From IMG/VR virus record IMGVR_UViG_3300035698_026847, positions 1 through 64,000 of that record: a stretch of DNA of 64,000 bases. One strand, written 5' to 3'. Every line of letters begins with the position of its first letter. Within the stretch, counting starts at the first letter, position 1. Below the pieces are notes generated by a model. It did no database searches. It had not been told where the DNA came from and saw only the letters and a list, made by a program, of their open reading frames with translations. Source of the DNA: a virus. Below, one piece after another: positions 1-64,000 of the stretch. A program made the position numbers and the translations under genes.

Positions 1-1384
1 AATATCCACTATATCCTGAACGTCCACTATATCCAGATGATCCAGGATTATCTCCTGAGATTCCTGAATATCCGCTGAAACCACTAATTCCAGAGTATCC
101 AGAGAAACCACTAATTCCTGAGTATCCTGAGAAACCACTAACTCCAGAGTATCCAGAAAAACCACTAATTCCTGAATACCCTGAGAACCCACTAATTCCT
201 GAATACCCTGAGAACCCACTAAGTCCTGAATATCCTGAGAACCCACTAATTCCTGAATACCCTGAGAACCCACTGGTGCCTATTCCTGAATAACCAGAAA
301 AACCACTGGTACCTATTCCTGAGTATCCTGAATAACCGCTAGTACCTATTCCAGAGTAACCACTAATTCCAGAATATCCAGAGAATCCACTAATTCCTGA
401 GTATCCACTAATTCCTGATGAACCTGGGTTATCTCCAGAAATACCAGAATATCCACTTACACCATCAACTCCAATAATTCCATCTGATCCAGAATAACCA
501 CTATATCCTGAATATCCACTATATCCTGAAAGTCCACTATATCCAGATGATCCGGGATTATCTCCTGAGATTCCTGAATATCCGCTGAAACCACTATTAC
601 CTGAATATCCAGAAAAACCAGAAACACCACTATAACCGGAGAAACCACTAATTCCTGAGTATCCGGAGAAACCACTAATTCCTGAGTATCCGGAGAAACC
701 ACTAATTCCTGAGTATCCAGAGAAACCATTTCCAGAGTATCCGGAAAAGCCACTAGTTCCTATTCCTGAGTACCCTGAAAAACCAGATATCCCTGAGTAT
801 CCGGAGTAACCGCTAATTCCTGAGTATCCGGATAAACCACTAGTACCTGTTCCTGAGTACCCCGAAAAACCACTGGTGCCTACTCCAGAGTAACCACTAA
901 TTCCAGAGTAACCGGAAAAACCACTGGTGCCTACTCCAGAGTAACCACTAATTCCAGAGTAACCGGAAAAACCACTGATGCCTATTCCTGAGTAACCACT
1001 AATTCCAGAGTATCCAGAAAATCCACTAATTCCTGAGTATCCGGAGAAACCACTAGTTCCTATTCCTGAGTATCCAGAAAAACCAGAATAACCAGAGAAG
1101 CCACTAATACCTGAGTAACCAGATGCTCCTGGATTTTCTCCGGAATAACCAGAATATCCACTATCTCCATCACCTCCAAGAACACCATCTGCTCCTGAAT
1201 ATCCTGAAAACCCAGATATGCCAGAATATCCAGAGAAACCGCTAGTTCCCGAATATCCAGAAAAACCACTAGTTCCTGTAGACCCATTTTCTCCGGAATA
1301 TCCAGAAAAACCAGAATATCCAGAAAAACCGCTTTCTCCACCTCCAGCCCCTGAATATCCTGAATATCCTGAATCCCCAGAACC
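1..1384 (-). repeat. Gly-X-Ser collagen-type coding repeat with longer super-repeats
   Basis: Degenerate 9-bp periodicity (three codons, glycine first) runs through the fibre gene. A longer module encoding SGDNPG flanked by GYSG triplets recurs near 33-81, 541-590 and, diverged, near 416-455, which suggests growth by unequal recombination of blocks of several hundred bases. Non-collagen spacers (for example GADGVLGGDGDSG near 1140-1200) separate the blocks. Length polymorphism between related phages is expected. Confidence 0.85.
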
Positions 1385-1549
1385 ACTTGAAATATATGAA
1401 AGATCATTCCAAGCTGTAACTCCATCTCCAATTTTTATTGCAGGTGGATCATTATCTGTTTCAATTCCAATTTCACCAGAAGCTAATACCGTGTTAAAGC
1501 TAGTCCATCTTGCTGCAGTATCTCTTTTAATCTGTATTAAATATGCCAT
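1..1549 (-). CDS. Collagen-like tail fibre protein (3' end outside window)
   Basis: Open for 516 codons from ATG at 1549 to the window edge, so the C-terminus is missing. Residues 1-52 (start MAYLIQIKRDTAARW, then GEIGIETD and KIGDGVTAWNDL) match the N-terminal domain shared by phage tail fibres and the major tropism determinant, which usually mounts the fibre on the virion. From about residue 56 the chain is almost pure Gly-X-Y triplets such as GFS, GYS, GIS and GTS, a collagen-like triple-helix shaft in which Ser rather than Pro holds the third place. The start has an AAAAAGG-type ribosome site and lies 19 nt after the upstream gene. Likely a trimeric adhesin or fibre; the receptor-binding tip is not in the window. 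The frame was fixed by following the glycine phase across the whole repeat; other frames are open only because of the repeat. Confidence 0.88.
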   Translation of the reverse strand, partial: MAYLIQIKRDTAARWTSFNTVLASGEIGIETDNDPPAIKIGDGVTAWNDLSYISSGSGDSGYSGYSGAGGGESGFSGYSGFSGYSGENGSTGTSGFSGYSGTSGFSGYSGISGFSGYSGADGVLGGDGDSGYSGYSGENPGASGYSGISGFSGYSGFSGYSGIGTSGFSGYSGISGFSGYSGISGYSGIGISGFSGYSGISGYSGVGTSGFSGYSGISGYSGVGTSGFSGYSGTGTSGLSGYSGISGYSGYSGISGFSGYSGIGTSGFSGYSGNGFSGYSGISGFSGYSGISGFSGYSGISGFSGYSGVSGFSGYSGNSGFSGYSGISGDNPGSSGYSGLSGYSGYSGYSGYSGSDGIIGVDGVSGYSGISGDNPGSSGISGYSGISGFSGYSGISGYSGIGTSGYSGYSGIGTSGFSGYSGIGTSGFSGYSGISGFSGYSGLSGFSGYSGISGFSGYSGISGFSGYSGVSGFSGYSGISGFSGYSGISGFSGYSGISGDNPGSSGYSGRSGYSGY

Positions 1550-1568
1550 CTATAAATGCCTTTTTCAT

Positions 1569-2345
1569 TTATGGTGATTCCGCATTTCCGCCATCAATAT
1601 ATTGCATTGCGTATGTATATATAGAATCAGATCTTCCGCCATCAATATTTATCGTAGGTGGATGATCAGCTCTTCCGCCATCTATATTTATAGATTCGGA
1701 AGCAGAGATAAGAGTTCCTCTAAAATTGAAGAAGTATCCAGAGGTTGAAGATATAGCATTTAATAACGGTTTAATAACATAACCTTCTGTATCTACTCTA
1801 TCAACAGTAAGTGCTCCAAGAACGGTATCGCTAAGAAAATATGTTTCTTCTTCTACAAGATCTGAAAGACCATCTATGTATCCTACATTTAATAATGTAA
1901 AACTATTTACGCCAACAACTACAGAAACAATTCCAACTACTTCTGCGTTTTCCTCACTATCTGCCAATGCTTCGGTATATCCAGAAACAGCGTCATACCT
2001 TAAAACCGTTCCAACAGAAAAACCATGATTATCTTTTGTTATTGTTTTTTCAGTACCTTCACCGGACCCACTATCAACAAGAGTCGCAAGATTTGTTGCT
2101 CTTAAAGCTTCAGTGCCTGTTAGTTGGAGTCCATTTTCATCCCATAAAGTAAGATATCCTTGCTGGATTAAATTGTCTAATGGCTGCGAGTCACAGACTT
2201 CTTCAAACGATCTAAGTGGCTTGTCGTTCGCATCTCTCCCCAACAGATCAATTGAATCACCCTTTCTCTTAAGATGAATATGTAAATCTTGCAGAATTAC
2301 ATTGGGAATTTCTGCTCGAATAATTCTTTTAAGTAACTGACTCAA
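1569..2345 (-). CDS. Probable tail/baseplate structural protein with IDGG repeats
   Basis: 258 residues. The start is TTG at 2345, supported by an AGGAG site seven bases upstream. The central part (NHGFSVGTVLRYD, then EVVGIVS, YFLSDT and SGYFFNFRG) resembles a short beta-rich repeat domain seen in many phage tail-fibre and appendage proteins. The C-terminus has three IDGG units (INIDGGRAD, INIDGGRSD, YIDGGNAE) likely to form a small beta structure. It sits directly upstream of the collagen-like fibre gene in the same transcript, fitting a fibre connector or baseplate role. No enzymatic motif was seen. The assignment is by resemblance and position. Confidence 0.6.
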   Translation of the reverse strand: MSQLLKRIIRAEIPNVILQDLHIHLKRKGDSIDLLGRDANDKPLRSFEEVCDSQPLDNLIQQGYLTLWDENGLQLTGTEALRATNLATLVDSGSGEGTEKTITKDNHGFSVGTVLRYDAVSGYTEALADSEENAEVVGIVSVVVGVNSFTLLNVGYIDGLSDLVEEETYFLSDTVLGALTVDRVDTEGYVIKPLLNAISSTSGYFFNFRGTLISASESINIDGGRADHPPTINIDGGRSDSIYTYAMQYIDGGNAESP

Positions 2346-2355
2346 CTGACAACTC

Positions 2356-4413
2356 CTATTTTAAGGTAATTGGCAATCCAACTATTCCAGCTGCTTGCCT
2401 TTCTGCATTAATGCGATTTATTTCTTGAGTTAAAAACGCTCTTTCCGCAGTAATTGGAGCAGATTCATCTTCGGCTCCTTGAGCATGAGTTGCCTCATGT
2501 ATAATTACTTCGGCAATTACAAGCTGTGTAATGATATGTTCAGTGTCTTCAATCCATGCATTCAAATCCTCAGGAGACATTTGTTCTTGCAAATAACCTA
2601 TATAAGAATCCATGCCAGCCAACAAGTCAGAGATTTCTTGATTGATCTTTTCTGGACTCAATCTAAAAGCAAGTCCTGATTTACCTTTAAGATTGTTTAA
2701 ATAATTTTGATAATATTGTTTCTCTTCTTCGTTCAGTTCGTCAAAACGGATTCCTTGTTGTTCAAGATATTTCTCAATTAACAAAACTGTTAAATGCGGC
2801 TCAAAAACTCCTGCTACAGAAGGATTGTCCGTTATCATAATAAACTCTACGCCATTCAGCATTTCCGAAGGAACCATTTGCATAGCTTGTTCTGCGTCGT
2901 CACCCCATATTGAAACTATATCGCTATAATCAGTTCCTGTTCCTCCGTCTAATTGAGGAACTTTATTTACATCTCCATATTCAGTAGATGTTTCTAGTTG
3001 TGCAGATTTTTCCAAATCTTGAAGATCTTGTCTTAAGGTGTCTTCTTGTTCTTGGCCTACCATATCCTTATATTTACTTACCATATCTTCCGTTTTGTTT
3101 AAATTGATTTCTCCCATCAATTGATTAAATCTAATATTCCCAATTTTTCTCACAAGACGATGTTGGTCAAGTGATCCTCGAAGATGAAAGTATTTAAGAG
3201 CATCTAAGATTACTTCATTTTGTGTTCTATCTTTGTCTTTTTCGTATAGAGATGCAGAAACATAATTCATATTCCGTTCAGAAAACCTAAAACATGCCTC
3301 TACATCTGGAATGTCTTGTGGAGTAAAGTCATTTTCATTCATTTTATTTTCCTCGATATTATTCTTTATCCATTCTTGATCAATTATCTCTCCATTTAAA
3401 TATCCTTGCCAAGCTTTATCTAAAATTTCTCCAATATGAGGTCCACTCTGAAGTCCAGTAACTTCCATAATATCATGTCCGGTTATTGGATTGAGTTTTT
3501 TCTTCAAAAAACTATTAGCAGAAATCATTGCTTCTTTTTTTGTGTTTATGATTCCCATTAATTGTTTATCTCTAATGAATTTTAATGTTTCTCCAATTAT
3601 AGGCCCAGGTTTATTAATGATAGAAAGGATATCCCTTCCGGAAAGGAGAGGGGGAACTTTCCCTTCGTAAGCACCTTCCTCGATAGCATGTTCTGTCATT
3701 TGCTGGGCTTTGTCTGGTAACCCGCCAGGAAGAGGAGGTCTTCCACTATGATCGGATTCTATAACATACATCAATTCCTTTAAGGTGGCAGGATATATCT
3801 TTTCAGCAATTTGTCTAGTATTCACTTTTTTTGATTTTTGATCATAATCTAAATGAACCATATGAAATCCAGCAAGAGGAACTGCCTTGTCTATTATTTT
3901 TGATTTTATTCCAATACTTTCAAGGAACGACTTCGTAAGAGGTCCACTTAAATCAGCATGACCTTTAGATGTTATCCTTGTAACGCCATCCCTTTCTTCT
4001 TCTGCTGTTGTATCTGGTTTTCCGAGATCATGTCCTAAAACACTGGCAATCAATACTGCACGATCATCTCCAGTAATACCTTCTCTAATTGCGATTTCGG
4101 CGGCTGCATTCATAGCGAGTATGGTGTGACGGATTACGACCCCTTCGGGATGCCATGTTTCGTCCTGCAAAGTACCTATTAAAGAATTCAATTCAGGATA
4201 TCTTTCAATCCATCCAGTATCTATTAGATATTGAATTCCATTACCTGGATACTTTCCTTTGGTAAATAATTTCATCCATTCTTCAGATTCCCTTTCTTTT
4301 ACAAGTGGGGCGTTTTTTAAAGAATTAGCCATTTCTGCTGTTTTTTCATCAACAGTAAATCCTATTACTTCGACATCTTTAGACCCACATTTATCACATT
4401 TTAAGTTATTCAT
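2356..4413 (-). CDS. C-terminal half of split CCA-type nucleotidyltransferase: HD domain plus HEATH zincin-like tail
   Basis: 685 residues from ATG 4413, whose first eight bases overlap the stop of the HNH gene, with a GAGAAG site just before it; in-frame ATGs at 4461 and 4446 are alternatives. After a short tail with CDKCG, the chain resumes the neck of a class II CCA-adding/poly(A) polymerase (GFTVDEKT) exactly where the gene at 5346-6101 stops. An HD domain follows (RHTILAM near residue 96, GHDLGKPD near 128), as in bacterial CCA enzymes with phosphohydrolase activity. The last ~300 residues are unlike CCA enzymes; about 47 residues from the end is IIHEATHAQGAED, an HExxH zinc-protease signature. 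The catalytic nucleotidyltransferase head is on the other polypeptide, so activity would need the two halves to associate. Confidence 0.75.
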   Translation of the reverse strand: MNNLKCDKCGSKDVEVIGFTVDEKTAEMANSLKNAPLVKERESEEWMKLFTKGKYPGNGIQYLIDTGWIERYPELNSLIGTLQDETWHPEGVVIRHTILAMNAAAEIAIREGITGDDRAVLIASVLGHDLGKPDTTAEEERDGVTRITSKGHADLSGPLTKSFLESIGIKSKIIDKAVPLAGFHMVHLDYDQKSKKVNTRQIAEKIYPATLKELMYVIESDHSGRPPLPGGLPDKAQQMTEHAIEEGAYEGKVPPLLSGRDILSIINKPGPIIGETLKFIRDKQLMGIINTKKEAMISANSFLKKKLNPITGHDIMEVTGLQSGPHIGEILDKAWQGYLNGEIIDQEWIKNNIEENKMNENDFTPQDIPDVEACFRFSERNMNYVSASLYEKDKDRTQNEVILDALKYFHLRGSLDQHRLVRKIGNIRFNQLMGEINLNKTEDMVSKYKDMVGQEQEDTLRQDLQDLEKSAQLETSTEYGDVNKVPQLDGGTGTDYSDIVSIWGDDAEQAMQMVPSEMLNGVEFIMITDNPSVAGVFEPHLTVLLIEKYLEQQGIRFDELNEEEKQYYQNYLNNLKGKSGLAFRLSPEKINQEISDLLAGMDSYIGYLQEQMSPEDLNAWIEDTEHIITQLVIAEVIIHEATHAQGAEDESAPITAERAFLTQEINRINAERQAAGIVGLPITLK

Positions 4414-5287
4414 ATTCTTCTCTTTTATATCGTGATTCATATTCATCTCTATATTCTTCAATGTTTTTTATTTGTTTTTTATGTATCATTCCATGATGGT
4501 TCCGACATAGAATAATTAGATTTAAAATATTATTATTGCATCTATCCTCGTCTAAATGATGAACTAAAACCATTGCGGAAAAACCGCAAATATAACATTT
4601 ATGATCCATTTGGGATAAAGCCTTTTTTCTATACGACCCTATTCCTGTTTGTTTTTTCATGTAAAATGTTTCTTTTAATCCTAAAAGTTTTCTTATATTT
4701 TTATATCCTCCATGATATTTTTCAATTGCACTTTTTGGACTATATCCTATTTCTGCTTGTATTACTGTTGCAGAAGGAACTGTTCCATATTTGTCGATTA
4801 ACGGTTGCAACACTTTCTTTAAATTTTCTAAATTACCATAATAACCATTTGGTTGAGTTCTTGAATTTTCGTATAATTTTGGCAATCCCAATCTTTCCCT
4901 TACAGCCTTAAAGCCTCCAAAATATCTAAAGGCATCTGATAGACTTCCTTTCCCCTCCTCTTTCATCACGTTATAAGAAGGGATGGTTCCATATTTTTCA
5001 ATAAATGGTTGTAACTCTTTTTTAAAATTATCCCAACTTTGCCAATACCCAATAGGAACATAGCAATTATTTTGCTGTTTTTTTGTTTGTATAATTTCTA
5101 TATTCATTTTTTTAGCTACTTTTTTTGGACCTCCATGTTTATATATTGCACACATTATGTCTTTTCTATTATTTCTTTTAAAATAACCACAATTAGGTAG
5201 ACCTCCATATTCTTTCACATAAGGCATTAACGCAGATTCTAAAGTTTCAAATTTTTTCCATTTTGATTCTCTTGATTTTTTTTCCAT
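4406..5287 (-). CDS. HNH homing endonuclease with DNA-binding repeats, splitting the CCA-type gene
   Basis: 293 residues. Start chosen at ATG 5287 because GGAGGGG lies 11 bases upstream; an upstream ATG at 5308 has no site. The N-terminal two thirds holds three copies of a ~65-residue unit (LQPFIEKYGTIPS ... FGGFKAVRERLGL), the homing-endonuclease-associated repeat used for target binding. The C-terminus is an HNH nuclease: CYICG, then VHHLDEDRCNN, NLIILCRNHHGMIH. It lies between two genes whose products together make one CCA-type enzyme, the usual position of a homing gene that disrupted a conserved site. Overlap with the downstream half suggests translational coupling. HNH family is clear; target and activity are inferred. 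Confidence 0.9.
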   Translation of the reverse strand: MEKKSRESKWKKFETLESALMPYVKEYGGLPNCGYFKRNNRKDIMCAIYKHGGPKKVAKKMNIEIIQTKKQQNNCYVPIGYWQSWDNFKKELQPFIEKYGTIPSYNVMKEEGKGSLSDAFRYFGGFKAVRERLGLPKLYENSRTQPNGYYGNLENLKKVLQPLIDKYGTVPSATVIQAEIGYSPKSAIEKYHGGYKNIRKLLGLKETFYMKKQTGIGSYRKKALSQMDHKCYICGFSAMVLVHHLDEDRCNNNILNLIILCRNHHGMIHKKQIKNIEEYRDEYESRYKREEYE

Positions 5288-5345
5288 AATATAAAAACCC
5301 CTCCACAAAATTAACTTATCCTATACAATACCGTAAAGGGTCTTC

Positions 5346-6101
5346 TTATTCCTTTGTGTGGATTTGTTTTTCTCCGCATTTTTTACATTTTTCTATACTT
5401 AGTCTTGAAATTAGTTGCATTCCGCGAAGCACCCTCAATGGATCCTCTGAGAATTGATCACTCGTGGCTCTCATTATTCCGTTTTCAATATCATCAACTC
5501 CACCAAAATAATCATGCAATTCTTCCTCAATAGCGTCATATGCAAGAGAATTAAATGTAAAATCTCTTCTTGACGCTGCTTCTTTTGGATTTATATTTGG
5601 ATCAAACTCAGTAGTAATTCCACGACCACGGTTACCGCCCATTTCTCCGATTTGACTAGGATCATTTTCTGTCTTACTATCTCTTCTCGGGATAGAAAAA
5701 TCATAATCTTGTCCTTCTTCGTCTACCAGCTTAATTACTCCAAAGGCTTTACCTACTAAATTGATTTTCCCATATGGTTCAAGCATTTTAACAAGATTAT
5801 CATAATCTGTTCCGTATACTTCTATATCGATATCTTTTGATGGTAGGCCAATTATTGCGTCTCTAACAGCACCTCCTACAATCAAAGATAAATGTCCGTT
5901 TTCTCTCAAATAATTCATTATTTCAAGACATTTATTTGAAATAGGTATATTTAGTTTTTTATTATAAATACCTTCTAGATTATCTTGAGATGTTTTGTAC
6001 CATTTTCTATTTTTATCGGGAACAGGAATGTCTAGATTCTTTACCGTAGAAGACTTTTTCTCAATATCAGCATACCAACTACCGTTTTTTTTCTCAATCA
6101 T
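5346..6101 (-). CDS. N-terminal half of split CCA-type nucleotidyltransferase (head and start of neck)
   Basis: 251 residues; AAAGG site before ATG 6101. A Pol beta-type nucleotidyltransferase head of the class II CCA/poly(A) polymerase family: VGGAVRDAIIG, the metal-binding pair KDIDIEVYG, RRDFTFNSLAYD and the neck EDPLRVLRGMQL. Homology stops at ISRL, just where family members continue with GF. The chain then ends in a 17-residue tail carrying CKKCG. The rest of the neck and the HD domain are encoded at 2356-4413, beyond an HNH gene. Residues ~30-40 contain NRKWYKTS, like the N-termini of several neighbouring phage proteins. It could add CCA to tRNA or act as another NTP transferase; substrate unknown. 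Confidence 0.82.
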   Translation of the reverse strand: MIEKKNGSWYADIEKKSSTVKNLDIPVPDKNRKWYKTSQDNLEGIYNKKLNIPISNKCLEIMNYLRENGHLSLIVGGAVRDAIIGLPSKDIDIEVYGTDYDNLVKMLEPYGKINLVGKAFGVIKLVDEEGQDYDFSIPRRDSKTENDPSQIGEMGGNRGRGITTEFDPNINPKEAASRRDFTFNSLAYDAIEEELHDYFGGVDDIENGIMRATSDQFSEDPLRVLRGMQLISRLSIEKCKKCGEKQIHTKE

Positions 6102-6114
6102 TTATCTATACCTT

Positions 6115-6690
6115 TTACTGGTTTGAACCTCTATTCATGGAAATTAAAACTACATCTGGAACATTATCTTGTCCCATGATAAACTGTCTCATTATATTTA
6201 TCATGTTATAGTTTTGACTGAGAATCTCAACAGTTTGATCTAATTGAGAAATAATTTCTGCATTTCTAGTTGGAAGATTGATCGTTGGGCTAGATAACGA
6301 CGCTTGCAAATCATTTAAGTTCTGTATGTAATTTGCTAGATCAAAGAAATATTCTCCAGTTGTTGCAAATGCGTAAACGGTTTCTATATTCTGATCGTCT
6401 ACTCCTGCTGGACGGAGAAAATTTTCAATTATAGAATCCTTGAATTGTTCAGGGTCTATATCTCCTTGTGGTTCTTCTGCGTTTATATCTGTATCTAAAT
6501 TCTGATTATTTTGAAATGAAGTGTCGGCAGCATCTGAAGATACCAAATCTCCCTCAAGGCCAACTTCGTTTAAATTTTCCTGAGCAAATTGTTTTAAATT
6601 TCCTAATCCGGCAAAAACATGAACTGGTTTTACATCCGGAGACTTATCTTCCGTGTCTATAGTTAAGCTATTACAATTAAGATGAAACAT
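6115..6690 (-). CDS. Hypothetical protein, helical C-terminal half
   Basis: 191 residues from ATG 6690. That start follows the stop of the upstream gene by one base and uses the GAGAAGGG inside that gene's last codons; an in-frame ATG at 6705 has no site. The N-terminal ~75 residues are acidic and rich in Asn/Asp; the C-terminal half looks alpha-helical (FLRPAGVDD, ANYIQNLNDLQ, EIISQLDQTVEIL). No family recognised. Position between two nucleotidyltransferase-like genes in a tail-proximal operon leaves a virion or assembly role possible. Confidence 0.7.
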   Translation of the reverse strand: MFHLNCNSLTIDTEDKSPDVKPVHVFAGLGNLKQFAQENLNEVGLEGDLVSSDAADTSFQNNQNLDTDINAEEPQGDIDPEQFKDSIIENFLRPAGVDDQNIETVYAFATTGEYFFDLANYIQNLNDLQASLSSPTINLPTRNAEIISQLDQTVEILSQNYNMINIMRQFIMGQDNVPDVVLISMNRGSNQ

Positions 6691-6691
6691 T

Positions 6692-7738
6692 TTACCCTTC
6701 TCCATTTGAACGAGTCAAATTCAAAATTTTATTGCTTCTATCTACTTTCTTTTTATTAATAAACTCTGGCTCAGGATTGTCTAAATAATAACCAGACCTA
6801 GCTCGTTCTAATATATTGAATTTTTTTTCTGTCCTTTGCGTTTGCTCTCTTTTTTTTCTTCTCATATATGCTTTATGTTTTTCACGATCTTTAAAAAGTC
6901 TATTCATCATTGGAGTTTGGGCAATTTTCATTGTCGAAGCTGTTGGGGAAATGGTAGTGCCAAACATTTGCTCTTTTATTCCCTGTTGTAAATCTGCATT
7001 ACTTGGTAAATGTTCTAATAGTCCATATCTTTCGTAAAACTCAATAGCCCTTTGAGGATCTACATCCATTGTCTTCTTAATTGTTCGCTGAACCATTTGA
7101 CTATTAGGATGCTCTTGAAGAAACTCTACAAGATAAGGAATGAATTTTGGAATCTCTCTTTCATAATCTTCATCTACCGTCAAGTCAAACTGAACTGTAA
7201 ATCTAATTCCTCTTAGAATGATCTTGGGATTAATCGCTAGAGTCTTCTTTGGTTCCAATGGTGTTCTAAGAATTTTATTTTCTATGTCTGAAACTCCATA
7301 CCCAGTAACATCCTGAATACCACCAGAATCCGGATCAAACAATAAAGTATTAATCGTAAAATCTCTCGAATAGACATCTTTATTTAATGGCGTTGGCTCG
7401 ACTCCAAGTGAATAAAGCTGATCTATAATATGAGGAACATTAAAAAAAGCATTATGAAATTCTATATCTCTTCCACTTGGCATTTGAATAAACGCTGTAC
7501 CGGAAGATTCATATATTTCAGGTTCCATAAGGTTATATTTTGCAGATACGAAAAATGCTAAATCAAAGGCATTGCCATAACCTTCTGTGACATCAAGATC
7601 GGTATCGTCAGAAACTCCCAATCCCATGACAAGATCACGAGGAAACCCTCCAACTACATATAACTTCATTTGGAGGTCTTTTGCAACGACATCTATTTGA
7701 GCTAAATCTTTAGCTATTTCTGATGGAAGCTGTATCAT
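6692..7738 (-). CDS. Pol beta-type nucleotidyltransferase (CCA/poly(A) polymerase-like), second copy
   Basis: 348 residues; its ATG overlaps the upstream stop (ATGA). The head shows VVGGFPRDLVMG, DDTDLDVTEG (metal pair) and SRDFTINTLLFD, followed by a neck-like INPKIILRGIRF. So it belongs to the same superfamily as the split gene at 5346-6101 but is a separate, diverged member. It has no HD domain. The C-terminal ~90 residues are very basic (KAYMRRKKREQTQRTEKK), probably nucleic-acid binding. Role unknown: tRNA end repair, RNA tailing or a toxin-like NTP transfer are all possible. Two such enzymes this close together in a phage is unusual. Confidence 0.75.
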   Translation of the reverse strand: MIQLPSEIAKDLAQIDVVAKDLQMKLYVVGGFPRDLVMGLGVSDDTDLDVTEGYGNAFDLAFFVSAKYNLMEPEIYESSGTAFIQMPSGRDIEFHNAFFNVPHIIDQLYSLGVEPTPLNKDVYSRDFTINTLLFDPDSGGIQDVTGYGVSDIENKILRTPLEPKKTLAINPKIILRGIRFTVQFDLTVDEDYEREIPKFIPYLVEFLQEHPNSQMVQRTIKKTMDVDPQRAIEFYERYGLLEHLPSNADLQQGIKEQMFGTTISPTASTMKIAQTPMMNRLFKDREKHKAYMRRKKREQTQRTEKKFNILERARSGYYLDNPEPEFINKKKVDRSNKILNLTRSNGEG

Positions 7739-8079
7739 TTAAAAACAACCTCGTTATCATTCTTAATCATTCTTCTTCCTTTCGTTATACGATACTGATT
7801 AGGAGCGTCTATATGTGATTCAATTACATATTTAATATCATAAACATCTGGTTTAATCGATCTTGTTTGCTGTGCGTTTAAGCGTTTTATATCTAATACT
7901 TCTCCTGAGGCGTTACAAAAAATAAGCGAAATTGGAAAATCAACATTTTTATTCCAGAATGTATGCTGTCCTTCTCTTGGGAAATCGAAAAAAGCACATT
8001 CATTTTTTTCCAAAGGACGATGATACATCAACCCTCTTGTTCTTTTCATATCGGTATCTGCGAGAAGAACAATTTTCAT
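7735..8079 (-). CDS. DUF192 family protein
   Basis: 114 residues, ATGA overlaps with both neighbours. It fits the small DUF192 fold: ADTDMKRTRGLMYHRPL at the N-terminus, then CAFFDF, FWNKNVDFPISLIF and SGEVLDI. Family members are compact beta proteins of unknown biochemical role, common in bacteria and archaea, usually with a signal peptide; this copy has none and would be cytoplasmic or virion-bound. Translational coupling with the flanking genes indicates joint expression. Confidence 0.78.
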   Translation of the reverse strand: MKIVLLADTDMKRTRGLMYHRPLEKNECAFFDFPREGQHTFWNKNVDFPISLIFCNASGEVLDIKRLNAQQTRSIKPDVYDIKYVIESHIDAPNQYRITKGRRMIKNDNEVVFK

Positions 8080-16794: not shown

Positions 16795-18558
16795 TCACCT
16801 TTGTCCAGTTCTTACGAGTCTAATTCTAGGAAGAGTGGTTAGACCCTGAGCTCCTTGACACATGGAAAAAATACATCCACCGAGACAATCTGCCAAGTCG
16901 TCAAACGGATAATCATTATCATCTGGTGTGTTTTCTATAACTACATTGTTTTTTGTATATTTTATCCTTATATTTTTTAATTCTCCTACCACTTCCGTAT
17001 CATCGTTACATAACTCAATTCTGCCAGTAATGAAAAAATCCCTCATTGTTTCGAATATTTTATTTTTCATCGCACCTCTAAAAGACATTTCTCTGAAATT
17101 TATTCTTTGATTTTTTAATTTTTTTTGTTGTTCAAGACTAAACATCTGATCCGCTGTTACCGCTACAATTTTGAATTTACTAAACAATGGAAGAATAAAT
17201 GTATCCATAATCTCATCAGGATCTAATACTCCCCCAGATTCTGCCTGAAATGTTTTTGAATAATCTTCAACAGCTATATCTAAAAACGATCTTGAATCAT
17301 TATCAAATCGTTTTTCGAGATGACATACCATAACTGCCCATCTGTCTGAGTTTCTTGCTGGATCAATATGCATAAAATAGGGGGTTCCCATAATCCCCTC
17401 TCCTCGTTTATACCAGTTTTCACGACGATTTGACGCATCCTCAATTAATTGATGTGGAATAAATATGTTTCCACCAGATTTTCTAAACTGAGCTCCGTAT
17501 TCGGAAGCAGCTCTATCTGGATTTTTGTCAAATTTATCCTGAAAGCTTGATCTTGTAAAGTTTGGATTTGCGTTCCATGTTGGGATTTGGAACAACAACA
17601 TTGTATCTATTTGTTTCGCTGAACGACAATGGTCATGGAAAAAACCACTTGGGAGATCAGGTGTTGAAATTACTATATTTCTTCCGTCTCCAGAAGAATA
17701 AAACGTCGAAGTAGATGGTTCAATTGCCGTATAGACCTCTTCTGCCGAAGCTCTTCCGCTAGAGTCAACATAGTGAGCCATCTCATCGTAAATACACGCG
17801 ACAGTTGAATGACCACGTAACGCTTGAGAGTTTGAGTTTCCACATGCAATTACGATGGATCCATGCTGGGCTTTTCCTCCTGACTTTTTGATTCTTTCAT
17901 TTCTTTTTATGTCGGTGTCTGTAAGGAGGTAAATCATATCCTCAGTTACATGGCCTATTCTTCCGTAAAATGATGGGCAGTCATATATGAAGTTTTTAAT
18001 TTGACTAAATATGATTGTTTTAGCCTGTTTTTCTGAAATAGCTGTATTGATAATCCAAAGTTCACCTCCAAGCTTTCTTTTTTCGTCTCCGTAAAAAGCG
18101 TGAGGATCTTTCATCGCAACAAGTTTGTACGCTTCATAAACAGCTATCAGAGCACTGAGCCATGATTTTCCAGATCTTCTCCCCAATACCAAAACTATAT
18201 CTCTAAAAAAGCTATTACTTGGGTCTTCTGAAAATGTTTTTCTGTTTTCTTCTAGTATTTTAAGCTTTGAATGTTCTCCGTACAAAAGCCAATCATTAGG
18301 TATTTCCCAACTTTTAATCTCTTTTATATCTTCCTCTGTAATTTCTAGATTTTCGTTAAATCGATTCCCAGCATATAAGAATTTTAAAACAATTTCTTGA
18401 GGAAGATAAGGATACGCAGATAATAAATTATTAGCAAAAGAGACTACATCAAGAATCTTTCCATCTTTTTCTACTTCTTCTTTTTTTATTTTTTTTATCG
18501 CATCGCTCAACAGCTCATGCGGATCAAATACTACTTGCTTTGCTTTTCGTAACGCCAT
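16795..18558 (-). CDS. terL: Terminase large subunit (packaging ATPase/nuclease)
   Basis: 587 residues; GGGGGAGG site at the start. ATPase domain: Walker A LGRRSGKS (~residue 125), Walker B ACIYDEMAHY and a coupling-motif-like VISTPD. C-terminal RNase H-like nuclease domain: first Asp in MHIDPARNSD, a second in VTADQMF and a third near YPFDDLADCLGG. It forms the DNA-packaging motor with the portal and cuts concatemers. The preceding gene has the position expected for the small subunit. This gene is the strongest evidence that the sequence is a tailed phage. Confidence 0.95.
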   Translation of the reverse strand: MALRKAKQVVFDPHELLSDAIKKIKKEEVEKDGKILDVVSFANNLLSAYPYLPQEIVLKFLYAGNRFNENLEITEEDIKEIKSWEIPNDWLLYGEHSKLKILEENRKTFSEDPSNSFFRDIVLVLGRRSGKSWLSALIAVYEAYKLVAMKDPHAFYGDEKRKLGGELWIINTAISEKQAKTIIFSQIKNFIYDCPSFYGRIGHVTEDMIYLLTDTDIKRNERIKKSGGKAQHGSIVIACGNSNSQALRGHSTVACIYDEMAHYVDSSGRASAEEVYTAIEPSTSTFYSSGDGRNIVISTPDLPSGFFHDHCRSAKQIDTMLLFQIPTWNANPNFTRSSFQDKFDKNPDRAASEYGAQFRKSGGNIFIPHQLIEDASNRRENWYKRGEGIMGTPYFMHIDPARNSDRWAVMVCHLEKRFDNDSRSFLDIAVEDYSKTFQAESGGVLDPDEIMDTFILPLFSKFKIVAVTADQMFSLEQQKKLKNQRINFREMSFRGAMKNKIFETMRDFFITGRIELCNDDTEVVGELKNIRIKYTKNNVVIENTPDDNDYPFDDLADCLGGCIFSMCQGAQGLTTLPRIRLVRTGQR

Positions 18559-18569
18559 CGCCTCCCCCT

Positions 18570-19220
18570 CTATTCTTCTTCTCTTTCAGACACAACCTCT
18601 CTTTCCGGTATCCCCTCTAAATTCATATTTAAGAAACTAGTTAATATATCCTGGGCATCTGGATGTTCACCTAATGCCTGTATGGCCTGTTTGATAATGG
18701 TTGCCATAAAACGTTCCATTTCTTCTCTTTGTTCTTCTTCCGTTTTGCCCATTCCAATAATTTCAAGTTCCATCTGATAATATTCTCTATACATTTTTGC
18801 TAAATCAACAAACTGTTTTGACATTCTTTGATGCATCATTTTTGAGTCTTTTGTTTCTAAATCTTCTCCTTTATTTGCGTGAATATCAAGCATGAAATCC
18901 CATGCCATCTGTTTAATTAGATTGAATCTGGTAGAATTATCCTGGGTAGCGTCGAGACAGCGTTCTTTCAACTCAGAAAGTCTTCTTTCTCTGATAAATG
19001 CAGTTTTCGTAATAAAAGGATCGATATGCTCTTTGAAGTGTTTATTCCATATGTCATCTGAATATTTTTTGTCAAACGAGTCTTCAAACCATTTTGAGAC
19101 TATTGAAACGTCTTTTTCTTTATCAAAATAAATTTCAGTAACTTTATCGCATACTCCATGATTGCAGATCGGACAAGCTGATGATACGGCCATTGTTGGT
19201 CTAGATTCTAGATCTCCCAT
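18570..19220 (-). CDS. Putative terminase small subunit
   Basis: 216 residues immediately upstream of terL (11-base gap). N-terminal zinc-knuckle-like CPICNHGVCDKV, then a helical region (WNKHFKEHIDPFI, RRLSELKERCLDA) and a long helical/acidic C-terminus rich in Glu and Met. Size, position and a short N-terminal DNA-binding-like segment fit a small terminase subunit, which recognises the packaging site. No direct family motif seen, so the name rests mostly on synteny. Confidence 0.5.
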   Translation of the reverse strand: MGDLESRPTMAVSSACPICNHGVCDKVTEIYFDKEKDVSIVSKWFEDSFDKKYSDDIWNKHFKEHIDPFITKTAFIRERRLSELKERCLDATQDNSTRFNLIKQMAWDFMLDIHANKGEDLETKDSKMMHQRMSKQFVDLAKMYREYYQMELEIIGMGKTEEEQREEMERFMATIIKQAIQALGEHPDAQDILTSFLNMNLEGIPEREVVSEREEE

Positions 19221-19221
19221 A

Positions 19222-19821
19222 TTATCTTATCCCCATTGATTTTCTCATAATTTTTTTATCAACCTCAATAAGTCTTTGTCTGTTTACTATTATCCGAATA
19301 GACCAAACTCCAAACAAGAGCAATTCTAAATCTTCTTTTTCTATTATTTCGTCTGCCCGGTCTTTATCTGGAATATTAACTGCCAGGGCATAATTATCAA
19401 TAATCAATCCTTCAATTAGAGATTTTAAATCAGTAATTAATTCTTCCAAAAAATCATTATCGATAGATTCCCTCATTTTTATTATACGATTTTTTAAGTC
19501 TTTATATCTATTATCAGTATATTTCGTAAAATAAGAGTTAAACAATTCAATATCCAAGGAGACAAGCATCTCAGACACATAATCCCTTACATCGGCAAAA
19601 CATGTTGGAGGATCGTTAAATGGAAATCCGACTGGTAACTGTTCTAAGACCTGATTGGCAATATTCGAAGATGTTTCTTCGTCATATTCGTAGAGACAAA
19701 GAATGTCTCTAATTGAGAAAAAATCAAAATCAAAAGAAGCAAGTTCTTTCGCTATGAATAAATCATGATTCTTATCGCCCTTGAGCGATGTAAAATATTT
19801 ATACCCTTTTCTCTTCGTCAT
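19222..19821 (-). CDS. Hypothetical helical protein in packaging operon
   Basis: 199 residues, one base from the next gene. Largely helical and acidic (LEELITDLKSLIEGLI), no cysteine cluster or catalytic motif. Sandwiched between a Pro/Ser-rich protein and the putative small terminase, so probably packaging- or virion-related. Function not recognised. Confidence 0.68.
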   Translation of the reverse strand: MTKRKGYKYFTSLKGDKNHDLFIAKELASFDFDFFSIRDILCLYEYDEETSSNIANQVLEQLPVGFPFNDPPTCFADVRDYVSEMLVSLDIELFNSYFTKYTDNRYKDLKNRIIKMRESIDNDFLEELITDLKSLIEGLIIDNYALAVNIPDKDRADEIIEKEDLELLLFGVWSIRIIVNRQRLIEVDKKIMRKSMGIR

Positions 19822-19834
19822 GATCTATTTCTTT

Positions 19835-21193
19835 CTACGAAGTTTTCTTTAAGTCGAATTCTTCTATCGAAGATTCAGTTGTAGGTTCAGTTGTAGGTTC
19901 AGATGTAGGTTCAGATGTAGGTTCAGATGTAGGTTCAGATGTAAGTTCTGTTTGTTGTTTTATTATGCTTTGAATATCTTCTATGCCTATTGGTTCTCCG
20001 ACATTAAAACTATATTCTCCAATATCTATGGCAACTGTATATCCGCCAGCGTCCATTGGACCTCCTTGGAAAATCTTCAATGTTGCAGGAAATTCATGTA
20101 ATGGCCCCTTTGATTCCGCTTGTGGTGCTGTTGTTTCTGTCGGAGCTACTTCTGATGCTCCTGTTGGTGTTCCTGGAGTCGAAGATGGAGATCCAGAAGT
20201 CGGTGATCCAGGAGATGGAACCGGTTCTCCGGGAGTTGATACTGTTGGATCTACTTCCTCCATACCCGGTGTAGATATATTTGCTACCGGTTCCTCCATG
20301 GGTTCAAGCACATCCACTAGATCTTTTTTCAATGATTGTAATTGCTGAACTGCACTAGTATCTCCAGTTGCGTGAGCTAAGCTTTCAGTAGACTTTATAA
20401 ACGAAGAATATGTTTTTTTAATGCCAGACAAAGCTTTCCTCAGAGGCTCCAGCTGAGGATATAATTTAGTATCTGCAGTTTTTAAACTTTCAATAACGGT
20501 ATTCAATATAGCACCTTGCTGAAGAATAATTCCTATTGCTTTCCCTATCTGACTATAAAGTGTTGCTATTTGCTGTTCATTAATATTAGCTGCAAATTTT
20601 TCCAGACCTGAATCATTAATGGATTTTGTTTCTATAGATTCTTGGAAAATAATTGGAAAAAATTGTTCATTTTCGGTTAGTCCATTTATCGATGATCGTA
20701 GTGTTGCCATAGATTGTAAGAATGGAGTAATTGTTTGTGCCACCTGTCTAAATTCATCTGAACCTTTTCCGAGTTTGCCAAGAAGTTTTTCTATTGGAGA
20801 ACTACCAAGCAATCCCCAAACATTTGACCATTTTGGTCGAACAACAGAATCAATTAACCCCAAAGATTGGTTAACGCTTGCTAGACGAATCTTAATCTCG
20901 TCAAGGCGAGCTTGCATTGCTTTATCTGCTTCTAATTGAGGGTCGGTTTGAGGGCCGGTTTCTGATCCCCCTATATTTATGTCGTCTACAGTAAAAACAC
21001 CTTCTGTTGATTCTGCATTCGCTTTAGATCCGTTGTCTGGACCTGGAAGTGTTTTTTGAGGAGCCTTGTAAGGGGCCATTTCGTATTGTACTGCCGTTTT
21101 ATTCGCCTGTTCTTCGGCAAATTTATTCAACCATTCCATATTCCCAGCAACAAGATAAAGATCATTATTATGTTTGGTTCTTTTAAGACTCAT
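19835..21193 (-). CDS. Hypothetical protein with helical core and Pro-Thr-Ser-Glu tail
   Basis: 452 residues. ATG 21193 has GGAG eight bases upstream and overlaps the sigma gene by 11 bases. Residues ~19-33 read MEWLNKFAEEQANK, like the WYK-type starts nearby. Residues ~90-290 are helical and heptad-like (LRKALSGIKKTYSSFIKS). Two low-complexity stretches follow: a Gly-Ser-Pro-Thr linker (~320-350) and a C-terminal TSEP/TTEP repeat (~430). Probably an elongated structural or scaffold-like protein; no family recognised. Confidence 0.68.
   Translation of the reverse strand: MSLKRTKHNNDLYLVAGNMEWLNKFAEEQANKTAVQYEMAPYKAPQKTLPGPDNGSKANAESTEGVFTVDDINIGGSETGPQTDPQLEADKAMQARLDEIKIRLASVNQSLGLIDSVVRPKWSNVWGLLGSSPIEKLLGKLGKGSDEFRQVAQTITPFLQSMATLRSSINGLTENEQFFPIIFQESIETKSINDSGLEKFAANINEQQIATLYSQIGKAIGIILQQGAILNTVIESLKTADTKLYPQLEPLRKALSGIKKTYSSFIKSTESLAHATGDTSAVQQLQSLKKDLVDVLEPMEEPVANISTPGMEEVDPTVSTPGEPVPSPGSPTSGSPSSTPGTPTGASEVAPTETTAPQAESKGPLHEFPATLKIFQGGPMDAGGYTVAIDIGEYSFNVGEPIGIEDIQSIIKQQTELTSEPTSEPTSEPTSEPTTEPTTESSIEEFDLKKTS
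19873..19946 (-). repeat. 12-bp coding tandem repeat (Thr-Ser/Thr-Glu-Pro)
   Basis: Six near-identical 12-bp units (plus-strand gtaggttcagat) encode consecutive Ser/Thr-Glu-Pro-Thr units at the C-terminus of the preceding gene. Likely variable in copy number; encodes a disordered acidic tail. Confidence 0.85.
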
Positions 21194-21818
21194 TATTTTT
21201 CTCCGTAATTTTCCTTTGATAAACTCTATACACTTTTTCTTTTCTTTCTTTACCTCTAACTGTTTTACCCTTATAGTTTAGTTCGCTACGAAACTTTTTT
21301 CTCGCCCAAAAAGAACGAGTTTCTAGTGAAGTTCCTGTTATTGCAAGTAGATTCCTGCATTCTTCCATAGAGATTCCAACAAAATAGTTCAAGAAAATGT
21401 ACTCTTTTTGCTTTGCAGTTAGGGACTTTATGGTTCTTTTCACCCTTATTCTGTGAGGTAATCCTGGTTTTTTACGCTTAAAGTCCAATAAAAATCGATT
21501 ATCTACGATATTACCTTCGTATATATCATATTGATCCCTCAACATGATTCTGCTTTTTTCTATAATTTTGCTTTTCAAAGAGTATCCGAACGAATATCTA
21601 TCATCGAACTTATAGGACATAATAATATCCCAGAAGAATATATAAAAATTATGAAATATATCTATTTTGTGGTATTTGACTGTTTTGTGGACGGAGCAGA
21701 TAGCCTCAAACAGGTCTTCCATAACAAAGTTATACATTGACCAAAGTCGTCTGAATGCATCTTTGTCTCCCTGTTTGGCTCTTAAAACATACATATAGAT
21801 ATATGCTTTTTTGTTCAT
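21183..21818 (-). CDS. ECF-like sigma factor
   Basis: 211 residues; its ATG overlaps the stop of the membrane-protein gene (ATGA). N-terminal region 2-like segment (RAKQGDKDAFRRLWSMY, residues ~13-30) and C-terminal region 4-like helix-turn-helix (SLTAKQKEYIFLNYF ... GISMEECRNLLAITGTS, ~130-165) followed by a basic tail. Sigma factors direct RNA polymerase to alternative promoters. It is the last of an overlapping chain that begins with a histidine kinase and is followed by packaging genes, so it is a candidate late-gene activator under signal control. Region 2 is diverged, so it might instead be a sigma-like regulator. Confidence 0.75.
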   Translation of the reverse strand: MNKKAYIYMYVLRAKQGDKDAFRRLWSMYNFVMEDLFEAICSVHKTVKYHKIDIFHNFYIFFWDIIMSYKFDDRYSFGYSLKSKIIEKSRIMLRDQYDIYEGNIVDNRFLLDFKRKKPGLPHRIRVKRTIKSLTAKQKEYIFLNYFVGISMEECRNLLAITGTSLETRSFWARKKFRSELNYKGKTVRGKERKEKVYRVYQRKITEKNNES

Positions 21819-22162
21819 TTGATCCCCATCTGCCCCTTAACATTAGAGAGATCTTCCCTGGTTTCGTTGAGTTTTTCCTCAAGTTGACTGAGCTCTTCTT
21901 TGGTTGCAAAACAACCAGCATATTTTTCACTAATATCGTTCAATTTTTCATAAACCTCAACCAATTTATCAAAAATTGCAGGGTCGGGAGTTGTATTTTG
22001 GTTTTTGTTTGCTTTAACATTTTCTAAGTAATACTTTGAAATCTTAAAGATAAATATAAGAAAAATAGATACTATTCCAAAAATTATAAATGCAGCAAAA
22101 ACTCCACTCACATCCTGTGGGAGTTTGCTTGGGTCTAGAATCTCTATATCAAACCAATTCAT
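21815..22162 (-). CDS. Small membrane protein with coiled coil
   Basis: 115 residues. One strong transmembrane helix (GVFAAFIIFGIVSIFLIFIF, ~20-40) followed by a basic stretch and a heptad-rich C-terminal coiled coil (EELSQLEEKLNETRE). Start and stop overlap both neighbours by one and four bases. Architecture resembles small phage holins or spanin-like proteins, but its place between a receiver-PAS gene and a sigma gene also allows a role in signalling or in holding the sigma factor at the membrane. Function unassigned. Confidence 0.75.
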   Translation of the reverse strand: MNWFDIEILDPSKLPQDVSGVFAAFIIFGIVSIFLIFIFKISKYYLENVKANKNQNTTPDPAIFDKLVEVYEKLNDISEKYAGCFATKEELSQLEEKLNETREDLSNVKGQMGIK

Positions 22163-23100
22163 TATATATCCTCTATATTTTGTATTTTATTAATCTCTAA
22201 ATTGGCAAGACTCAACATTACGGATATGTCTTTCTTTTCTAATCCGTAGTTTTTAATGATATTCTGTATTTGATTCTGTGTTTCTATTAGCTTTTTCTCA
22301 GTCATCTTTTGTTCGGTAACATCAACAAATGTAACTATACGAAATAAATTATCACTACCATTCTTTATTTCAATTGCCCTACAGGACATTTTGCAAGAAA
22401 CTGGTAAACAATTGTTATTTTCTATTTCTACCCTAACTTCTATCGGTTTTTCGGAACATGGACAGGACGAAATGTTTTTTGGGCATAAATGTTTCTTTAC
22501 AACAGAATTATTATATAATATATCACTATATTCATGAATATCAAAAAAATTTTCAAAATTTATATCAATTGCACTATCAAGATTAAACATTTGATTAAAA
22601 GATGCGTTTGATTCTAGAATCTTCCCAGATGAAAAATCAATTAGACAAATTGCCGAAGAAGTTGTTTCGAAAACTAATGATTTTAATTCTTTTTCGTGTA
22701 CAATCTTCTTCTCTAACCGTTTTTGGTTCATAGCATATCTTATAGATCTTTCAAGCATGCTGGAATCAATTTTATCTTTGATTAAATAATCAGTTACCCC
22801 AAGATTCATTGCGTCGATATCTATATTGTCATTTTTTTGACCTGTAAGAAATATGATAGGTTTGTTTGGTATGAAATCTTTTGTTTCAGAAACTAAATCA
22901 ATTCCATTTTTGATGCCAAGACCATAATCAACAAGATAAACATCATGCTCGTTTTTCCGCATAACAATTAACGCTTCATTATATGTGCTTGCTCTGTCTA
23001 AAACGAATATAACTCTTTTTATTCTAGATAGATATTTTTGTGTAATTAAAAAATCATCATCATCATCGTCTATAAATAATACTTTTATTTTTTCTTTCAT
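22162..23100 (-). CDS. Response regulator: receiver plus PAS domain
   Basis: 312 residues. Receiver domain (1-125): acidic pocket FIDDDDDDF, phosphoacceptor Asp in VYLVDYGLG, Thr in IIFLTGQ and Lys in DYLIKDK. A linker helix (RSIRYAMNQKRLEKK) leads to a PAS domain (~140-270, AICLIDFSSGKILESN ... FVDVTEQK) with an inserted Cys-rich loop (HLCPKNISSCPC). There is no DNA-binding or catalytic output domain, so it probably signals by protein contact. It overlaps the upstream receiver gene by four bases and the membrane-protein gene by one. Confidence 0.88.
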   Translation of the reverse strand: MKEKIKVLFIDDDDDDFLITQKYLSRIKRVIFVLDRASTYNEALIVMRKNEHDVYLVDYGLGIKNGIDLVSETKDFIPNKPIIFLTGQKNDNIDIDAMNLGVTDYLIKDKIDSSMLERSIRYAMNQKRLEKKIVHEKELKSLVFETTSSAICLIDFSSGKILESNASFNQMFNLDSAIDINFENFFDIHEYSDILYNNSVVKKHLCPKNISSCPCSEKPIEVRVEIENNNCLPVSCKMSCRAIEIKNGSDNLFRIVTFVDVTEQKMTEKKLIETQNQIQNIIKNYGLEKKDISVMLSLANLEINKIQNIEDI

Positions 23101-23543
23101 TTGGAACCTCTTGGAAGCTTTGCTGACTCAAACCAAAATCTTCCAGTTCTGTACATGATTTCTTTTAAATCATCGTAGAAGCCGGGTTTAGTGATATATG
23201 AATTCGCACCACTCTGATAACTTTCCTCTATGTCCTCCCGAGATCTACTGGTCGTTAGAACGATAATGGGAATATCTCTCAATTCTTCATCTTCTCTGAT
23301 CTCAATTAAAGATTCGATTCCACCCATTTTGGGCATCTTTAGATCAAGAAAAACAATAGATGGACGAGGAGATTCTTTGAATTCGTCTTCTTTTCTCAGG
23401 AAACGCAAAAGACTTTCACCATCAGTAACTGAATGAATATCTATATCTATATCTTTATCAATATAGTTCTCTTGTATAGCTTTTTCGGCAAATGATTGGT
23501 CGTCTTTGTCATCGTCAGCAATCAGTACAATAATCTTCTCCAT
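23097..23543 (-). CDS. Single-domain response regulator (Rcp1/CheY-like)
   Basis: 148 residues from ATG 23543, preceded by AAAGGA; it overlaps the kinase gene by 29 bases. Complete receiver: acidic pair in IADDDKDD, phosphoacceptor in IVFLDLKMPKMGG, Thr in IIVLTTSRS and Lys in SYITKPGFYDDL. The long, acidic form resembles Rcp1-type regulators that partner phytochrome-like kinases. With no output domain it probably passes phosphate to, or binds, another protein. The adjacent kinase is the likely donor. Confidence 0.9.
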   Translation of the reverse strand: MEKIIVLIADDDKDDQSFAEKAIQENYIDKDIDIDIHSVTDGESLLRFLRKEDEFKESPRPSIVFLDLKMPKMGGIESLIEIREDEELRDIPIIVLTTSRSREDIEESYQSGANSYITKPGFYDDLKEIMYRTGRFWFESAKLPRGSK

Positions 23544-24777
23544 ATGCCGTTCCTTTATGATCAATCGGAATCTCTAGGGAAAACTTCGACCCTTTACCGT
23601 CACTACCGGAACAGCTAACCGTCCAACCGTGTCTCTCGGCGATCCTCTTACAAATTGCCAAACCTATTCCAGAGCCAGGATATTCATCTTTGCTGTGAAG
23701 TTTTTGGAAGGTTTGCCATAAGAGGTCGCTATATTTTTTATCAAAACCTATACCATTGTCTTCTACAGACAAAATATACCTGTCTTTATCTTCTGATATT
23801 ACACACCTTATCCCTATAAGTAGTTTAATATTTTTTCTTTTGAATTTGATTGAATTACTTAAAAGATTTGTAAGCAATTGTTTCAGTTGGTTTGAATCGC
23901 AGTAAACCTTAGGCATTTCTTCAATTTCTATAAAAGCATCTGATTCTCTTATCTTGCAGTCTAGATCTACTGTAATTATTTCATTAATTATTTTATTAAT
24001 GTCAGTTTCTTCGAAAGACTCTCCTTTGGTTGAAACTCTTGAATAATTAAGTAGATCATCTATAAGATTTTTCATTCTTTCCGCTGCATTGCTAATCCTT
24101 GAAAAATAATATTTACAATCATCCGTAAAACGATCTGCGTTTTTCATTTCTTCTCTGATAAGTTTTTCAAAAGCTGTTATTTTTCGAAGTGGTTCCTGTA
24201 AATCATGAGAGACAACATATGCAAAATTTTCAAGATCTTGATTACTTAATTTGAGTTTTTTTAGTGTGTTAACTAAACGAAACTCTTTTCTTTGTAATTC
24301 TGTAATATCATAACCAACAGCTTGAATCTCGACTGGTTTTTTGTTTTTGTTAAAAATTAAACAGTCTTCCCAAGAAATCCATCTCCATCCAGTTGGAGTC
24401 ATTACCCTTTGATTCATTCCGCTTTTGTGATCTGATGATTTAAAAAGCAATTCAACTTGTCGTTCTGTCTCTGGTATATCATCTGGGTGTACTACGGGAG
24501 AATAAATCTTTCCAAGAATTTCTTCTTTAGATACTGCAAATTTATTGCAATATGCTTTGTTTACGAAAGTTATTTCATTGTTCATATTGACACGGACAAT
24601 TAATGCGTGTTGGGTCTCTACTATTTTCCTATATCTTTCTTCGCTCTTTATTAGTGCCTGTTGAATTCTTTTATTTTCTAATCTACGATCATACTCATCA
24701 AAATGTCTGTTTACAATAAAAATAGATTCATTTTTATTGACTGGTTCATCATCAATTATTAGAATCTTATTTATCAT
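23515..24777 (-). CDS. Soluble PAS-domain sensor histidine kinase
   Basis: 420 residues, no transmembrane helix, so cytoplasmic. Starts with MINKILIIDDEPVN, the first strand and acidic pair of a receiver domain whose remainder is absent. PAS domain ~45-165 (RYRKIVETQHALIVRVN ... GYDITELQRKE). HisKA phosphoacceptor His in YVVSHDLQEPLRKI (~190). HATPase_c: N box LLTNLLSNSIKF, G1 VEDNGIGFD, G2 GSGIGLAICKRIAERHGW. All catalytic motifs are present, so it should autophosphorylate. It overlaps the upstream nuclease gene by four bases and the receiver gene by 29. Histidine kinases are rare in phages. Confidence 0.92.
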   Translation of the reverse strand: MINKILIIDDEPVNKNESIFIVNRHFDEYDRRLENKRIQQALIKSEERYRKIVETQHALIVRVNMNNEITFVNKAYCNKFAVSKEEILGKIYSPVVHPDDIPETERQVELLFKSSDHKSGMNQRVMTPTGWRWISWEDCLIFNKNKKPVEIQAVGYDITELQRKEFRLVNTLKKLKLSNQDLENFAYVVSHDLQEPLRKITAFEKLIREEMKNADRFTDDCKYYFSRISNAAERMKNLIDDLLNYSRVSTKGESFEETDINKIINEIITVDLDCKIRESDAFIEIEEMPKVYCDSNQLKQLLTNLLSNSIKFKRKNIKLLIGIRCVISEDKDRYILSVEDNGIGFDKKYSDLLWQTFQKLHSKDEYPGSGIGLAICKRIAERHGWTVSCSGSDGKGSKFSLEIPIDHKGTAYGEDYCTDC

Positions 24778-25346
24778 CTTTTTTTTCCATCTTCTTCTTT
24801 CGCTTCTCCACTGAAAAAGAAGGAATCATTTTCCAAAATGAGATCGTGCAAAGACATAACAATCCATTCTTTCCATTGTGGGAACTTTTCAACATCAAAA
24901 TCTACCAGAAGAATACTTTTTCTACCTTTTTTAATAATCTTTGACAAAGCAGTTGCTCGACTGTGATTTTTTCTTGGTAAAGCGATTATGGTGTCTCTTC
25001 TATCTTTCGTATAAAGCACCATAGGAATCCTTCCCATTGTTCTGGAAGAATCTTCACAAGCTTGTTCACAAAAGCTCTGAAATGTTTTTCTATCTGTTGT
25101 TGATTTGTCGGAGAATAAACAAAAAAGATCGATATCATATCCGGTCTTAACTTCCATTGAAAAAATCCATTCGGTAGGACAGATTAAATCTCCGGAAAGC
25201 ACCTTTTGAGCATCTAATTGTAAAATATGGGTTGATCCGAAAGCACCCGAGCTGGGAACACGGTTAAATTTTATGCCAAACCGTTCAGTTAATGTCTTGC
25301 AAATTTTCAGTTCACCTCTATTTCCCTTTTTCTTGCTATTTGCCAT
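24774..25346 (-). CDS. Holliday-junction resolvase-like PD-(D/E)XK nuclease
   Basis: 190 residues; GGAGGG eight bases before ATG. N-terminal KGNRGELKICKTLTERFG, then RVPSSGAFG, LSGDLICP and MEVKTGYD match the layout of Hjc-type resolvases (Glu of GNRGE, Asp of SGD, Glu-x-Lys of EVK). Such enzymes cut four-way junctions formed in recombination and packaging. C-terminus is basic. It leads an overlapping operon running into the histidine kinase and has a promoter-like sequence just upstream. Confidence 0.72.
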   Translation of the reverse strand: MANSKKKGNRGELKICKTLTERFGIKFNRVPSSGAFGSTHILQLDAQKVLSGDLICPTEWIFSMEVKTGYDIDLFCLFSDKSTTDRKTFQSFCEQACEDSSRTMGRIPMVLYTKDRRDTIIALPRKNHSRATALSKIIKKGRKSILLVDFDVEKFPQWKEWIVMSLHDLILENDSFFFSGEAKEEDGKKR

Positions 25347-25371
25347 TGAATTTCCCTCCAGTTAAACATAT

Positions 25372-25385
25372 ATTATATGATACGA
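25372..25385 (-). promoter_or_regulatory. Promoter-like sequence (TATAAT plus TCGTATNAT motif)
   Basis: In the 45-bp gap before the resolvase-like gene the minus strand reads TCGTATCATATAAT, giving a canonical TATAAT about 26 bases from the ATG and a copy of the TCGTATNAT motif found in three other gaps. Would start a short-leader transcript for the nuclease-kinase-sigma operon. No convincing -35 box. Confidence 0.5.
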
Positions 25386-25391
25386 TATATG

Positions 25392-26414
25392 CTAGAAGGA
25401 AAGTGTAAGTTTTGTAACGAAACTTTGAGTAAGGTATTTTGTGTTTCTGTTTGATCCAGAAGTGTATTTTTTCACACAATTCCAACCTTCTATTATAGCA
25501 CGGAAGATTTGATCAACTTTAACTCTCTCAACCTGGTGTCTGAAGAAATATAGTCTGTTTTTAGAACTTATTGCATCTACTGGTTTACCATTCTTACTCC
25601 ATACTTCAGAAACATATTGACCAATATCTTCTGGAGATTCGTTTCCAAAATCCATTGCCATCCTGCAATGTGCGATAAAGGCCAAAACCTCCAATACGCT
25701 TCCGGTAAACGTCATAAACAAATCATCATAGTTTTCTTTTATAAAGATCTTATATGTTTCTCTAATGCTTTTATCTAGATCTCCATCCAATATTGCAGCA
25801 ATGACAGTTTCTGTTTCGTTTATTCTGTTCCCTTCGATAATCCTAATTGCTTTTTCCGCATTGGAATCATCAACAAAAACTCTAATCTTTTTGATCTCCT
25901 GAATTGTAGAGCCATAATCATAGCCACAAATCTTAAAAATCTTATTTAGAGTTTGTTCACTTCCTGTCCATTCTGAAAATCTTTTTATAAAATCTCTTCC
26001 TTCAGGTATAACCTTTTTATTTGCAAATCCAGTTTTTTGTATTACTGGTTCGAAAAGTTCAAGATTGTCTCTGAATCTTTTATACATTACTGTTCGTTTG
26101 TCAATCGACGAAGAGATCGAATTTGGAGGAGAATCTATTACTATTAGAGTTTTTCCATCCGGAATAACAGATAAAAATCCTGTAAGCTTTTTAATGTCAG
26201 GAATGGGACCGTCATGAATAAAAACTTGCCTACTGTTCCCAAACACTGAGCTTTCGTTCATAGATCCGAAAATCTCATTTGCGTTGACACCAGTCAAATC
26301 AAATATATCTACATCTTCTTCTTCTTTGATGGCGTTGATAATTTCTTTTTTTCTTTCAATGCAAAGAAATCTATCTCCGCAAATCCAGTATAGATTTTTT
26401 ACTGCGGTTGACAT
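25392..26414 (-). CDS. holA: DNA polymerase III clamp-loader delta subunit-like
   Basis: 340 residues. Starts NLYWICGDRFLCIERKKEII, like the opening of HolA (short strand, Gly, then helix), continues with a divergent AAA+ fold lacking Walker motifs (TLIVIDSPPN) and a helical C-terminal collar-like half (VIAAILDGDLDKSIRETYKIF). Delta opens the sliding clamp. The ORF overlaps the clamp gene by 16 bases, and DnaX is encoded 5 kb upstream in the same direction. Sequence identity to HolA is low, so the call rests on fold pattern and context. Confidence 0.75.
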   Translation of the reverse strand: MSTAVKNLYWICGDRFLCIERKKEIINAIKEEEDVDIFDLTGVNANEIFGSMNESSVFGNSRQVFIHDGPIPDIKKLTGFLSVIPDGKTLIVIDSPPNSISSSIDKRTVMYKRFRDNLELFEPVIQKTGFANKKVIPEGRDFIKRFSEWTGSEQTLNKIFKICGYDYGSTIQEIKKIRVFVDDSNAEKAIRIIEGNRINETETVIAAILDGDLDKSIRETYKIFIKENYDDLFMTFTGSVLEVLAFIAHCRMAMDFGNESPEDIGQYVSEVWSKNGKPVDAISSKNRLYFFRHQVERVKVDQIFRAIIEGWNCVKKYTSGSNRNTKYLTQSFVTKLTLSF

Positions 26415-27652
26415 TGGATACTCTTCACAACGCTTGAGATAAGGCAGACATTTTTATCTTCGTCAACGATTTGAACCGGATCATGTGAACTGATTATTTT
26501 GAATGTAATTAAATCACCAGAGCATCTATTAAGCATTTCTCCAAGATCGTCAATCGTCAATACAATTTGATCATTAAATTCTTCACCTTCAATGTGGTCG
26601 TTGTCTAACGGTTCGGTTTCGTTATGATACGACTTAATAATCGTCGAATCACCTACGGCATTAAGCGAGAAATCTATTTTTCTTTCGTCTGTACTGAAAT
26701 CCATTCTAATTCCGAACTCACCACCAGTAGCTAGATTTGATGATTTAATACAATTGACTAAATTGTCTCGTGGAACTTTGATGACGGTTTTGGTAAGATC
26801 GTCTTTAGAAGATGCAATCGATCTCCAGTTTGGCATCGTCTCTTTTGCTGTTTGAATGGCGTTTGGTATGGCATGCCATTGATGTGTCTGTTTTATTAGT
26901 GTGTATTTCTCTCCAATCTGAAGAATACAATCTTTGCCCTTCTTCAGACTTTTTAATGCAGGCATAAAACCGGCTCGAAGCGGGCATACGACTGCTTTTG
27001 GCTTTACATCTTTCCGATCATGACCCTTTTTATCATACCAGCAAATCTTCATCTTATTTGCAGCACATGAGGCTATGTCTTCTTTTGAGAAAATTTGAAT
27101 CTGGACTCCCCAAAGATGTCTTCTCATCTCATGGGTATCCGCAATAAATTCAACCGACTCAACTGCCTCAATCAAACTTTCCGGATCTACTTCTACATCT
27201 TTTCTTTTTTCATTTGGAGGATTTTCATCAAAGAATCTAGGCTTTATTGATGTAAACCCCGTTTTCTTTTTTCTTCCTTTTTTGCCAAAGTCCGTACAGT
27301 GGACAACCAGATTGACACCTTTATTTTTGTCTTCTGTTTGAAAATTAATAACAGATCCTTTTGGATATGTTGCCATTGAATCGATGAAATTTTGTCCATC
27401 GACGAAAAACTTTCCAGGCTCATCTATCGAAAAGAGATCCGATACATCGTCAGAATCATCAGAAAAAGTAGATTTATTTATCAATGAACATACCCAAAAT
27501 CCTACATTGGTTGCCATAAATAAGATTTTCTCATCGCTAACATCGATGAGAAGAGGAATTATTTCTTCCCCTTCTATTTTACTGAAAGCATTTGACTTTT
27601 TAATAATCGACAATGTTTCGTGAAGACTGTTTCGTGATACTTTGAATTTCAT
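26399..27652 (-). CDS. dnaN: DNA polymerase III sliding clamp (beta)-like
   Basis: 417 residues from ATG 27652 with GGAG seven bases upstream; an in-frame TTG at 27664 is less likely. The N-terminus MKFKVSRNSLHETLSIIKK, followed by IPLLIDVSDEKILFMATN, is typical of DnaN, and the length fits three clamp domains of ~130 residues. The C-terminus ends VKSIQCQP rather than the classical MPMRL, so the loader and polymerase contact surface is diverged. Forms the processivity ring for the DnaE encoded at 56.6-61.6 kb. The delta gene overlaps its end. Confidence 0.85.
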   Translation of the reverse strand: MKFKVSRNSLHETLSIIKKSNAFSKIEGEEIIPLLIDVSDEKILFMATNVGFWVCSLINKSTFSDDSDDVSDLFSIDEPGKFFVDGQNFIDSMATYPKGSVINFQTEDKNKGVNLVVHCTDFGKKGRKKKTGFTSIKPRFFDENPPNEKRKDVEVDPESLIEAVESVEFIADTHEMRRHLWGVQIQIFSKEDIASCAANKMKICWYDKKGHDRKDVKPKAVVCPLRAGFMPALKSLKKGKDCILQIGEKYTLIKQTHQWHAIPNAIQTAKETMPNWRSIASSKDDLTKTVIKVPRDNLVNCIKSSNLATGGEFGIRMDFSTDERKIDFSLNAVGDSTIIKSYHNETEPLDNDHIEGEEFNDQIVLTIDDLGEMLNRCSGDLITFKIISSHDPVQIVDEDKNVCLISSVVKSIQCQPQ

Positions 27653-27664
27653 TCTGTTCTCCAA

Positions 27665-28444
27665 TCAATCAAAATGTTTTATACTGTTTATTTTTTCTGG
27701 CTGTTTTGCTAGAATATCATACTGCGGCTTTCCAGACCATTTCCGATCATAATATGCTCTATTACCTTCTCCGCCCCTTACATGTCTGCTGGTGCTTCCA
27801 ACGGCGTGATAAATCATAGCTGTTGATGTCATTGATACTTTTTTACCAGATTCCAAAATCCTATTGATAAAATCCAAATCTTCATAATATCTAACATCAA
27901 ATCCTTCGTCAAAAACTCCCAATTCGTCAAAACATATTCTTGGGCACATAAAGCAGCATCCAACGACATAGTTGTCTACCGTTACTCCATATCTTAATTG
28001 TTCATAATGATGTGGACGACGAATTATTTTTTTGGGATTTTTTTCATAGCAAGTCGTTGGAGATGTCCAGTACACAAGTTTTAATCTTTGAAGATTTTTT
28101 CTCATTTCCCGTATGGTGTCAAGAAAAATAAACTCAATATCATTATTGGTTATGCATATGAAATTGTACTTAGAAATCTTTATCCCCTGATTCCATGATT
28201 TTGACACGCCAACATTTTGTTCATTCTTCAATATAGTAAATTTATCTGCTCCAATTATATTTTTATATATTCCCAATAAATCATCTGTCTCTTTATCTTT
28301 ACCATTGTTTATTACGATTATTTCAAACAATAAATTTGATAGATCGTGAGACCCAATGAAGCTTTTAAAAAAAGCATCCGTAAGATGAGATTTTTCTAAT
28401 ACTGGGATAACAATACTGATTCCTTCGTCTATTTTTTCTGACAT
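27665..28444 (-). CDS. Family 2 glycosyltransferase
   Basis: 259 residues. GT-A fold: ISIVIPVLEKSH at the N-terminus, IIVINNGKDKET, QNVGVSKSWNQG, then the metal-binding NNDIEF, and the acceptor-side motif FDEGFDVRYYEDLDFINR with catalytic-type ED. No transmembrane segment. It could glycosylate phage DNA bases, virion proteins or host surface sugars; which cannot be told from sequence. The gene lies directly upstream of the clamp gene and follows an unknown protein by zero bases. Confidence 0.88.
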   Translation of the reverse strand: MSEKIDEGISIVIPVLEKSHLTDAFFKSFIGSHDLSNLLFEIIVINNGKDKETDDLLGIYKNIIGADKFTILKNEQNVGVSKSWNQGIKISKYNFICITNNDIEFIFLDTIREMRKNLQRLKLVYWTSPTTCYEKNPKKIIRRPHHYEQLRYGVTVDNYVVGCCFMCPRICFDELGVFDEGFDVRYYEDLDFINRILESGKKVSMTSTAMIYHAVGSTSRHVRGGEGNRAYYDRKWSGKPQYDILAKQPEKINSIKHFD

Positions 28445-29152
28445 TTAAAACAACGCCTCCATCTGAACCTTCCCCTTAACATATATTTCTGTTTTGTTAT
28501 GCTTGTTTGTTTTAATTATTTCAAGCATTTTTTTCTGATTATCAGACAAAAAGTCCCAGACAATTTCTCCTCTTCTCCATCTCCAGAAATACATAGAAAA
28601 GCTTTTTGATTGACTGTTTTTCCCAGGAGAGTCATAGCAATCCGAGAAAAAGAACATATTATTCCCTTCGAGAATTTCTAATGATTGTCTTATGTTTTTC
28701 TTTTCGTGTTCGATTCCAAGCCAATACACAATATCATGAAGATCGGAAAGAGATGATGTTGCGAATTGATGACCAAACAAATCAATACCTATTATTGTTT
28801 TCTTTTTAAATCCTGATTTTTTATACAAAGAAGTGTTGCCGTCAACATCGTAGAGGTAATGCTGATTCCCATCATTTGCAAGAACCTTTGAACCCTGGTA
28901 AACTGATTCTGAATTGAGAATCTGTTTCCCCATCTTCAATGACAATGATGCTGTTCTAATTGATCTTCCAAACCTAAATTCAGACTGTTTACTGATTTCA
29001 AGATGTTCCGTTGTTTGACAATTAAATGTTCGACAAATTGCCTTTTTATACGCTTCGTAGTTATATTCGTTTACGATTCCTTCTTCCCACTCAAAAATCA
29101 ATTGAACGATTTCATCTTTATTAGCAGTGTCATATATTGGAATCTTTCTCAT
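28445..29152 (-). CDS. Hypothetical protein
   Basis: 235 residues from ATG 29152 with GAGGG eight bases upstream (in-frame ATG at 29167 has no site). Mixed alpha/beta composition, several aromatic residues near the C-terminus (SMYFWRWRRGEIVWDF). Stop abuts the glycosyltransferase start, so the two are probably made together. No recognisable domain. Confidence 0.68.
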   Translation of the reverse strand: MRKIPIYDTANKDEIVQLIFEWEEGIVNEYNYEAYKKAICRTFNCQTTEHLEISKQSEFRFGRSIRTASLSLKMGKQILNSESVYQGSKVLANDGNQHYLYDVDGNTSLYKKSGFKKKTIIGIDLFGHQFATSSLSDLHDIVYWLGIEHEKKNIRQSLEILEGNNMFFFSDCYDSPGKNSQSKSFSMYFWRWRRGEIVWDFLSDNQKKMLEIIKTNKHNKTEIYVKGKVQMEALF

Positions 29153-29170
29153 GGCATTAGCCCTCATAAA

Positions 29171-29180
29171 ATATATACGA
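29171..29180 (-). promoter_or_regulatory. TCGTATNAT-type promoter-like motif
   Basis: Minus strand TCGTATATAT, 19 bases from the ATG at 29152, within the 38-bp gap. Same motif as in three other gaps. A start here would give a very short leader that still includes the GAGGG site. Confidence 0.4.
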
Positions 29181-29190
29181 TATTTGAGGT

Positions 29191-29823
29191 CTATTTACCG
29201 TCAACAAGCCTTCCTATAATAATTCCTATCTCGTACCAATCTTCAGCAAAAAAAATATTCTTCTCTATTTTTTCCATTACTTTTTCTTTGGTAATTAATC
29301 TAAGACCATTTAAGTCGAATGATCTATTCCATTTTCTGATTGGAACGATTGTTTTTACATCAGCTGCACATAAAGAAATTGCAATCCGAGGATCGTCTTC
29401 GACGGCAACATTGATCCCATATGTTTTTACGATTTTAGTTTTATCGGATTCAACAATCTGTCCATTAATATTTATATTTTTGTTCTGTAATGCTTCCGCC
29501 AAACGGAATTGAATCTCTTCAGTTGGTAAAGAGATAGTAGGATTATTATCAAATACTATAATAGTCTGTGTATCTGTTGGCGATTTTCCAAAAAACGAGG
29601 AAACTACCTCTTTTGACTGAGGGTATACTTCTGACATTTTGAAAAATTTATCTTGAATCTTATTGAAATAATTCTCTCCACCAATAGATCTAATTTTCTT
29701 CCAAGAATCGGGAGATTCCCATTTTGTTTTTTCATTTCCAGATTTATATGCAATATAATTAAATAAATCAACATCTCTTGTTAGGGTATTCCCCCAATCT
29801 ATCATTATCCTTAATGAATCCAT
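29191..29823 (-). CDS. HAD-like phosphatase (deoxyribonucleotidase-like), diverged
   Basis: 210 residues; AGGA site upstream. Opens IMIDWGNTLTRD, like HAD motif I, but the second Asp of DxD is Gly. Later AVEDDPRIAI matches motif IV of HAD phosphatases such as 5'(3')-deoxyribonucleotidases. If active it would dephosphorylate nucleotides; loss of the second motif I aspartate casts doubt, because it normally acts as the general acid. In the nucleotide/replication operon. Confidence 0.55.
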   Translation of the reverse strand: MDSLRIMIDWGNTLTRDVDLFNYIAYKSGNEKTKWESPDSWKKIRSIGGENYFNKIQDKFFKMSEVYPQSKEVVSSFFGKSPTDTQTIIVFDNNPTISLPTEEIQFRLAEALQNKNININGQIVESDKTKIVKTYGINVAVEDDPRIAISLCAADVKTIVPIRKWNRSFDLNGLRLITKEKVMEKIEKNIFFAEDWYEIGIIIGRLVDGK

Positions 29824-29833
29824 TTTGTTTTTC

Positions 29834-30202
29834 CTAAAATATCTTAGAAGGATCTATCATCTCAACTTCGCCCGGACGAACAATATTATCAATTCTTATA
29901 GCTTGTGGTCGTTCATTGTCATGCATCTTTTTAGTCAATCCATCTTCGGTAGTCCCTTCTGTAGTTTCTAATATAATTACTTTTGCTAATTGTCTGGACT
30001 GCACCCCTACAGCATACAGCTCTTCGTCTATAGAGGTGTTGCTTATCGGATCAGGTACTCGAAGCTGATTTATTACCTCTGCATTTTCATCAGTTTCTTG
30101 TGTTGTTTCGATTATTTGTTTTGTTGTTGTTTTTCTCGTTAACATAAAAGTTTCGTCAGTAGAATCACTTTTTACAATTAGTATTTTTGTGGCTCTTGGC
30201 AT
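29834..30202 (-). CDS. Hypothetical small protein
   Basis: 122 residues; AGGAG 13 bases upstream. Thr/Glu-rich, beta-leaning (ATKILIVKSDSTDETFMLTR). Ends near the HAD-like gene and starts nine bases after the sigma gene. No domain recognised. Confidence 0.65.
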   Translation of the reverse strand: MPRATKILIVKSDSTDETFMLTRKTTTKQIIETTQETDENAEVINQLRVPDPISNTSIDEELYAVGVQSRQLAKVIILETTEGTTEDGLTKKMHDNERPQAIRIDNIVRPGEVEMIDPSKIF

Positions 30203-30211
30203 TTTTAATAT

Positions 30212-30994
30212 CTATCTCCTTTGAATTGTTTTACTTATTTTTATATCATCAACTTTTTTTTCAAAAACTTTAGGATTAATATTTAACCTTTCTAGAGTTT
30301 TTTTTATTTTTGGACGACTTCTTACTATCGCATTATCTATACTTTTTGAATCTAATATTGTTTTTCCATCTTTATTCTTTTTGTAGAACGAAAGAATACT
30401 TGCAACTTCTTTATAGGAATATCCTTCGATAAATCTTAAAACAAAAACCTTTTGTTCCATATCTGATAAATTTTTTGAAACTTCTTCAATCAAATACTCT
30501 TCGTAGTCTCTTGATATTACTTCCATCGAATTTCCAAGTGAAGAATTACCCATGGATTTTTCCGACGCCACTGTTTCTATATACGATACGGAATCTCCTT
30601 CATCGTTTTGGATACTATCATCTAAACTAAAAGAAGTATTGAGAATTACACGTTTTTTAGCCATCTCTCTATTGATAGTAGTTATTATGTGTTTTCTAAT
30701 AGATGACTGTGCAAAGGCCATAAAACTCCCTTTATTCGAATCATACTTATCAATAACATTAATAAGTTTAAGTGCTCCCTCTTGAAAAACATCTTGCGGC
30801 TCACCACCCTGGATAAAAAATTCTTTAGTTAAATGAGCTAAATATCCATACATATGACAAAGTATAGATTTAAAAGCTGCTTCGTCTTTGTTTTTCGCAA
30901 GTTTTATTTTTTCTTCCAATTCCTTCTTTGTAAGTTTTATATGTTTAATTCCTGGAAAGAAACCGAAATTTAACTCTTCTTTACGATTCATCAA
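30212..30994 (-). CDS. Sigma-70 family factor, SigH-like
   Basis: 260 residues; GGAGG site before ATG. Region 2: EPQDVFQEGALKLINVIDKYD, then FMAFAQSSIRKHIITTINRE, typical of core-binding and -10-recognising helices of SigH/Spo0H-type factors. Region 4: NLSDMEQKVFVLRFIEGYSYKEVASIL, a helix-turn-helix for the -35 box. More complete than the second sigma-like gene at 21183. Probably switches RNA polymerase to a phage gene class. Preceded by a consensus-like TTGACA promoter, so it is likely an early gene read by host polymerase. Confidence 0.88.
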   Translation of the reverse strand: MMNRKEELNFGFFPGIKHIKLTKKELEEKIKLAKNKDEAAFKSILCHMYGYLAHLTKEFFIQGGEPQDVFQEGALKLINVIDKYDSNKGSFMAFAQSSIRKHIITTINREMAKKRVILNTSFSLDDSIQNDEGDSVSYIETVASEKSMGNSSLGNSMEVISRDYEEYLIEEVSKNLSDMEQKVFVLRFIEGYSYKEVASILSFYKKNKDGKTILDSKSIDNAIVRSRPKIKKTLERLNINPKVFEKKVDDIKISKTIQRR

Positions 30995-31030
30995 TACGCC
31001 TCCATGTGATAATTACTACTCACAAAAAGG

Positions 31031-31059
31031 TATATTGTGTATTTTGTTAATTATGTCAA
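31031..31059 (-). promoter_or_regulatory. Sigma-70-type promoter for the SigH-like gene
   Basis: Minus strand TTGACA, 17-base spacer, then AATATA in the gap between dnaX and the sigma gene. Perfect -35 with a fair -10, about 37 bases from the start codon. Suggests transcription by the unmodified host polymerase. Confidence 0.6.
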
Positions 31060-31066
31060 CTTTCTA

Positions 31067-32173
31067 TTACATTTTACCATTTTCTATCTCTCTAATCATT
31101 TCTACAATACATGTGTCCAATAGAATATCTGTTCTATTTACATTTCTTATTTCATTCACATATGATGAAAATTTCTTTACCATATATATAACTAGATCTA
31201 CACTGACTTTCGACTTAACCTCAGACCATTGTTTTCTTGATGGTTCTTCGACATGAAGAACGTCTTTCCCTACACTTTTACAAATCATCATTGTGTGTGC
31301 ATTTTCAAGGAGATCTTCCAAAATTGCTTCTGGAAGTTTTCCTTTATTCACTATCTTCTTTACGAGATGCAATGATCCAAGGTAATCCTTGTTTTGCATA
31401 GAAACAAGAAGATCGCAAAAGAATCCTTGACCAAGGCTACGGCCAATGCATTCGTCTACCAATTTTACATCTATTGAGATTCCATCGCTTTGGCTGATAA
31501 TCGGTTCAAGAATTGTTAAGGCATCTCTAACGCTTCCCTTTGCCGCCTTAGCAATACTCATTATTGCTTCGTTTTGAAATTTGGTTATCCCTTCTTTTTG
31601 GGCTATGATGTTTATAAATTTAGCTATCGTCTTTGTCTGGATTGCCTGTAAATTGAATTTTTGACATCTTGATCTAATCGTCGGTAGAATACGATGTCCT
31701 TCCGTTGTTGCTAGAATGAACATTGCTGATTCTGGAGGTTCCTCTAAGATTTTCAGCAAGGCCGAAGCTGCCGGACCCTTAAGGCAATGAACCTCATCTA
31801 TAATAAACACTCTCTTCCTGCACATTATTGGATAATTCATTGCGGTTTTACGAATATCACGAATATTATCAATTGAAGTATTCGTTGCTGCGTCTAATTC
31901 GATAATATCTCCTGCGGCGTTACTGTTCTCAATCGCAGAACATATTGGGCTTTTGATATCATATTCTAGACTTGGACCGTCTTCGCAGTTTACAATCATA
32001 GAAATTATTCTTGCGATTGTAGTTTTACCAACGCCTCTTGGGCCATGCAGAAGATAGGCATGAGACAGCATGTCTTTCGCAACAGCCTTCTCAAAATATT
32101 TCTTTACATGTTCTTGTCCGATAATATTCTTTAGTTTTTTCGGTCTGTATTTCGTATAAAGTGATGTGTTCAT
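31067..32173 (-). CDS. dnaX: DNA polymerase III gamma/tau-like clamp-loader ATPase
   Basis: 368 residues. AAA+ motor: KYRPKKLKNIIGQEHV at the N-terminus, Walker A HGPRGVGKTT, Walker B VFIIDEVH, sensor 1 LATTEGH, the SRC motif TIRSRCQKF. A Cys pair remains of the usual four-Cys zinc module. Length is that of gamma (domains I-III); there is no tau tail for helicase or polymerase contact. Drives loading of the clamp encoded at 26.4-27.7 kb with HolA. No delta-prime gene is in the window. Confidence 0.92.
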   Translation of the reverse strand: MNTSLYTKYRPKKLKNIIGQEHVKKYFEKAVAKDMLSHAYLLHGPRGVGKTTIARIISMIVNCEDGPSLEYDIKSPICSAIENSNAAGDIIELDAATNTSIDNIRDIRKTAMNYPIMCRKRVFIIDEVHCLKGPAASALLKILEEPPESAMFILATTEGHRILPTIRSRCQKFNLQAIQTKTIAKFINIIAQKEGITKFQNEAIMSIAKAAKGSVRDALTILEPIISQSDGISIDVKLVDECIGRSLGQGFFCDLLVSMQNKDYLGSLHLVKKIVNKGKLPEAILEDLLENAHTMMICKSVGKDVLHVEEPSRKQWSEVKSKVSVDLVIYMVKKFSSYVNEIRNVNRTDILLDTCIVEMIREIENGKM

Positions 32174-32181
32174 TTTTTTCT

Positions 32182-32778
32182 TTACTCCGTAACTCTATCA
32201 TGATAAAAAATCATAGAATCAAATTCATCGTGCCCTTTACTTTCAGGACAATACCATCTTATATAATCTTTTCTTTTTCCATCGTAATCTATAGTTCTCC
32301 AATCAATCAAATCATAAACTACTTCATTGAAGAATGGAAAATACATAATATTGTCGTCATCTTTAGATTTTACATCCGCATGAATAATGTTCAGGAAAAT
32401 TTTATCTGCTATTCTAAACTTGATAAAATGTTCATATACAGATCTCCCTCCTGCAATCATTATTTCGTTACCGGGTAAAGTCTCTGCAAACCATAATGCC
32501 TTATCTATAGTGTTGAATGTATGATACGGTTTAGAATCGTCATGAAGGCACAGCGAAGTATATCCATCATAATCGGCGTCTAAGACTATTATGTTTCTGC
32601 CATCCAACGGAAACCCAATTGTATCATATGTTGTCTTGCCCATTATTACTGGTTTCCCTAAAGTTTTTTCACGAAAATAGCGAAAATCCCCAGAGCAATG
32701 CCAGGGGATTTCGCCATTCTTCGCAATAATTCCTGTACGATCAGTAGCAACGATTAAGGAAATTGTCTTCTTACCCAT
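32182..32778 (-). CDS. folA: Dihydrofolate reductase
   Basis: 198 residues. ATG 32778 overlaps the upstream stop (ATGGGTAA), favouring this start over an in-frame ATG at 32802. DHFR signatures: ISLIVATDRTGIIAKNGEIPWH, substrate acid in SGDFRYFR, KPVIMGKTTYDTIG, RNIIVLD, and IMIAGGRSVYEHF. Regenerates tetrahydrofolate consumed by the ThyA encoded 1 kb upstream. Slightly longer than bacterial enzymes (C-terminal extension SKGHDEFDSMIF). Confidence 0.92.
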   Translation of the reverse strand: MGKKTISLIVATDRTGIIAKNGEIPWHCSGDFRYFREKTLGKPVIMGKTTYDTIGFPLDGRNIIVLDADYDGYTSLCLHDDSKPYHTFNTIDKALWFAETLPGNEIMIAGGRSVYEHFIKFRIADKIFLNIIHADVKSKDDDNIMYFPFFNEVVYDLIDWRTIDYDGKRKDYIRWYCPESKGHDEFDSMIFYHDRVTE

Positions 32779-32968
32779 TATATTCAGTTGACCATTTTGC
32801 ATCTAGTCTACCAAGTCTTCCAAGCTTATTGTACGCCGCTTTCTTGCTTGTCTTTAGCTTGACTGCGACCCTAGAATATTTGTCTTTCTTGTGTCTGAAT
32901 CTATCATGCCACATAATCAATCTACTTATTCTTTGATCCGTCCAATAGGTTTTGCTTTTCTTTTCCAT
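32771..32968 (-). CDS. Small basic HTH protein (SANT/Myb-like)
   Basis: 65 residues with a strong GGGAGA site seven bases before ATG. Trp-containing helical segment YWTDQRISRLIMWHDRF then YSRVAVKLKTSKKAAYNKLGRLGRL, the spacing of a SANT/Myb or resolvase-type helix-turn-helix. Very basic; probably binds DNA. Translationally coupled to DHFR and preceded by a promoter-like sequence and palindrome, so it could autoregulate. Confidence 0.75.
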   Translation of the reverse strand: MEKKSKTYWTDQRISRLIMWHDRFRHKKDKYSRVAVKLKTSKKAAYNKLGRLGRLDAKWSTEYNG

Positions 32969-32987
32969 GTTGTTTCTCCCTTTCGAC

Positions 32988-33008
32988 TATTATACGACAT
33001 CGTTGTCG
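32988..33008 (-). promoter_or_regulatory. TCGTATNAT promoter motif next to a palindrome
   Basis: Minus strand TCGTATAATA (32988-32997) contains TATAAT, about 20 bases upstream of the small HTH gene. Overlapping it is CGACA-TCGT-TGTCG (32995-33008), a five-base inverted repeat that could be an operator for the small HTH protein or a weak hairpin after the radical SAM gene. Confidence 0.5.
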
Positions 33009-33010
33009 AT

Positions 33011-33751
33011 TTAACTCATCTTTTCTTTTGTATAGAAATATTCTCTTAGGCAATTTCCACATCTATGACATACTGATGTTCCTTTTTCTCCTTCAATTTT
33101 CCCACATGAATATACCCATTTATTGTACTTGTATCTTTCCATGACAGATTCCCAGGCTGCGGTAGTGATGGCGTTATACGAATTTAAAGTACGTTTTCTA
33201 TAGATGTATGAGTCCTTATGCTCTTCTGGAACATCGCCTGTAAAATATGCCATGAAAGTCAGAATGATTGGAATTTCTTTTTCTGAGTAATAGTTTACAA
33301 CCCTTTCTACTAGATCAAGATTCCACAGATTCGTTCTGACTCTAACCATCATTAAATTTCTAGGAATTGGATCAATTAGATGAGCATTAAAATCGGTCAT
33401 TTTACCAGGATTCACCGTCAATGCAACGGGATCTATAAATTCTTCGAGATCAGCTGGGATACATGTATTGAAGAACTTCATAGGATAATGTGTAGCAGAA
33501 TCAATAACTGAATCTTTTTGATTGTTACTGTCATTTCCATCGTTCATTCTTACGACTCTTGTTTTACAATCTTCAATATCAGGCATATTAGGTAGATTTT
33601 CATCAAGAGGTTCAAGATACGATCTACCAGACTGAAAGAAACAATCCTCACAGTTCATTGGGCAAACTCCGGTCTGCGGAATAGCACATAGAATACCACT
33701 TCCTTTTGTTTTTGGATTTACTTTATATTCTCTGCGAATATAGGTTTTCAT
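33011..33751 (-). CDS. Radical SAM protein with C-terminal cysteine cluster
   Basis: 246 residues; AGGAG site. N-terminal CPMNCEDC gives the CxxxCxxC that binds the [4Fe-4S]-SAM cluster, inside GVCPMNCEDCFFQSGRS. The middle resembles a shortened radical-SAM barrel (ALTVNPGKMTDFN, RNLMMVRVRTNLW). The C-terminus holds five more cysteines (CGKIEG ... VCHRCGNC), able to bind a second cluster as in SPASM/twitch proteins. Reaction unknown; position between ThyA and DHFR hints at nucleotide or DNA-base modification, but this is inference. Confidence 0.78.
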   Translation of the reverse strand: MKTYIRREYKVNPKTKGSGILCAIPQTGVCPMNCEDCFFQSGRSYLEPLDENLPNMPDIEDCKTRVVRMNDGNDSNNQKDSVIDSATHYPMKFFNTCIPADLEEFIDPVALTVNPGKMTDFNAHLIDPIPRNLMMVRVRTNLWNLDLVERVVNYYSEKEIPIILTFMAYFTGDVPEEHKDSYIYRKRTLNSYNAITTAAWESVMERYKYNKWVYSCGKIEGEKGTSVCHRCGNCLREYFYTKEKMS

Positions 33752-33778
33752 TTTTTATCTCCTGTTTTTTATTATTAA

Positions 33779-34660
33779 TTAAACTGCCATCTCCATTTTT
33801 ATTGATGGATGATGTTTATAGTCAATTAATTCAATATCTTCGTATTTAAATTCAAATATATCTTTTATATCAGGATTTAACTTTATTCTGGGGAATGTGT
33901 ACGGTTTTCTTTTTATTTGTTCTTTTATTGCGTCAAAATGATTTTCGTATATATGAGCATCGTTGGCTACATAATTAAATATTCCTGGTTTTAAACCGCA
34001 AACATGTGAGAACATGTGCGTAAGCAATGCATAGGATGCGATGTTAAAAGGGGCACCCAGTCCAAAATCGTTTGATCTAATATACATTGTACAGTGTAAC
34101 CTATCCTCATCCACGGAAAATTGAAACATTAAATGGCACGGCGGCAACGCCATTTTCGGTATATCAGCAGGATTCCATGCCGAAACAATAATCCTTCTGC
34201 TTTCTGGATTATTTTTTATTTGATCAATTGCCCATGAAATTTGGTCGATAGGTTCATTCTCATAATGTTCTTCTTCCAATATATAACCAACGGAACGCCC
34301 TTCTTTTTTTATATAATTTGGAAATTTACGCCATTGATTTCCATAAACTGGGCCTAACTCTCCATCTTCACATCCTGTTTTTTCTTGATAATCTTTTGCG
34401 TTAGCGTCCCAAATATGAACATTGTTATCTTGTAGATATTTAATATTCGTATCTCCAGACAAAAACCACAAGAGCTCATGAACAACGCCTTTCCAGTATA
34501 CTTTTTTTGTAGTTAATAGAGGGAATTCTTCAGACAAATCAAACTTCATAACCTCACAGAGAAGTCTTCTTGTAGCGATCCCAGTCCTATTTTCGTGCCT
34601 TTTACCTTCTCGAAGAATTTTTCTAAGAACTCCAAGATATTCATTTTCTTGATGATACAT
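33779..34660 (-). CDS. thyA: Thymidylate synthase
   Basis: 293 residues; AAAGGAAAGGAT site. Family motifs: NRTGIATRRLL, FPLLTTKKVYWKGV, ELLWFLSGDTN, GPVYGNQWRKF, catalytic Cys in ALPPCHLMFQF, RSNDFGLGAPFNIASYALL and YANDAHIYENH-type VANDAHIY. Methylates dUMP to dTMP with methylene-THF, which DHFR recycles. Size slightly above the bacterial 264 because of an insertion near residues 120-140. The standard ThyA set argues against hydroxymethylation of pyrimidines by this enzyme. Confidence 0.96.
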   Translation of the reverse strand: MYHQENEYLGVLRKILREGKRHENRTGIATRRLLCEVMKFDLSEEFPLLTTKKVYWKGVVHELLWFLSGDTNIKYLQDNNVHIWDANAKDYQEKTGCEDGELGPVYGNQWRKFPNYIKKEGRSVGYILEEEHYENEPIDQISWAIDQIKNNPESRRIIVSAWNPADIPKMALPPCHLMFQFSVDEDRLHCTMYIRSNDFGLGAPFNIASYALLTHMFSHVCGLKPGIFNYVANDAHIYENHFDAIKEQIKRKPYTFPRIKLNPDIKDIFEFKYEDIELIDYKHHPSIKMEMAV

Positions 34661-34667
34661 TTTATAG

Positions 34668-34743
34668 ATCCTTTCCTTTTTAAATTAGTCCTTGACTTTT
34701 TTTATATCCTTTCCTTTTTAAATTAGTCCTTGACTTTTTTTAT
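34668..34743 (-). repeat. Two exact tandem copies of a 38-bp unit upstream of thyA
   Basis: 34668-34705 and 34706-34743 are identical. The minus strand reads GACTAATTTAAAAAGGAAAGG in each. A 26-bp version with one mismatch lies at 35420-35445, where it forms the last codons, the stop and the ribosome site after the dNMP kinase gene. The repeats therefore flank the segment 34744-35419. Confidence 0.9.
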
Positions 34744-34744
34744 A

Positions 34745-34915
34745 TCAAAGTTTATCGTAATATCTATTCCACATCTCTACATATTCTTTTCTAATGAATG
34801 GTTTAATTACCACTCGCCTAAACCCATTAGCCCCAAGAGTTGTTTCGTAGATGATCTCATTGGCATTTTGCTTAGTTTGTGCGAATGTTGAAATTTGACA
34901 CCAGGTCTCAGTCAT
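34745..34915 (-). CDS. Small hypothetical protein (56 aa)
   Basis: Frame from ATG 34915 to TGA at 34745. Begins MTETWCQISTFAQTKQN, ends EYVEMWNRYYDKL; amphipathic, mixed charge, with coding-like composition. Fills the gap between the thyA repeats and the Tat-signal gene. Ribosome site weak (AAGAA). Sits within the repeat-flanked cassette. Confidence 0.5.
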   Translation of the reverse strand: MTETWCQISTFAQTKQNANEIIYETTLGANGFRRVVIKPFIRKEYVEMWNRYYDKL

Positions 34916-34930
34916 TTCTTGGTTCGGTTT

Positions 34931-35389
34931 TTATCTATTTAATTTAAGTTGATTACTGAAAAATCCTTTTGGCTTCATATGTTTGTTAATGAATTTCTCC
35001 AACCTTGGATCGAATTCAACATCGCAAACATCAACTACAACTCTCCCGTTGGGAGAATTAAGACATCCATTATATTCCCACCCATTTATTGTGGTGTTGG
35101 CTCTTGTTTCTGTTTTCTTAGGACGGCCTGACCATTCGCCCCAATTGTAGCGAGAATAGTATAATTCCTCTTGAGAATCAACTCCAAATGAATTAACTTT
35201 TATTATGCGACACGGAATAATTTGTCCTAAAAATTCACCAGGTTTACCGTTGATATCCCATGCTTCTAGTCGAATAATTTCGACCCAATAGACTGTATCT
35301 CCAACTTGAGGTTTCATATCATAAGACAGAGATGTTAGCGGCAATGCCCCCGCTATTGATCCGCATGCAATAAATCTTCTTCGGTTCAT
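34931..35389 (-). CDS. Predicted Tat-exported hypothetical protein
   Basis: 152 residues from ATG 35389 with GAGGTGG eight bases upstream. N-terminus MNRRRFIACGSIAGALPL has the twin-arginine pair, F at +2, a short hydrophobic core and small residues near 21-24, a Tat-type signal. The mature part is beta-rich with Trp/Tyr (YSRYNWGEWSGRP) and four cysteines. Exported phage proteins in a nucleotide operon are unexpected; could be a periplasmic or surface factor altering the host. No family recognised. Lies in the direct-repeat-flanked cassette. Confidence 0.65.
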   Translation of the reverse strand: MNRRRFIACGSIAGALPLTSLSYDMKPQVGDTVYWVEIIRLEAWDINGKPGEFLGQIIPCRIIKVNSFGVDSQEELYYSRYNWGEWSGRPKKTETRANTTINGWEYNGCLNSPNGRVVVDVCDVEFDPRLEKFINKHMKPKGFFSNQLKLNR

Positions 35390-35419
35390 TAAAACCACCT
35401 CTCACTAATTGTTTTATCG

Positions 35420-35445
35420 ATCCTTTCCCTTTTAAATTAGTCCTT
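35420..35445 (-). repeat. Third copy of the thyA-upstream repeat, at the dNMP kinase stop
   Basis: 26 bases matching the 38-bp units at 34668-34743 with one mismatch. It includes the kinase stop codon (35432-35434) and the downstream AAAGGGAAAGGAT site. Confidence 0.85.
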
Positions 35446-36040
35446 CTGATCCGTTGGCAATTAATTTAACCTTTTCCTCAAGGCGTTCAATTGTTCCGTT
35501 GTTGTTAACTGTTCCATTAAAACCTTCATAATTCTGAAGTGCGTTTTCAACAACATGTTGATCTTTTTCTTCTTGATCGTTTATTGGCATTTTTATAAGA
35601 TAAACCTTACCTCCGATTCTTTTAATCTCATCGGCTTCGTATGGGCTTCTAACTCCTCCCAGAACAACATTTTCACCTTCCATAAACTCATCTATTCCAT
35701 CGGCAGCAATTTCTGATCTAACGCCTACTAAGTTGTAATAATATAGGAAAGATGTTGATATAGACTCCGTTACGATCCCCCATTTTTTTCGTCTCGTCAA
35801 ACCAAGGGTGTGATACAGCCAAATTGTAGGATCGATTTTTTTCGACATCAAACCTAGTTCTTGCAAAATCAATCTTTGATTTGGATCGTTTTTATTTCCG
35901 TTATACCCGAAAAAACGTTCTGCCAAAACAATGATTGGATCGGACATTTCGGAATGTAAAAAATTATGATCCCGCCTCAATATGTTTGCGATTGTTGTTT
36001 TGCCAACTTGAGGTCGAATACTCGAAAGGCCAATGAGCAT
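35432..36040 (-). CDS. Deoxynucleoside monophosphate kinase
   Basis: 202 residues; AAGGAG site. P-loop variant LIGLSSIRPQVGKTTIANIL at the N-terminus, then FLHSEMSDPI, VLGGVRSPYEADEI (substrate/LID-side arginine) and YLIKMPIND. Matches T4 gp1-type dNMP kinases, which raise several dNMPs to dNDPs. It works with the thymidylate kinase encoded next to it, feeding NrdJ-made deoxynucleotides to the replisome. Confidence 0.82.
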   Translation of the reverse strand: MLIGLSSIRPQVGKTTIANILRRDHNFLHSEMSDPIIVLAERFFGYNGNKNDPNQRLILQELGLMSKKIDPTIWLYHTLGLTRRKKWGIVTESISTSFLYYYNLVGVRSEIAADGIDEFMEGENVVLGGVRSPYEADEIKRIGGKVYLIKMPINDQEEKDQHVVENALQNYEGFNGTVNNNGTIERLEEKVKLIANGSEGLI

Positions 36041-36075
36041 TGTGGTCTCCTTGTTACTTTATTTTGATTTTTGTA

Positions 36076-36747
36076 TTATTGAATACTTTCAAAAAAATTA
36101 CCAAGAAAATCTGTAACTTCGCATACTACTCTCTTTAGAGTTTTGTCAGTTGTATCTAATAGGAATAGATTTCTTTTATGTTTATAATTTTCATATAGAT
36201 GGATATACCCCTGATGTATCTTTTTATGAAAATCTAGTTTTTCTTTTTCGATTCTGTCAGGCGTTCCAAATTCTTTCGTGATTATTCTTTTCAATCCGAT
36301 TTCGGGATCTACCAATAGAATAATCGTTAGATCTGGGACTAGAGAATCAGTTGATTTTTCATTTAAAAAATTAACATACTCTAATGCTTCTGGTTCTCCG
36401 TTCCTTCTACCCCAACCTTGATAGGCATATGTCGAATCAATATATCTATCAGAGACAACAACCTTACCTTCTTCTAATGCAGGTCTTATAACTTGGTTTA
36501 CATGATTGCATCTATCGGCAATCATTAGAAAAACTTCCGCATCTTTATGTATGTCGTTGTCTGGACTTAATACTAATTCTCTAATTTTTCTGCATGTATC
36601 ATTGAGAGGAGATCCCGGTTCTTTCGTAGCAATACACTGCCTATGTAAAGCGTTATTAATCCAATCAACAGATTTAGATGTAACTGTTGATTTCCCAGAA
36701 CCATCTGGTCCTTCTATGGATATAAAAATTCCATTATTGTTGTTCAT
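36076..36747 (-). CDS. tmk: Thymidylate kinase
   Basis: 223 residues. P-loop ISIEGPDGSGKSTVTS, TKEPGSP (dTMP-binding DRY-region partner), VVSDRYIDSTYAYQGWGR (DR motif and Q-G) and a LID near FGTPDRIEKEKLDFHKK. Converts dTMP from ThyA into dTDP. Typical length. Member of the dNTP operon. Confidence 0.94.
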   Translation of the reverse strand: MNNNNGIFISIEGPDGSGKSTVTSKSVDWINNALHRQCIATKEPGSPLNDTCRKIRELVLSPDNDIHKDAEVFLMIADRCNHVNQVIRPALEEGKVVVSDRYIDSTYAYQGWGRRNGEPEALEYVNFLNEKSTDSLVPDLTIILLVDPEIGLKRIITKEFGTPDRIEKEKLDFHKKIHQGYIHLYENYKHKRNLFLLDTTDKTLKRVVCEVTDFLGNFFESIQ

Positions 36748-36751
36748 TTTT

Positions 36752-36856
36752 TTATATCGCCTTGTTTATTGTTTTCTTTAAATTTTTAATTGATTTGGAA
36801 AAAGAGACCATCTCTTCATCATAATAGACATCTAATGCACAAGTATTTTGACCCAT
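36752..36856 (-). CDS. Possible 34-residue peptide
   Basis: Open from ATG 36856 to TAA 36752 in the 114-bp gap between tmk and the next gene. Begins MGQNTCALDVYYDEEM, ends basic. No ribosome site; instead TATAAT overlaps the upstream bases, so the gap may simply hold a promoter for tmk. Weak call. Confidence 0.25.
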   Translation of the reverse strand: MGQNTCALDVYYDEEMVSFSKSIKNLKKTINKAI

Positions 36857-36861
36857 ATATA

Positions 36862-37359
36862 TTATACTAAAACTTCTTTTGCATCTACTAGGTTTACAAT
36901 ATCTGTATGCTCGTCTGCCCAGTCAACACCTAGCCCAGGAGCGGTTAGGAAACTTCTAAAATCTTGAATATCTGGTTTGCGAAGTTTTCCAAATTCGAAA
37001 TCTTCACCTTTTTCTGCGAGCTCATTCACTTCGTCTTTTGATGGAAAATCAATTCTAATCAACATATTCGCAACATATGCTATTTTCTTTTCCTTGTTTA
37101 ATTCATCCCATTTCGATTTATATCCATGGATTAGAAACTTTATATCTGGATTGAGAACCGTTTTTGCTCCACGAATCCCTTCAATCTTCAAAGCTGTCCT
37201 CTGACTTTTGGGAGCCATCTTATCTGTTCTAAGCGTACAGGCAATCATTTCATGCCAAACATGTTCTTTCAAATCGCCAAAGATATCGTCTCTTTCCTGT
37301 AATAGAAGAATAATGATGTCTGTGATTTCTTGCGATCTTTCGTAAGTAGGAGCTGCCAT
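36862..37359 (-). CDS. Hypothetical protein, resembles an inactivated phage metallopeptidase
   Basis: 165 residues; AAAGGA site. The order LIHGYKSKWDELNKEKKIAY ... ANMLIRIDF ... KPDIQDFRSFL follows the layout of putative phage metallopeptidases, where one expects HELxH and HD; here both metal sites are gone (ANMLI, PD). So either a dead homologue kept for binding or a chance likeness. Lies between tmk and clpA. Confidence 0.55.
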   Translation of the reverse strand: MAAPTYERSQEITDIIILLLQERDDIFGDLKEHVWHEMIACTLRTDKMAPKSQRTALKIEGIRGAKTVLNPDIKFLIHGYKSKWDELNKEKKIAYVANMLIRIDFPSKDEVNELAEKGEDFEFGKLRKPDIQDFRSFLTAPGLGVDWADEHTDIVNLVDAKEVLV

Positions 37360-37401
37360 TGTTTTGTTCCTTTTTCTGGTGATTTATTTTGTTTTGTGGG
37401 A

Positions 37402-40400
37402 TTATTCGTTTTCGTTATTAGAGAACGAAAGAGACTTCCCATCGCTGTCTATATATACGATAGAGTTTTCCTTAAATTCTCCAGAAAGGATTTTTGTAGC
37501 TAGAACATTTTCAACTTCATGTTTTATGGTCCTTTTCATTGGTCTAGCACCATATTTATCAGAATAACCCATTTTGCACAATAGAGACCTCGACGAGTCT
37601 GATATTTCGATTGGATAACCAACATCAACAGAACGCTTTACGGTATTTGCGAATTCAATGTCAAAAATTTTACCAATATCATTTTTTTCAATTTTTCTGA
37701 AAATTACAACTTCGTCTATTCTGTTTAGGAATTCTGAACTGAAATATTTTACAGATTCTTGTTTAAGGAAGATTTCTATTTCTTTTTGCGACAATGTCTC
37801 AGTGGTATTAAATCCTAATGTTTGCTTTTTATTCAATTTTGATGTAGACAGATTTGAAGTCATTACAATTATTGTGTTTCTGAAATCAATTAACCTTCCC
37901 ATATTATCCGTTAAGCGACCTTCATCAAATATCTGTAAAAAAATATTCAAAACATCTTTATGTGCCTTTTCTATCTCATCTATTAGTAAAACCGAATAAG
38001 GTCTTTTTCTTACCTCTTCTCCAATCTTACTTCCATCGTCATAACCTATATATCCTGGTGGACTACCTATTATCTTATTTACTGATATCTTCTCCATATA
38101 CTCCGACATGTCAAGCCTGATTAATTTATTGTCTCCAAAAAGAATTTCTGATAATGTTTTGGCGATATATGTTTTTCCTACACCTGTTGGGCCAAGAAAA
38201 AGAAACACTCCAATTGGTTGATTTGGATCTTTAATTCCTACTCGCCCAGTTTTAACGGCATTAGCTATTAGATTTACCGCATTATTCTGTCCAATAATGG
38301 TTTCTTTAATTTTTTCATCAAGTGAAGATAATATATCTTTTTCTTTTCCGCAAACCGAAGCTAACGGTATCCCCGTCATATCGGCAACAACTTCATGCAC
38401 CGTTTCTGTTTTTAAAGAATTAGAATCTTTCCCCATAACTTCCAGAACACATGATTCGTCTAAAACATCTAAAGCTTTGTCTGGGAATCTTCTCCCTATT
38501 AGATATCTGTCTGAAAGCTTAACAATTTCTATAATAATTTCGTTTTCTATCTTTATATGGTGAAACTGTTCATATTCGTTCTTTACTTTATCTAGGATAT
38601 CTATTGTTGTGTCAACTGATGGTTCTTCTATTAACACATTAGAAAATCGTCTAGACAGGGCATCATCCTTTTGGAAAACTCGACGATAATCTTCCCATGT
38701 TATAGCTCCTATACACTGCACAGAACCCTTTGCTAATAATGGCTTGACCATCGTACTGGCGTTAACGGAGCCTTCCGCAGCACCTGTATTAATTAGTGTC
38801 TGGATCTCGTCAAAAAACATAACAACACGGACTTCTAATGAATTTGCATTCTCCATGAAAGTTAAGACGCTTTTCATTCTTTCTTCAAATTGTCCTCTGT
38901 ATTTCGTTCCGGAAACTAAGTTTCCCATATTAACTGAATATATTTTTGTATTTTTAAATCTTTCAGGTACTTCTCCGAGAACAATTTTTCTAGCAAGTCC
39001 CTCTACAAGTGCAGTATTGTGCGTTACGATAAAGTTATCAGTTATATATAGATGGTCGTTATCGTCAAGTAGAATACATTGACATTCTTTCATTCCTATA
39101 TGTTCTATGTTTTCTATTTCCAGTTTAAGATCTTTATATTGATAATTTTTAGATAATCTATTTTTTTTTCTATCTAGAAGGAATAATTTTTTTGGATTTT
39201 TATATCTAATTTTGAGATTATAGCTCTTTCTTCCATCTTTAACTAGCCCTTTATAGGTATATCTTGTATGTTTTTCTTTTATTTTACATATTCCACCTAT
39301 TGAGCGAACAAGATACTGAACATCTCTCGATAGATTAAAGCTTGTAGTACAGAAACTAACACTGCCACTTTTATCTACAGTGCCATCAGTATCTAACAAT
39401 CCTTTTAATAAATTCAATCTATTTGTAAAATTAGTTTCAAGATAATCTTTTGGAATAAATTTTTCATAAGATTTTTTATCCAACAATCCATACTCTCTAA
39501 GCTTGTTTTTATAAAAATGTAATTTCCCACTATATCTTGAAGATTTATGTTTTCCCATAGACAAATTATAATCATATTTTGTTGATTTATTTAAAACATA
39601 TCCATTTTTTATTTTTTCATTTAAAATTTCAATTATTTGATCATCTGATGAAGATACTTTTATACAATATTTTTCAGAAATATATCCATCTCCAAGTAAA
39701 ACTCCCAAAAAATAGGGATCTATTTTGCATTTTTTATCTATACTTAAATTAATTTCTTCTATCAGCGGAACATAGATTCTCCTTCCCTTGTTATTGTTTT
39801 TTTCGTTTATAATATCTTTGCATTCTTTAATAAACCATCTCGCTTTCCTTTTCTCAACAGATCTATGGCTTGATGTTTTCCAAATCTTCCATAGATGATT
39901 TTTTGTTGTCTGTGTAGATCTTCCGTCTTTAAATTTTATTTCGTAAATTTCTTGAATTCCTTGTGGAAAAATCCCTATTATTTTAGAAATCTTTCCAGAC
40001 GGAGTTATAACCTCATCATTTATTTTTAAATCACCATTTTTAACCCATCCATCCGTAGTTAATATCTTACTATCTAAAGGCTGTGCTTTCCCTGTTCCAG
40101 GTTCCCCTATAGCGATAACATTTTTCTTTTTTTTCCTAGATAAAATTCGAATACACCGATTAATCTCATCTTCTCTACCGATGAATTTTTCGTCACTCAG
40201 AGACATTCTCTCATTTAAATCTTCTATAAATCCATTCTTTATTAACGAATCTCGCAATTTCCTTATATTATTCTTAAGCGGAGTAGATCCATTTTGTGAA
40301 TCTTGTTTGTTATTCGCTGTCTCTTGAAAGATATCTTTCAGTAGATTATATGTTTCTCCTTTTTCACCTATAATAGATATTCTAAAATCACGACTATTAA

Positions 40401-40821
40401 TACCAAAACTCATTAGCATTTCTTTTATCTGTTTTGTCGGATTGCTTCTGCCTCCGTATTCAGTAAAGGCAAGGATGACATGTTCGATGTTGATATATGG
40501 ATGATCTAAGGCAGTAACAATTCTATCAGCTGAGTGAAGGATGAATCTAGTCGAAGGGTCTATACCCTTTTTTTTTGATATTGATTGGTTTTCGTTTATT
40601 AGCGGAAGATTTTGTATTTTTTTTACTATTTCATTTTTATCTATATCAAACTTCTCTATGATTTTTCCGACAATTGGAATGTCATTCCCATACCAAAAAC
40701 AATGAATTAAATCTCTCGGATAGATACATGTTCTCTCGTCTGCTCGGGCTATTGCTTCCGCTTTTCCCTGAATAATATTTTTTAGTTCAGGAGATAATTT
40801 ATTATTAAATTTTTCAAGCAT
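37402..40821 (-). CDS. ClpA/ClpC-type AAA+ unfoldase interrupted by an intein
   Basis: 1139 residues; 782 without the 357-residue intein, close to ClpA. N-domain ~1-150, AAA1 with P-loop GEPGTGK|T (intein between K and T), VVMFFDEIQTL Walker B; AAA2 with FLFLGPTGVGKT, LLIDEIEKAHKDV, and C-terminal D2 small domain (YGARPMKRTIK). The loop KKQTLGFNTTE sits where ClpA has its IGL/IGF ClpP-docking tripeptide. A ClpP is encoded at 55.9 kb, so the phage probably makes its own ClpAP-like protease. No middle (ClpB) domain. Starts with AGGAGAGG. Confidence 0.93.
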   Translation of the reverse strand: MLEKFNNKLSPELKNIIQGKAEAIARADERTCIYPRDLIHCFWYGNDIPIVGKIIEKFDIDKNEIVKKIQNLPLINENQSISKKKGIDPSTRFILHSADRIVTALDHPYINIEHVILAFTEYGGRSNPTKQIKEMLMSFGINSRDFRISIIGEKGETYNLLKDIFQETANNKQDSQNGSTPLKNNIRKLRDSLIKNGFIEDLNERMSLSDEKFIGREDEINRCIRILSRKKKKNVIAIGEPGTGKAQPLDSKILTTDGWVKNGDLKINDEVITPSGKISKIIGIFPQGIQEIYEIKFKDGRSTQTTKNHLWKIWKTSSHRSVEKRKARWFIKECKDIINEKNNNKGRRIYVPLIEEINLSIDKKCKIDPYFLGVLLGDGYISEKYCIKVSSSDDQIIEILNEKIKNGYVLNKSTKYDYNLSMGKHKSSRYSGKLHFYKNKLREYGLLDKKSYEKFIPKDYLETNFTNRLNLLKGLLDTDGTVDKSGSVSFCTTSFNLSRDVQYLVRSIGGICKIKEKHTRYTYKGLVKDGRKSYNLKIRYKNPKKLFLLDRKKNRLSKNYQYKDLKLEIENIEHIGMKECQCILLDDNDHLYITDNFIVTHNTALVEGLARKIVLGEVPERFKNTKIYSVNMGNLVSGTKYRGQFEERMKSVLTFMENANSLEVRVVMFFDEIQTLINTGAAEGSVNASTMVKPLLAKGSVQCIGAITWEDYRRVFQKDDALSRRFSNVLIEEPSVDTTIDILDKVKNEYEQFHHIKIENEIIIEIVKLSDRYLIGRRFPDKALDVLDESCVLEVMGKDSNSLKTETVHEVVADMTGIPLASVCGKEKDILSSLDEKIKETIIGQNNAVNLIANAVKTGRVGIKDPNQPIGVFLFLGPTGVGKTYIAKTLSEILFGDNKLIRLDMSEYMEKISVNKIIGSPPGYIGYDDGSKIGEEVRKRPYSVLLIDEIEKAHKDVLNIFLQIFDEGRLTDNMGRLIDFRNTIIVMTSNLSTSKLNKKQTLGFNTTETLSQKEIEIFLKQESVKYFSSEFLNRIDEVVIFRKIEKNDIGKIFDIEFANTVKRSVDVGYPIEISDSSRSLLCKMGYSDKYGARPMKRTIKHEVENVLATKILSGEFKENSIVYIDSDGKSLSFSNNENE
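39016..40086 (-). mobile_element. Class 3 intein with LAGLIDADG endonuclease in ClpA P-loop
   Basis: 357 residues beginning with Ala (AQPLDSKILTTDGW) instead of Cys/Ser, ending IVTHN before Thr. Trp in block B (TTKNHLWKIW), Cys in block F (MKECQCILLDD) and Thr before the final HN make the WCT set that defines class 3 inteins, where the block F Cys is the first nucleophile. Endonuclease motifs FLGVLLGDGYI and LKGLLDTDGTV. Insertion between Lys and Thr of the first Walker A blocks ATP binding until splicing. Confidence 0.9.
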
Positions 40822-40848
40822 CCATTCCTCTCCTGGTTTATTATCCTA

Positions 40849-40854
40849 ATTATA
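40849..40854 (-). promoter_or_regulatory. TATAAT box upstream of clpA
   Basis: Minus strand GATATAATTAGG about 28 bases before the clpA start, at the end of the thioredoxin-like gene. Weak promoter candidate; no clear -35. Confidence 0.3.
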
Positions 40855-41356
40855 TCAAATCTAGTTGGACTGACCAACAGACATCTAATCTTCCTCCATC
40901 TTTTAGATATTCGTCTTTAGCCATTTCCGTCATCAAATCAACCTCTAACTGTTTACAACCAGTTACCTTCATGTCCTGTAAAAAACTGCCAGAGTATAGA
41001 TATGTTTTCACTATGTCTCCTGCTTTTAAGGCAGGATTATAGGTAAGCGAAACAACTACCTTTCTTCCAGATGCCGATTTTTTTACGGGGATACTGTTTG
41101 GTTCTTTGTTTAGTATCTTAAAAATTCGGTCTGCCGGTAAAGTTCCACTTTTTCTAAATAGTTCTCTGTTTTTGTTATCTAGGATTAATATTGTCGGTAG
41201 ATGTTCGACACTCATCTCTTCTGCTATCTTAAATCCAGATGTATCTTTTATGATATCAACATAAAGAACATCGTCTTCAGAAAAGGTGTTTTTTAAAAAA
41301 CCTAGCTGTTTTTTGCAAAAATTACATCTGTCTGCTCCAAAAACAACAATTCTCAT
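40850..41356 (-). CDS. Thioredoxin/glutaredoxin-like protein with C-terminal extension
   Basis: 168 residues from ATG 41356, with AAGAGG nine bases upstream; earlier in-frame starts overlap the reductase gene and lack sites. N-terminal thioredoxin fold: VVFGADRCNFCKK with CxxC, VEHLPTILIL (cis-Pro) and RKSGTLPADRI. C-terminal ~70 residues unlike thioredoxin. Directly after NrdJ, so it may reduce the reductase C-terminal cysteines. Confidence 0.8.
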   Translation of the reverse strand: MRIVVFGADRCNFCKKQLGFLKNTFSEDDVLYVDIIKDTSGFKIAEEMSVEHLPTILILDNKNRELFRKSGTLPADRIFKILNKEPNSIPVKKSASGRKVVVSLTYNPALKAGDIVKTYLYSGSFLQDMKVTGCKQLEVDLMTEMAKDEYLKDGGRLDVCWSVQLDLI

Positions 41357-41370
41357 TCGACAAAACCTCT

Positions 41371-51284: not shown

Positions 51285-52133
51285 ATGAGAGATCTTAAGA
51301 TGATATTAGAAGATATTATATATAAGAAGCCAGAAAGACGTAGACCCAAAGATACTCCGTTATGTGCCTATAGTCCAATTGATTGGTTTCATCTTTTTGC
51401 CGCTAAGTATCTATATCACACAGGAGAAAGATATAAGTTTACTAATTATAAGAATCAGATTTGGTATATATCAACTATATATGGAATTGTTGTTAATAAA
51501 TATAATTGGAGTGCTAGAGATTTTGAAAAATTTATAACAGATATCGCAATTAGATATACTCTTAAAAGGGGTAGAACTCCTAGTTTAAGAGTATTTGCGT
51601 TAAATAGTAAATCTCATGGTCTAATTAGGATGTTTGATGAGATATTAGTAAGAGAAAGAACACATGATTATTTTGAAAGAATTGTTTTTGTTAAGTTTTA
51701 CCCACTTAGGCCAAGTCAAAGAGATCTTGAATTATTTTTTAACAATATGCATAATGAAGGCATTTTATATAATTATGGAATAGTTAATTACCAGAGGTAT
51801 ATTCAGATAAAACACAAACTATCTTTATCTGAATCGATTAATAAAACTAAAGAAGATTTCCTTAAATATGCTTCCAAAATAAAGAGAGATATAAAAACAA
51901 GAGATAGATTTATTGTTGGAGTTTTCAAGAACTCGGTGTTATGGGAACCGTATACTACTCGTAAGCAGCGAGACATGTATGGCGAAGATAATCTAATTGT
52001 AAATTGGAGAAATGTTTTTAAGAAGATTATCGATCATTTTGATCTTCAAAAAGAAAAATGGTGGAAAGATAAATCATATACATATGAGATTATACAAATA
52101 AAAGCAGTGAATGATTTTTTCAAAACATTATGA
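51285..52133 (+). CDS. Hypothetical replication-operon protein
   Basis: 282 residues; no strong ribosome site (ATG 51300 is an alternative). Basic and rich in Tyr/Lys/Arg, with segments such as YSPIDWFHLFAAKYLYH and DFEKFITDIAIRYTLKRG. As first gene before a DnaC-like loader and DnaB it may be an initiator or loading partner, but no domain is recognised. Confidence 0.6.
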   Translation: MRDLKMILEDIIYKKPERRRPKDTPLCAYSPIDWFHLFAAKYLYHTGERYKFTNYKNQIWYISTIYGIVVNKYNWSARDFEKFITDIAIRYTLKRGRTPSLRVFALNSKSHGLIRMFDEILVRERTHDYFERIVFVKFYPLRPSQRDLELFFNNMHNEGILYNYGIVNYQRYIQIKHKLSLSESINKTKEDFLKYASKIKRDIKTRDRFIVGVFKNSVLWEPYTTRKQRDMYGEDNLIVNWRNVFKKIIDHFDLQKEKWWKDKSYTYEIIQIKAVNDFFKTL

Positions 52134-52145
52134 AGGATTTAATTT

Positions 52146-52997
52146 ATGTCAAAAGAACATATTGGATGTGAGGATTTACCAGACGATAGAATGAAAAATA
52201 TTCTTTCCGCACATATTGGTTTAGAAAATAGAATTAAAGAAAAACTTAAAAAAGAAAGTAATATTCCAAAGATTTATTGGAAATATAGTTGGAAAAGCTA
52301 TCAGCCTAAAAACAACATAAGAGAGACTGGAGATATTAATATTCCAGGAGTTGTTAAATCAAGATTGGAAGCGAAGAAGAAATGTTTACTTTTTGTTAGA
52401 GATATAATATCTTCATATAAAGAAAAAGACAATAAAGATGAAAAAAATTCATTATGTTTAATTGGTCATAGCGGATCTGGGAAGTCTGTTCTTGGAACTT
52501 TAATATTAAGGAACGTCATACATTTCCTTAAAGAATCTGTATTTTACGAGACATTTAACCAATTAGTAATAGACTGTAGGACGGCTAATTTCAAAGAACA
52601 TGCAGAAGAATTGTTTGATAAATATATTGAACCAGAATTTCTAATGATTGACGAAATAGAAAGGGGATATTATTTAGATGAGAAAATAAAAACATACATT
52701 TCTATTATCATTGGAAGAAGAGCTTCAGAATGTAGACCGACAATTTTAACGGCGAACATAGAGATATCAGAAGAACTTTCAAATATTTTAGGAGTTTCTA
52801 CATATAGGGTGTTGGAAAGAGGATCGGTATACTATAAACCTATTGAAATAGACACCCTAGTTAAACATAAAAGAATTGATTTAAAAAAATTAAAAAAAGA
52901 ATTAGAATCTGAAAAATATAATAGAAAATATTATATTTCACGAGAAGATTTTAGTGAAATGACAACAAGGTGTATAGAGGGGTATTTTCATGGGTAA
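52146..52997 (+). CDS. DnaC/IstB-like helicase loader ATPase
   Basis: 283 residues; AAGGA site. AAA+ ATPase: Walker A LIGHSGSGKSVLG (~105), Walker B FLMIDEIERG, sensor 1 TILTANIEIS and a YRVLERG arginine-finger motif, as in DnaC/DnaI. The next gene, overlapping by eight bases, is the replicative helicase it would load. N-terminal ~90 residues are variable, as usual for helicase-contact domains. Confidence 0.85.
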   Translation: MSKEHIGCEDLPDDRMKNILSAHIGLENRIKEKLKKESNIPKIYWKYSWKSYQPKNNIRETGDINIPGVVKSRLEAKKKCLLFVRDIISSYKEKDNKDEKNSLCLIGHSGSGKSVLGTLILRNVIHFLKESVFYETFNQLVIDCRTANFKEHAEELFDKYIEPEFLMIDEIERGYYLDEKIKTYISIIIGRRASECRPTILTANIEISEELSNILGVSTYRVLERGSVYYKPIEIDTLVKHKRIDLKKLKKELESEKYNRKYYISREDFSEMTTRCIEGYFHG

Positions 52998-54696
52998 GGA
53001 AAAACTAAGCGGAATTATAACTGAATATGAGAAAAATATTCTTCATTATGTTTTATCAGACATTAAACATCTTCAGTATGTGTTTGGCGAAAGAAAAATT
53101 AAGACATTATATTTTAAAGATCCAGATATTAAACTGCTTCTAGATATTGCAACTGATAATTTTCGTCAGCATCAAACAAAATTAGTAAGAGAAGAGTTGG
53201 AATTACATCTTGACGCCAAAAGAACGGCCAAAAGTATAGATAAAATTGAATATCAAAATCTACTTGGCGTGTTTGATGAAGTTACTGGTCCTGATTATGA
53301 TTTGAAAGATGAGCAATTTACGAGAGTCTTTAAGTCGTGGCTTGAAATTGAAGCGTCTCCGAGAGTAGAAACAATAATACAAAAAAACCTTCATCTCGTA
53401 AAGGAAAATAAAGGTCTTGAGTTTGTTAGAGTGATGAATGAGGCTTTTGAAAAAGATCTGGTTTATCCAGATAAATTTGCGTCTGTAATTTCATCTCTAG
53501 ATATAAAAAGAGATTCAAATAGACAAGTACAAGATTTTGAAGACAGAAGAGACCCAGAAAAAAGAAAGGAATTAATTGGTATTCCTACGGGGATTCCAAA
53601 GCTAGACAAAATATTTGCCGGTTTCGAAACAAAAGGAGGATCATTAACTTTAGTTGGTGGATTAGTTGGACATGGGAAATCGACCCTTATGCTTAATATT
53701 AGCAGAAATCAAGCAATGAAGCCAAGTATAGGGAAGAAGATTTTAACCGTAACATTAGAAATGCCAGATATCCAATGGGTTAGGAAATTTAATTGTATTG
53801 ATTTACAGATGAAATATTTAGACTTTCTTGTGGGAGATAGAAAATCAGTTTCAGAGACTCAGGCAGAACAATTTATACAGAAAATAAAAAATAGAAGTTC
53901 GTCAATGCCAGGAGAATATAAAGTTCTATTTATTCCGGCAAAGGCTTATTCGTGGGATCAGATCGTCAACGAAATAGATAAAAGATTCCCAGGATATAAT
54001 CCCGATATTATTTATATAGATCAGTTATCTTTGATTGGTTTTGGTAAATATTCAAAAGAGAGACCGGATTATGCGTTAGGATTAATAGTTAGAGATATGA
54101 GAGCATATGCTCAAATTAGAAAGATTGCTATCGTACTGGCCGTTCAGGCAAATAGAGCTTCAGTAATAAGATCGAAGAATGGAGAAAGAGAAATTGATAT
54201 TAATATTGAAAATGTAGAAGATTCAAATAAAGTTGGAGCTCATGCTGATAATTTTATAGCAATTCATCAAGAGGGAGATGAAAAAATATTTATTAAAATA
54301 GCAAAACAAAGAGAGGGAGCAAAAAAGGTAATTTCACTAAAAGCGAATCAAGATATGTGTTTGTTTTATGACGAGGGAGACCCCGATATGATATGTAAAT
54401 TACCAGAGATTGAGGGTGATGATAGCGATGACGATTCCGACGAAACGATTTTTGCTGAAGAAATTGAAGAAATTGGAGGAGTTGAAAAAAAGAAAACTCT
54501 AGATGATGTACTTAGAAATGTTAATTCGAAAAAAAATTCAAAATCTAATATCAAAAAAGTGGAATTAGACGATGTGTTTGACGAAGACACAAACTCTCTT
54601 TTCGAGCTTGATAATGAAGAAATTAATAATGTGCTAAAGGAAGATGTCGAAGAAAACAAGACTAAAACTAAAGATGCGATAATGGATCTGCTGTAA
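52990..54696 (+). CDS. dnaB: Replicative DNA helicase (DnaB-like)
   Basis: 568 residues; AGAGGGG site. N-terminal helical domain ~1-170, linker, then RecA-like motor: IPTGIPKLDKIFAGF, Walker A GLVGHGKSTLML, TVTLEMPD, Walker B DIIYIDQLSLIG, and AVQANRA (H3/sensor). Hexameric 5'-3' helicase at the fork. The acidic, Asp/Glu/Ser-rich C-terminal ~130 residues are an extension absent from most DnaB proteins, possibly for protein contacts. No intein, unlike many phage dnaB genes. Confidence 0.93.
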   Translation: MGKEKLSGIITEYEKNILHYVLSDIKHLQYVFGERKIKTLYFKDPDIKLLLDIATDNFRQHQTKLVREELELHLDAKRTAKSIDKIEYQNLLGVFDEVTGPDYDLKDEQFTRVFKSWLEIEASPRVETIIQKNLHLVKENKGLEFVRVMNEAFEKDLVYPDKFASVISSLDIKRDSNRQVQDFEDRRDPEKRKELIGIPTGIPKLDKIFAGFETKGGSLTLVGGLVGHGKSTLMLNISRNQAMKPSIGKKILTVTLEMPDIQWVRKFNCIDLQMKYLDFLVGDRKSVSETQAEQFIQKIKNRSSSMPGEYKVLFIPAKAYSWDQIVNEIDKRFPGYNPDIIYIDQLSLIGFGKYSKERPDYALGLIVRDMRAYAQIRKIAIVLAVQANRASVIRSKNGEREIDINIENVEDSNKVGAHADNFIAIHQEGDEKIFIKIAKQREGAKKVISLKANQDMCLFYDEGDPDMICKLPEIEGDDSDDDSDETIFAEEIEEIGGVEKKKTLDDVLRNVNSKKNSKSNIKKVELDDVFDEDTNSLFELDNEEINNVLKEDVEENKTKTKDAIMDLL

Positions 54697-55277
54697 TGGC
54701 TTCTGAAAACAAATTAATATATACGGATATATGCGAAGAAATCAAAGCAACCGTCAGTCTCCAGGACGAAATGGAGAAGCATGGAGTGACTTTATTGAGG
54801 TCGGGTAGGCGTTTGCGTTGTGTATGCCCATTTCATGACGATTCAGATCCGTCTATGTATATTAATATTGAAGATGATCCGGAATGGTTTTTCTGCTTTG
54901 GATGTGATAAAAACGGAACAGTAATAGATTTTATACAGTATTTTCAAGGAACGAATCTTACAGATACTATAAAATATTTTTGCGACAATTATGCATTTAA
55001 GAATTCAGTAAATGTTGTTAGCATAGAAGACCTACTTGCAAAAGATTTAAAAAAAAAGAAAATTAGGCATCTTGTTATTCCATTTGCAATGAAATCCTCT
55101 ATTTTGGTTAACTCTTTTCTAAAAGAGTCTTCTGATAAAAAAAGAGATCTAAAATCAATTAAACCTCTTTTGAAGGAAATTGATCGTGCCGTTGAGATGG
55201 AAGACAGAGTTTATTTGAAGTCTGCGTGTAGGGTTTTGGACAATGTTATAGAGGCCAAGAAAAAAAAGAGAAACTGA
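54696..55277 (+). CDS. DnaG-type primase zinc-binding domain, stand-alone
   Basis: 193 residues; start overlaps the dnaB stop (TAATG). CHC2 zinc domain: RRLRCVCPFHDDSDPSMYI then WFFCFGCDKNGTVIDFI. After ~95 residues homology ends; there is no TOPRIM catalytic domain. The C-terminal part is basic helical. Either the catalytic primase subunit is encoded elsewhere, or the protein guides host primase to template. Adjacent to DnaB, its normal partner. Confidence 0.85.
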   Translation: MASENKLIYTDICEEIKATVSLQDEMEKHGVTLLRSGRRLRCVCPFHDDSDPSMYINIEDDPEWFFCFGCDKNGTVIDFIQYFQGTNLTDTIKYFCDNYAFKNSVNVVSIEDLLAKDLKKKKIRHLVIPFAMKSSILVNSFLKESSDKKRDLKSIKPLLKEIDRAVEMEDRVYLKSACRVLDNVIEAKKKKRN

Positions 55278-55340
55278 AATAATTATCTAAAAGAATTTGG
55301 CATTTTCACGATAACTTATATAGAGAAGGGCGAACCATCC

Positions 55341-55856
55341 ATGAACACTATTAACGCAGAGAGCATGAATGGCATTTTGCAATATGTCGGTGGCGTTGAG
55401 GATTTTCATAAACAATATTCAACTGTTGATCAAACATTTTTATATCATTATGAATGCCTGGACTGTTCTCTTAAGTATGGGTTTCTAATTAATTTTATCG
55501 ATGAACATCAAGAGCAATGGAGTGTAAATGTTCCGCTGAGCTTACGAGCATATCTGAATGTAAAATTTTATTCTGATTTACATTCCATTCGAATATCAAC
55601 GATGCATAACTTTATGAATGTAATCTCAAACAGATATAAGGTAAGTTTTGTTTGTGCGATAATAAGAGACTTACATAATGAATATTTCGAGACTTATCTA
55701 ATAGTTGGAGATGGTAAGAAGTTTACGGCATTAGATATTAGTATTTCGGATATTTTATCGATAACTAACACTATATCTTTTCCGATATATATGAATAATA
55801 AAATAATAGAAAAAAGAAAAATAAACAAAAAAACTGTAATGGGATACCTAGAATAG
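55341..55856 (+). CDS. Hypothetical protein
   Basis: 171 residues; GAAGGGCG site, TAG stop. Mixed alpha/beta, with a central CLDCSLKYGFLINFIDE and C-terminal basic end. No domain recognised. Separated by 63 bases from the primase gene, where TTGGCA and TATATA suggest a weak promoter with short spacing. Confidence 0.65.
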   Translation: MNTINAESMNGILQYVGGVEDFHKQYSTVDQTFLYHYECLDCSLKYGFLINFIDEHQEQWSVNVPLSLRAYLNVKFYSDLHSIRISTMHNFMNVISNRYKVSFVCAIIRDLHNEYFETYLIVGDGKKFTALDISISDILSITNTISFPIYMNNKIIEKRKINKKTVMGYLE

Positions 55857-55866
55857 GATTATTATA

Positions 55867-56559
55867 ATGACTGAAAAAAATAAGATCTCTCAAGAAGATG
55901 AAGAAGTTGTTTTTCAGGTTGAAGATGTTGATAATGATCTTAGTGAGGAAATTCTAAAAGTACTTGGAATTGAATCTCCGGCAATTCAGGATACCTCTCT
56001 TGAATATTTACGGAGAATTACAAATAGAAAGATTTATTTATTTGGGGACGTAACTACAGATTCTATTCTAAATGTAATATACCAAATACATATATTGGAA
56101 CAAATTGATCCAAACAAAGATATTGAACTGATAATAAACAGTTGTGGTGGAGATGTTATTGATTGTTTAGCTTTAATTGACGTTATGAATATATCATCAT
56201 GCGATTTCCACATTTCTGTTTTAGGTTTAGCCGCAAGTGCTGCGTGTTTAATTGCGTCCAACGGTACAAAAGGGAAAAGGAATGCCGGACCAAATTCAGA
56301 GTTTATGTTTCATGAGATAACGGGAACAATTCCGGCAATGAAAACAAGTGAAGTGACATATTATAAACAAGAGGCAGTTAGAGTACAGAAAAAATTTAAT
56401 GCAATTTTTGCAAAAAACACTGGAAGAACAGTAAAGGAAATAGAAAAAGTCTTTTATCGTGGAGATAAGGATGTGTATATGACGGCTAATGAGTCTAGGA
56501 AATTTGGCATAGTTGACCATGTGTATAGCAACAGAAGAGCTAGAAGAGAGAAAAAATAA
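55867..56559 (+). CDS. clpP: ClpP-type serine protease
   Basis: 230 residues; AGGA site. ClpP/crotonase fold: RKIYLFGDVTTDSI, INSCGGDVIDCLALIDVM, catalytic Ser in GLAASAACLIAS, His in FMFHEITG and Asp in RGDKDVYMTANES, giving a full triad. An N-terminal acidic extension of ~35 residues. Not beside capsid genes, so less likely a prohead protease; pairs naturally with the ClpA encoded at 37.4 kb. Confidence 0.9.
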   Translation: MTEKNKISQEDEEVVFQVEDVDNDLSEEILKVLGIESPAIQDTSLEYLRRITNRKIYLFGDVTTDSILNVIYQIHILEQIDPNKDIELIINSCGGDVIDCLALIDVMNISSCDFHISVLGLAASAACLIASNGTKGKRNAGPNSEFMFHEITGTIPAMKTSEVTYYKQEAVRVQKKFNAIFAKNTGRTVKEIEKVFYRGDKDVYMTANESRKFGIVDHVYSNRRARREKK

Positions 56560-56570
56560 AGGAGTAAATT

Positions 56571-59500
56571 ATGACTGTTGAATTCGTTCATCTACATTGT
56601 CATACAGATTATTCGCTGTATGACGGATTTATGTCGCCTGAAAATCTTGTTAAGCGAGTATCTGCCTTAGAGCAGTCTGCCGTAGCAATTACAGAGCATG
56701 GCAAGGCTGCTGGGTTTATTAAGTTCCAGGATGCATGTAAGGAAAACAATGTAAAGCCTATTTTTGGTTGTGAGCTTTATATGTCTCACGATCTTGATAT
56801 AAAGAAAACAAAGCGTTATCATATACTTATTCTTGCCAAGGATAATGAAGGATTAAAAAATATTTATAGACTTTCTGCGGAGGGACATAAAAATTCAGCA
56901 TATGGCTTCCCGAGGGTTAATTTTGATATATTAAAAGATCATAAAGAAGGGCTTATTATTCTTTCTGCCTGTATCGGAGGAGAAATACCACAACTGCTTT
57001 TGGCAGATAAAGAGGACGAGGCAACGAAAGTTGCTCAGCAATATAAGGATGTTTGGGGAGATGACTTTTATCTAGAAATTGATTGGCATGGGCTTCCTGA
57101 TCAAAAGAGAGTAATTCCAGGAATTAGGAGAATTGCAAAAGATCTTGATATAAAAACGGTAGTGACTAACGATTGTCATTACATAAGCAAGCGTGATGCA
57201 AAGTATCAACAGTTTAAGAAGTCCATTTTACAAGGAAGACCTATACCGGATAGCGATTTAGATGTTGAAGAATATTATGTAAAATCATATGAAGAGATGG
57301 CTGGACTTTTCCCTGGCAAAAAAGCTTGGTTGAAGGCTATGCATAACACGGTTGAGATTGCAAACAAATGTAACGCTGAAATTGTTTTTGGAGAGGCCAA
57401 TCTGCCAAAGTTCATTTTCGAAGAAACCGATGAATATAAAGAATTTAGAGATTCTCAGTTTGGCAAAAACGAAGAACAGATGTATTTGAAGTTTAAGGCG
57501 TTGGAAGGTCTCAAGTGGAGAGGGCTGGACCAGGACAATAAGTATAGAGATAGACTGGAAGAGGAACTTGAGACGATTCGTTTTACGGGATTTGATCGTT
57601 ATTTCCTAATTGTTGCTGAATATTGCGAGTGGGCCAGGAATGAGAATCTTCGTCTCGGTGCGGGACGCGGCTCGGGTGTAGGTAGCCTTGTGTTATACTG
57701 CCTTGGAGTTACTGGAATTGACCCAATTAAATATAAACTTGGAATGGATAGATTTCTTTATTCAGAGGCAGAATATCGGGTTGGAATTGGAGATTTTTTC
57801 CAAGATCAAGAAAATCCTGTTTGGGAATCACAAGGAAAAGGAAGCCGAACAAGAGAGAGGACCGAAGAGGAGAAGATGAGTGGTAAAAAAATTCTGGACG
57901 CTTGTAAGAAAAGAATAGAAAAATTAGGACTGTCAGAAAAAGAGACAAAAAGAATAAAAGATGAACTTAAATTCATTTTATTCAAACCTACTCTTGTTGA
58001 TGATATTGTTGATATAGTAAAATATAAAAAAGAATCTGGTAAGATTGGAGACGTAAACAAAGTAAACTCTTCCCTGTTTAATGTCCTTGGAATAACATCT
58101 AAAGAGGCAGATGTTTTAAAAGATTTTCATTTTGAATTTATCGTAGATAAACAACAGAGTCGTATCAGTCCTCCTGATATTGATATTGATTTTGAACACA
58201 GAGAGAGAATCCTTCAGCATTTATGTGAAATATATGGGGAAGATCAGGTTGCTTTAATTGGCACGGTGAATAAATTTAAACCAAAAGCTGCTATTCAGTT
58301 CGCTGCAAAAGCTACAAACATTGTAAACACTCAATATACAGATGAAAAAAGGTTTAGTTCAGAAAACGATCAAGAAGCAAAGCGTATTTCTAAAATAATG
58401 TTAAACCTCCCAATAACGCTCTCTCAGTGGACTGGAGAAGATCCAGATTTTTCCCCAACAAACAAACGAGTACGAGAGGCGATGGATGCCATTAAGGTTG
58501 AGAAGAGGAAATATCCACTTGCCTTCGATGTGGCTTCTCGACTTGAAGGAAAAATCAAAGCTTACGGCACTCATGCCGCAGGAGTTGTAATATCTTCAAG
58601 ACCAATTACGGAAGATATACCGCCTCATGTTGCCAAGGTACAGAGGGATAATTTGATTGATTCTGGCTTAAGTTGGGATGACCATGATTTGATCAAAAAA
58701 CAAAAAACACATGATTTAATGACGACGCAGTTCGATATGGATGAAGTTGAAAGACTTGGTCTACTTAAGTTTGATTTCCTGCAATTAAACACTTTAAGGC
58801 AGATATCTTTAACATTGGATCTCATTAAGGCTGTAGGTAAAGAGGTAGATTTTGATATCGATGGTCTTGAGACTGATGATAAAGAAGTTTTCAAAACAAT
58901 TAATGATATGAAACTTGAGGGTTTGTTTCAGATCTCGGGAGATGCTTTTAGAGGAAAAGATTGGCATAAAAACGATAAAGAAACCGGAGAGAAGGCTTAT
59001 AAAAAAAACAAGAAAGGAGAATATATATTAGACGAAAACGGGAAAAAGGTTGCTGATATTTGGCATCAGAAAGGCGTGATGGAGATTATTGGTTGCTCTA
59101 ATTTCGATGATATTGTTGCTCCAAACGCCCTTGGTCGTCCAGGCCCACTTGCCTGCAACATGCCTAAGGCATATGCTGAGGGGAAAAAGAATCCTGATAG
59201 GATTGAATATCCACATGAGAAACTGAAAGATATACTTGAGCCAACATACGGAACTTTATGTTTTCAGGAACAGCTTATAAAGATGGCTCAGATTCTTGCC
59301 GGGTTTACGTTCTCTGAGGCAGACGGTCTAAGGAAGGCGTGTGCAAAAAAGAAAATCGAAATGCTTGCCCCTATTGAGCCGAAGTTTAGGGCTGGATGTA
59401 AGAAAAATGGGGTAGATGAAGATATTGTTGATTTAATGTGGGGCATAGCTATAGAATTCGGCGAATATGCTTTTAATCTTTCACATTGTTTATCTGAAAA

Positions 59501-59777
59501 TTCCCTATTGTTCGATAAGGAAAAAAACGAATTTATCGAAGTGAAAGATATTTATGGTGGATGTATTTTAGACTCTTATCTTGATGGAAATTTAGTAGAA
59601 GATGAAGTTGATGAGTTGATATATGCTGGGGTCCAGGATGTTTATGAGGTGGAATTGTCAAGTGGACAAAAAACAGAATGTACATTGGAACATAAATTTT
59701 TATGTTCTGATGAAAAATATAGAACAGTTAGTGAGATAATAGAAGGTGATTTTGAAATTTTATACGAAGTCTCATAG
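56571..59777 (+). CDS. dnaE: DNA polymerase III alpha, N-terminal part fused to split N-intein
   Basis: 1068 residues: 972 of polymerase plus a 96-residue N-intein; AAAGGAG site. PHP domain (HLHCHTDYSLYDG, AITEHG, NDCHYI) with metal ligands kept, so possible proofreading. Palm: GRGSGVGSLVLYCLG, GMDRFL, then after an unusual ~138-residue insertion the catalytic pair PDIDIDFEHR (~535). Later YGTHAAGVVIS and GRPGPL. Ends at EYAFNLSH, where family members continue with STAYGY; that continuation is encoded at 61052. Protein splicing must join the two chains for an active polymerase. Confidence 0.94.
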   Translation: MTVEFVHLHCHTDYSLYDGFMSPENLVKRVSALEQSAVAITEHGKAAGFIKFQDACKENNVKPIFGCELYMSHDLDIKKTKRYHILILAKDNEGLKNIYRLSAEGHKNSAYGFPRVNFDILKDHKEGLIILSACIGGEIPQLLLADKEDEATKVAQQYKDVWGDDFYLEIDWHGLPDQKRVIPGIRRIAKDLDIKTVVTNDCHYISKRDAKYQQFKKSILQGRPIPDSDLDVEEYYVKSYEEMAGLFPGKKAWLKAMHNTVEIANKCNAEIVFGEANLPKFIFEETDEYKEFRDSQFGKNEEQMYLKFKALEGLKWRGLDQDNKYRDRLEEELETIRFTGFDRYFLIVAEYCEWARNENLRLGAGRGSGVGSLVLYCLGVTGIDPIKYKLGMDRFLYSEAEYRVGIGDFFQDQENPVWESQGKGSRTRERTEEEKMSGKKILDACKKRIEKLGLSEKETKRIKDELKFILFKPTLVDDIVDIVKYKKESGKIGDVNKVNSSLFNVLGITSKEADVLKDFHFEFIVDKQQSRISPPDIDIDFEHRERILQHLCEIYGEDQVALIGTVNKFKPKAAIQFAAKATNIVNTQYTDEKRFSSENDQEAKRISKIMLNLPITLSQWTGEDPDFSPTNKRVREAMDAIKVEKRKYPLAFDVASRLEGKIKAYGTHAAGVVISSRPITEDIPPHVAKVQRDNLIDSGLSWDDHDLIKKQKTHDLMTTQFDMDEVERLGLLKFDFLQLNTLRQISLTLDLIKAVGKEVDFDIDGLETDDKEVFKTINDMKLEGLFQISGDAFRGKDWHKNDKETGEKAYKKNKKGEYILDENGKKVADIWHQKGVMEIIGCSNFDDIVAPNALGRPGPLACNMPKAYAEGKKNPDRIEYPHEKLKDILEPTYGTLCFQEQLIKMAQILAGFTFSEADGLRKACAKKKIEMLAPIEPKFRAGCKKNGVDEDIVDLMWGIAIEFGEYAFNLSHCLSENSLLFDKEKNEFIEVKDIYGGCILDSYLDGNLVEDEVDELIYAGVQDVYEVELSSGQKTECTLEHKFLCSDEKYRTVSEIIEGDFEILYEVS
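59487..59774 (+). mobile_element. Split intein, N-terminal fragment
   Basis: 96 residues starting CLSENSLLFD. Block A with Cys1, block B CTLEHKFLCSDEKY (TxxH-type), then SEIIEGDFEIL and a stop. Matches the size and layout of N-fragments of DnaE split inteins. The C-fragment is at 60920-61051. Confidence 0.9.
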
Positions 59778-59805
59778 AGTATGTTTCGATAAGGAGATTC
59801 GTGTA

Positions 59806-60948
59806 ATGACCAAGGAAAGGATAGCTCCAAACAGAGTTGAAGTATCTATAGAAAATTATAGAATAATAAGAAAATTATATTTTCAAAGTAATTCTCTTGA
59901 GAAAATACATAAAAAAACAAAATTTACAGTTAGAGTGCTGCAGAGAGTTAGGAATGAAAATAAATTAATAGAAAAAAGAGAAAGATATTATAGATTTTTA
60001 TGTTATTTATCCTTTTCTACAGAAACTAGATTAGAAAATATATGTAAAAAAACAGGAGTTAGATACACATCTTTAATTAAGTTTAGGAAAAGAAAATGCA
60101 TAAGGACTAGGAAAAAATTACATCCAAAAAACAAGAGAATGACCGATAAGTTAGAGAATAAGATAATAAATGATTATAATAACGGATTGGTATCTCGTGA
60201 AATAGCTTTGAAATATGGGTTTAAAACGGGAAAAACTGTTTTGGATGTTCTAGAAGATAAAGATATCAAAAGAAGAGAATCTAAGAAAATAACATTTTAT
60301 AATGTTGAGTATTTTGATAAAATAAATTCAAATGAAAAGGCTTATATTTTAGGATTGCTTTTGACGGATGGTTATGTTTTGAAAAATTATGACGGGATTG
60401 CAATTCAGCTTATAATTGATGATAAGTATATTCTTGAGAAAATTGCTAATGAATTAGGTAAATCCGCAACAGTCATAGATATAGACTGTTCAGTTAGAAG
60501 GAAGAAGAGTAAATATAACATCAAAGACGCGGCTAGGATGTCATGTCACTCTAAGGAAATATCAATGAGTTTAAGGAAGTTCGGAGTCGTTAGAAACAAA
60601 ACATTAATTTTAAAATGTCCTATTATATATAAAAAGTATTTATCCCATTTTTTTAGAGGACTGATTGATGGCGATGGATGTATTGGGAAAAATAAAGATG
60701 GGTATTTGTGGGTGAACTTAGTGAGTGCATCAAAAGATTTCGTTGAGGGCGTTATTGAACTACCTTCTGGATTTAAATTTAGTTTAACAGAAAGGAAACC
60801 GGAAAATGAAAAGCATAATTTAATTTATAAAATGAGTGTTCTTGGAGGGCAGATCGAGAGGATTCGTTTTTTGAGATGGATGTATAAAAATAATGATGGA
60901 TGGTTTTTAAGGAGAAAATATGAAAAAGTGCAAAGTTTTATCAACTAA
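59806..60948 (+). CDS. Free-standing LAGLIDADG endonuclease between the dnaE halves
   Basis: 380 residues from ATG 59806 with AAGGAG nine bases upstream (the frame is open further back, into the N-intein end). N-terminal half has helix-turn-helix-like units (LEKIHKKTKFTVRVLQRV, ENICKKTGVRYTSLIKF, SREIALKYGF). Endonuclease motifs YILGLLLTDGYV and FFRGLIDGDGCIG. Overlaps the C-part of dnaE by 29 bases. This is the arrangement expected of a fractured gene: the endonuclease that lay within an intein is now its own gene, leaving a split intein. Confidence 0.9.
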   Translation: MTKERIAPNRVEVSIENYRIIRKLYFQSNSLEKIHKKTKFTVRVLQRVRNENKLIEKRERYYRFLCYLSFSTETRLENICKKTGVRYTSLIKFRKRKCIRTRKKLHPKNKRMTDKLENKIINDYNNGLVSREIALKYGFKTGKTVLDVLEDKDIKRRESKKITFYNVEYFDKINSNEKAYILGLLLTDGYVLKNYDGIAIQLIIDDKYILEKIANELGKSATVIDIDCSVRRKKSKYNIKDAARMSCHSKEISMSLRKFGVVRNKTLILKCPIIYKKYLSHFFRGLIDGDGCIGKNKDGYLWVNLVSASKDFVEGVIELPSGFKFSLTERKPENEKHNLIYKMSVLGGQIERIRFLRWMYKNNDGWFLRRKYEKVQSFIN

Positions 60949-61051
60949 AAAGATAGGTGAAAAACAGACATTTAACATTTCAATGAAGTCAAACCAACAT
61001 AATTATGCTGTTTTTGGAGAAGATAAAAAAAGATTTGTAATCAGTAAAAAT
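60920..61051 (+). mobile_element. Split intein, C-terminal fragment
   Basis: 44 residues: KKIGEKQTFNISMKSNQHNYAV as block F and FVISKN as block G, with Ser+1. The penultimate residue is Lys rather than His, a tolerated variant in some inteins. Start ATG is its own, so it is made separately and must find the N-fragment in trans. Confidence 0.88.
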
Positions 61052-61594
61052 TCAACAGCTTATGGATATATAACATATCAAACAGCTTATCTAAAAACAT
61101 ATTATCCAGCAGAGTTTATGTCTGCTCTTTTGACCAGTGCCGCGTCTCAAAGTGATGATAAACTTGAACTTGTTAAGTCTAGATTGAAAGAAGAATATAA
61201 GAAAATGGAGATTATTTTACCAGATATTAATTCTAGTAAAAAAACATATTCTCCAACCGAAGACTCGACAAATAGCAAACCTAAAATAAGAGCACCATTC
61301 ATGTCAATGAAAGGTGTAGGGACAAAGGTGTCCGACGCAATTGTCGATGCGAGGGAAGAATATGGAGAATTTATATCTATTGAGCATTTTCTTGGGGCAT
61401 TGAATTCTGGTGTGAAATCAATGGTGTCAAACTCCTTGGCTGAGCTTTTAATTTTAAAAGGATCATTTGATAGTATTGGAGATAAAGAGAAGATTATGCA
61501 AGATATGGTTAGATATAATTCAATTAGAAAAAGAGTTATGAAAGGAAAGAAGAGCTATAATGATCCGCTGATTGAGCAAGAACCGGTTTGGTGA
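60920..61594 (+). CDS. dnaE: DNA polymerase III alpha, C-terminal part fused to split C-intein
   Basis: 224 residues: 44-residue C-intein and 180 of polymerase. AAGGAG six bases before ATG. Extein begins STAYGYITYQTAYLKTYYPAEF, the exact continuation of the N-part, followed by a helix-hairpin-helix (FMSMKGVGTKVSDAIVDA). It ends soon after, so the joined enzyme (~1152 residues) lacks the beta-clamp-binding/OB/tau-binding C-terminal region of bacterial DnaE. Confidence 0.92.
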   Translation: MKKCKVLSTKKIGEKQTFNISMKSNQHNYAVFGEDKKRFVISKNSTAYGYITYQTAYLKTYYPAEFMSALLTSAASQSDDKLELVKSRLKEEYKKMEIILPDINSSKKTYSPTEDSTNSKPKIRAPFMSMKGVGTKVSDAIVDAREEYGEFISIEHFLGALNSGVKSMVSNSLAELLILKGSFDSIGDKEKIMQDMVRYNSIRKRVMKGKKSYNDPLIEQEPVW

Positions 61595-61652
61595 TCGTAT
61601 AACTATGTAAAGCCTTATGAAGGTCTTAAATAAATCGTTAGGAGAATGAATA

Positions 61653-62351
61653 ATGTCACTTAGAACATTTGAACCAAGAACAATGAAGGTTACGAAATGT
61701 GCCGAAAGAAAAGTCAATCTTGATGGAATTTCCAGTAAGTATGACAATATAAGCTGGAGTACCTTTATTTCTCATGAGTTTGATTTTTCTTCAGAAGAAG
61801 AATATGAAGAAAGAATACAAGAAATTTCAGATAAAGCTGTTTTCCAGGTCGAGAAAGATATAAGAAATAATCTTATTATGCTTAAGGTTATGGCTGAAGA
61901 TATCAATAATGATGCGTTATTAGGAACTGGTCCCAATCTTGAGTATAGTGAAGAAGAAGCAGAAGGAATGAGAGTTTTCATAGCGAGAATTCAAAAGCTT
62001 GAGAAAAGAAAACAAGTCAAACAGATCGATAAAGCTGTTACAAATTCTCCTTCGAAAAAAGATACAACAACTGAATTGTTAGATTCTGATGATGGTGAAG
62101 ACTTTTTGTTTGGAGAAGAAGAGAGCGGAACGGAAGATGGCGATGTAGAGATCGTTGTAGATGACAGTAGTGCTATTGTAACTACAGATGATGATATCGG
62201 TTTATTTGACGACGATGATGATGAACCAGAGTCTACGACGGAGCCAGATAAAAAAGAACCAGAACTTGCATTGACGATAGAAGATCCCGAAGATGTTGAT
62301 CTTGATGATTTCAATTTTGATGATTTTACAGACGGATTGTTAGATGACTGA
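61653..62351 (+). CDS. Hypothetical acidic protein
   Basis: 232 residues; AGGAG site. N-terminal ~115 residues folded-looking; C-terminal half extremely acidic with Asp runs (IGLFDDDDDEPE). An acidic tail like that of phage ssDNA-binding or replication accessory proteins. No family recognised. Between dnaE and another acidic protein. Confidence 0.66.
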   Translation: MSLRTFEPRTMKVTKCAERKVNLDGISSKYDNISWSTFISHEFDFSSEEEYEERIQEISDKAVFQVEKDIRNNLIMLKVMAEDINNDALLGTGPNLEYSEEEAEGMRVFIARIQKLEKRKQVKQIDKAVTNSPSKKDTTTELLDSDDGEDFLFGEEESGTEDGDVEIVVDDSSAIVTTDDDIGLFDDDDDEPESTTEPDKKEPELALTIEDPEDVDLDDFNFDDFTDGLLDD

Positions 62352-62358
62352 GGCGATC

Positions 62359-63036
62359 ATGGACGAAAACGAAAAAATATCATTTCTAGGTTCTGATGAA
62401 ATCAACAATCTTCTACTTGAAGATAAAAACAGACCATTTAGGTCGTTGCTTCTTAAGAAGGTTGAGCAACTTCATGATCGTAATTTCTTAGATGTTGACT
62501 CCGTAGAAAAAGAGTTAGATAAAGTAATCAATAAAAGTCTTATAGAGTCAGAATATGACTACGATTATGATGATCTTGAGTTATATGGTAGACTTATTGG
62601 TGATATTGATCAATATCGCTCTAGGCTTTCGGATCTATTAAGTAAATCTTATTCAGACATGCATACGGTTGATGAATATTATTCGCTATTGGAGGATGTT
62701 TGGATCGGGAAATATTCTAATCTTTCTTCCACCGACAAAAGAAAAGGTGAAGCTAAAGAAATTTTGGCTTTTTTGTTGGATGAAAAAATTATAAGAAAAA
62801 ATCTACATGAATCTGTAAAGAATAAATTTCATCTGATGAATAGTAAACTTGATTCTTTAAGTAGAAAAATTACTATAAAACAAGAATCTTCAAAACATTA
62901 TAGGGGTCAATATGTTGAATATAAAAGTGACGGAGATTCTAGGTCGATTGAAAAGACTAATATAGAAGAATCTCAGAAAAGGGATTTAGAGAAAACTACA
63001 TGGGATTCGTTAGCAGACGACCTATTTAATGGTTGA
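62359..63036 (+). CDS. Hypothetical protein
   Basis: 225 residues from ATG 62359 (GAGG six bases upstream); ATG 62344, overlapping the previous stop, is an alternative. Helical, charged (RPFRSLLLKKVEQLHDRNFL), no motif recognised. In the replication operon, so possibly a loader or recombination mediator, but this is only position. Confidence 0.65.
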   Translation: MDENEKISFLGSDEINNLLLEDKNRPFRSLLLKKVEQLHDRNFLDVDSVEKELDKVINKSLIESEYDYDYDDLELYGRLIGDIDQYRSRLSDLLSKSYSDMHTVDEYYSLLEDVWIGKYSNLSSTDKRKGEAKEILAFLLDEKIIRKNLHESVKNKFHLMNSKLDSLSRKITIKQESSKHYRGQYVEYKSDGDSRSIEKTNIEESQKRDLEKTTWDSLADDLFNG

Positions 63037-63042
63037 TTTTTC

Positions 63043-63180
63043 ATGTTTTTGAAAAATAATCATTATAGGCAGGATGTTGATCTGGATAAATCGTATAATA
63101 CTATTGCAGCCCAAAGTGCTGCCAGAAAATTGTCGGCGGAGACAAAAATCCGCACCAAACTAAACGACGGAATGCAATAG
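63043..63180 (+). CDS. Small hypothetical protein (45 aa)
   Basis: ATG 63043 to TAG 63180, filling the gap exactly. Begins MFLKNNHYRQDVDLDKS, helical and basic at the end (AARKLSAETKIRTKL). Ribosome site weak. Composition is coding-like. Confidence 0.5.
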   Translation: MFLKNNHYRQDVDLDKSYNTIAAQSAARKLSAETKIRTKLNDGMQ

Positions 63181-63202
63181 GCATTCCCAAAGGAGCAAGA
63201 CT

Positions 63203-64000
63203 ATGAGTGATAGCGTGTATGACCAAATTGCAGAAGATGAGAAGAAAAGAGAATTAGCACCAAAAGGACGGAAGGGCGGATCAACGGAAATCTTCATGAA
63301 GACCTCGGCGGGGAAGTATCAGGTCCGGTTGATCGGAGAGCCCAAGAAAGTCTATACCCTCTGGGATAATAAAACAAAGAAAAAGCATATTGTACCTGAG
63401 GATCTCGTTAAGAAACTTCGAGATGCGAAACTTGGTGTTCGTGAGCAGATTGCTTCGAATATCTTTGATCGTGCCGACAACAAGGCTAGAAAAGAAAGCG
63501 GTAGTGGCGTTCGTATAAAGATTATGGAAAAAGGTTCTACCGTTTTCAAGCCAATCATTACCCGTTATGTAGAAGTTACTGGTAAGGATGGAGAAAAGGT
63601 TCACCCAGGTGGACCAAAAGCTAGCGATTGGCTTATTAAGGTTACTGTTTCAGATCCTGACGATCTTCGAAGCACAGAGTATAATGTGACGAACCTTCAA
63701 GATTCTCCATTCTCGAAAGAAGAGATGTCTTTTATCGCCAGAACACCAGATCCAAATCTTATTAAAGATCTGCTTCCTGCGAATGTTTTTAGGAAAGCTG
63801 TCGAGTCAGAATATGCTGAAAAGTATAAGGATCAAGTCCTTGGAGAAAAAGGGTTGATTGATCTTGATGCGTTCTATAATGCCGAGAAACACAGAGAAGC
63901 GTTGTTGGAATTATTGGAAGCGGAAGGCGGATCAGCTCCATCTGCTGACGAAGATGTACTTGAAGATCTCGATGTTTCTTCAACGCAAGACGTTAAGGAA
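63203..64000 (+). CDS. Probable ssDNA-binding protein (gp32-like), C-terminus outside window
   Basis: 266 codons open to the window edge; AAAGGAG eight bases before ATG. N-terminal basic arm (ELAPKGRKGGSTEIFMK), then beta-strands (YQVRLIGEPKKVYTLWD, STVFKPIITRYVEV, WLIKVTVSDPDDL) suggesting an OB fold, and an acidic C-terminus (SADEDVLEDLDVS). This basic-OB-acidic order is that of T4 gp32-type proteins, which coat template strands and recruit partners through the tail. Richer in G/C codons than its neighbours, as in highly expressed phage genes. Homology is suggestive only. Confidence 0.6.
   Translation, partial: MSDSVYDQIAEDEKKRELAPKGRKGGSTEIFMKTSAGKYQVRLIGEPKKVYTLWDNKTKKKHIVPEDLVKKLRDAKLGVREQIASNIFDRADNKARKESGSGVRIKIMEKGSTVFKPIITRYVEVTGKDGEKVHPGGPKASDWLIKVTVSDPDDLRSTEYNVTNLQDSPFSKEEMSFIARTPDPNLIKDLLPANVFRKAVESEYAEKYKDQVLGEKGLIDLDAFYNAEKHREALLELLEAEGGSAPSADEDVLEDLDVSSTQDVKE

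Follow-up and report, generated by a model that had tools for sequence, protein, structure and literature searches.

The 64,000-nucleotide stretch of DNA analysed here (the window) comes from a virus of bacteria and is predicted to carry a small sensing module in which a single histidine kinase is joined by two receivers and a coiled-coil protein anchored in the membrane. Judging from its genes, this module would be a captured, self-contained phosphotransfer circuit, the second receiver of which works with the membrane coiled-coil protein; we give this reading an even chance of being right. No published description of the module was found.

Genes of the module

The genes of the kinase, a receiver (REC1), a receiver-PAS protein (REC2), the membrane coiled-coil protein and an ECF-type sigma factor follow one another head to tail on the minus strand, from 24777 to 21183. 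The overlaps of 29, 4, 1 and 4 bases reported in the preliminary description are exact, and the announced lead-in to the terminase is present, since the downstream genes reach that of the large subunit (TerL, 16795–18558, minus strand, phrog_2 9.9e-29), used here as the synteny reference. The program-made ORF list opens REC1 at TTG 23564, but its start is ATG 23543, which gives the 29-base overlap. Upstream, the gene of a PDDEXK nuclease or RusA-like resolvase (24774–25346, minus strand; Pfam PDDEXK_15 1.6e-22, phrog_244 1.9e-17) overlaps that of the kinase by 4 bases. Overlaps occur at 16 of the 49 minus-strand junctions, and any single one therefore means little. The longest run of overlaps is nevertheless found in this stretch: it spans six consecutive junctions, beginning at the nuclease gene and ending at the gene that follows the sigma, and shuffled junctions reach such a length in 2% of cases. 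A search for late promoters returned promoter and terminator counts close to chance, in an operon that has almost no intergenic space.

The kinase (23515–24777, minus strand) is a protein of 420 aa with PAS (Pfam 1.4e-8), HisKA (5.7e-9) and HATPase_c (1e-22) domains. It has the phospho-accepting histidine, in the H box SHDLQEPLR, and the ATP-binding boxes of a two-component kinase, the N and G boxes being intact in the motif alignment. No transmembrane segment was found in it, which makes it plausible that a cytoplasmic cue is sensed through the PAS domain. According to Pfam this PAS domain is the only one, and a chromophore photosensor (PAS-GAF-PHY) was not found. The idea that the N-terminus of the kinase, MINKILIIDDEP, is a shrunken receiver was tried and no demonstration was obtained.

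REC1 (23097–23543, minus strand; Pfam REC 1.8e-18) is a single-domain receiver of the Rcp1 type. The closest solved structures are Rcp1 and RcpA, and the best match (PDB 1i3c, Rcp1, 1.6e-25, residues 5–145) is full-length, including the C-terminal part. REC2 (22162–23100, minus strand; Pfam REC 2.9e-12, PAS_9 1.1e-5) consists of a receiver, a PAS domain and a short helical tail, and no kinase or DNA-binding output domain was found in it. Both receivers keep the acidic pocket, the Asp, the Thr and the Lys in an alignment of 20 phage receivers. The phosphorylation residues are thus present in the kinase and in both receivers, as first described.

The fourth gene (21815–22162, minus strand) encodes a protein with one strong predicted transmembrane segment (residues 21–39, hydropathy 3.07), followed by a heptad-rich part predicted to be cytoplasmic; both calls come from simple rules and not from a trained predictor. 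Only 10 of 236 phage genes of 90–300 aa combine a single transmembrane segment with a coiled coil, and 6 of these 10 are the fourth gene of a module. Domain scans of this gene gave no clear function: no known anti-sigma domain was found in the window protein, nor any match to a lysis family in Pfam or phrogs. The PADLOC models of anti-phage defence gave only a weak match of the transmembrane/coiled-coil protein to ZorA2 (6.5e-4), which does not place it among defence systems.

The same layout in unrelated phages

The same four-gene order, without an adjacent sigma gene, is found in a Microcoleus phage (L003) and its kin L021 and L022, in L016, the phage origin of which is less certain (its TerL match is weak and crosses stops), and in L020 and L025. 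The order of the two receiver classes, the Rcp1 type and then a "TG...YLxKD" type, is identical in all module phages. On every contig that carries the complete module, the receivers above the Pfam cut-off number exactly two, and both lie within the module. The transmembrane/coiled-coil gene occupies the same fourth position. However, no sequence similarity is detectable among the coiled-coil proteins of different phage lineages, and the transmembrane segment is N-terminal in the window and in its relative L006 and C-terminal in the other phages. The fourth-gene proteins may therefore be analogues and not one and the same component. In L007, a coiled-coil/membrane-like segment with a weak transmembrane signal is fused to a degenerate receiver (Pfam 0.003), beside this phage's own kinase and REC1. 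The giant phages L010, L011 and L013 have the kinase and both receivers, and no membrane gene adjoins the receiver pair.

IMG/VR scans with single proteins (sigma, kinase, TerL) or with a receiver alignment gave no matches; the productive queries were alignments of the kinase, TerL and REC-PAS. Most kinase matches in the "phages" collection were short unannotated records that resemble bacterial contamination, and were not used. MW462191 (L002) was set aside because its gene content looks cellular, and four IMG/VR contigs were not counted as phage modules: L012, which carries the bacterial triad, and L009, L015 and L017, the kinases of which fall among Spirosoma-like bacterial ones.

In bacteria, 28 kinase loci were examined in which a receiver pair follows the kinase. 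The third gene usually encodes 400–800 aa with an output domain, and no small transmembrane/coiled-coil gene was seen to come next. In contrast, the phage third gene lacks the output domain of the bacterial triad, such as a kinase or GGDEF-type domain, and the membrane coiled-coil gene comes after it. The grouping of the module kinases in one clade is rejected (AU p = 0.017), and the phage kinases require 10 label changes in the tree, at least 5 of them forced. Thus this layout probably entered phages at least twice, its source being the kinase-receiver-receiver triad that is common in bacteria.

This triad and the Cph1/BphP-Rcp1 systems are the known systems closest to the module: like the phage, they have a HisKA kinase with the SHDLQEPLR box, followed by two receivers, the first of the Rcp1 class. 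The window kinase differs from Cph1/BphP in having a PAS domain and no GAF/phytochrome photosensor. The Lvr system of Leptospira is also similar. LvrA is the best NCBIfam model for the core of the window kinase (7.4e-50) and LvrB is among the best for REC-PAS (1.2e-10), with matches that are far under the curated cut-offs (170/1200 bits). LvrB is a receiver-controlled kinase (PMC5863495, PMC13269768), whereas a kinase domain is absent from the phage REC-PAS protein.

Signalling proteins have been described in other phages. Curli (T8SS) clusters of pelagiphages, the gene order of which is conserved and common to viral families, include a histidine kinase (PMC9599517); this kinase is tied to curli genes, and the passages of that study consulted here do not describe a receiver pair or a membrane coiled-coil gene. 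The cRec domains of jumbo phages, which have a receiver fold, are described, in a study of 224 such phages, as never being part of histidine-kinase systems (PMC7824862), whereas the window receivers are conventional and adjoin a kinase.

The neighbouring sigma factor and other readings

The last gene of the chain (21183–21818, minus strand) encodes a putative divergent ECF-type sigma factor, with regions 2 and 4 in order. It is collinear with NCBIfam PRK12543 over residues 3–184 (1.8e-7), and its Pfam match (7e-3) is below the Pfam cut-off. Its ortholog in L006, which is 27% identical, matches sigma70-ECF at 9.9e-10. Although the PRK12543 and sigma70-ECF matches are both below curated cut-offs, together they uphold the ECF type proposed earlier. 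An AlphaFold model built from two sequences was too poor for use (pLDDT 48). A second sigma, SigH-like (30212–30994, minus strand; NCBIfam 8.7e-24), lies outside the chain and has a 55% identical ortholog in L006, so the phage does not depend on the sigma of the chain alone. A profile comparison of the two sigmas is collinear but weak. No gene for the RNA polymerase beta subunit was found in the 70.5 kb of this virus that were examined or in the L006 contig, and the sigma would therefore have to use the host polymerase.

A search with TerL for close relatives returned only L006 (TerL 51% identical) and L023 (65%), the contig of which begins just upstream of TerL, outside the module region. In L006 all five genes are retained, the sigma among them, with identities of 36% for REC2 over its full length and 31% for the membrane protein; a RuvC gene (9.5e-14) stands in place of the PDDEXK/RusA-like gene. 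The whole block around the sigma is collinear between the two phages, and the sigma's linkage to TerS/TerL is thus as strong as that to the kinase. The sigma beside the module is a lineage-specific neighbour, kept in the only relative close enough to compare.

ECF sigmas commonly have membrane-bound anti-sigma partners. The preliminary description proposed a signal-gated late switch, in which phosphotransfer would release or activate the sigma for late genes. In such a switch, the membrane protein or REC-PAS would hold the sigma until phosphorylation frees it for the host polymerase and the late genes. The overlap of the sigma and membrane genes in the window (4 bases) and in L006 (1 base), the order conserved between these phages despite 27–37% identity in the module and sigma proteins, and the lack of a phage polymerase gene are consistent with it. 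However, these observations come from a single comparison, the conserved synteny covers the whole region beyond sigma and module, and the membrane protein has no known anti-sigma domain. In addition, the module stands without an adjoining sigma in other phage groups, and no sigma match was found anywhere on the contigs of L003, L016, L020, L021 and L022. Kinase and receivers without an adjacent sigma, named at the outset, for related phages, as the observation that would speak against the switch, thus occur in unrelated phages and not in the close relative L006. The phage phosphotransfer chain (as a prediction), the tight gene coupling and the ECF-type sigma are supported, but not the sigma as the output of the pathway. 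Direct gating of the sigma by the module is possible, and the complete late switch is unlikely.

The PhyR-NepR-EcfG general stress response also links a two-component pathway and an ECF sigma in one neighbourhood. The window differs from it: a sigma-like domain is absent from both receiver proteins, there is no NepR match, and the kinase is of the HisKA rather than the HisKA_2/HWE type.

The phage kinase and receivers might instead interfere with host signalling, by acting on host kinases and receivers of the same abundant Rcp1 type or draining phosphate from them and so keeping the host in a state that suits the phage, while the membrane protein positions the complex at host receptors. An output domain is missing from REC1, and REC2 offers only a PAS domain, as would be expected of a sink or decoy, and host triads of the Rcp1 type are widespread. 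There is also a precedent in phage phiCDHM1, which has agr genes (AgrB, AgrD and an AgrC-like histidine kinase), the kinase homolog being transcribed in infection; the phage has no response regulator, and the authors proposed that the kinase acts through the host (PMC3901668). That kinase belongs to another family and relies on a peptide signal. A decoy would need no intact kinase and two receivers of its own, whereas every phage with the module has a closed set of one kinase and exactly two receivers, which makes interference with the host improbable.

Finally, the general packing of phage genes and the possible capture of a common bacterial triad in one piece would suit independent cargo, that is, host genes adjacent by chance and with no joint role, but this is very improbable, given that the arrangement recurs in several unrelated phages, that the catalytic residues are intact after divergence to about 35% identity, and that the output domains were lost and a membrane gene gained at the same place.

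A proposed circuit and its significance

In the self-contained circuit that we favour, the soluble kinase would use its PAS domain to sense a state of the cell interior and, as its intact residues suggest, autophosphorylate. The phosphate would be divided between REC1, a shuttle or sink similar to Rcp1, and REC2. REC2 would bind the coiled coil that the fourth protein anchors at the inner membrane, and this contact may switch or time a membrane-linked step of infection. The timing of lysis is a first guess, based on weak phrog resemblances of the fourth gene (0.05 to 3e-5) and on the tail genes near the L007 and L020 modules. These resemblances are to a hemolysin (0.009) and a holin (0.047) in L016, and to Rz-like spanins in L006 (0.04) and L007 (3e-5). 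In the window lineage, the module would be co-transcribed with the sigma of the late operon, so that the expression of both would be coupled.

The timing of the phage lytic cycle is usually put down to fixed clocks, such as promoter cascades and holin accumulation. We tentatively suggest, as a broader idea that is somewhat less probable than the circuit itself, that unrelated phages have repeatedly gained a private circuit which reads the state of the cell and times a membrane or late-gene step, the sigma being an extra output in one lineage. The convergent layout across unrelated phages makes the module a testable unit, and with a small and closed membership (one kinase, two receivers), the specificity of transfer and the output should be easily mapped. 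The module also suggests a function for phrog_857 and phrog_731, two phage families listed as unknown. If the broader idea is true, phosphotransfer would allow some phages to sense the cell and tune the infection accordingly.

The gene chain of the window

The five-gene chain given in the preliminary description is present on the minus strand, from 24777 to 21183, with the claimed overlaps of 29, 4, 1 and 4 bases and with the phosphorylation and catalytic residues of its kinase and receivers intact. The first gene encodes a soluble kinase (PAS, HisKA and HATPase_c domains), and is followed by the genes of a single Rcp1-type receiver (REC1), a receiver-PAS protein (REC2), a membrane protein of 115 residues that combines a coiled coil with a single strong transmembrane segment, and a divergent ECF-type sigma of 211 residues. 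Since 16 of the 49 gene junctions in this genome overlap, single overlaps are weak evidence; the six consecutive overlapping junctions here, from the nuclease gene before the kinase to the gene after the sigma, make the longest overlap run in the genome, which is reached in 2% of shuffles.

The virus record containing the window (70,510 bases) carries TerL, a bacterial-type DNA polymerase III and a class II ribonucleotide reductase. The reductase (41371-45108), a DEAD helicase (10219-13773) and a ClpB-like AAA protein (37402-40821) have intein or homing-endonuclease domains. A 67-base inverted repeat (50779-50845 and 51045-51111, 97% complementary, copies 199 bases apart) sits in the spacer between divergent gene arms, at a GC skew sign change, and is a possible replication origin or pair of terminators. 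The ORF at the left end (60-1374) has a long tandem array of 27-base units and perhaps encodes a repetitive fibre or surface protein. Two genes with poly(A)-polymerase/CCA-enzyme heads (5346-6101 and 6692-7738) cluster with an HD/tRNA-nucleotidyltransferase-like gene (2356-4461); no tRNA genes were detected in the window.

Recurrence and origin of the four-gene module

In Microcoleus phage My-WqHQDG and its relatives L021 and L022, the kinase gene is followed in tight succession by those of REC1, REC2 and a membrane coiled-coil protein. The same succession is found in the contigs L016 (168.9 kb), L020 and L025, the last two of which have tail genes in common. The reliance of the comparison on metagenomic contigs is among its weakest points. 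The receivers fall into two classes, whose order is constant in every module-bearing phage. In every module-bearing contig, those of the window and its relative L006 included, the Response_reg matches above the cut-off number exactly two, and both lie inside the module; each contig has one typical kinase, and L016 has an additional, unclassified HATPase match. The L016 record also has an RNA polymerase beta-like ORF (30623-31696, open frame 2062 aa). In three giant-phage contigs (L010, L011 and L013), the kinase is followed a few genes on by a receiver pair on the opposite strand, and no membrane gene adjoins this pair. At the level of sequence, these comparisons establish the gene content, conservation, receiver count and repeated appearance of the module.

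The bacterial kinases closest to those of the phages are spread over many phyla. Among the bacterial kinase loci examined, a small receiver comes next in 40, with a second receiver gene after it in 28. This second gene usually encodes a receiver-kinase hybrid, unlike the third gene of the phage module, which has no output domain. The kinases of module-bearing phages, a group defined from gene neighbourhoods and not from the tree, are not monophyletic: the number of changes is three over the bootstrap interval, and monophyly is rejected (AU p 0.017) with long branches left out and bacterial rows thinned.

In a survey of 224 jumbo phages (PMC7824862), the Rec domains described are divergent and have no link to kinases. 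Phage phiCDHM1 has an AgrC-like kinase and no regulator (PMC3901668), and phage kinases also occur in pelagiphage curli clusters (PMC9599517). Literature searches, which covered open-access text, gave no description of the four-gene module. PHROG families 857, 731 and 8810 match module-region proteins, and all three are marked unknown.

The sigma gene beside the module

It had been proposed that the kinase–receiver chain releases or activates the adjacent sigma for late genes. This reading is partly supported: the sigma also adjoins the module in L006, the sole close relative available for comparison, drawn from a 146.8-kb IMG/VR contig; it is weakened by the other phages, where the module occurs without a following sigma. 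The order in L006 is a RuvC gene, the kinase, the receiver, the receiver-PAS gene, the membrane coiled-coil gene, the sigma, then the window's genes up to TerS and TerL. Identity with the window is 51% for TerL, 37% for the receiver-PAS protein, 36% for the receiver, 35% for the kinase, about 31% for the membrane protein and 27% for the sigma, values that indicate that the sigma keeps its place beside the module despite fast sequence change. However, gene order agrees between the two phages all the way from the replisome genes to TerL, so the position of the sigma in L006 is little evidence of a special link with the kinase. The membrane genes of My-WqHQDG, L021, L022, L016, L020 and L025 have no sigma gene after them; a sigma-family search gave no match in the first five of these contigs and one very weak match (1.3e-4) in L025. 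In the lineage of the window, the sigma may provide an additional output, or it may be no more than the late sigma at the head of the morphogenesis genes.

The window has a second, clear SigH-like sigma (30212-30994), whose ortholog in the L006 phage is 55% identical, and the latter has a third sigma (114711-115160 of its contig). The gene before the kinase encodes a PDDEXK/RusA-like nuclease in the window (24774-25346) and RuvC in L006 (6695-7198); unrelated resolvases have apparently been swapped at this one site.

The membrane protein and the proposed working of the module

The transmembrane segment is N-terminal in the window and L006 and C-terminal in the other module phages, and in several of these proteins the flanking charges suggest that the coiled coil is cytoplasmic. 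No homology was detected between the membrane proteins of different phage lineages, and that of the window could not be aligned with that of the Microcoleus phage. By simple rules and in a post hoc count, 10 of the 236 genes of 90-300 aa in the module phage loci encode a single transmembrane segment with a coiled coil, and six of these ten are the fourth gene of the module; that of L006 is absent from the count because its extended ORF counts two segments. That coiled coil and receiver work together is hinted at mainly by L007, another phage contig that carries TerL. One of its proteins (5967-6821) has a degenerate receiver together with a coiled coil and a weak N-terminal transmembrane segment, and the gene of this protein sits directly before those of a CHASE3-PAS kinase and an Rcp1-type REC1.

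Kinases of this type autophosphorylate and transfer phosphate to such receivers. In the module, the PAS domain of the kinase would sense an intracellular cue, REC1 would serve as a phosphate shuttle or sink, and REC2 would act together with the membrane coiled-coil protein. Because the module has a membrane part, and tail or virion genes lie nearby in L007 and L020, the leading guess for the step under control is lysis or another membrane event; the family matches to lysis functions are too weak to claim a lysis role. A recurring phage signalling module is a more general and better-supported finding than a sigma switch.
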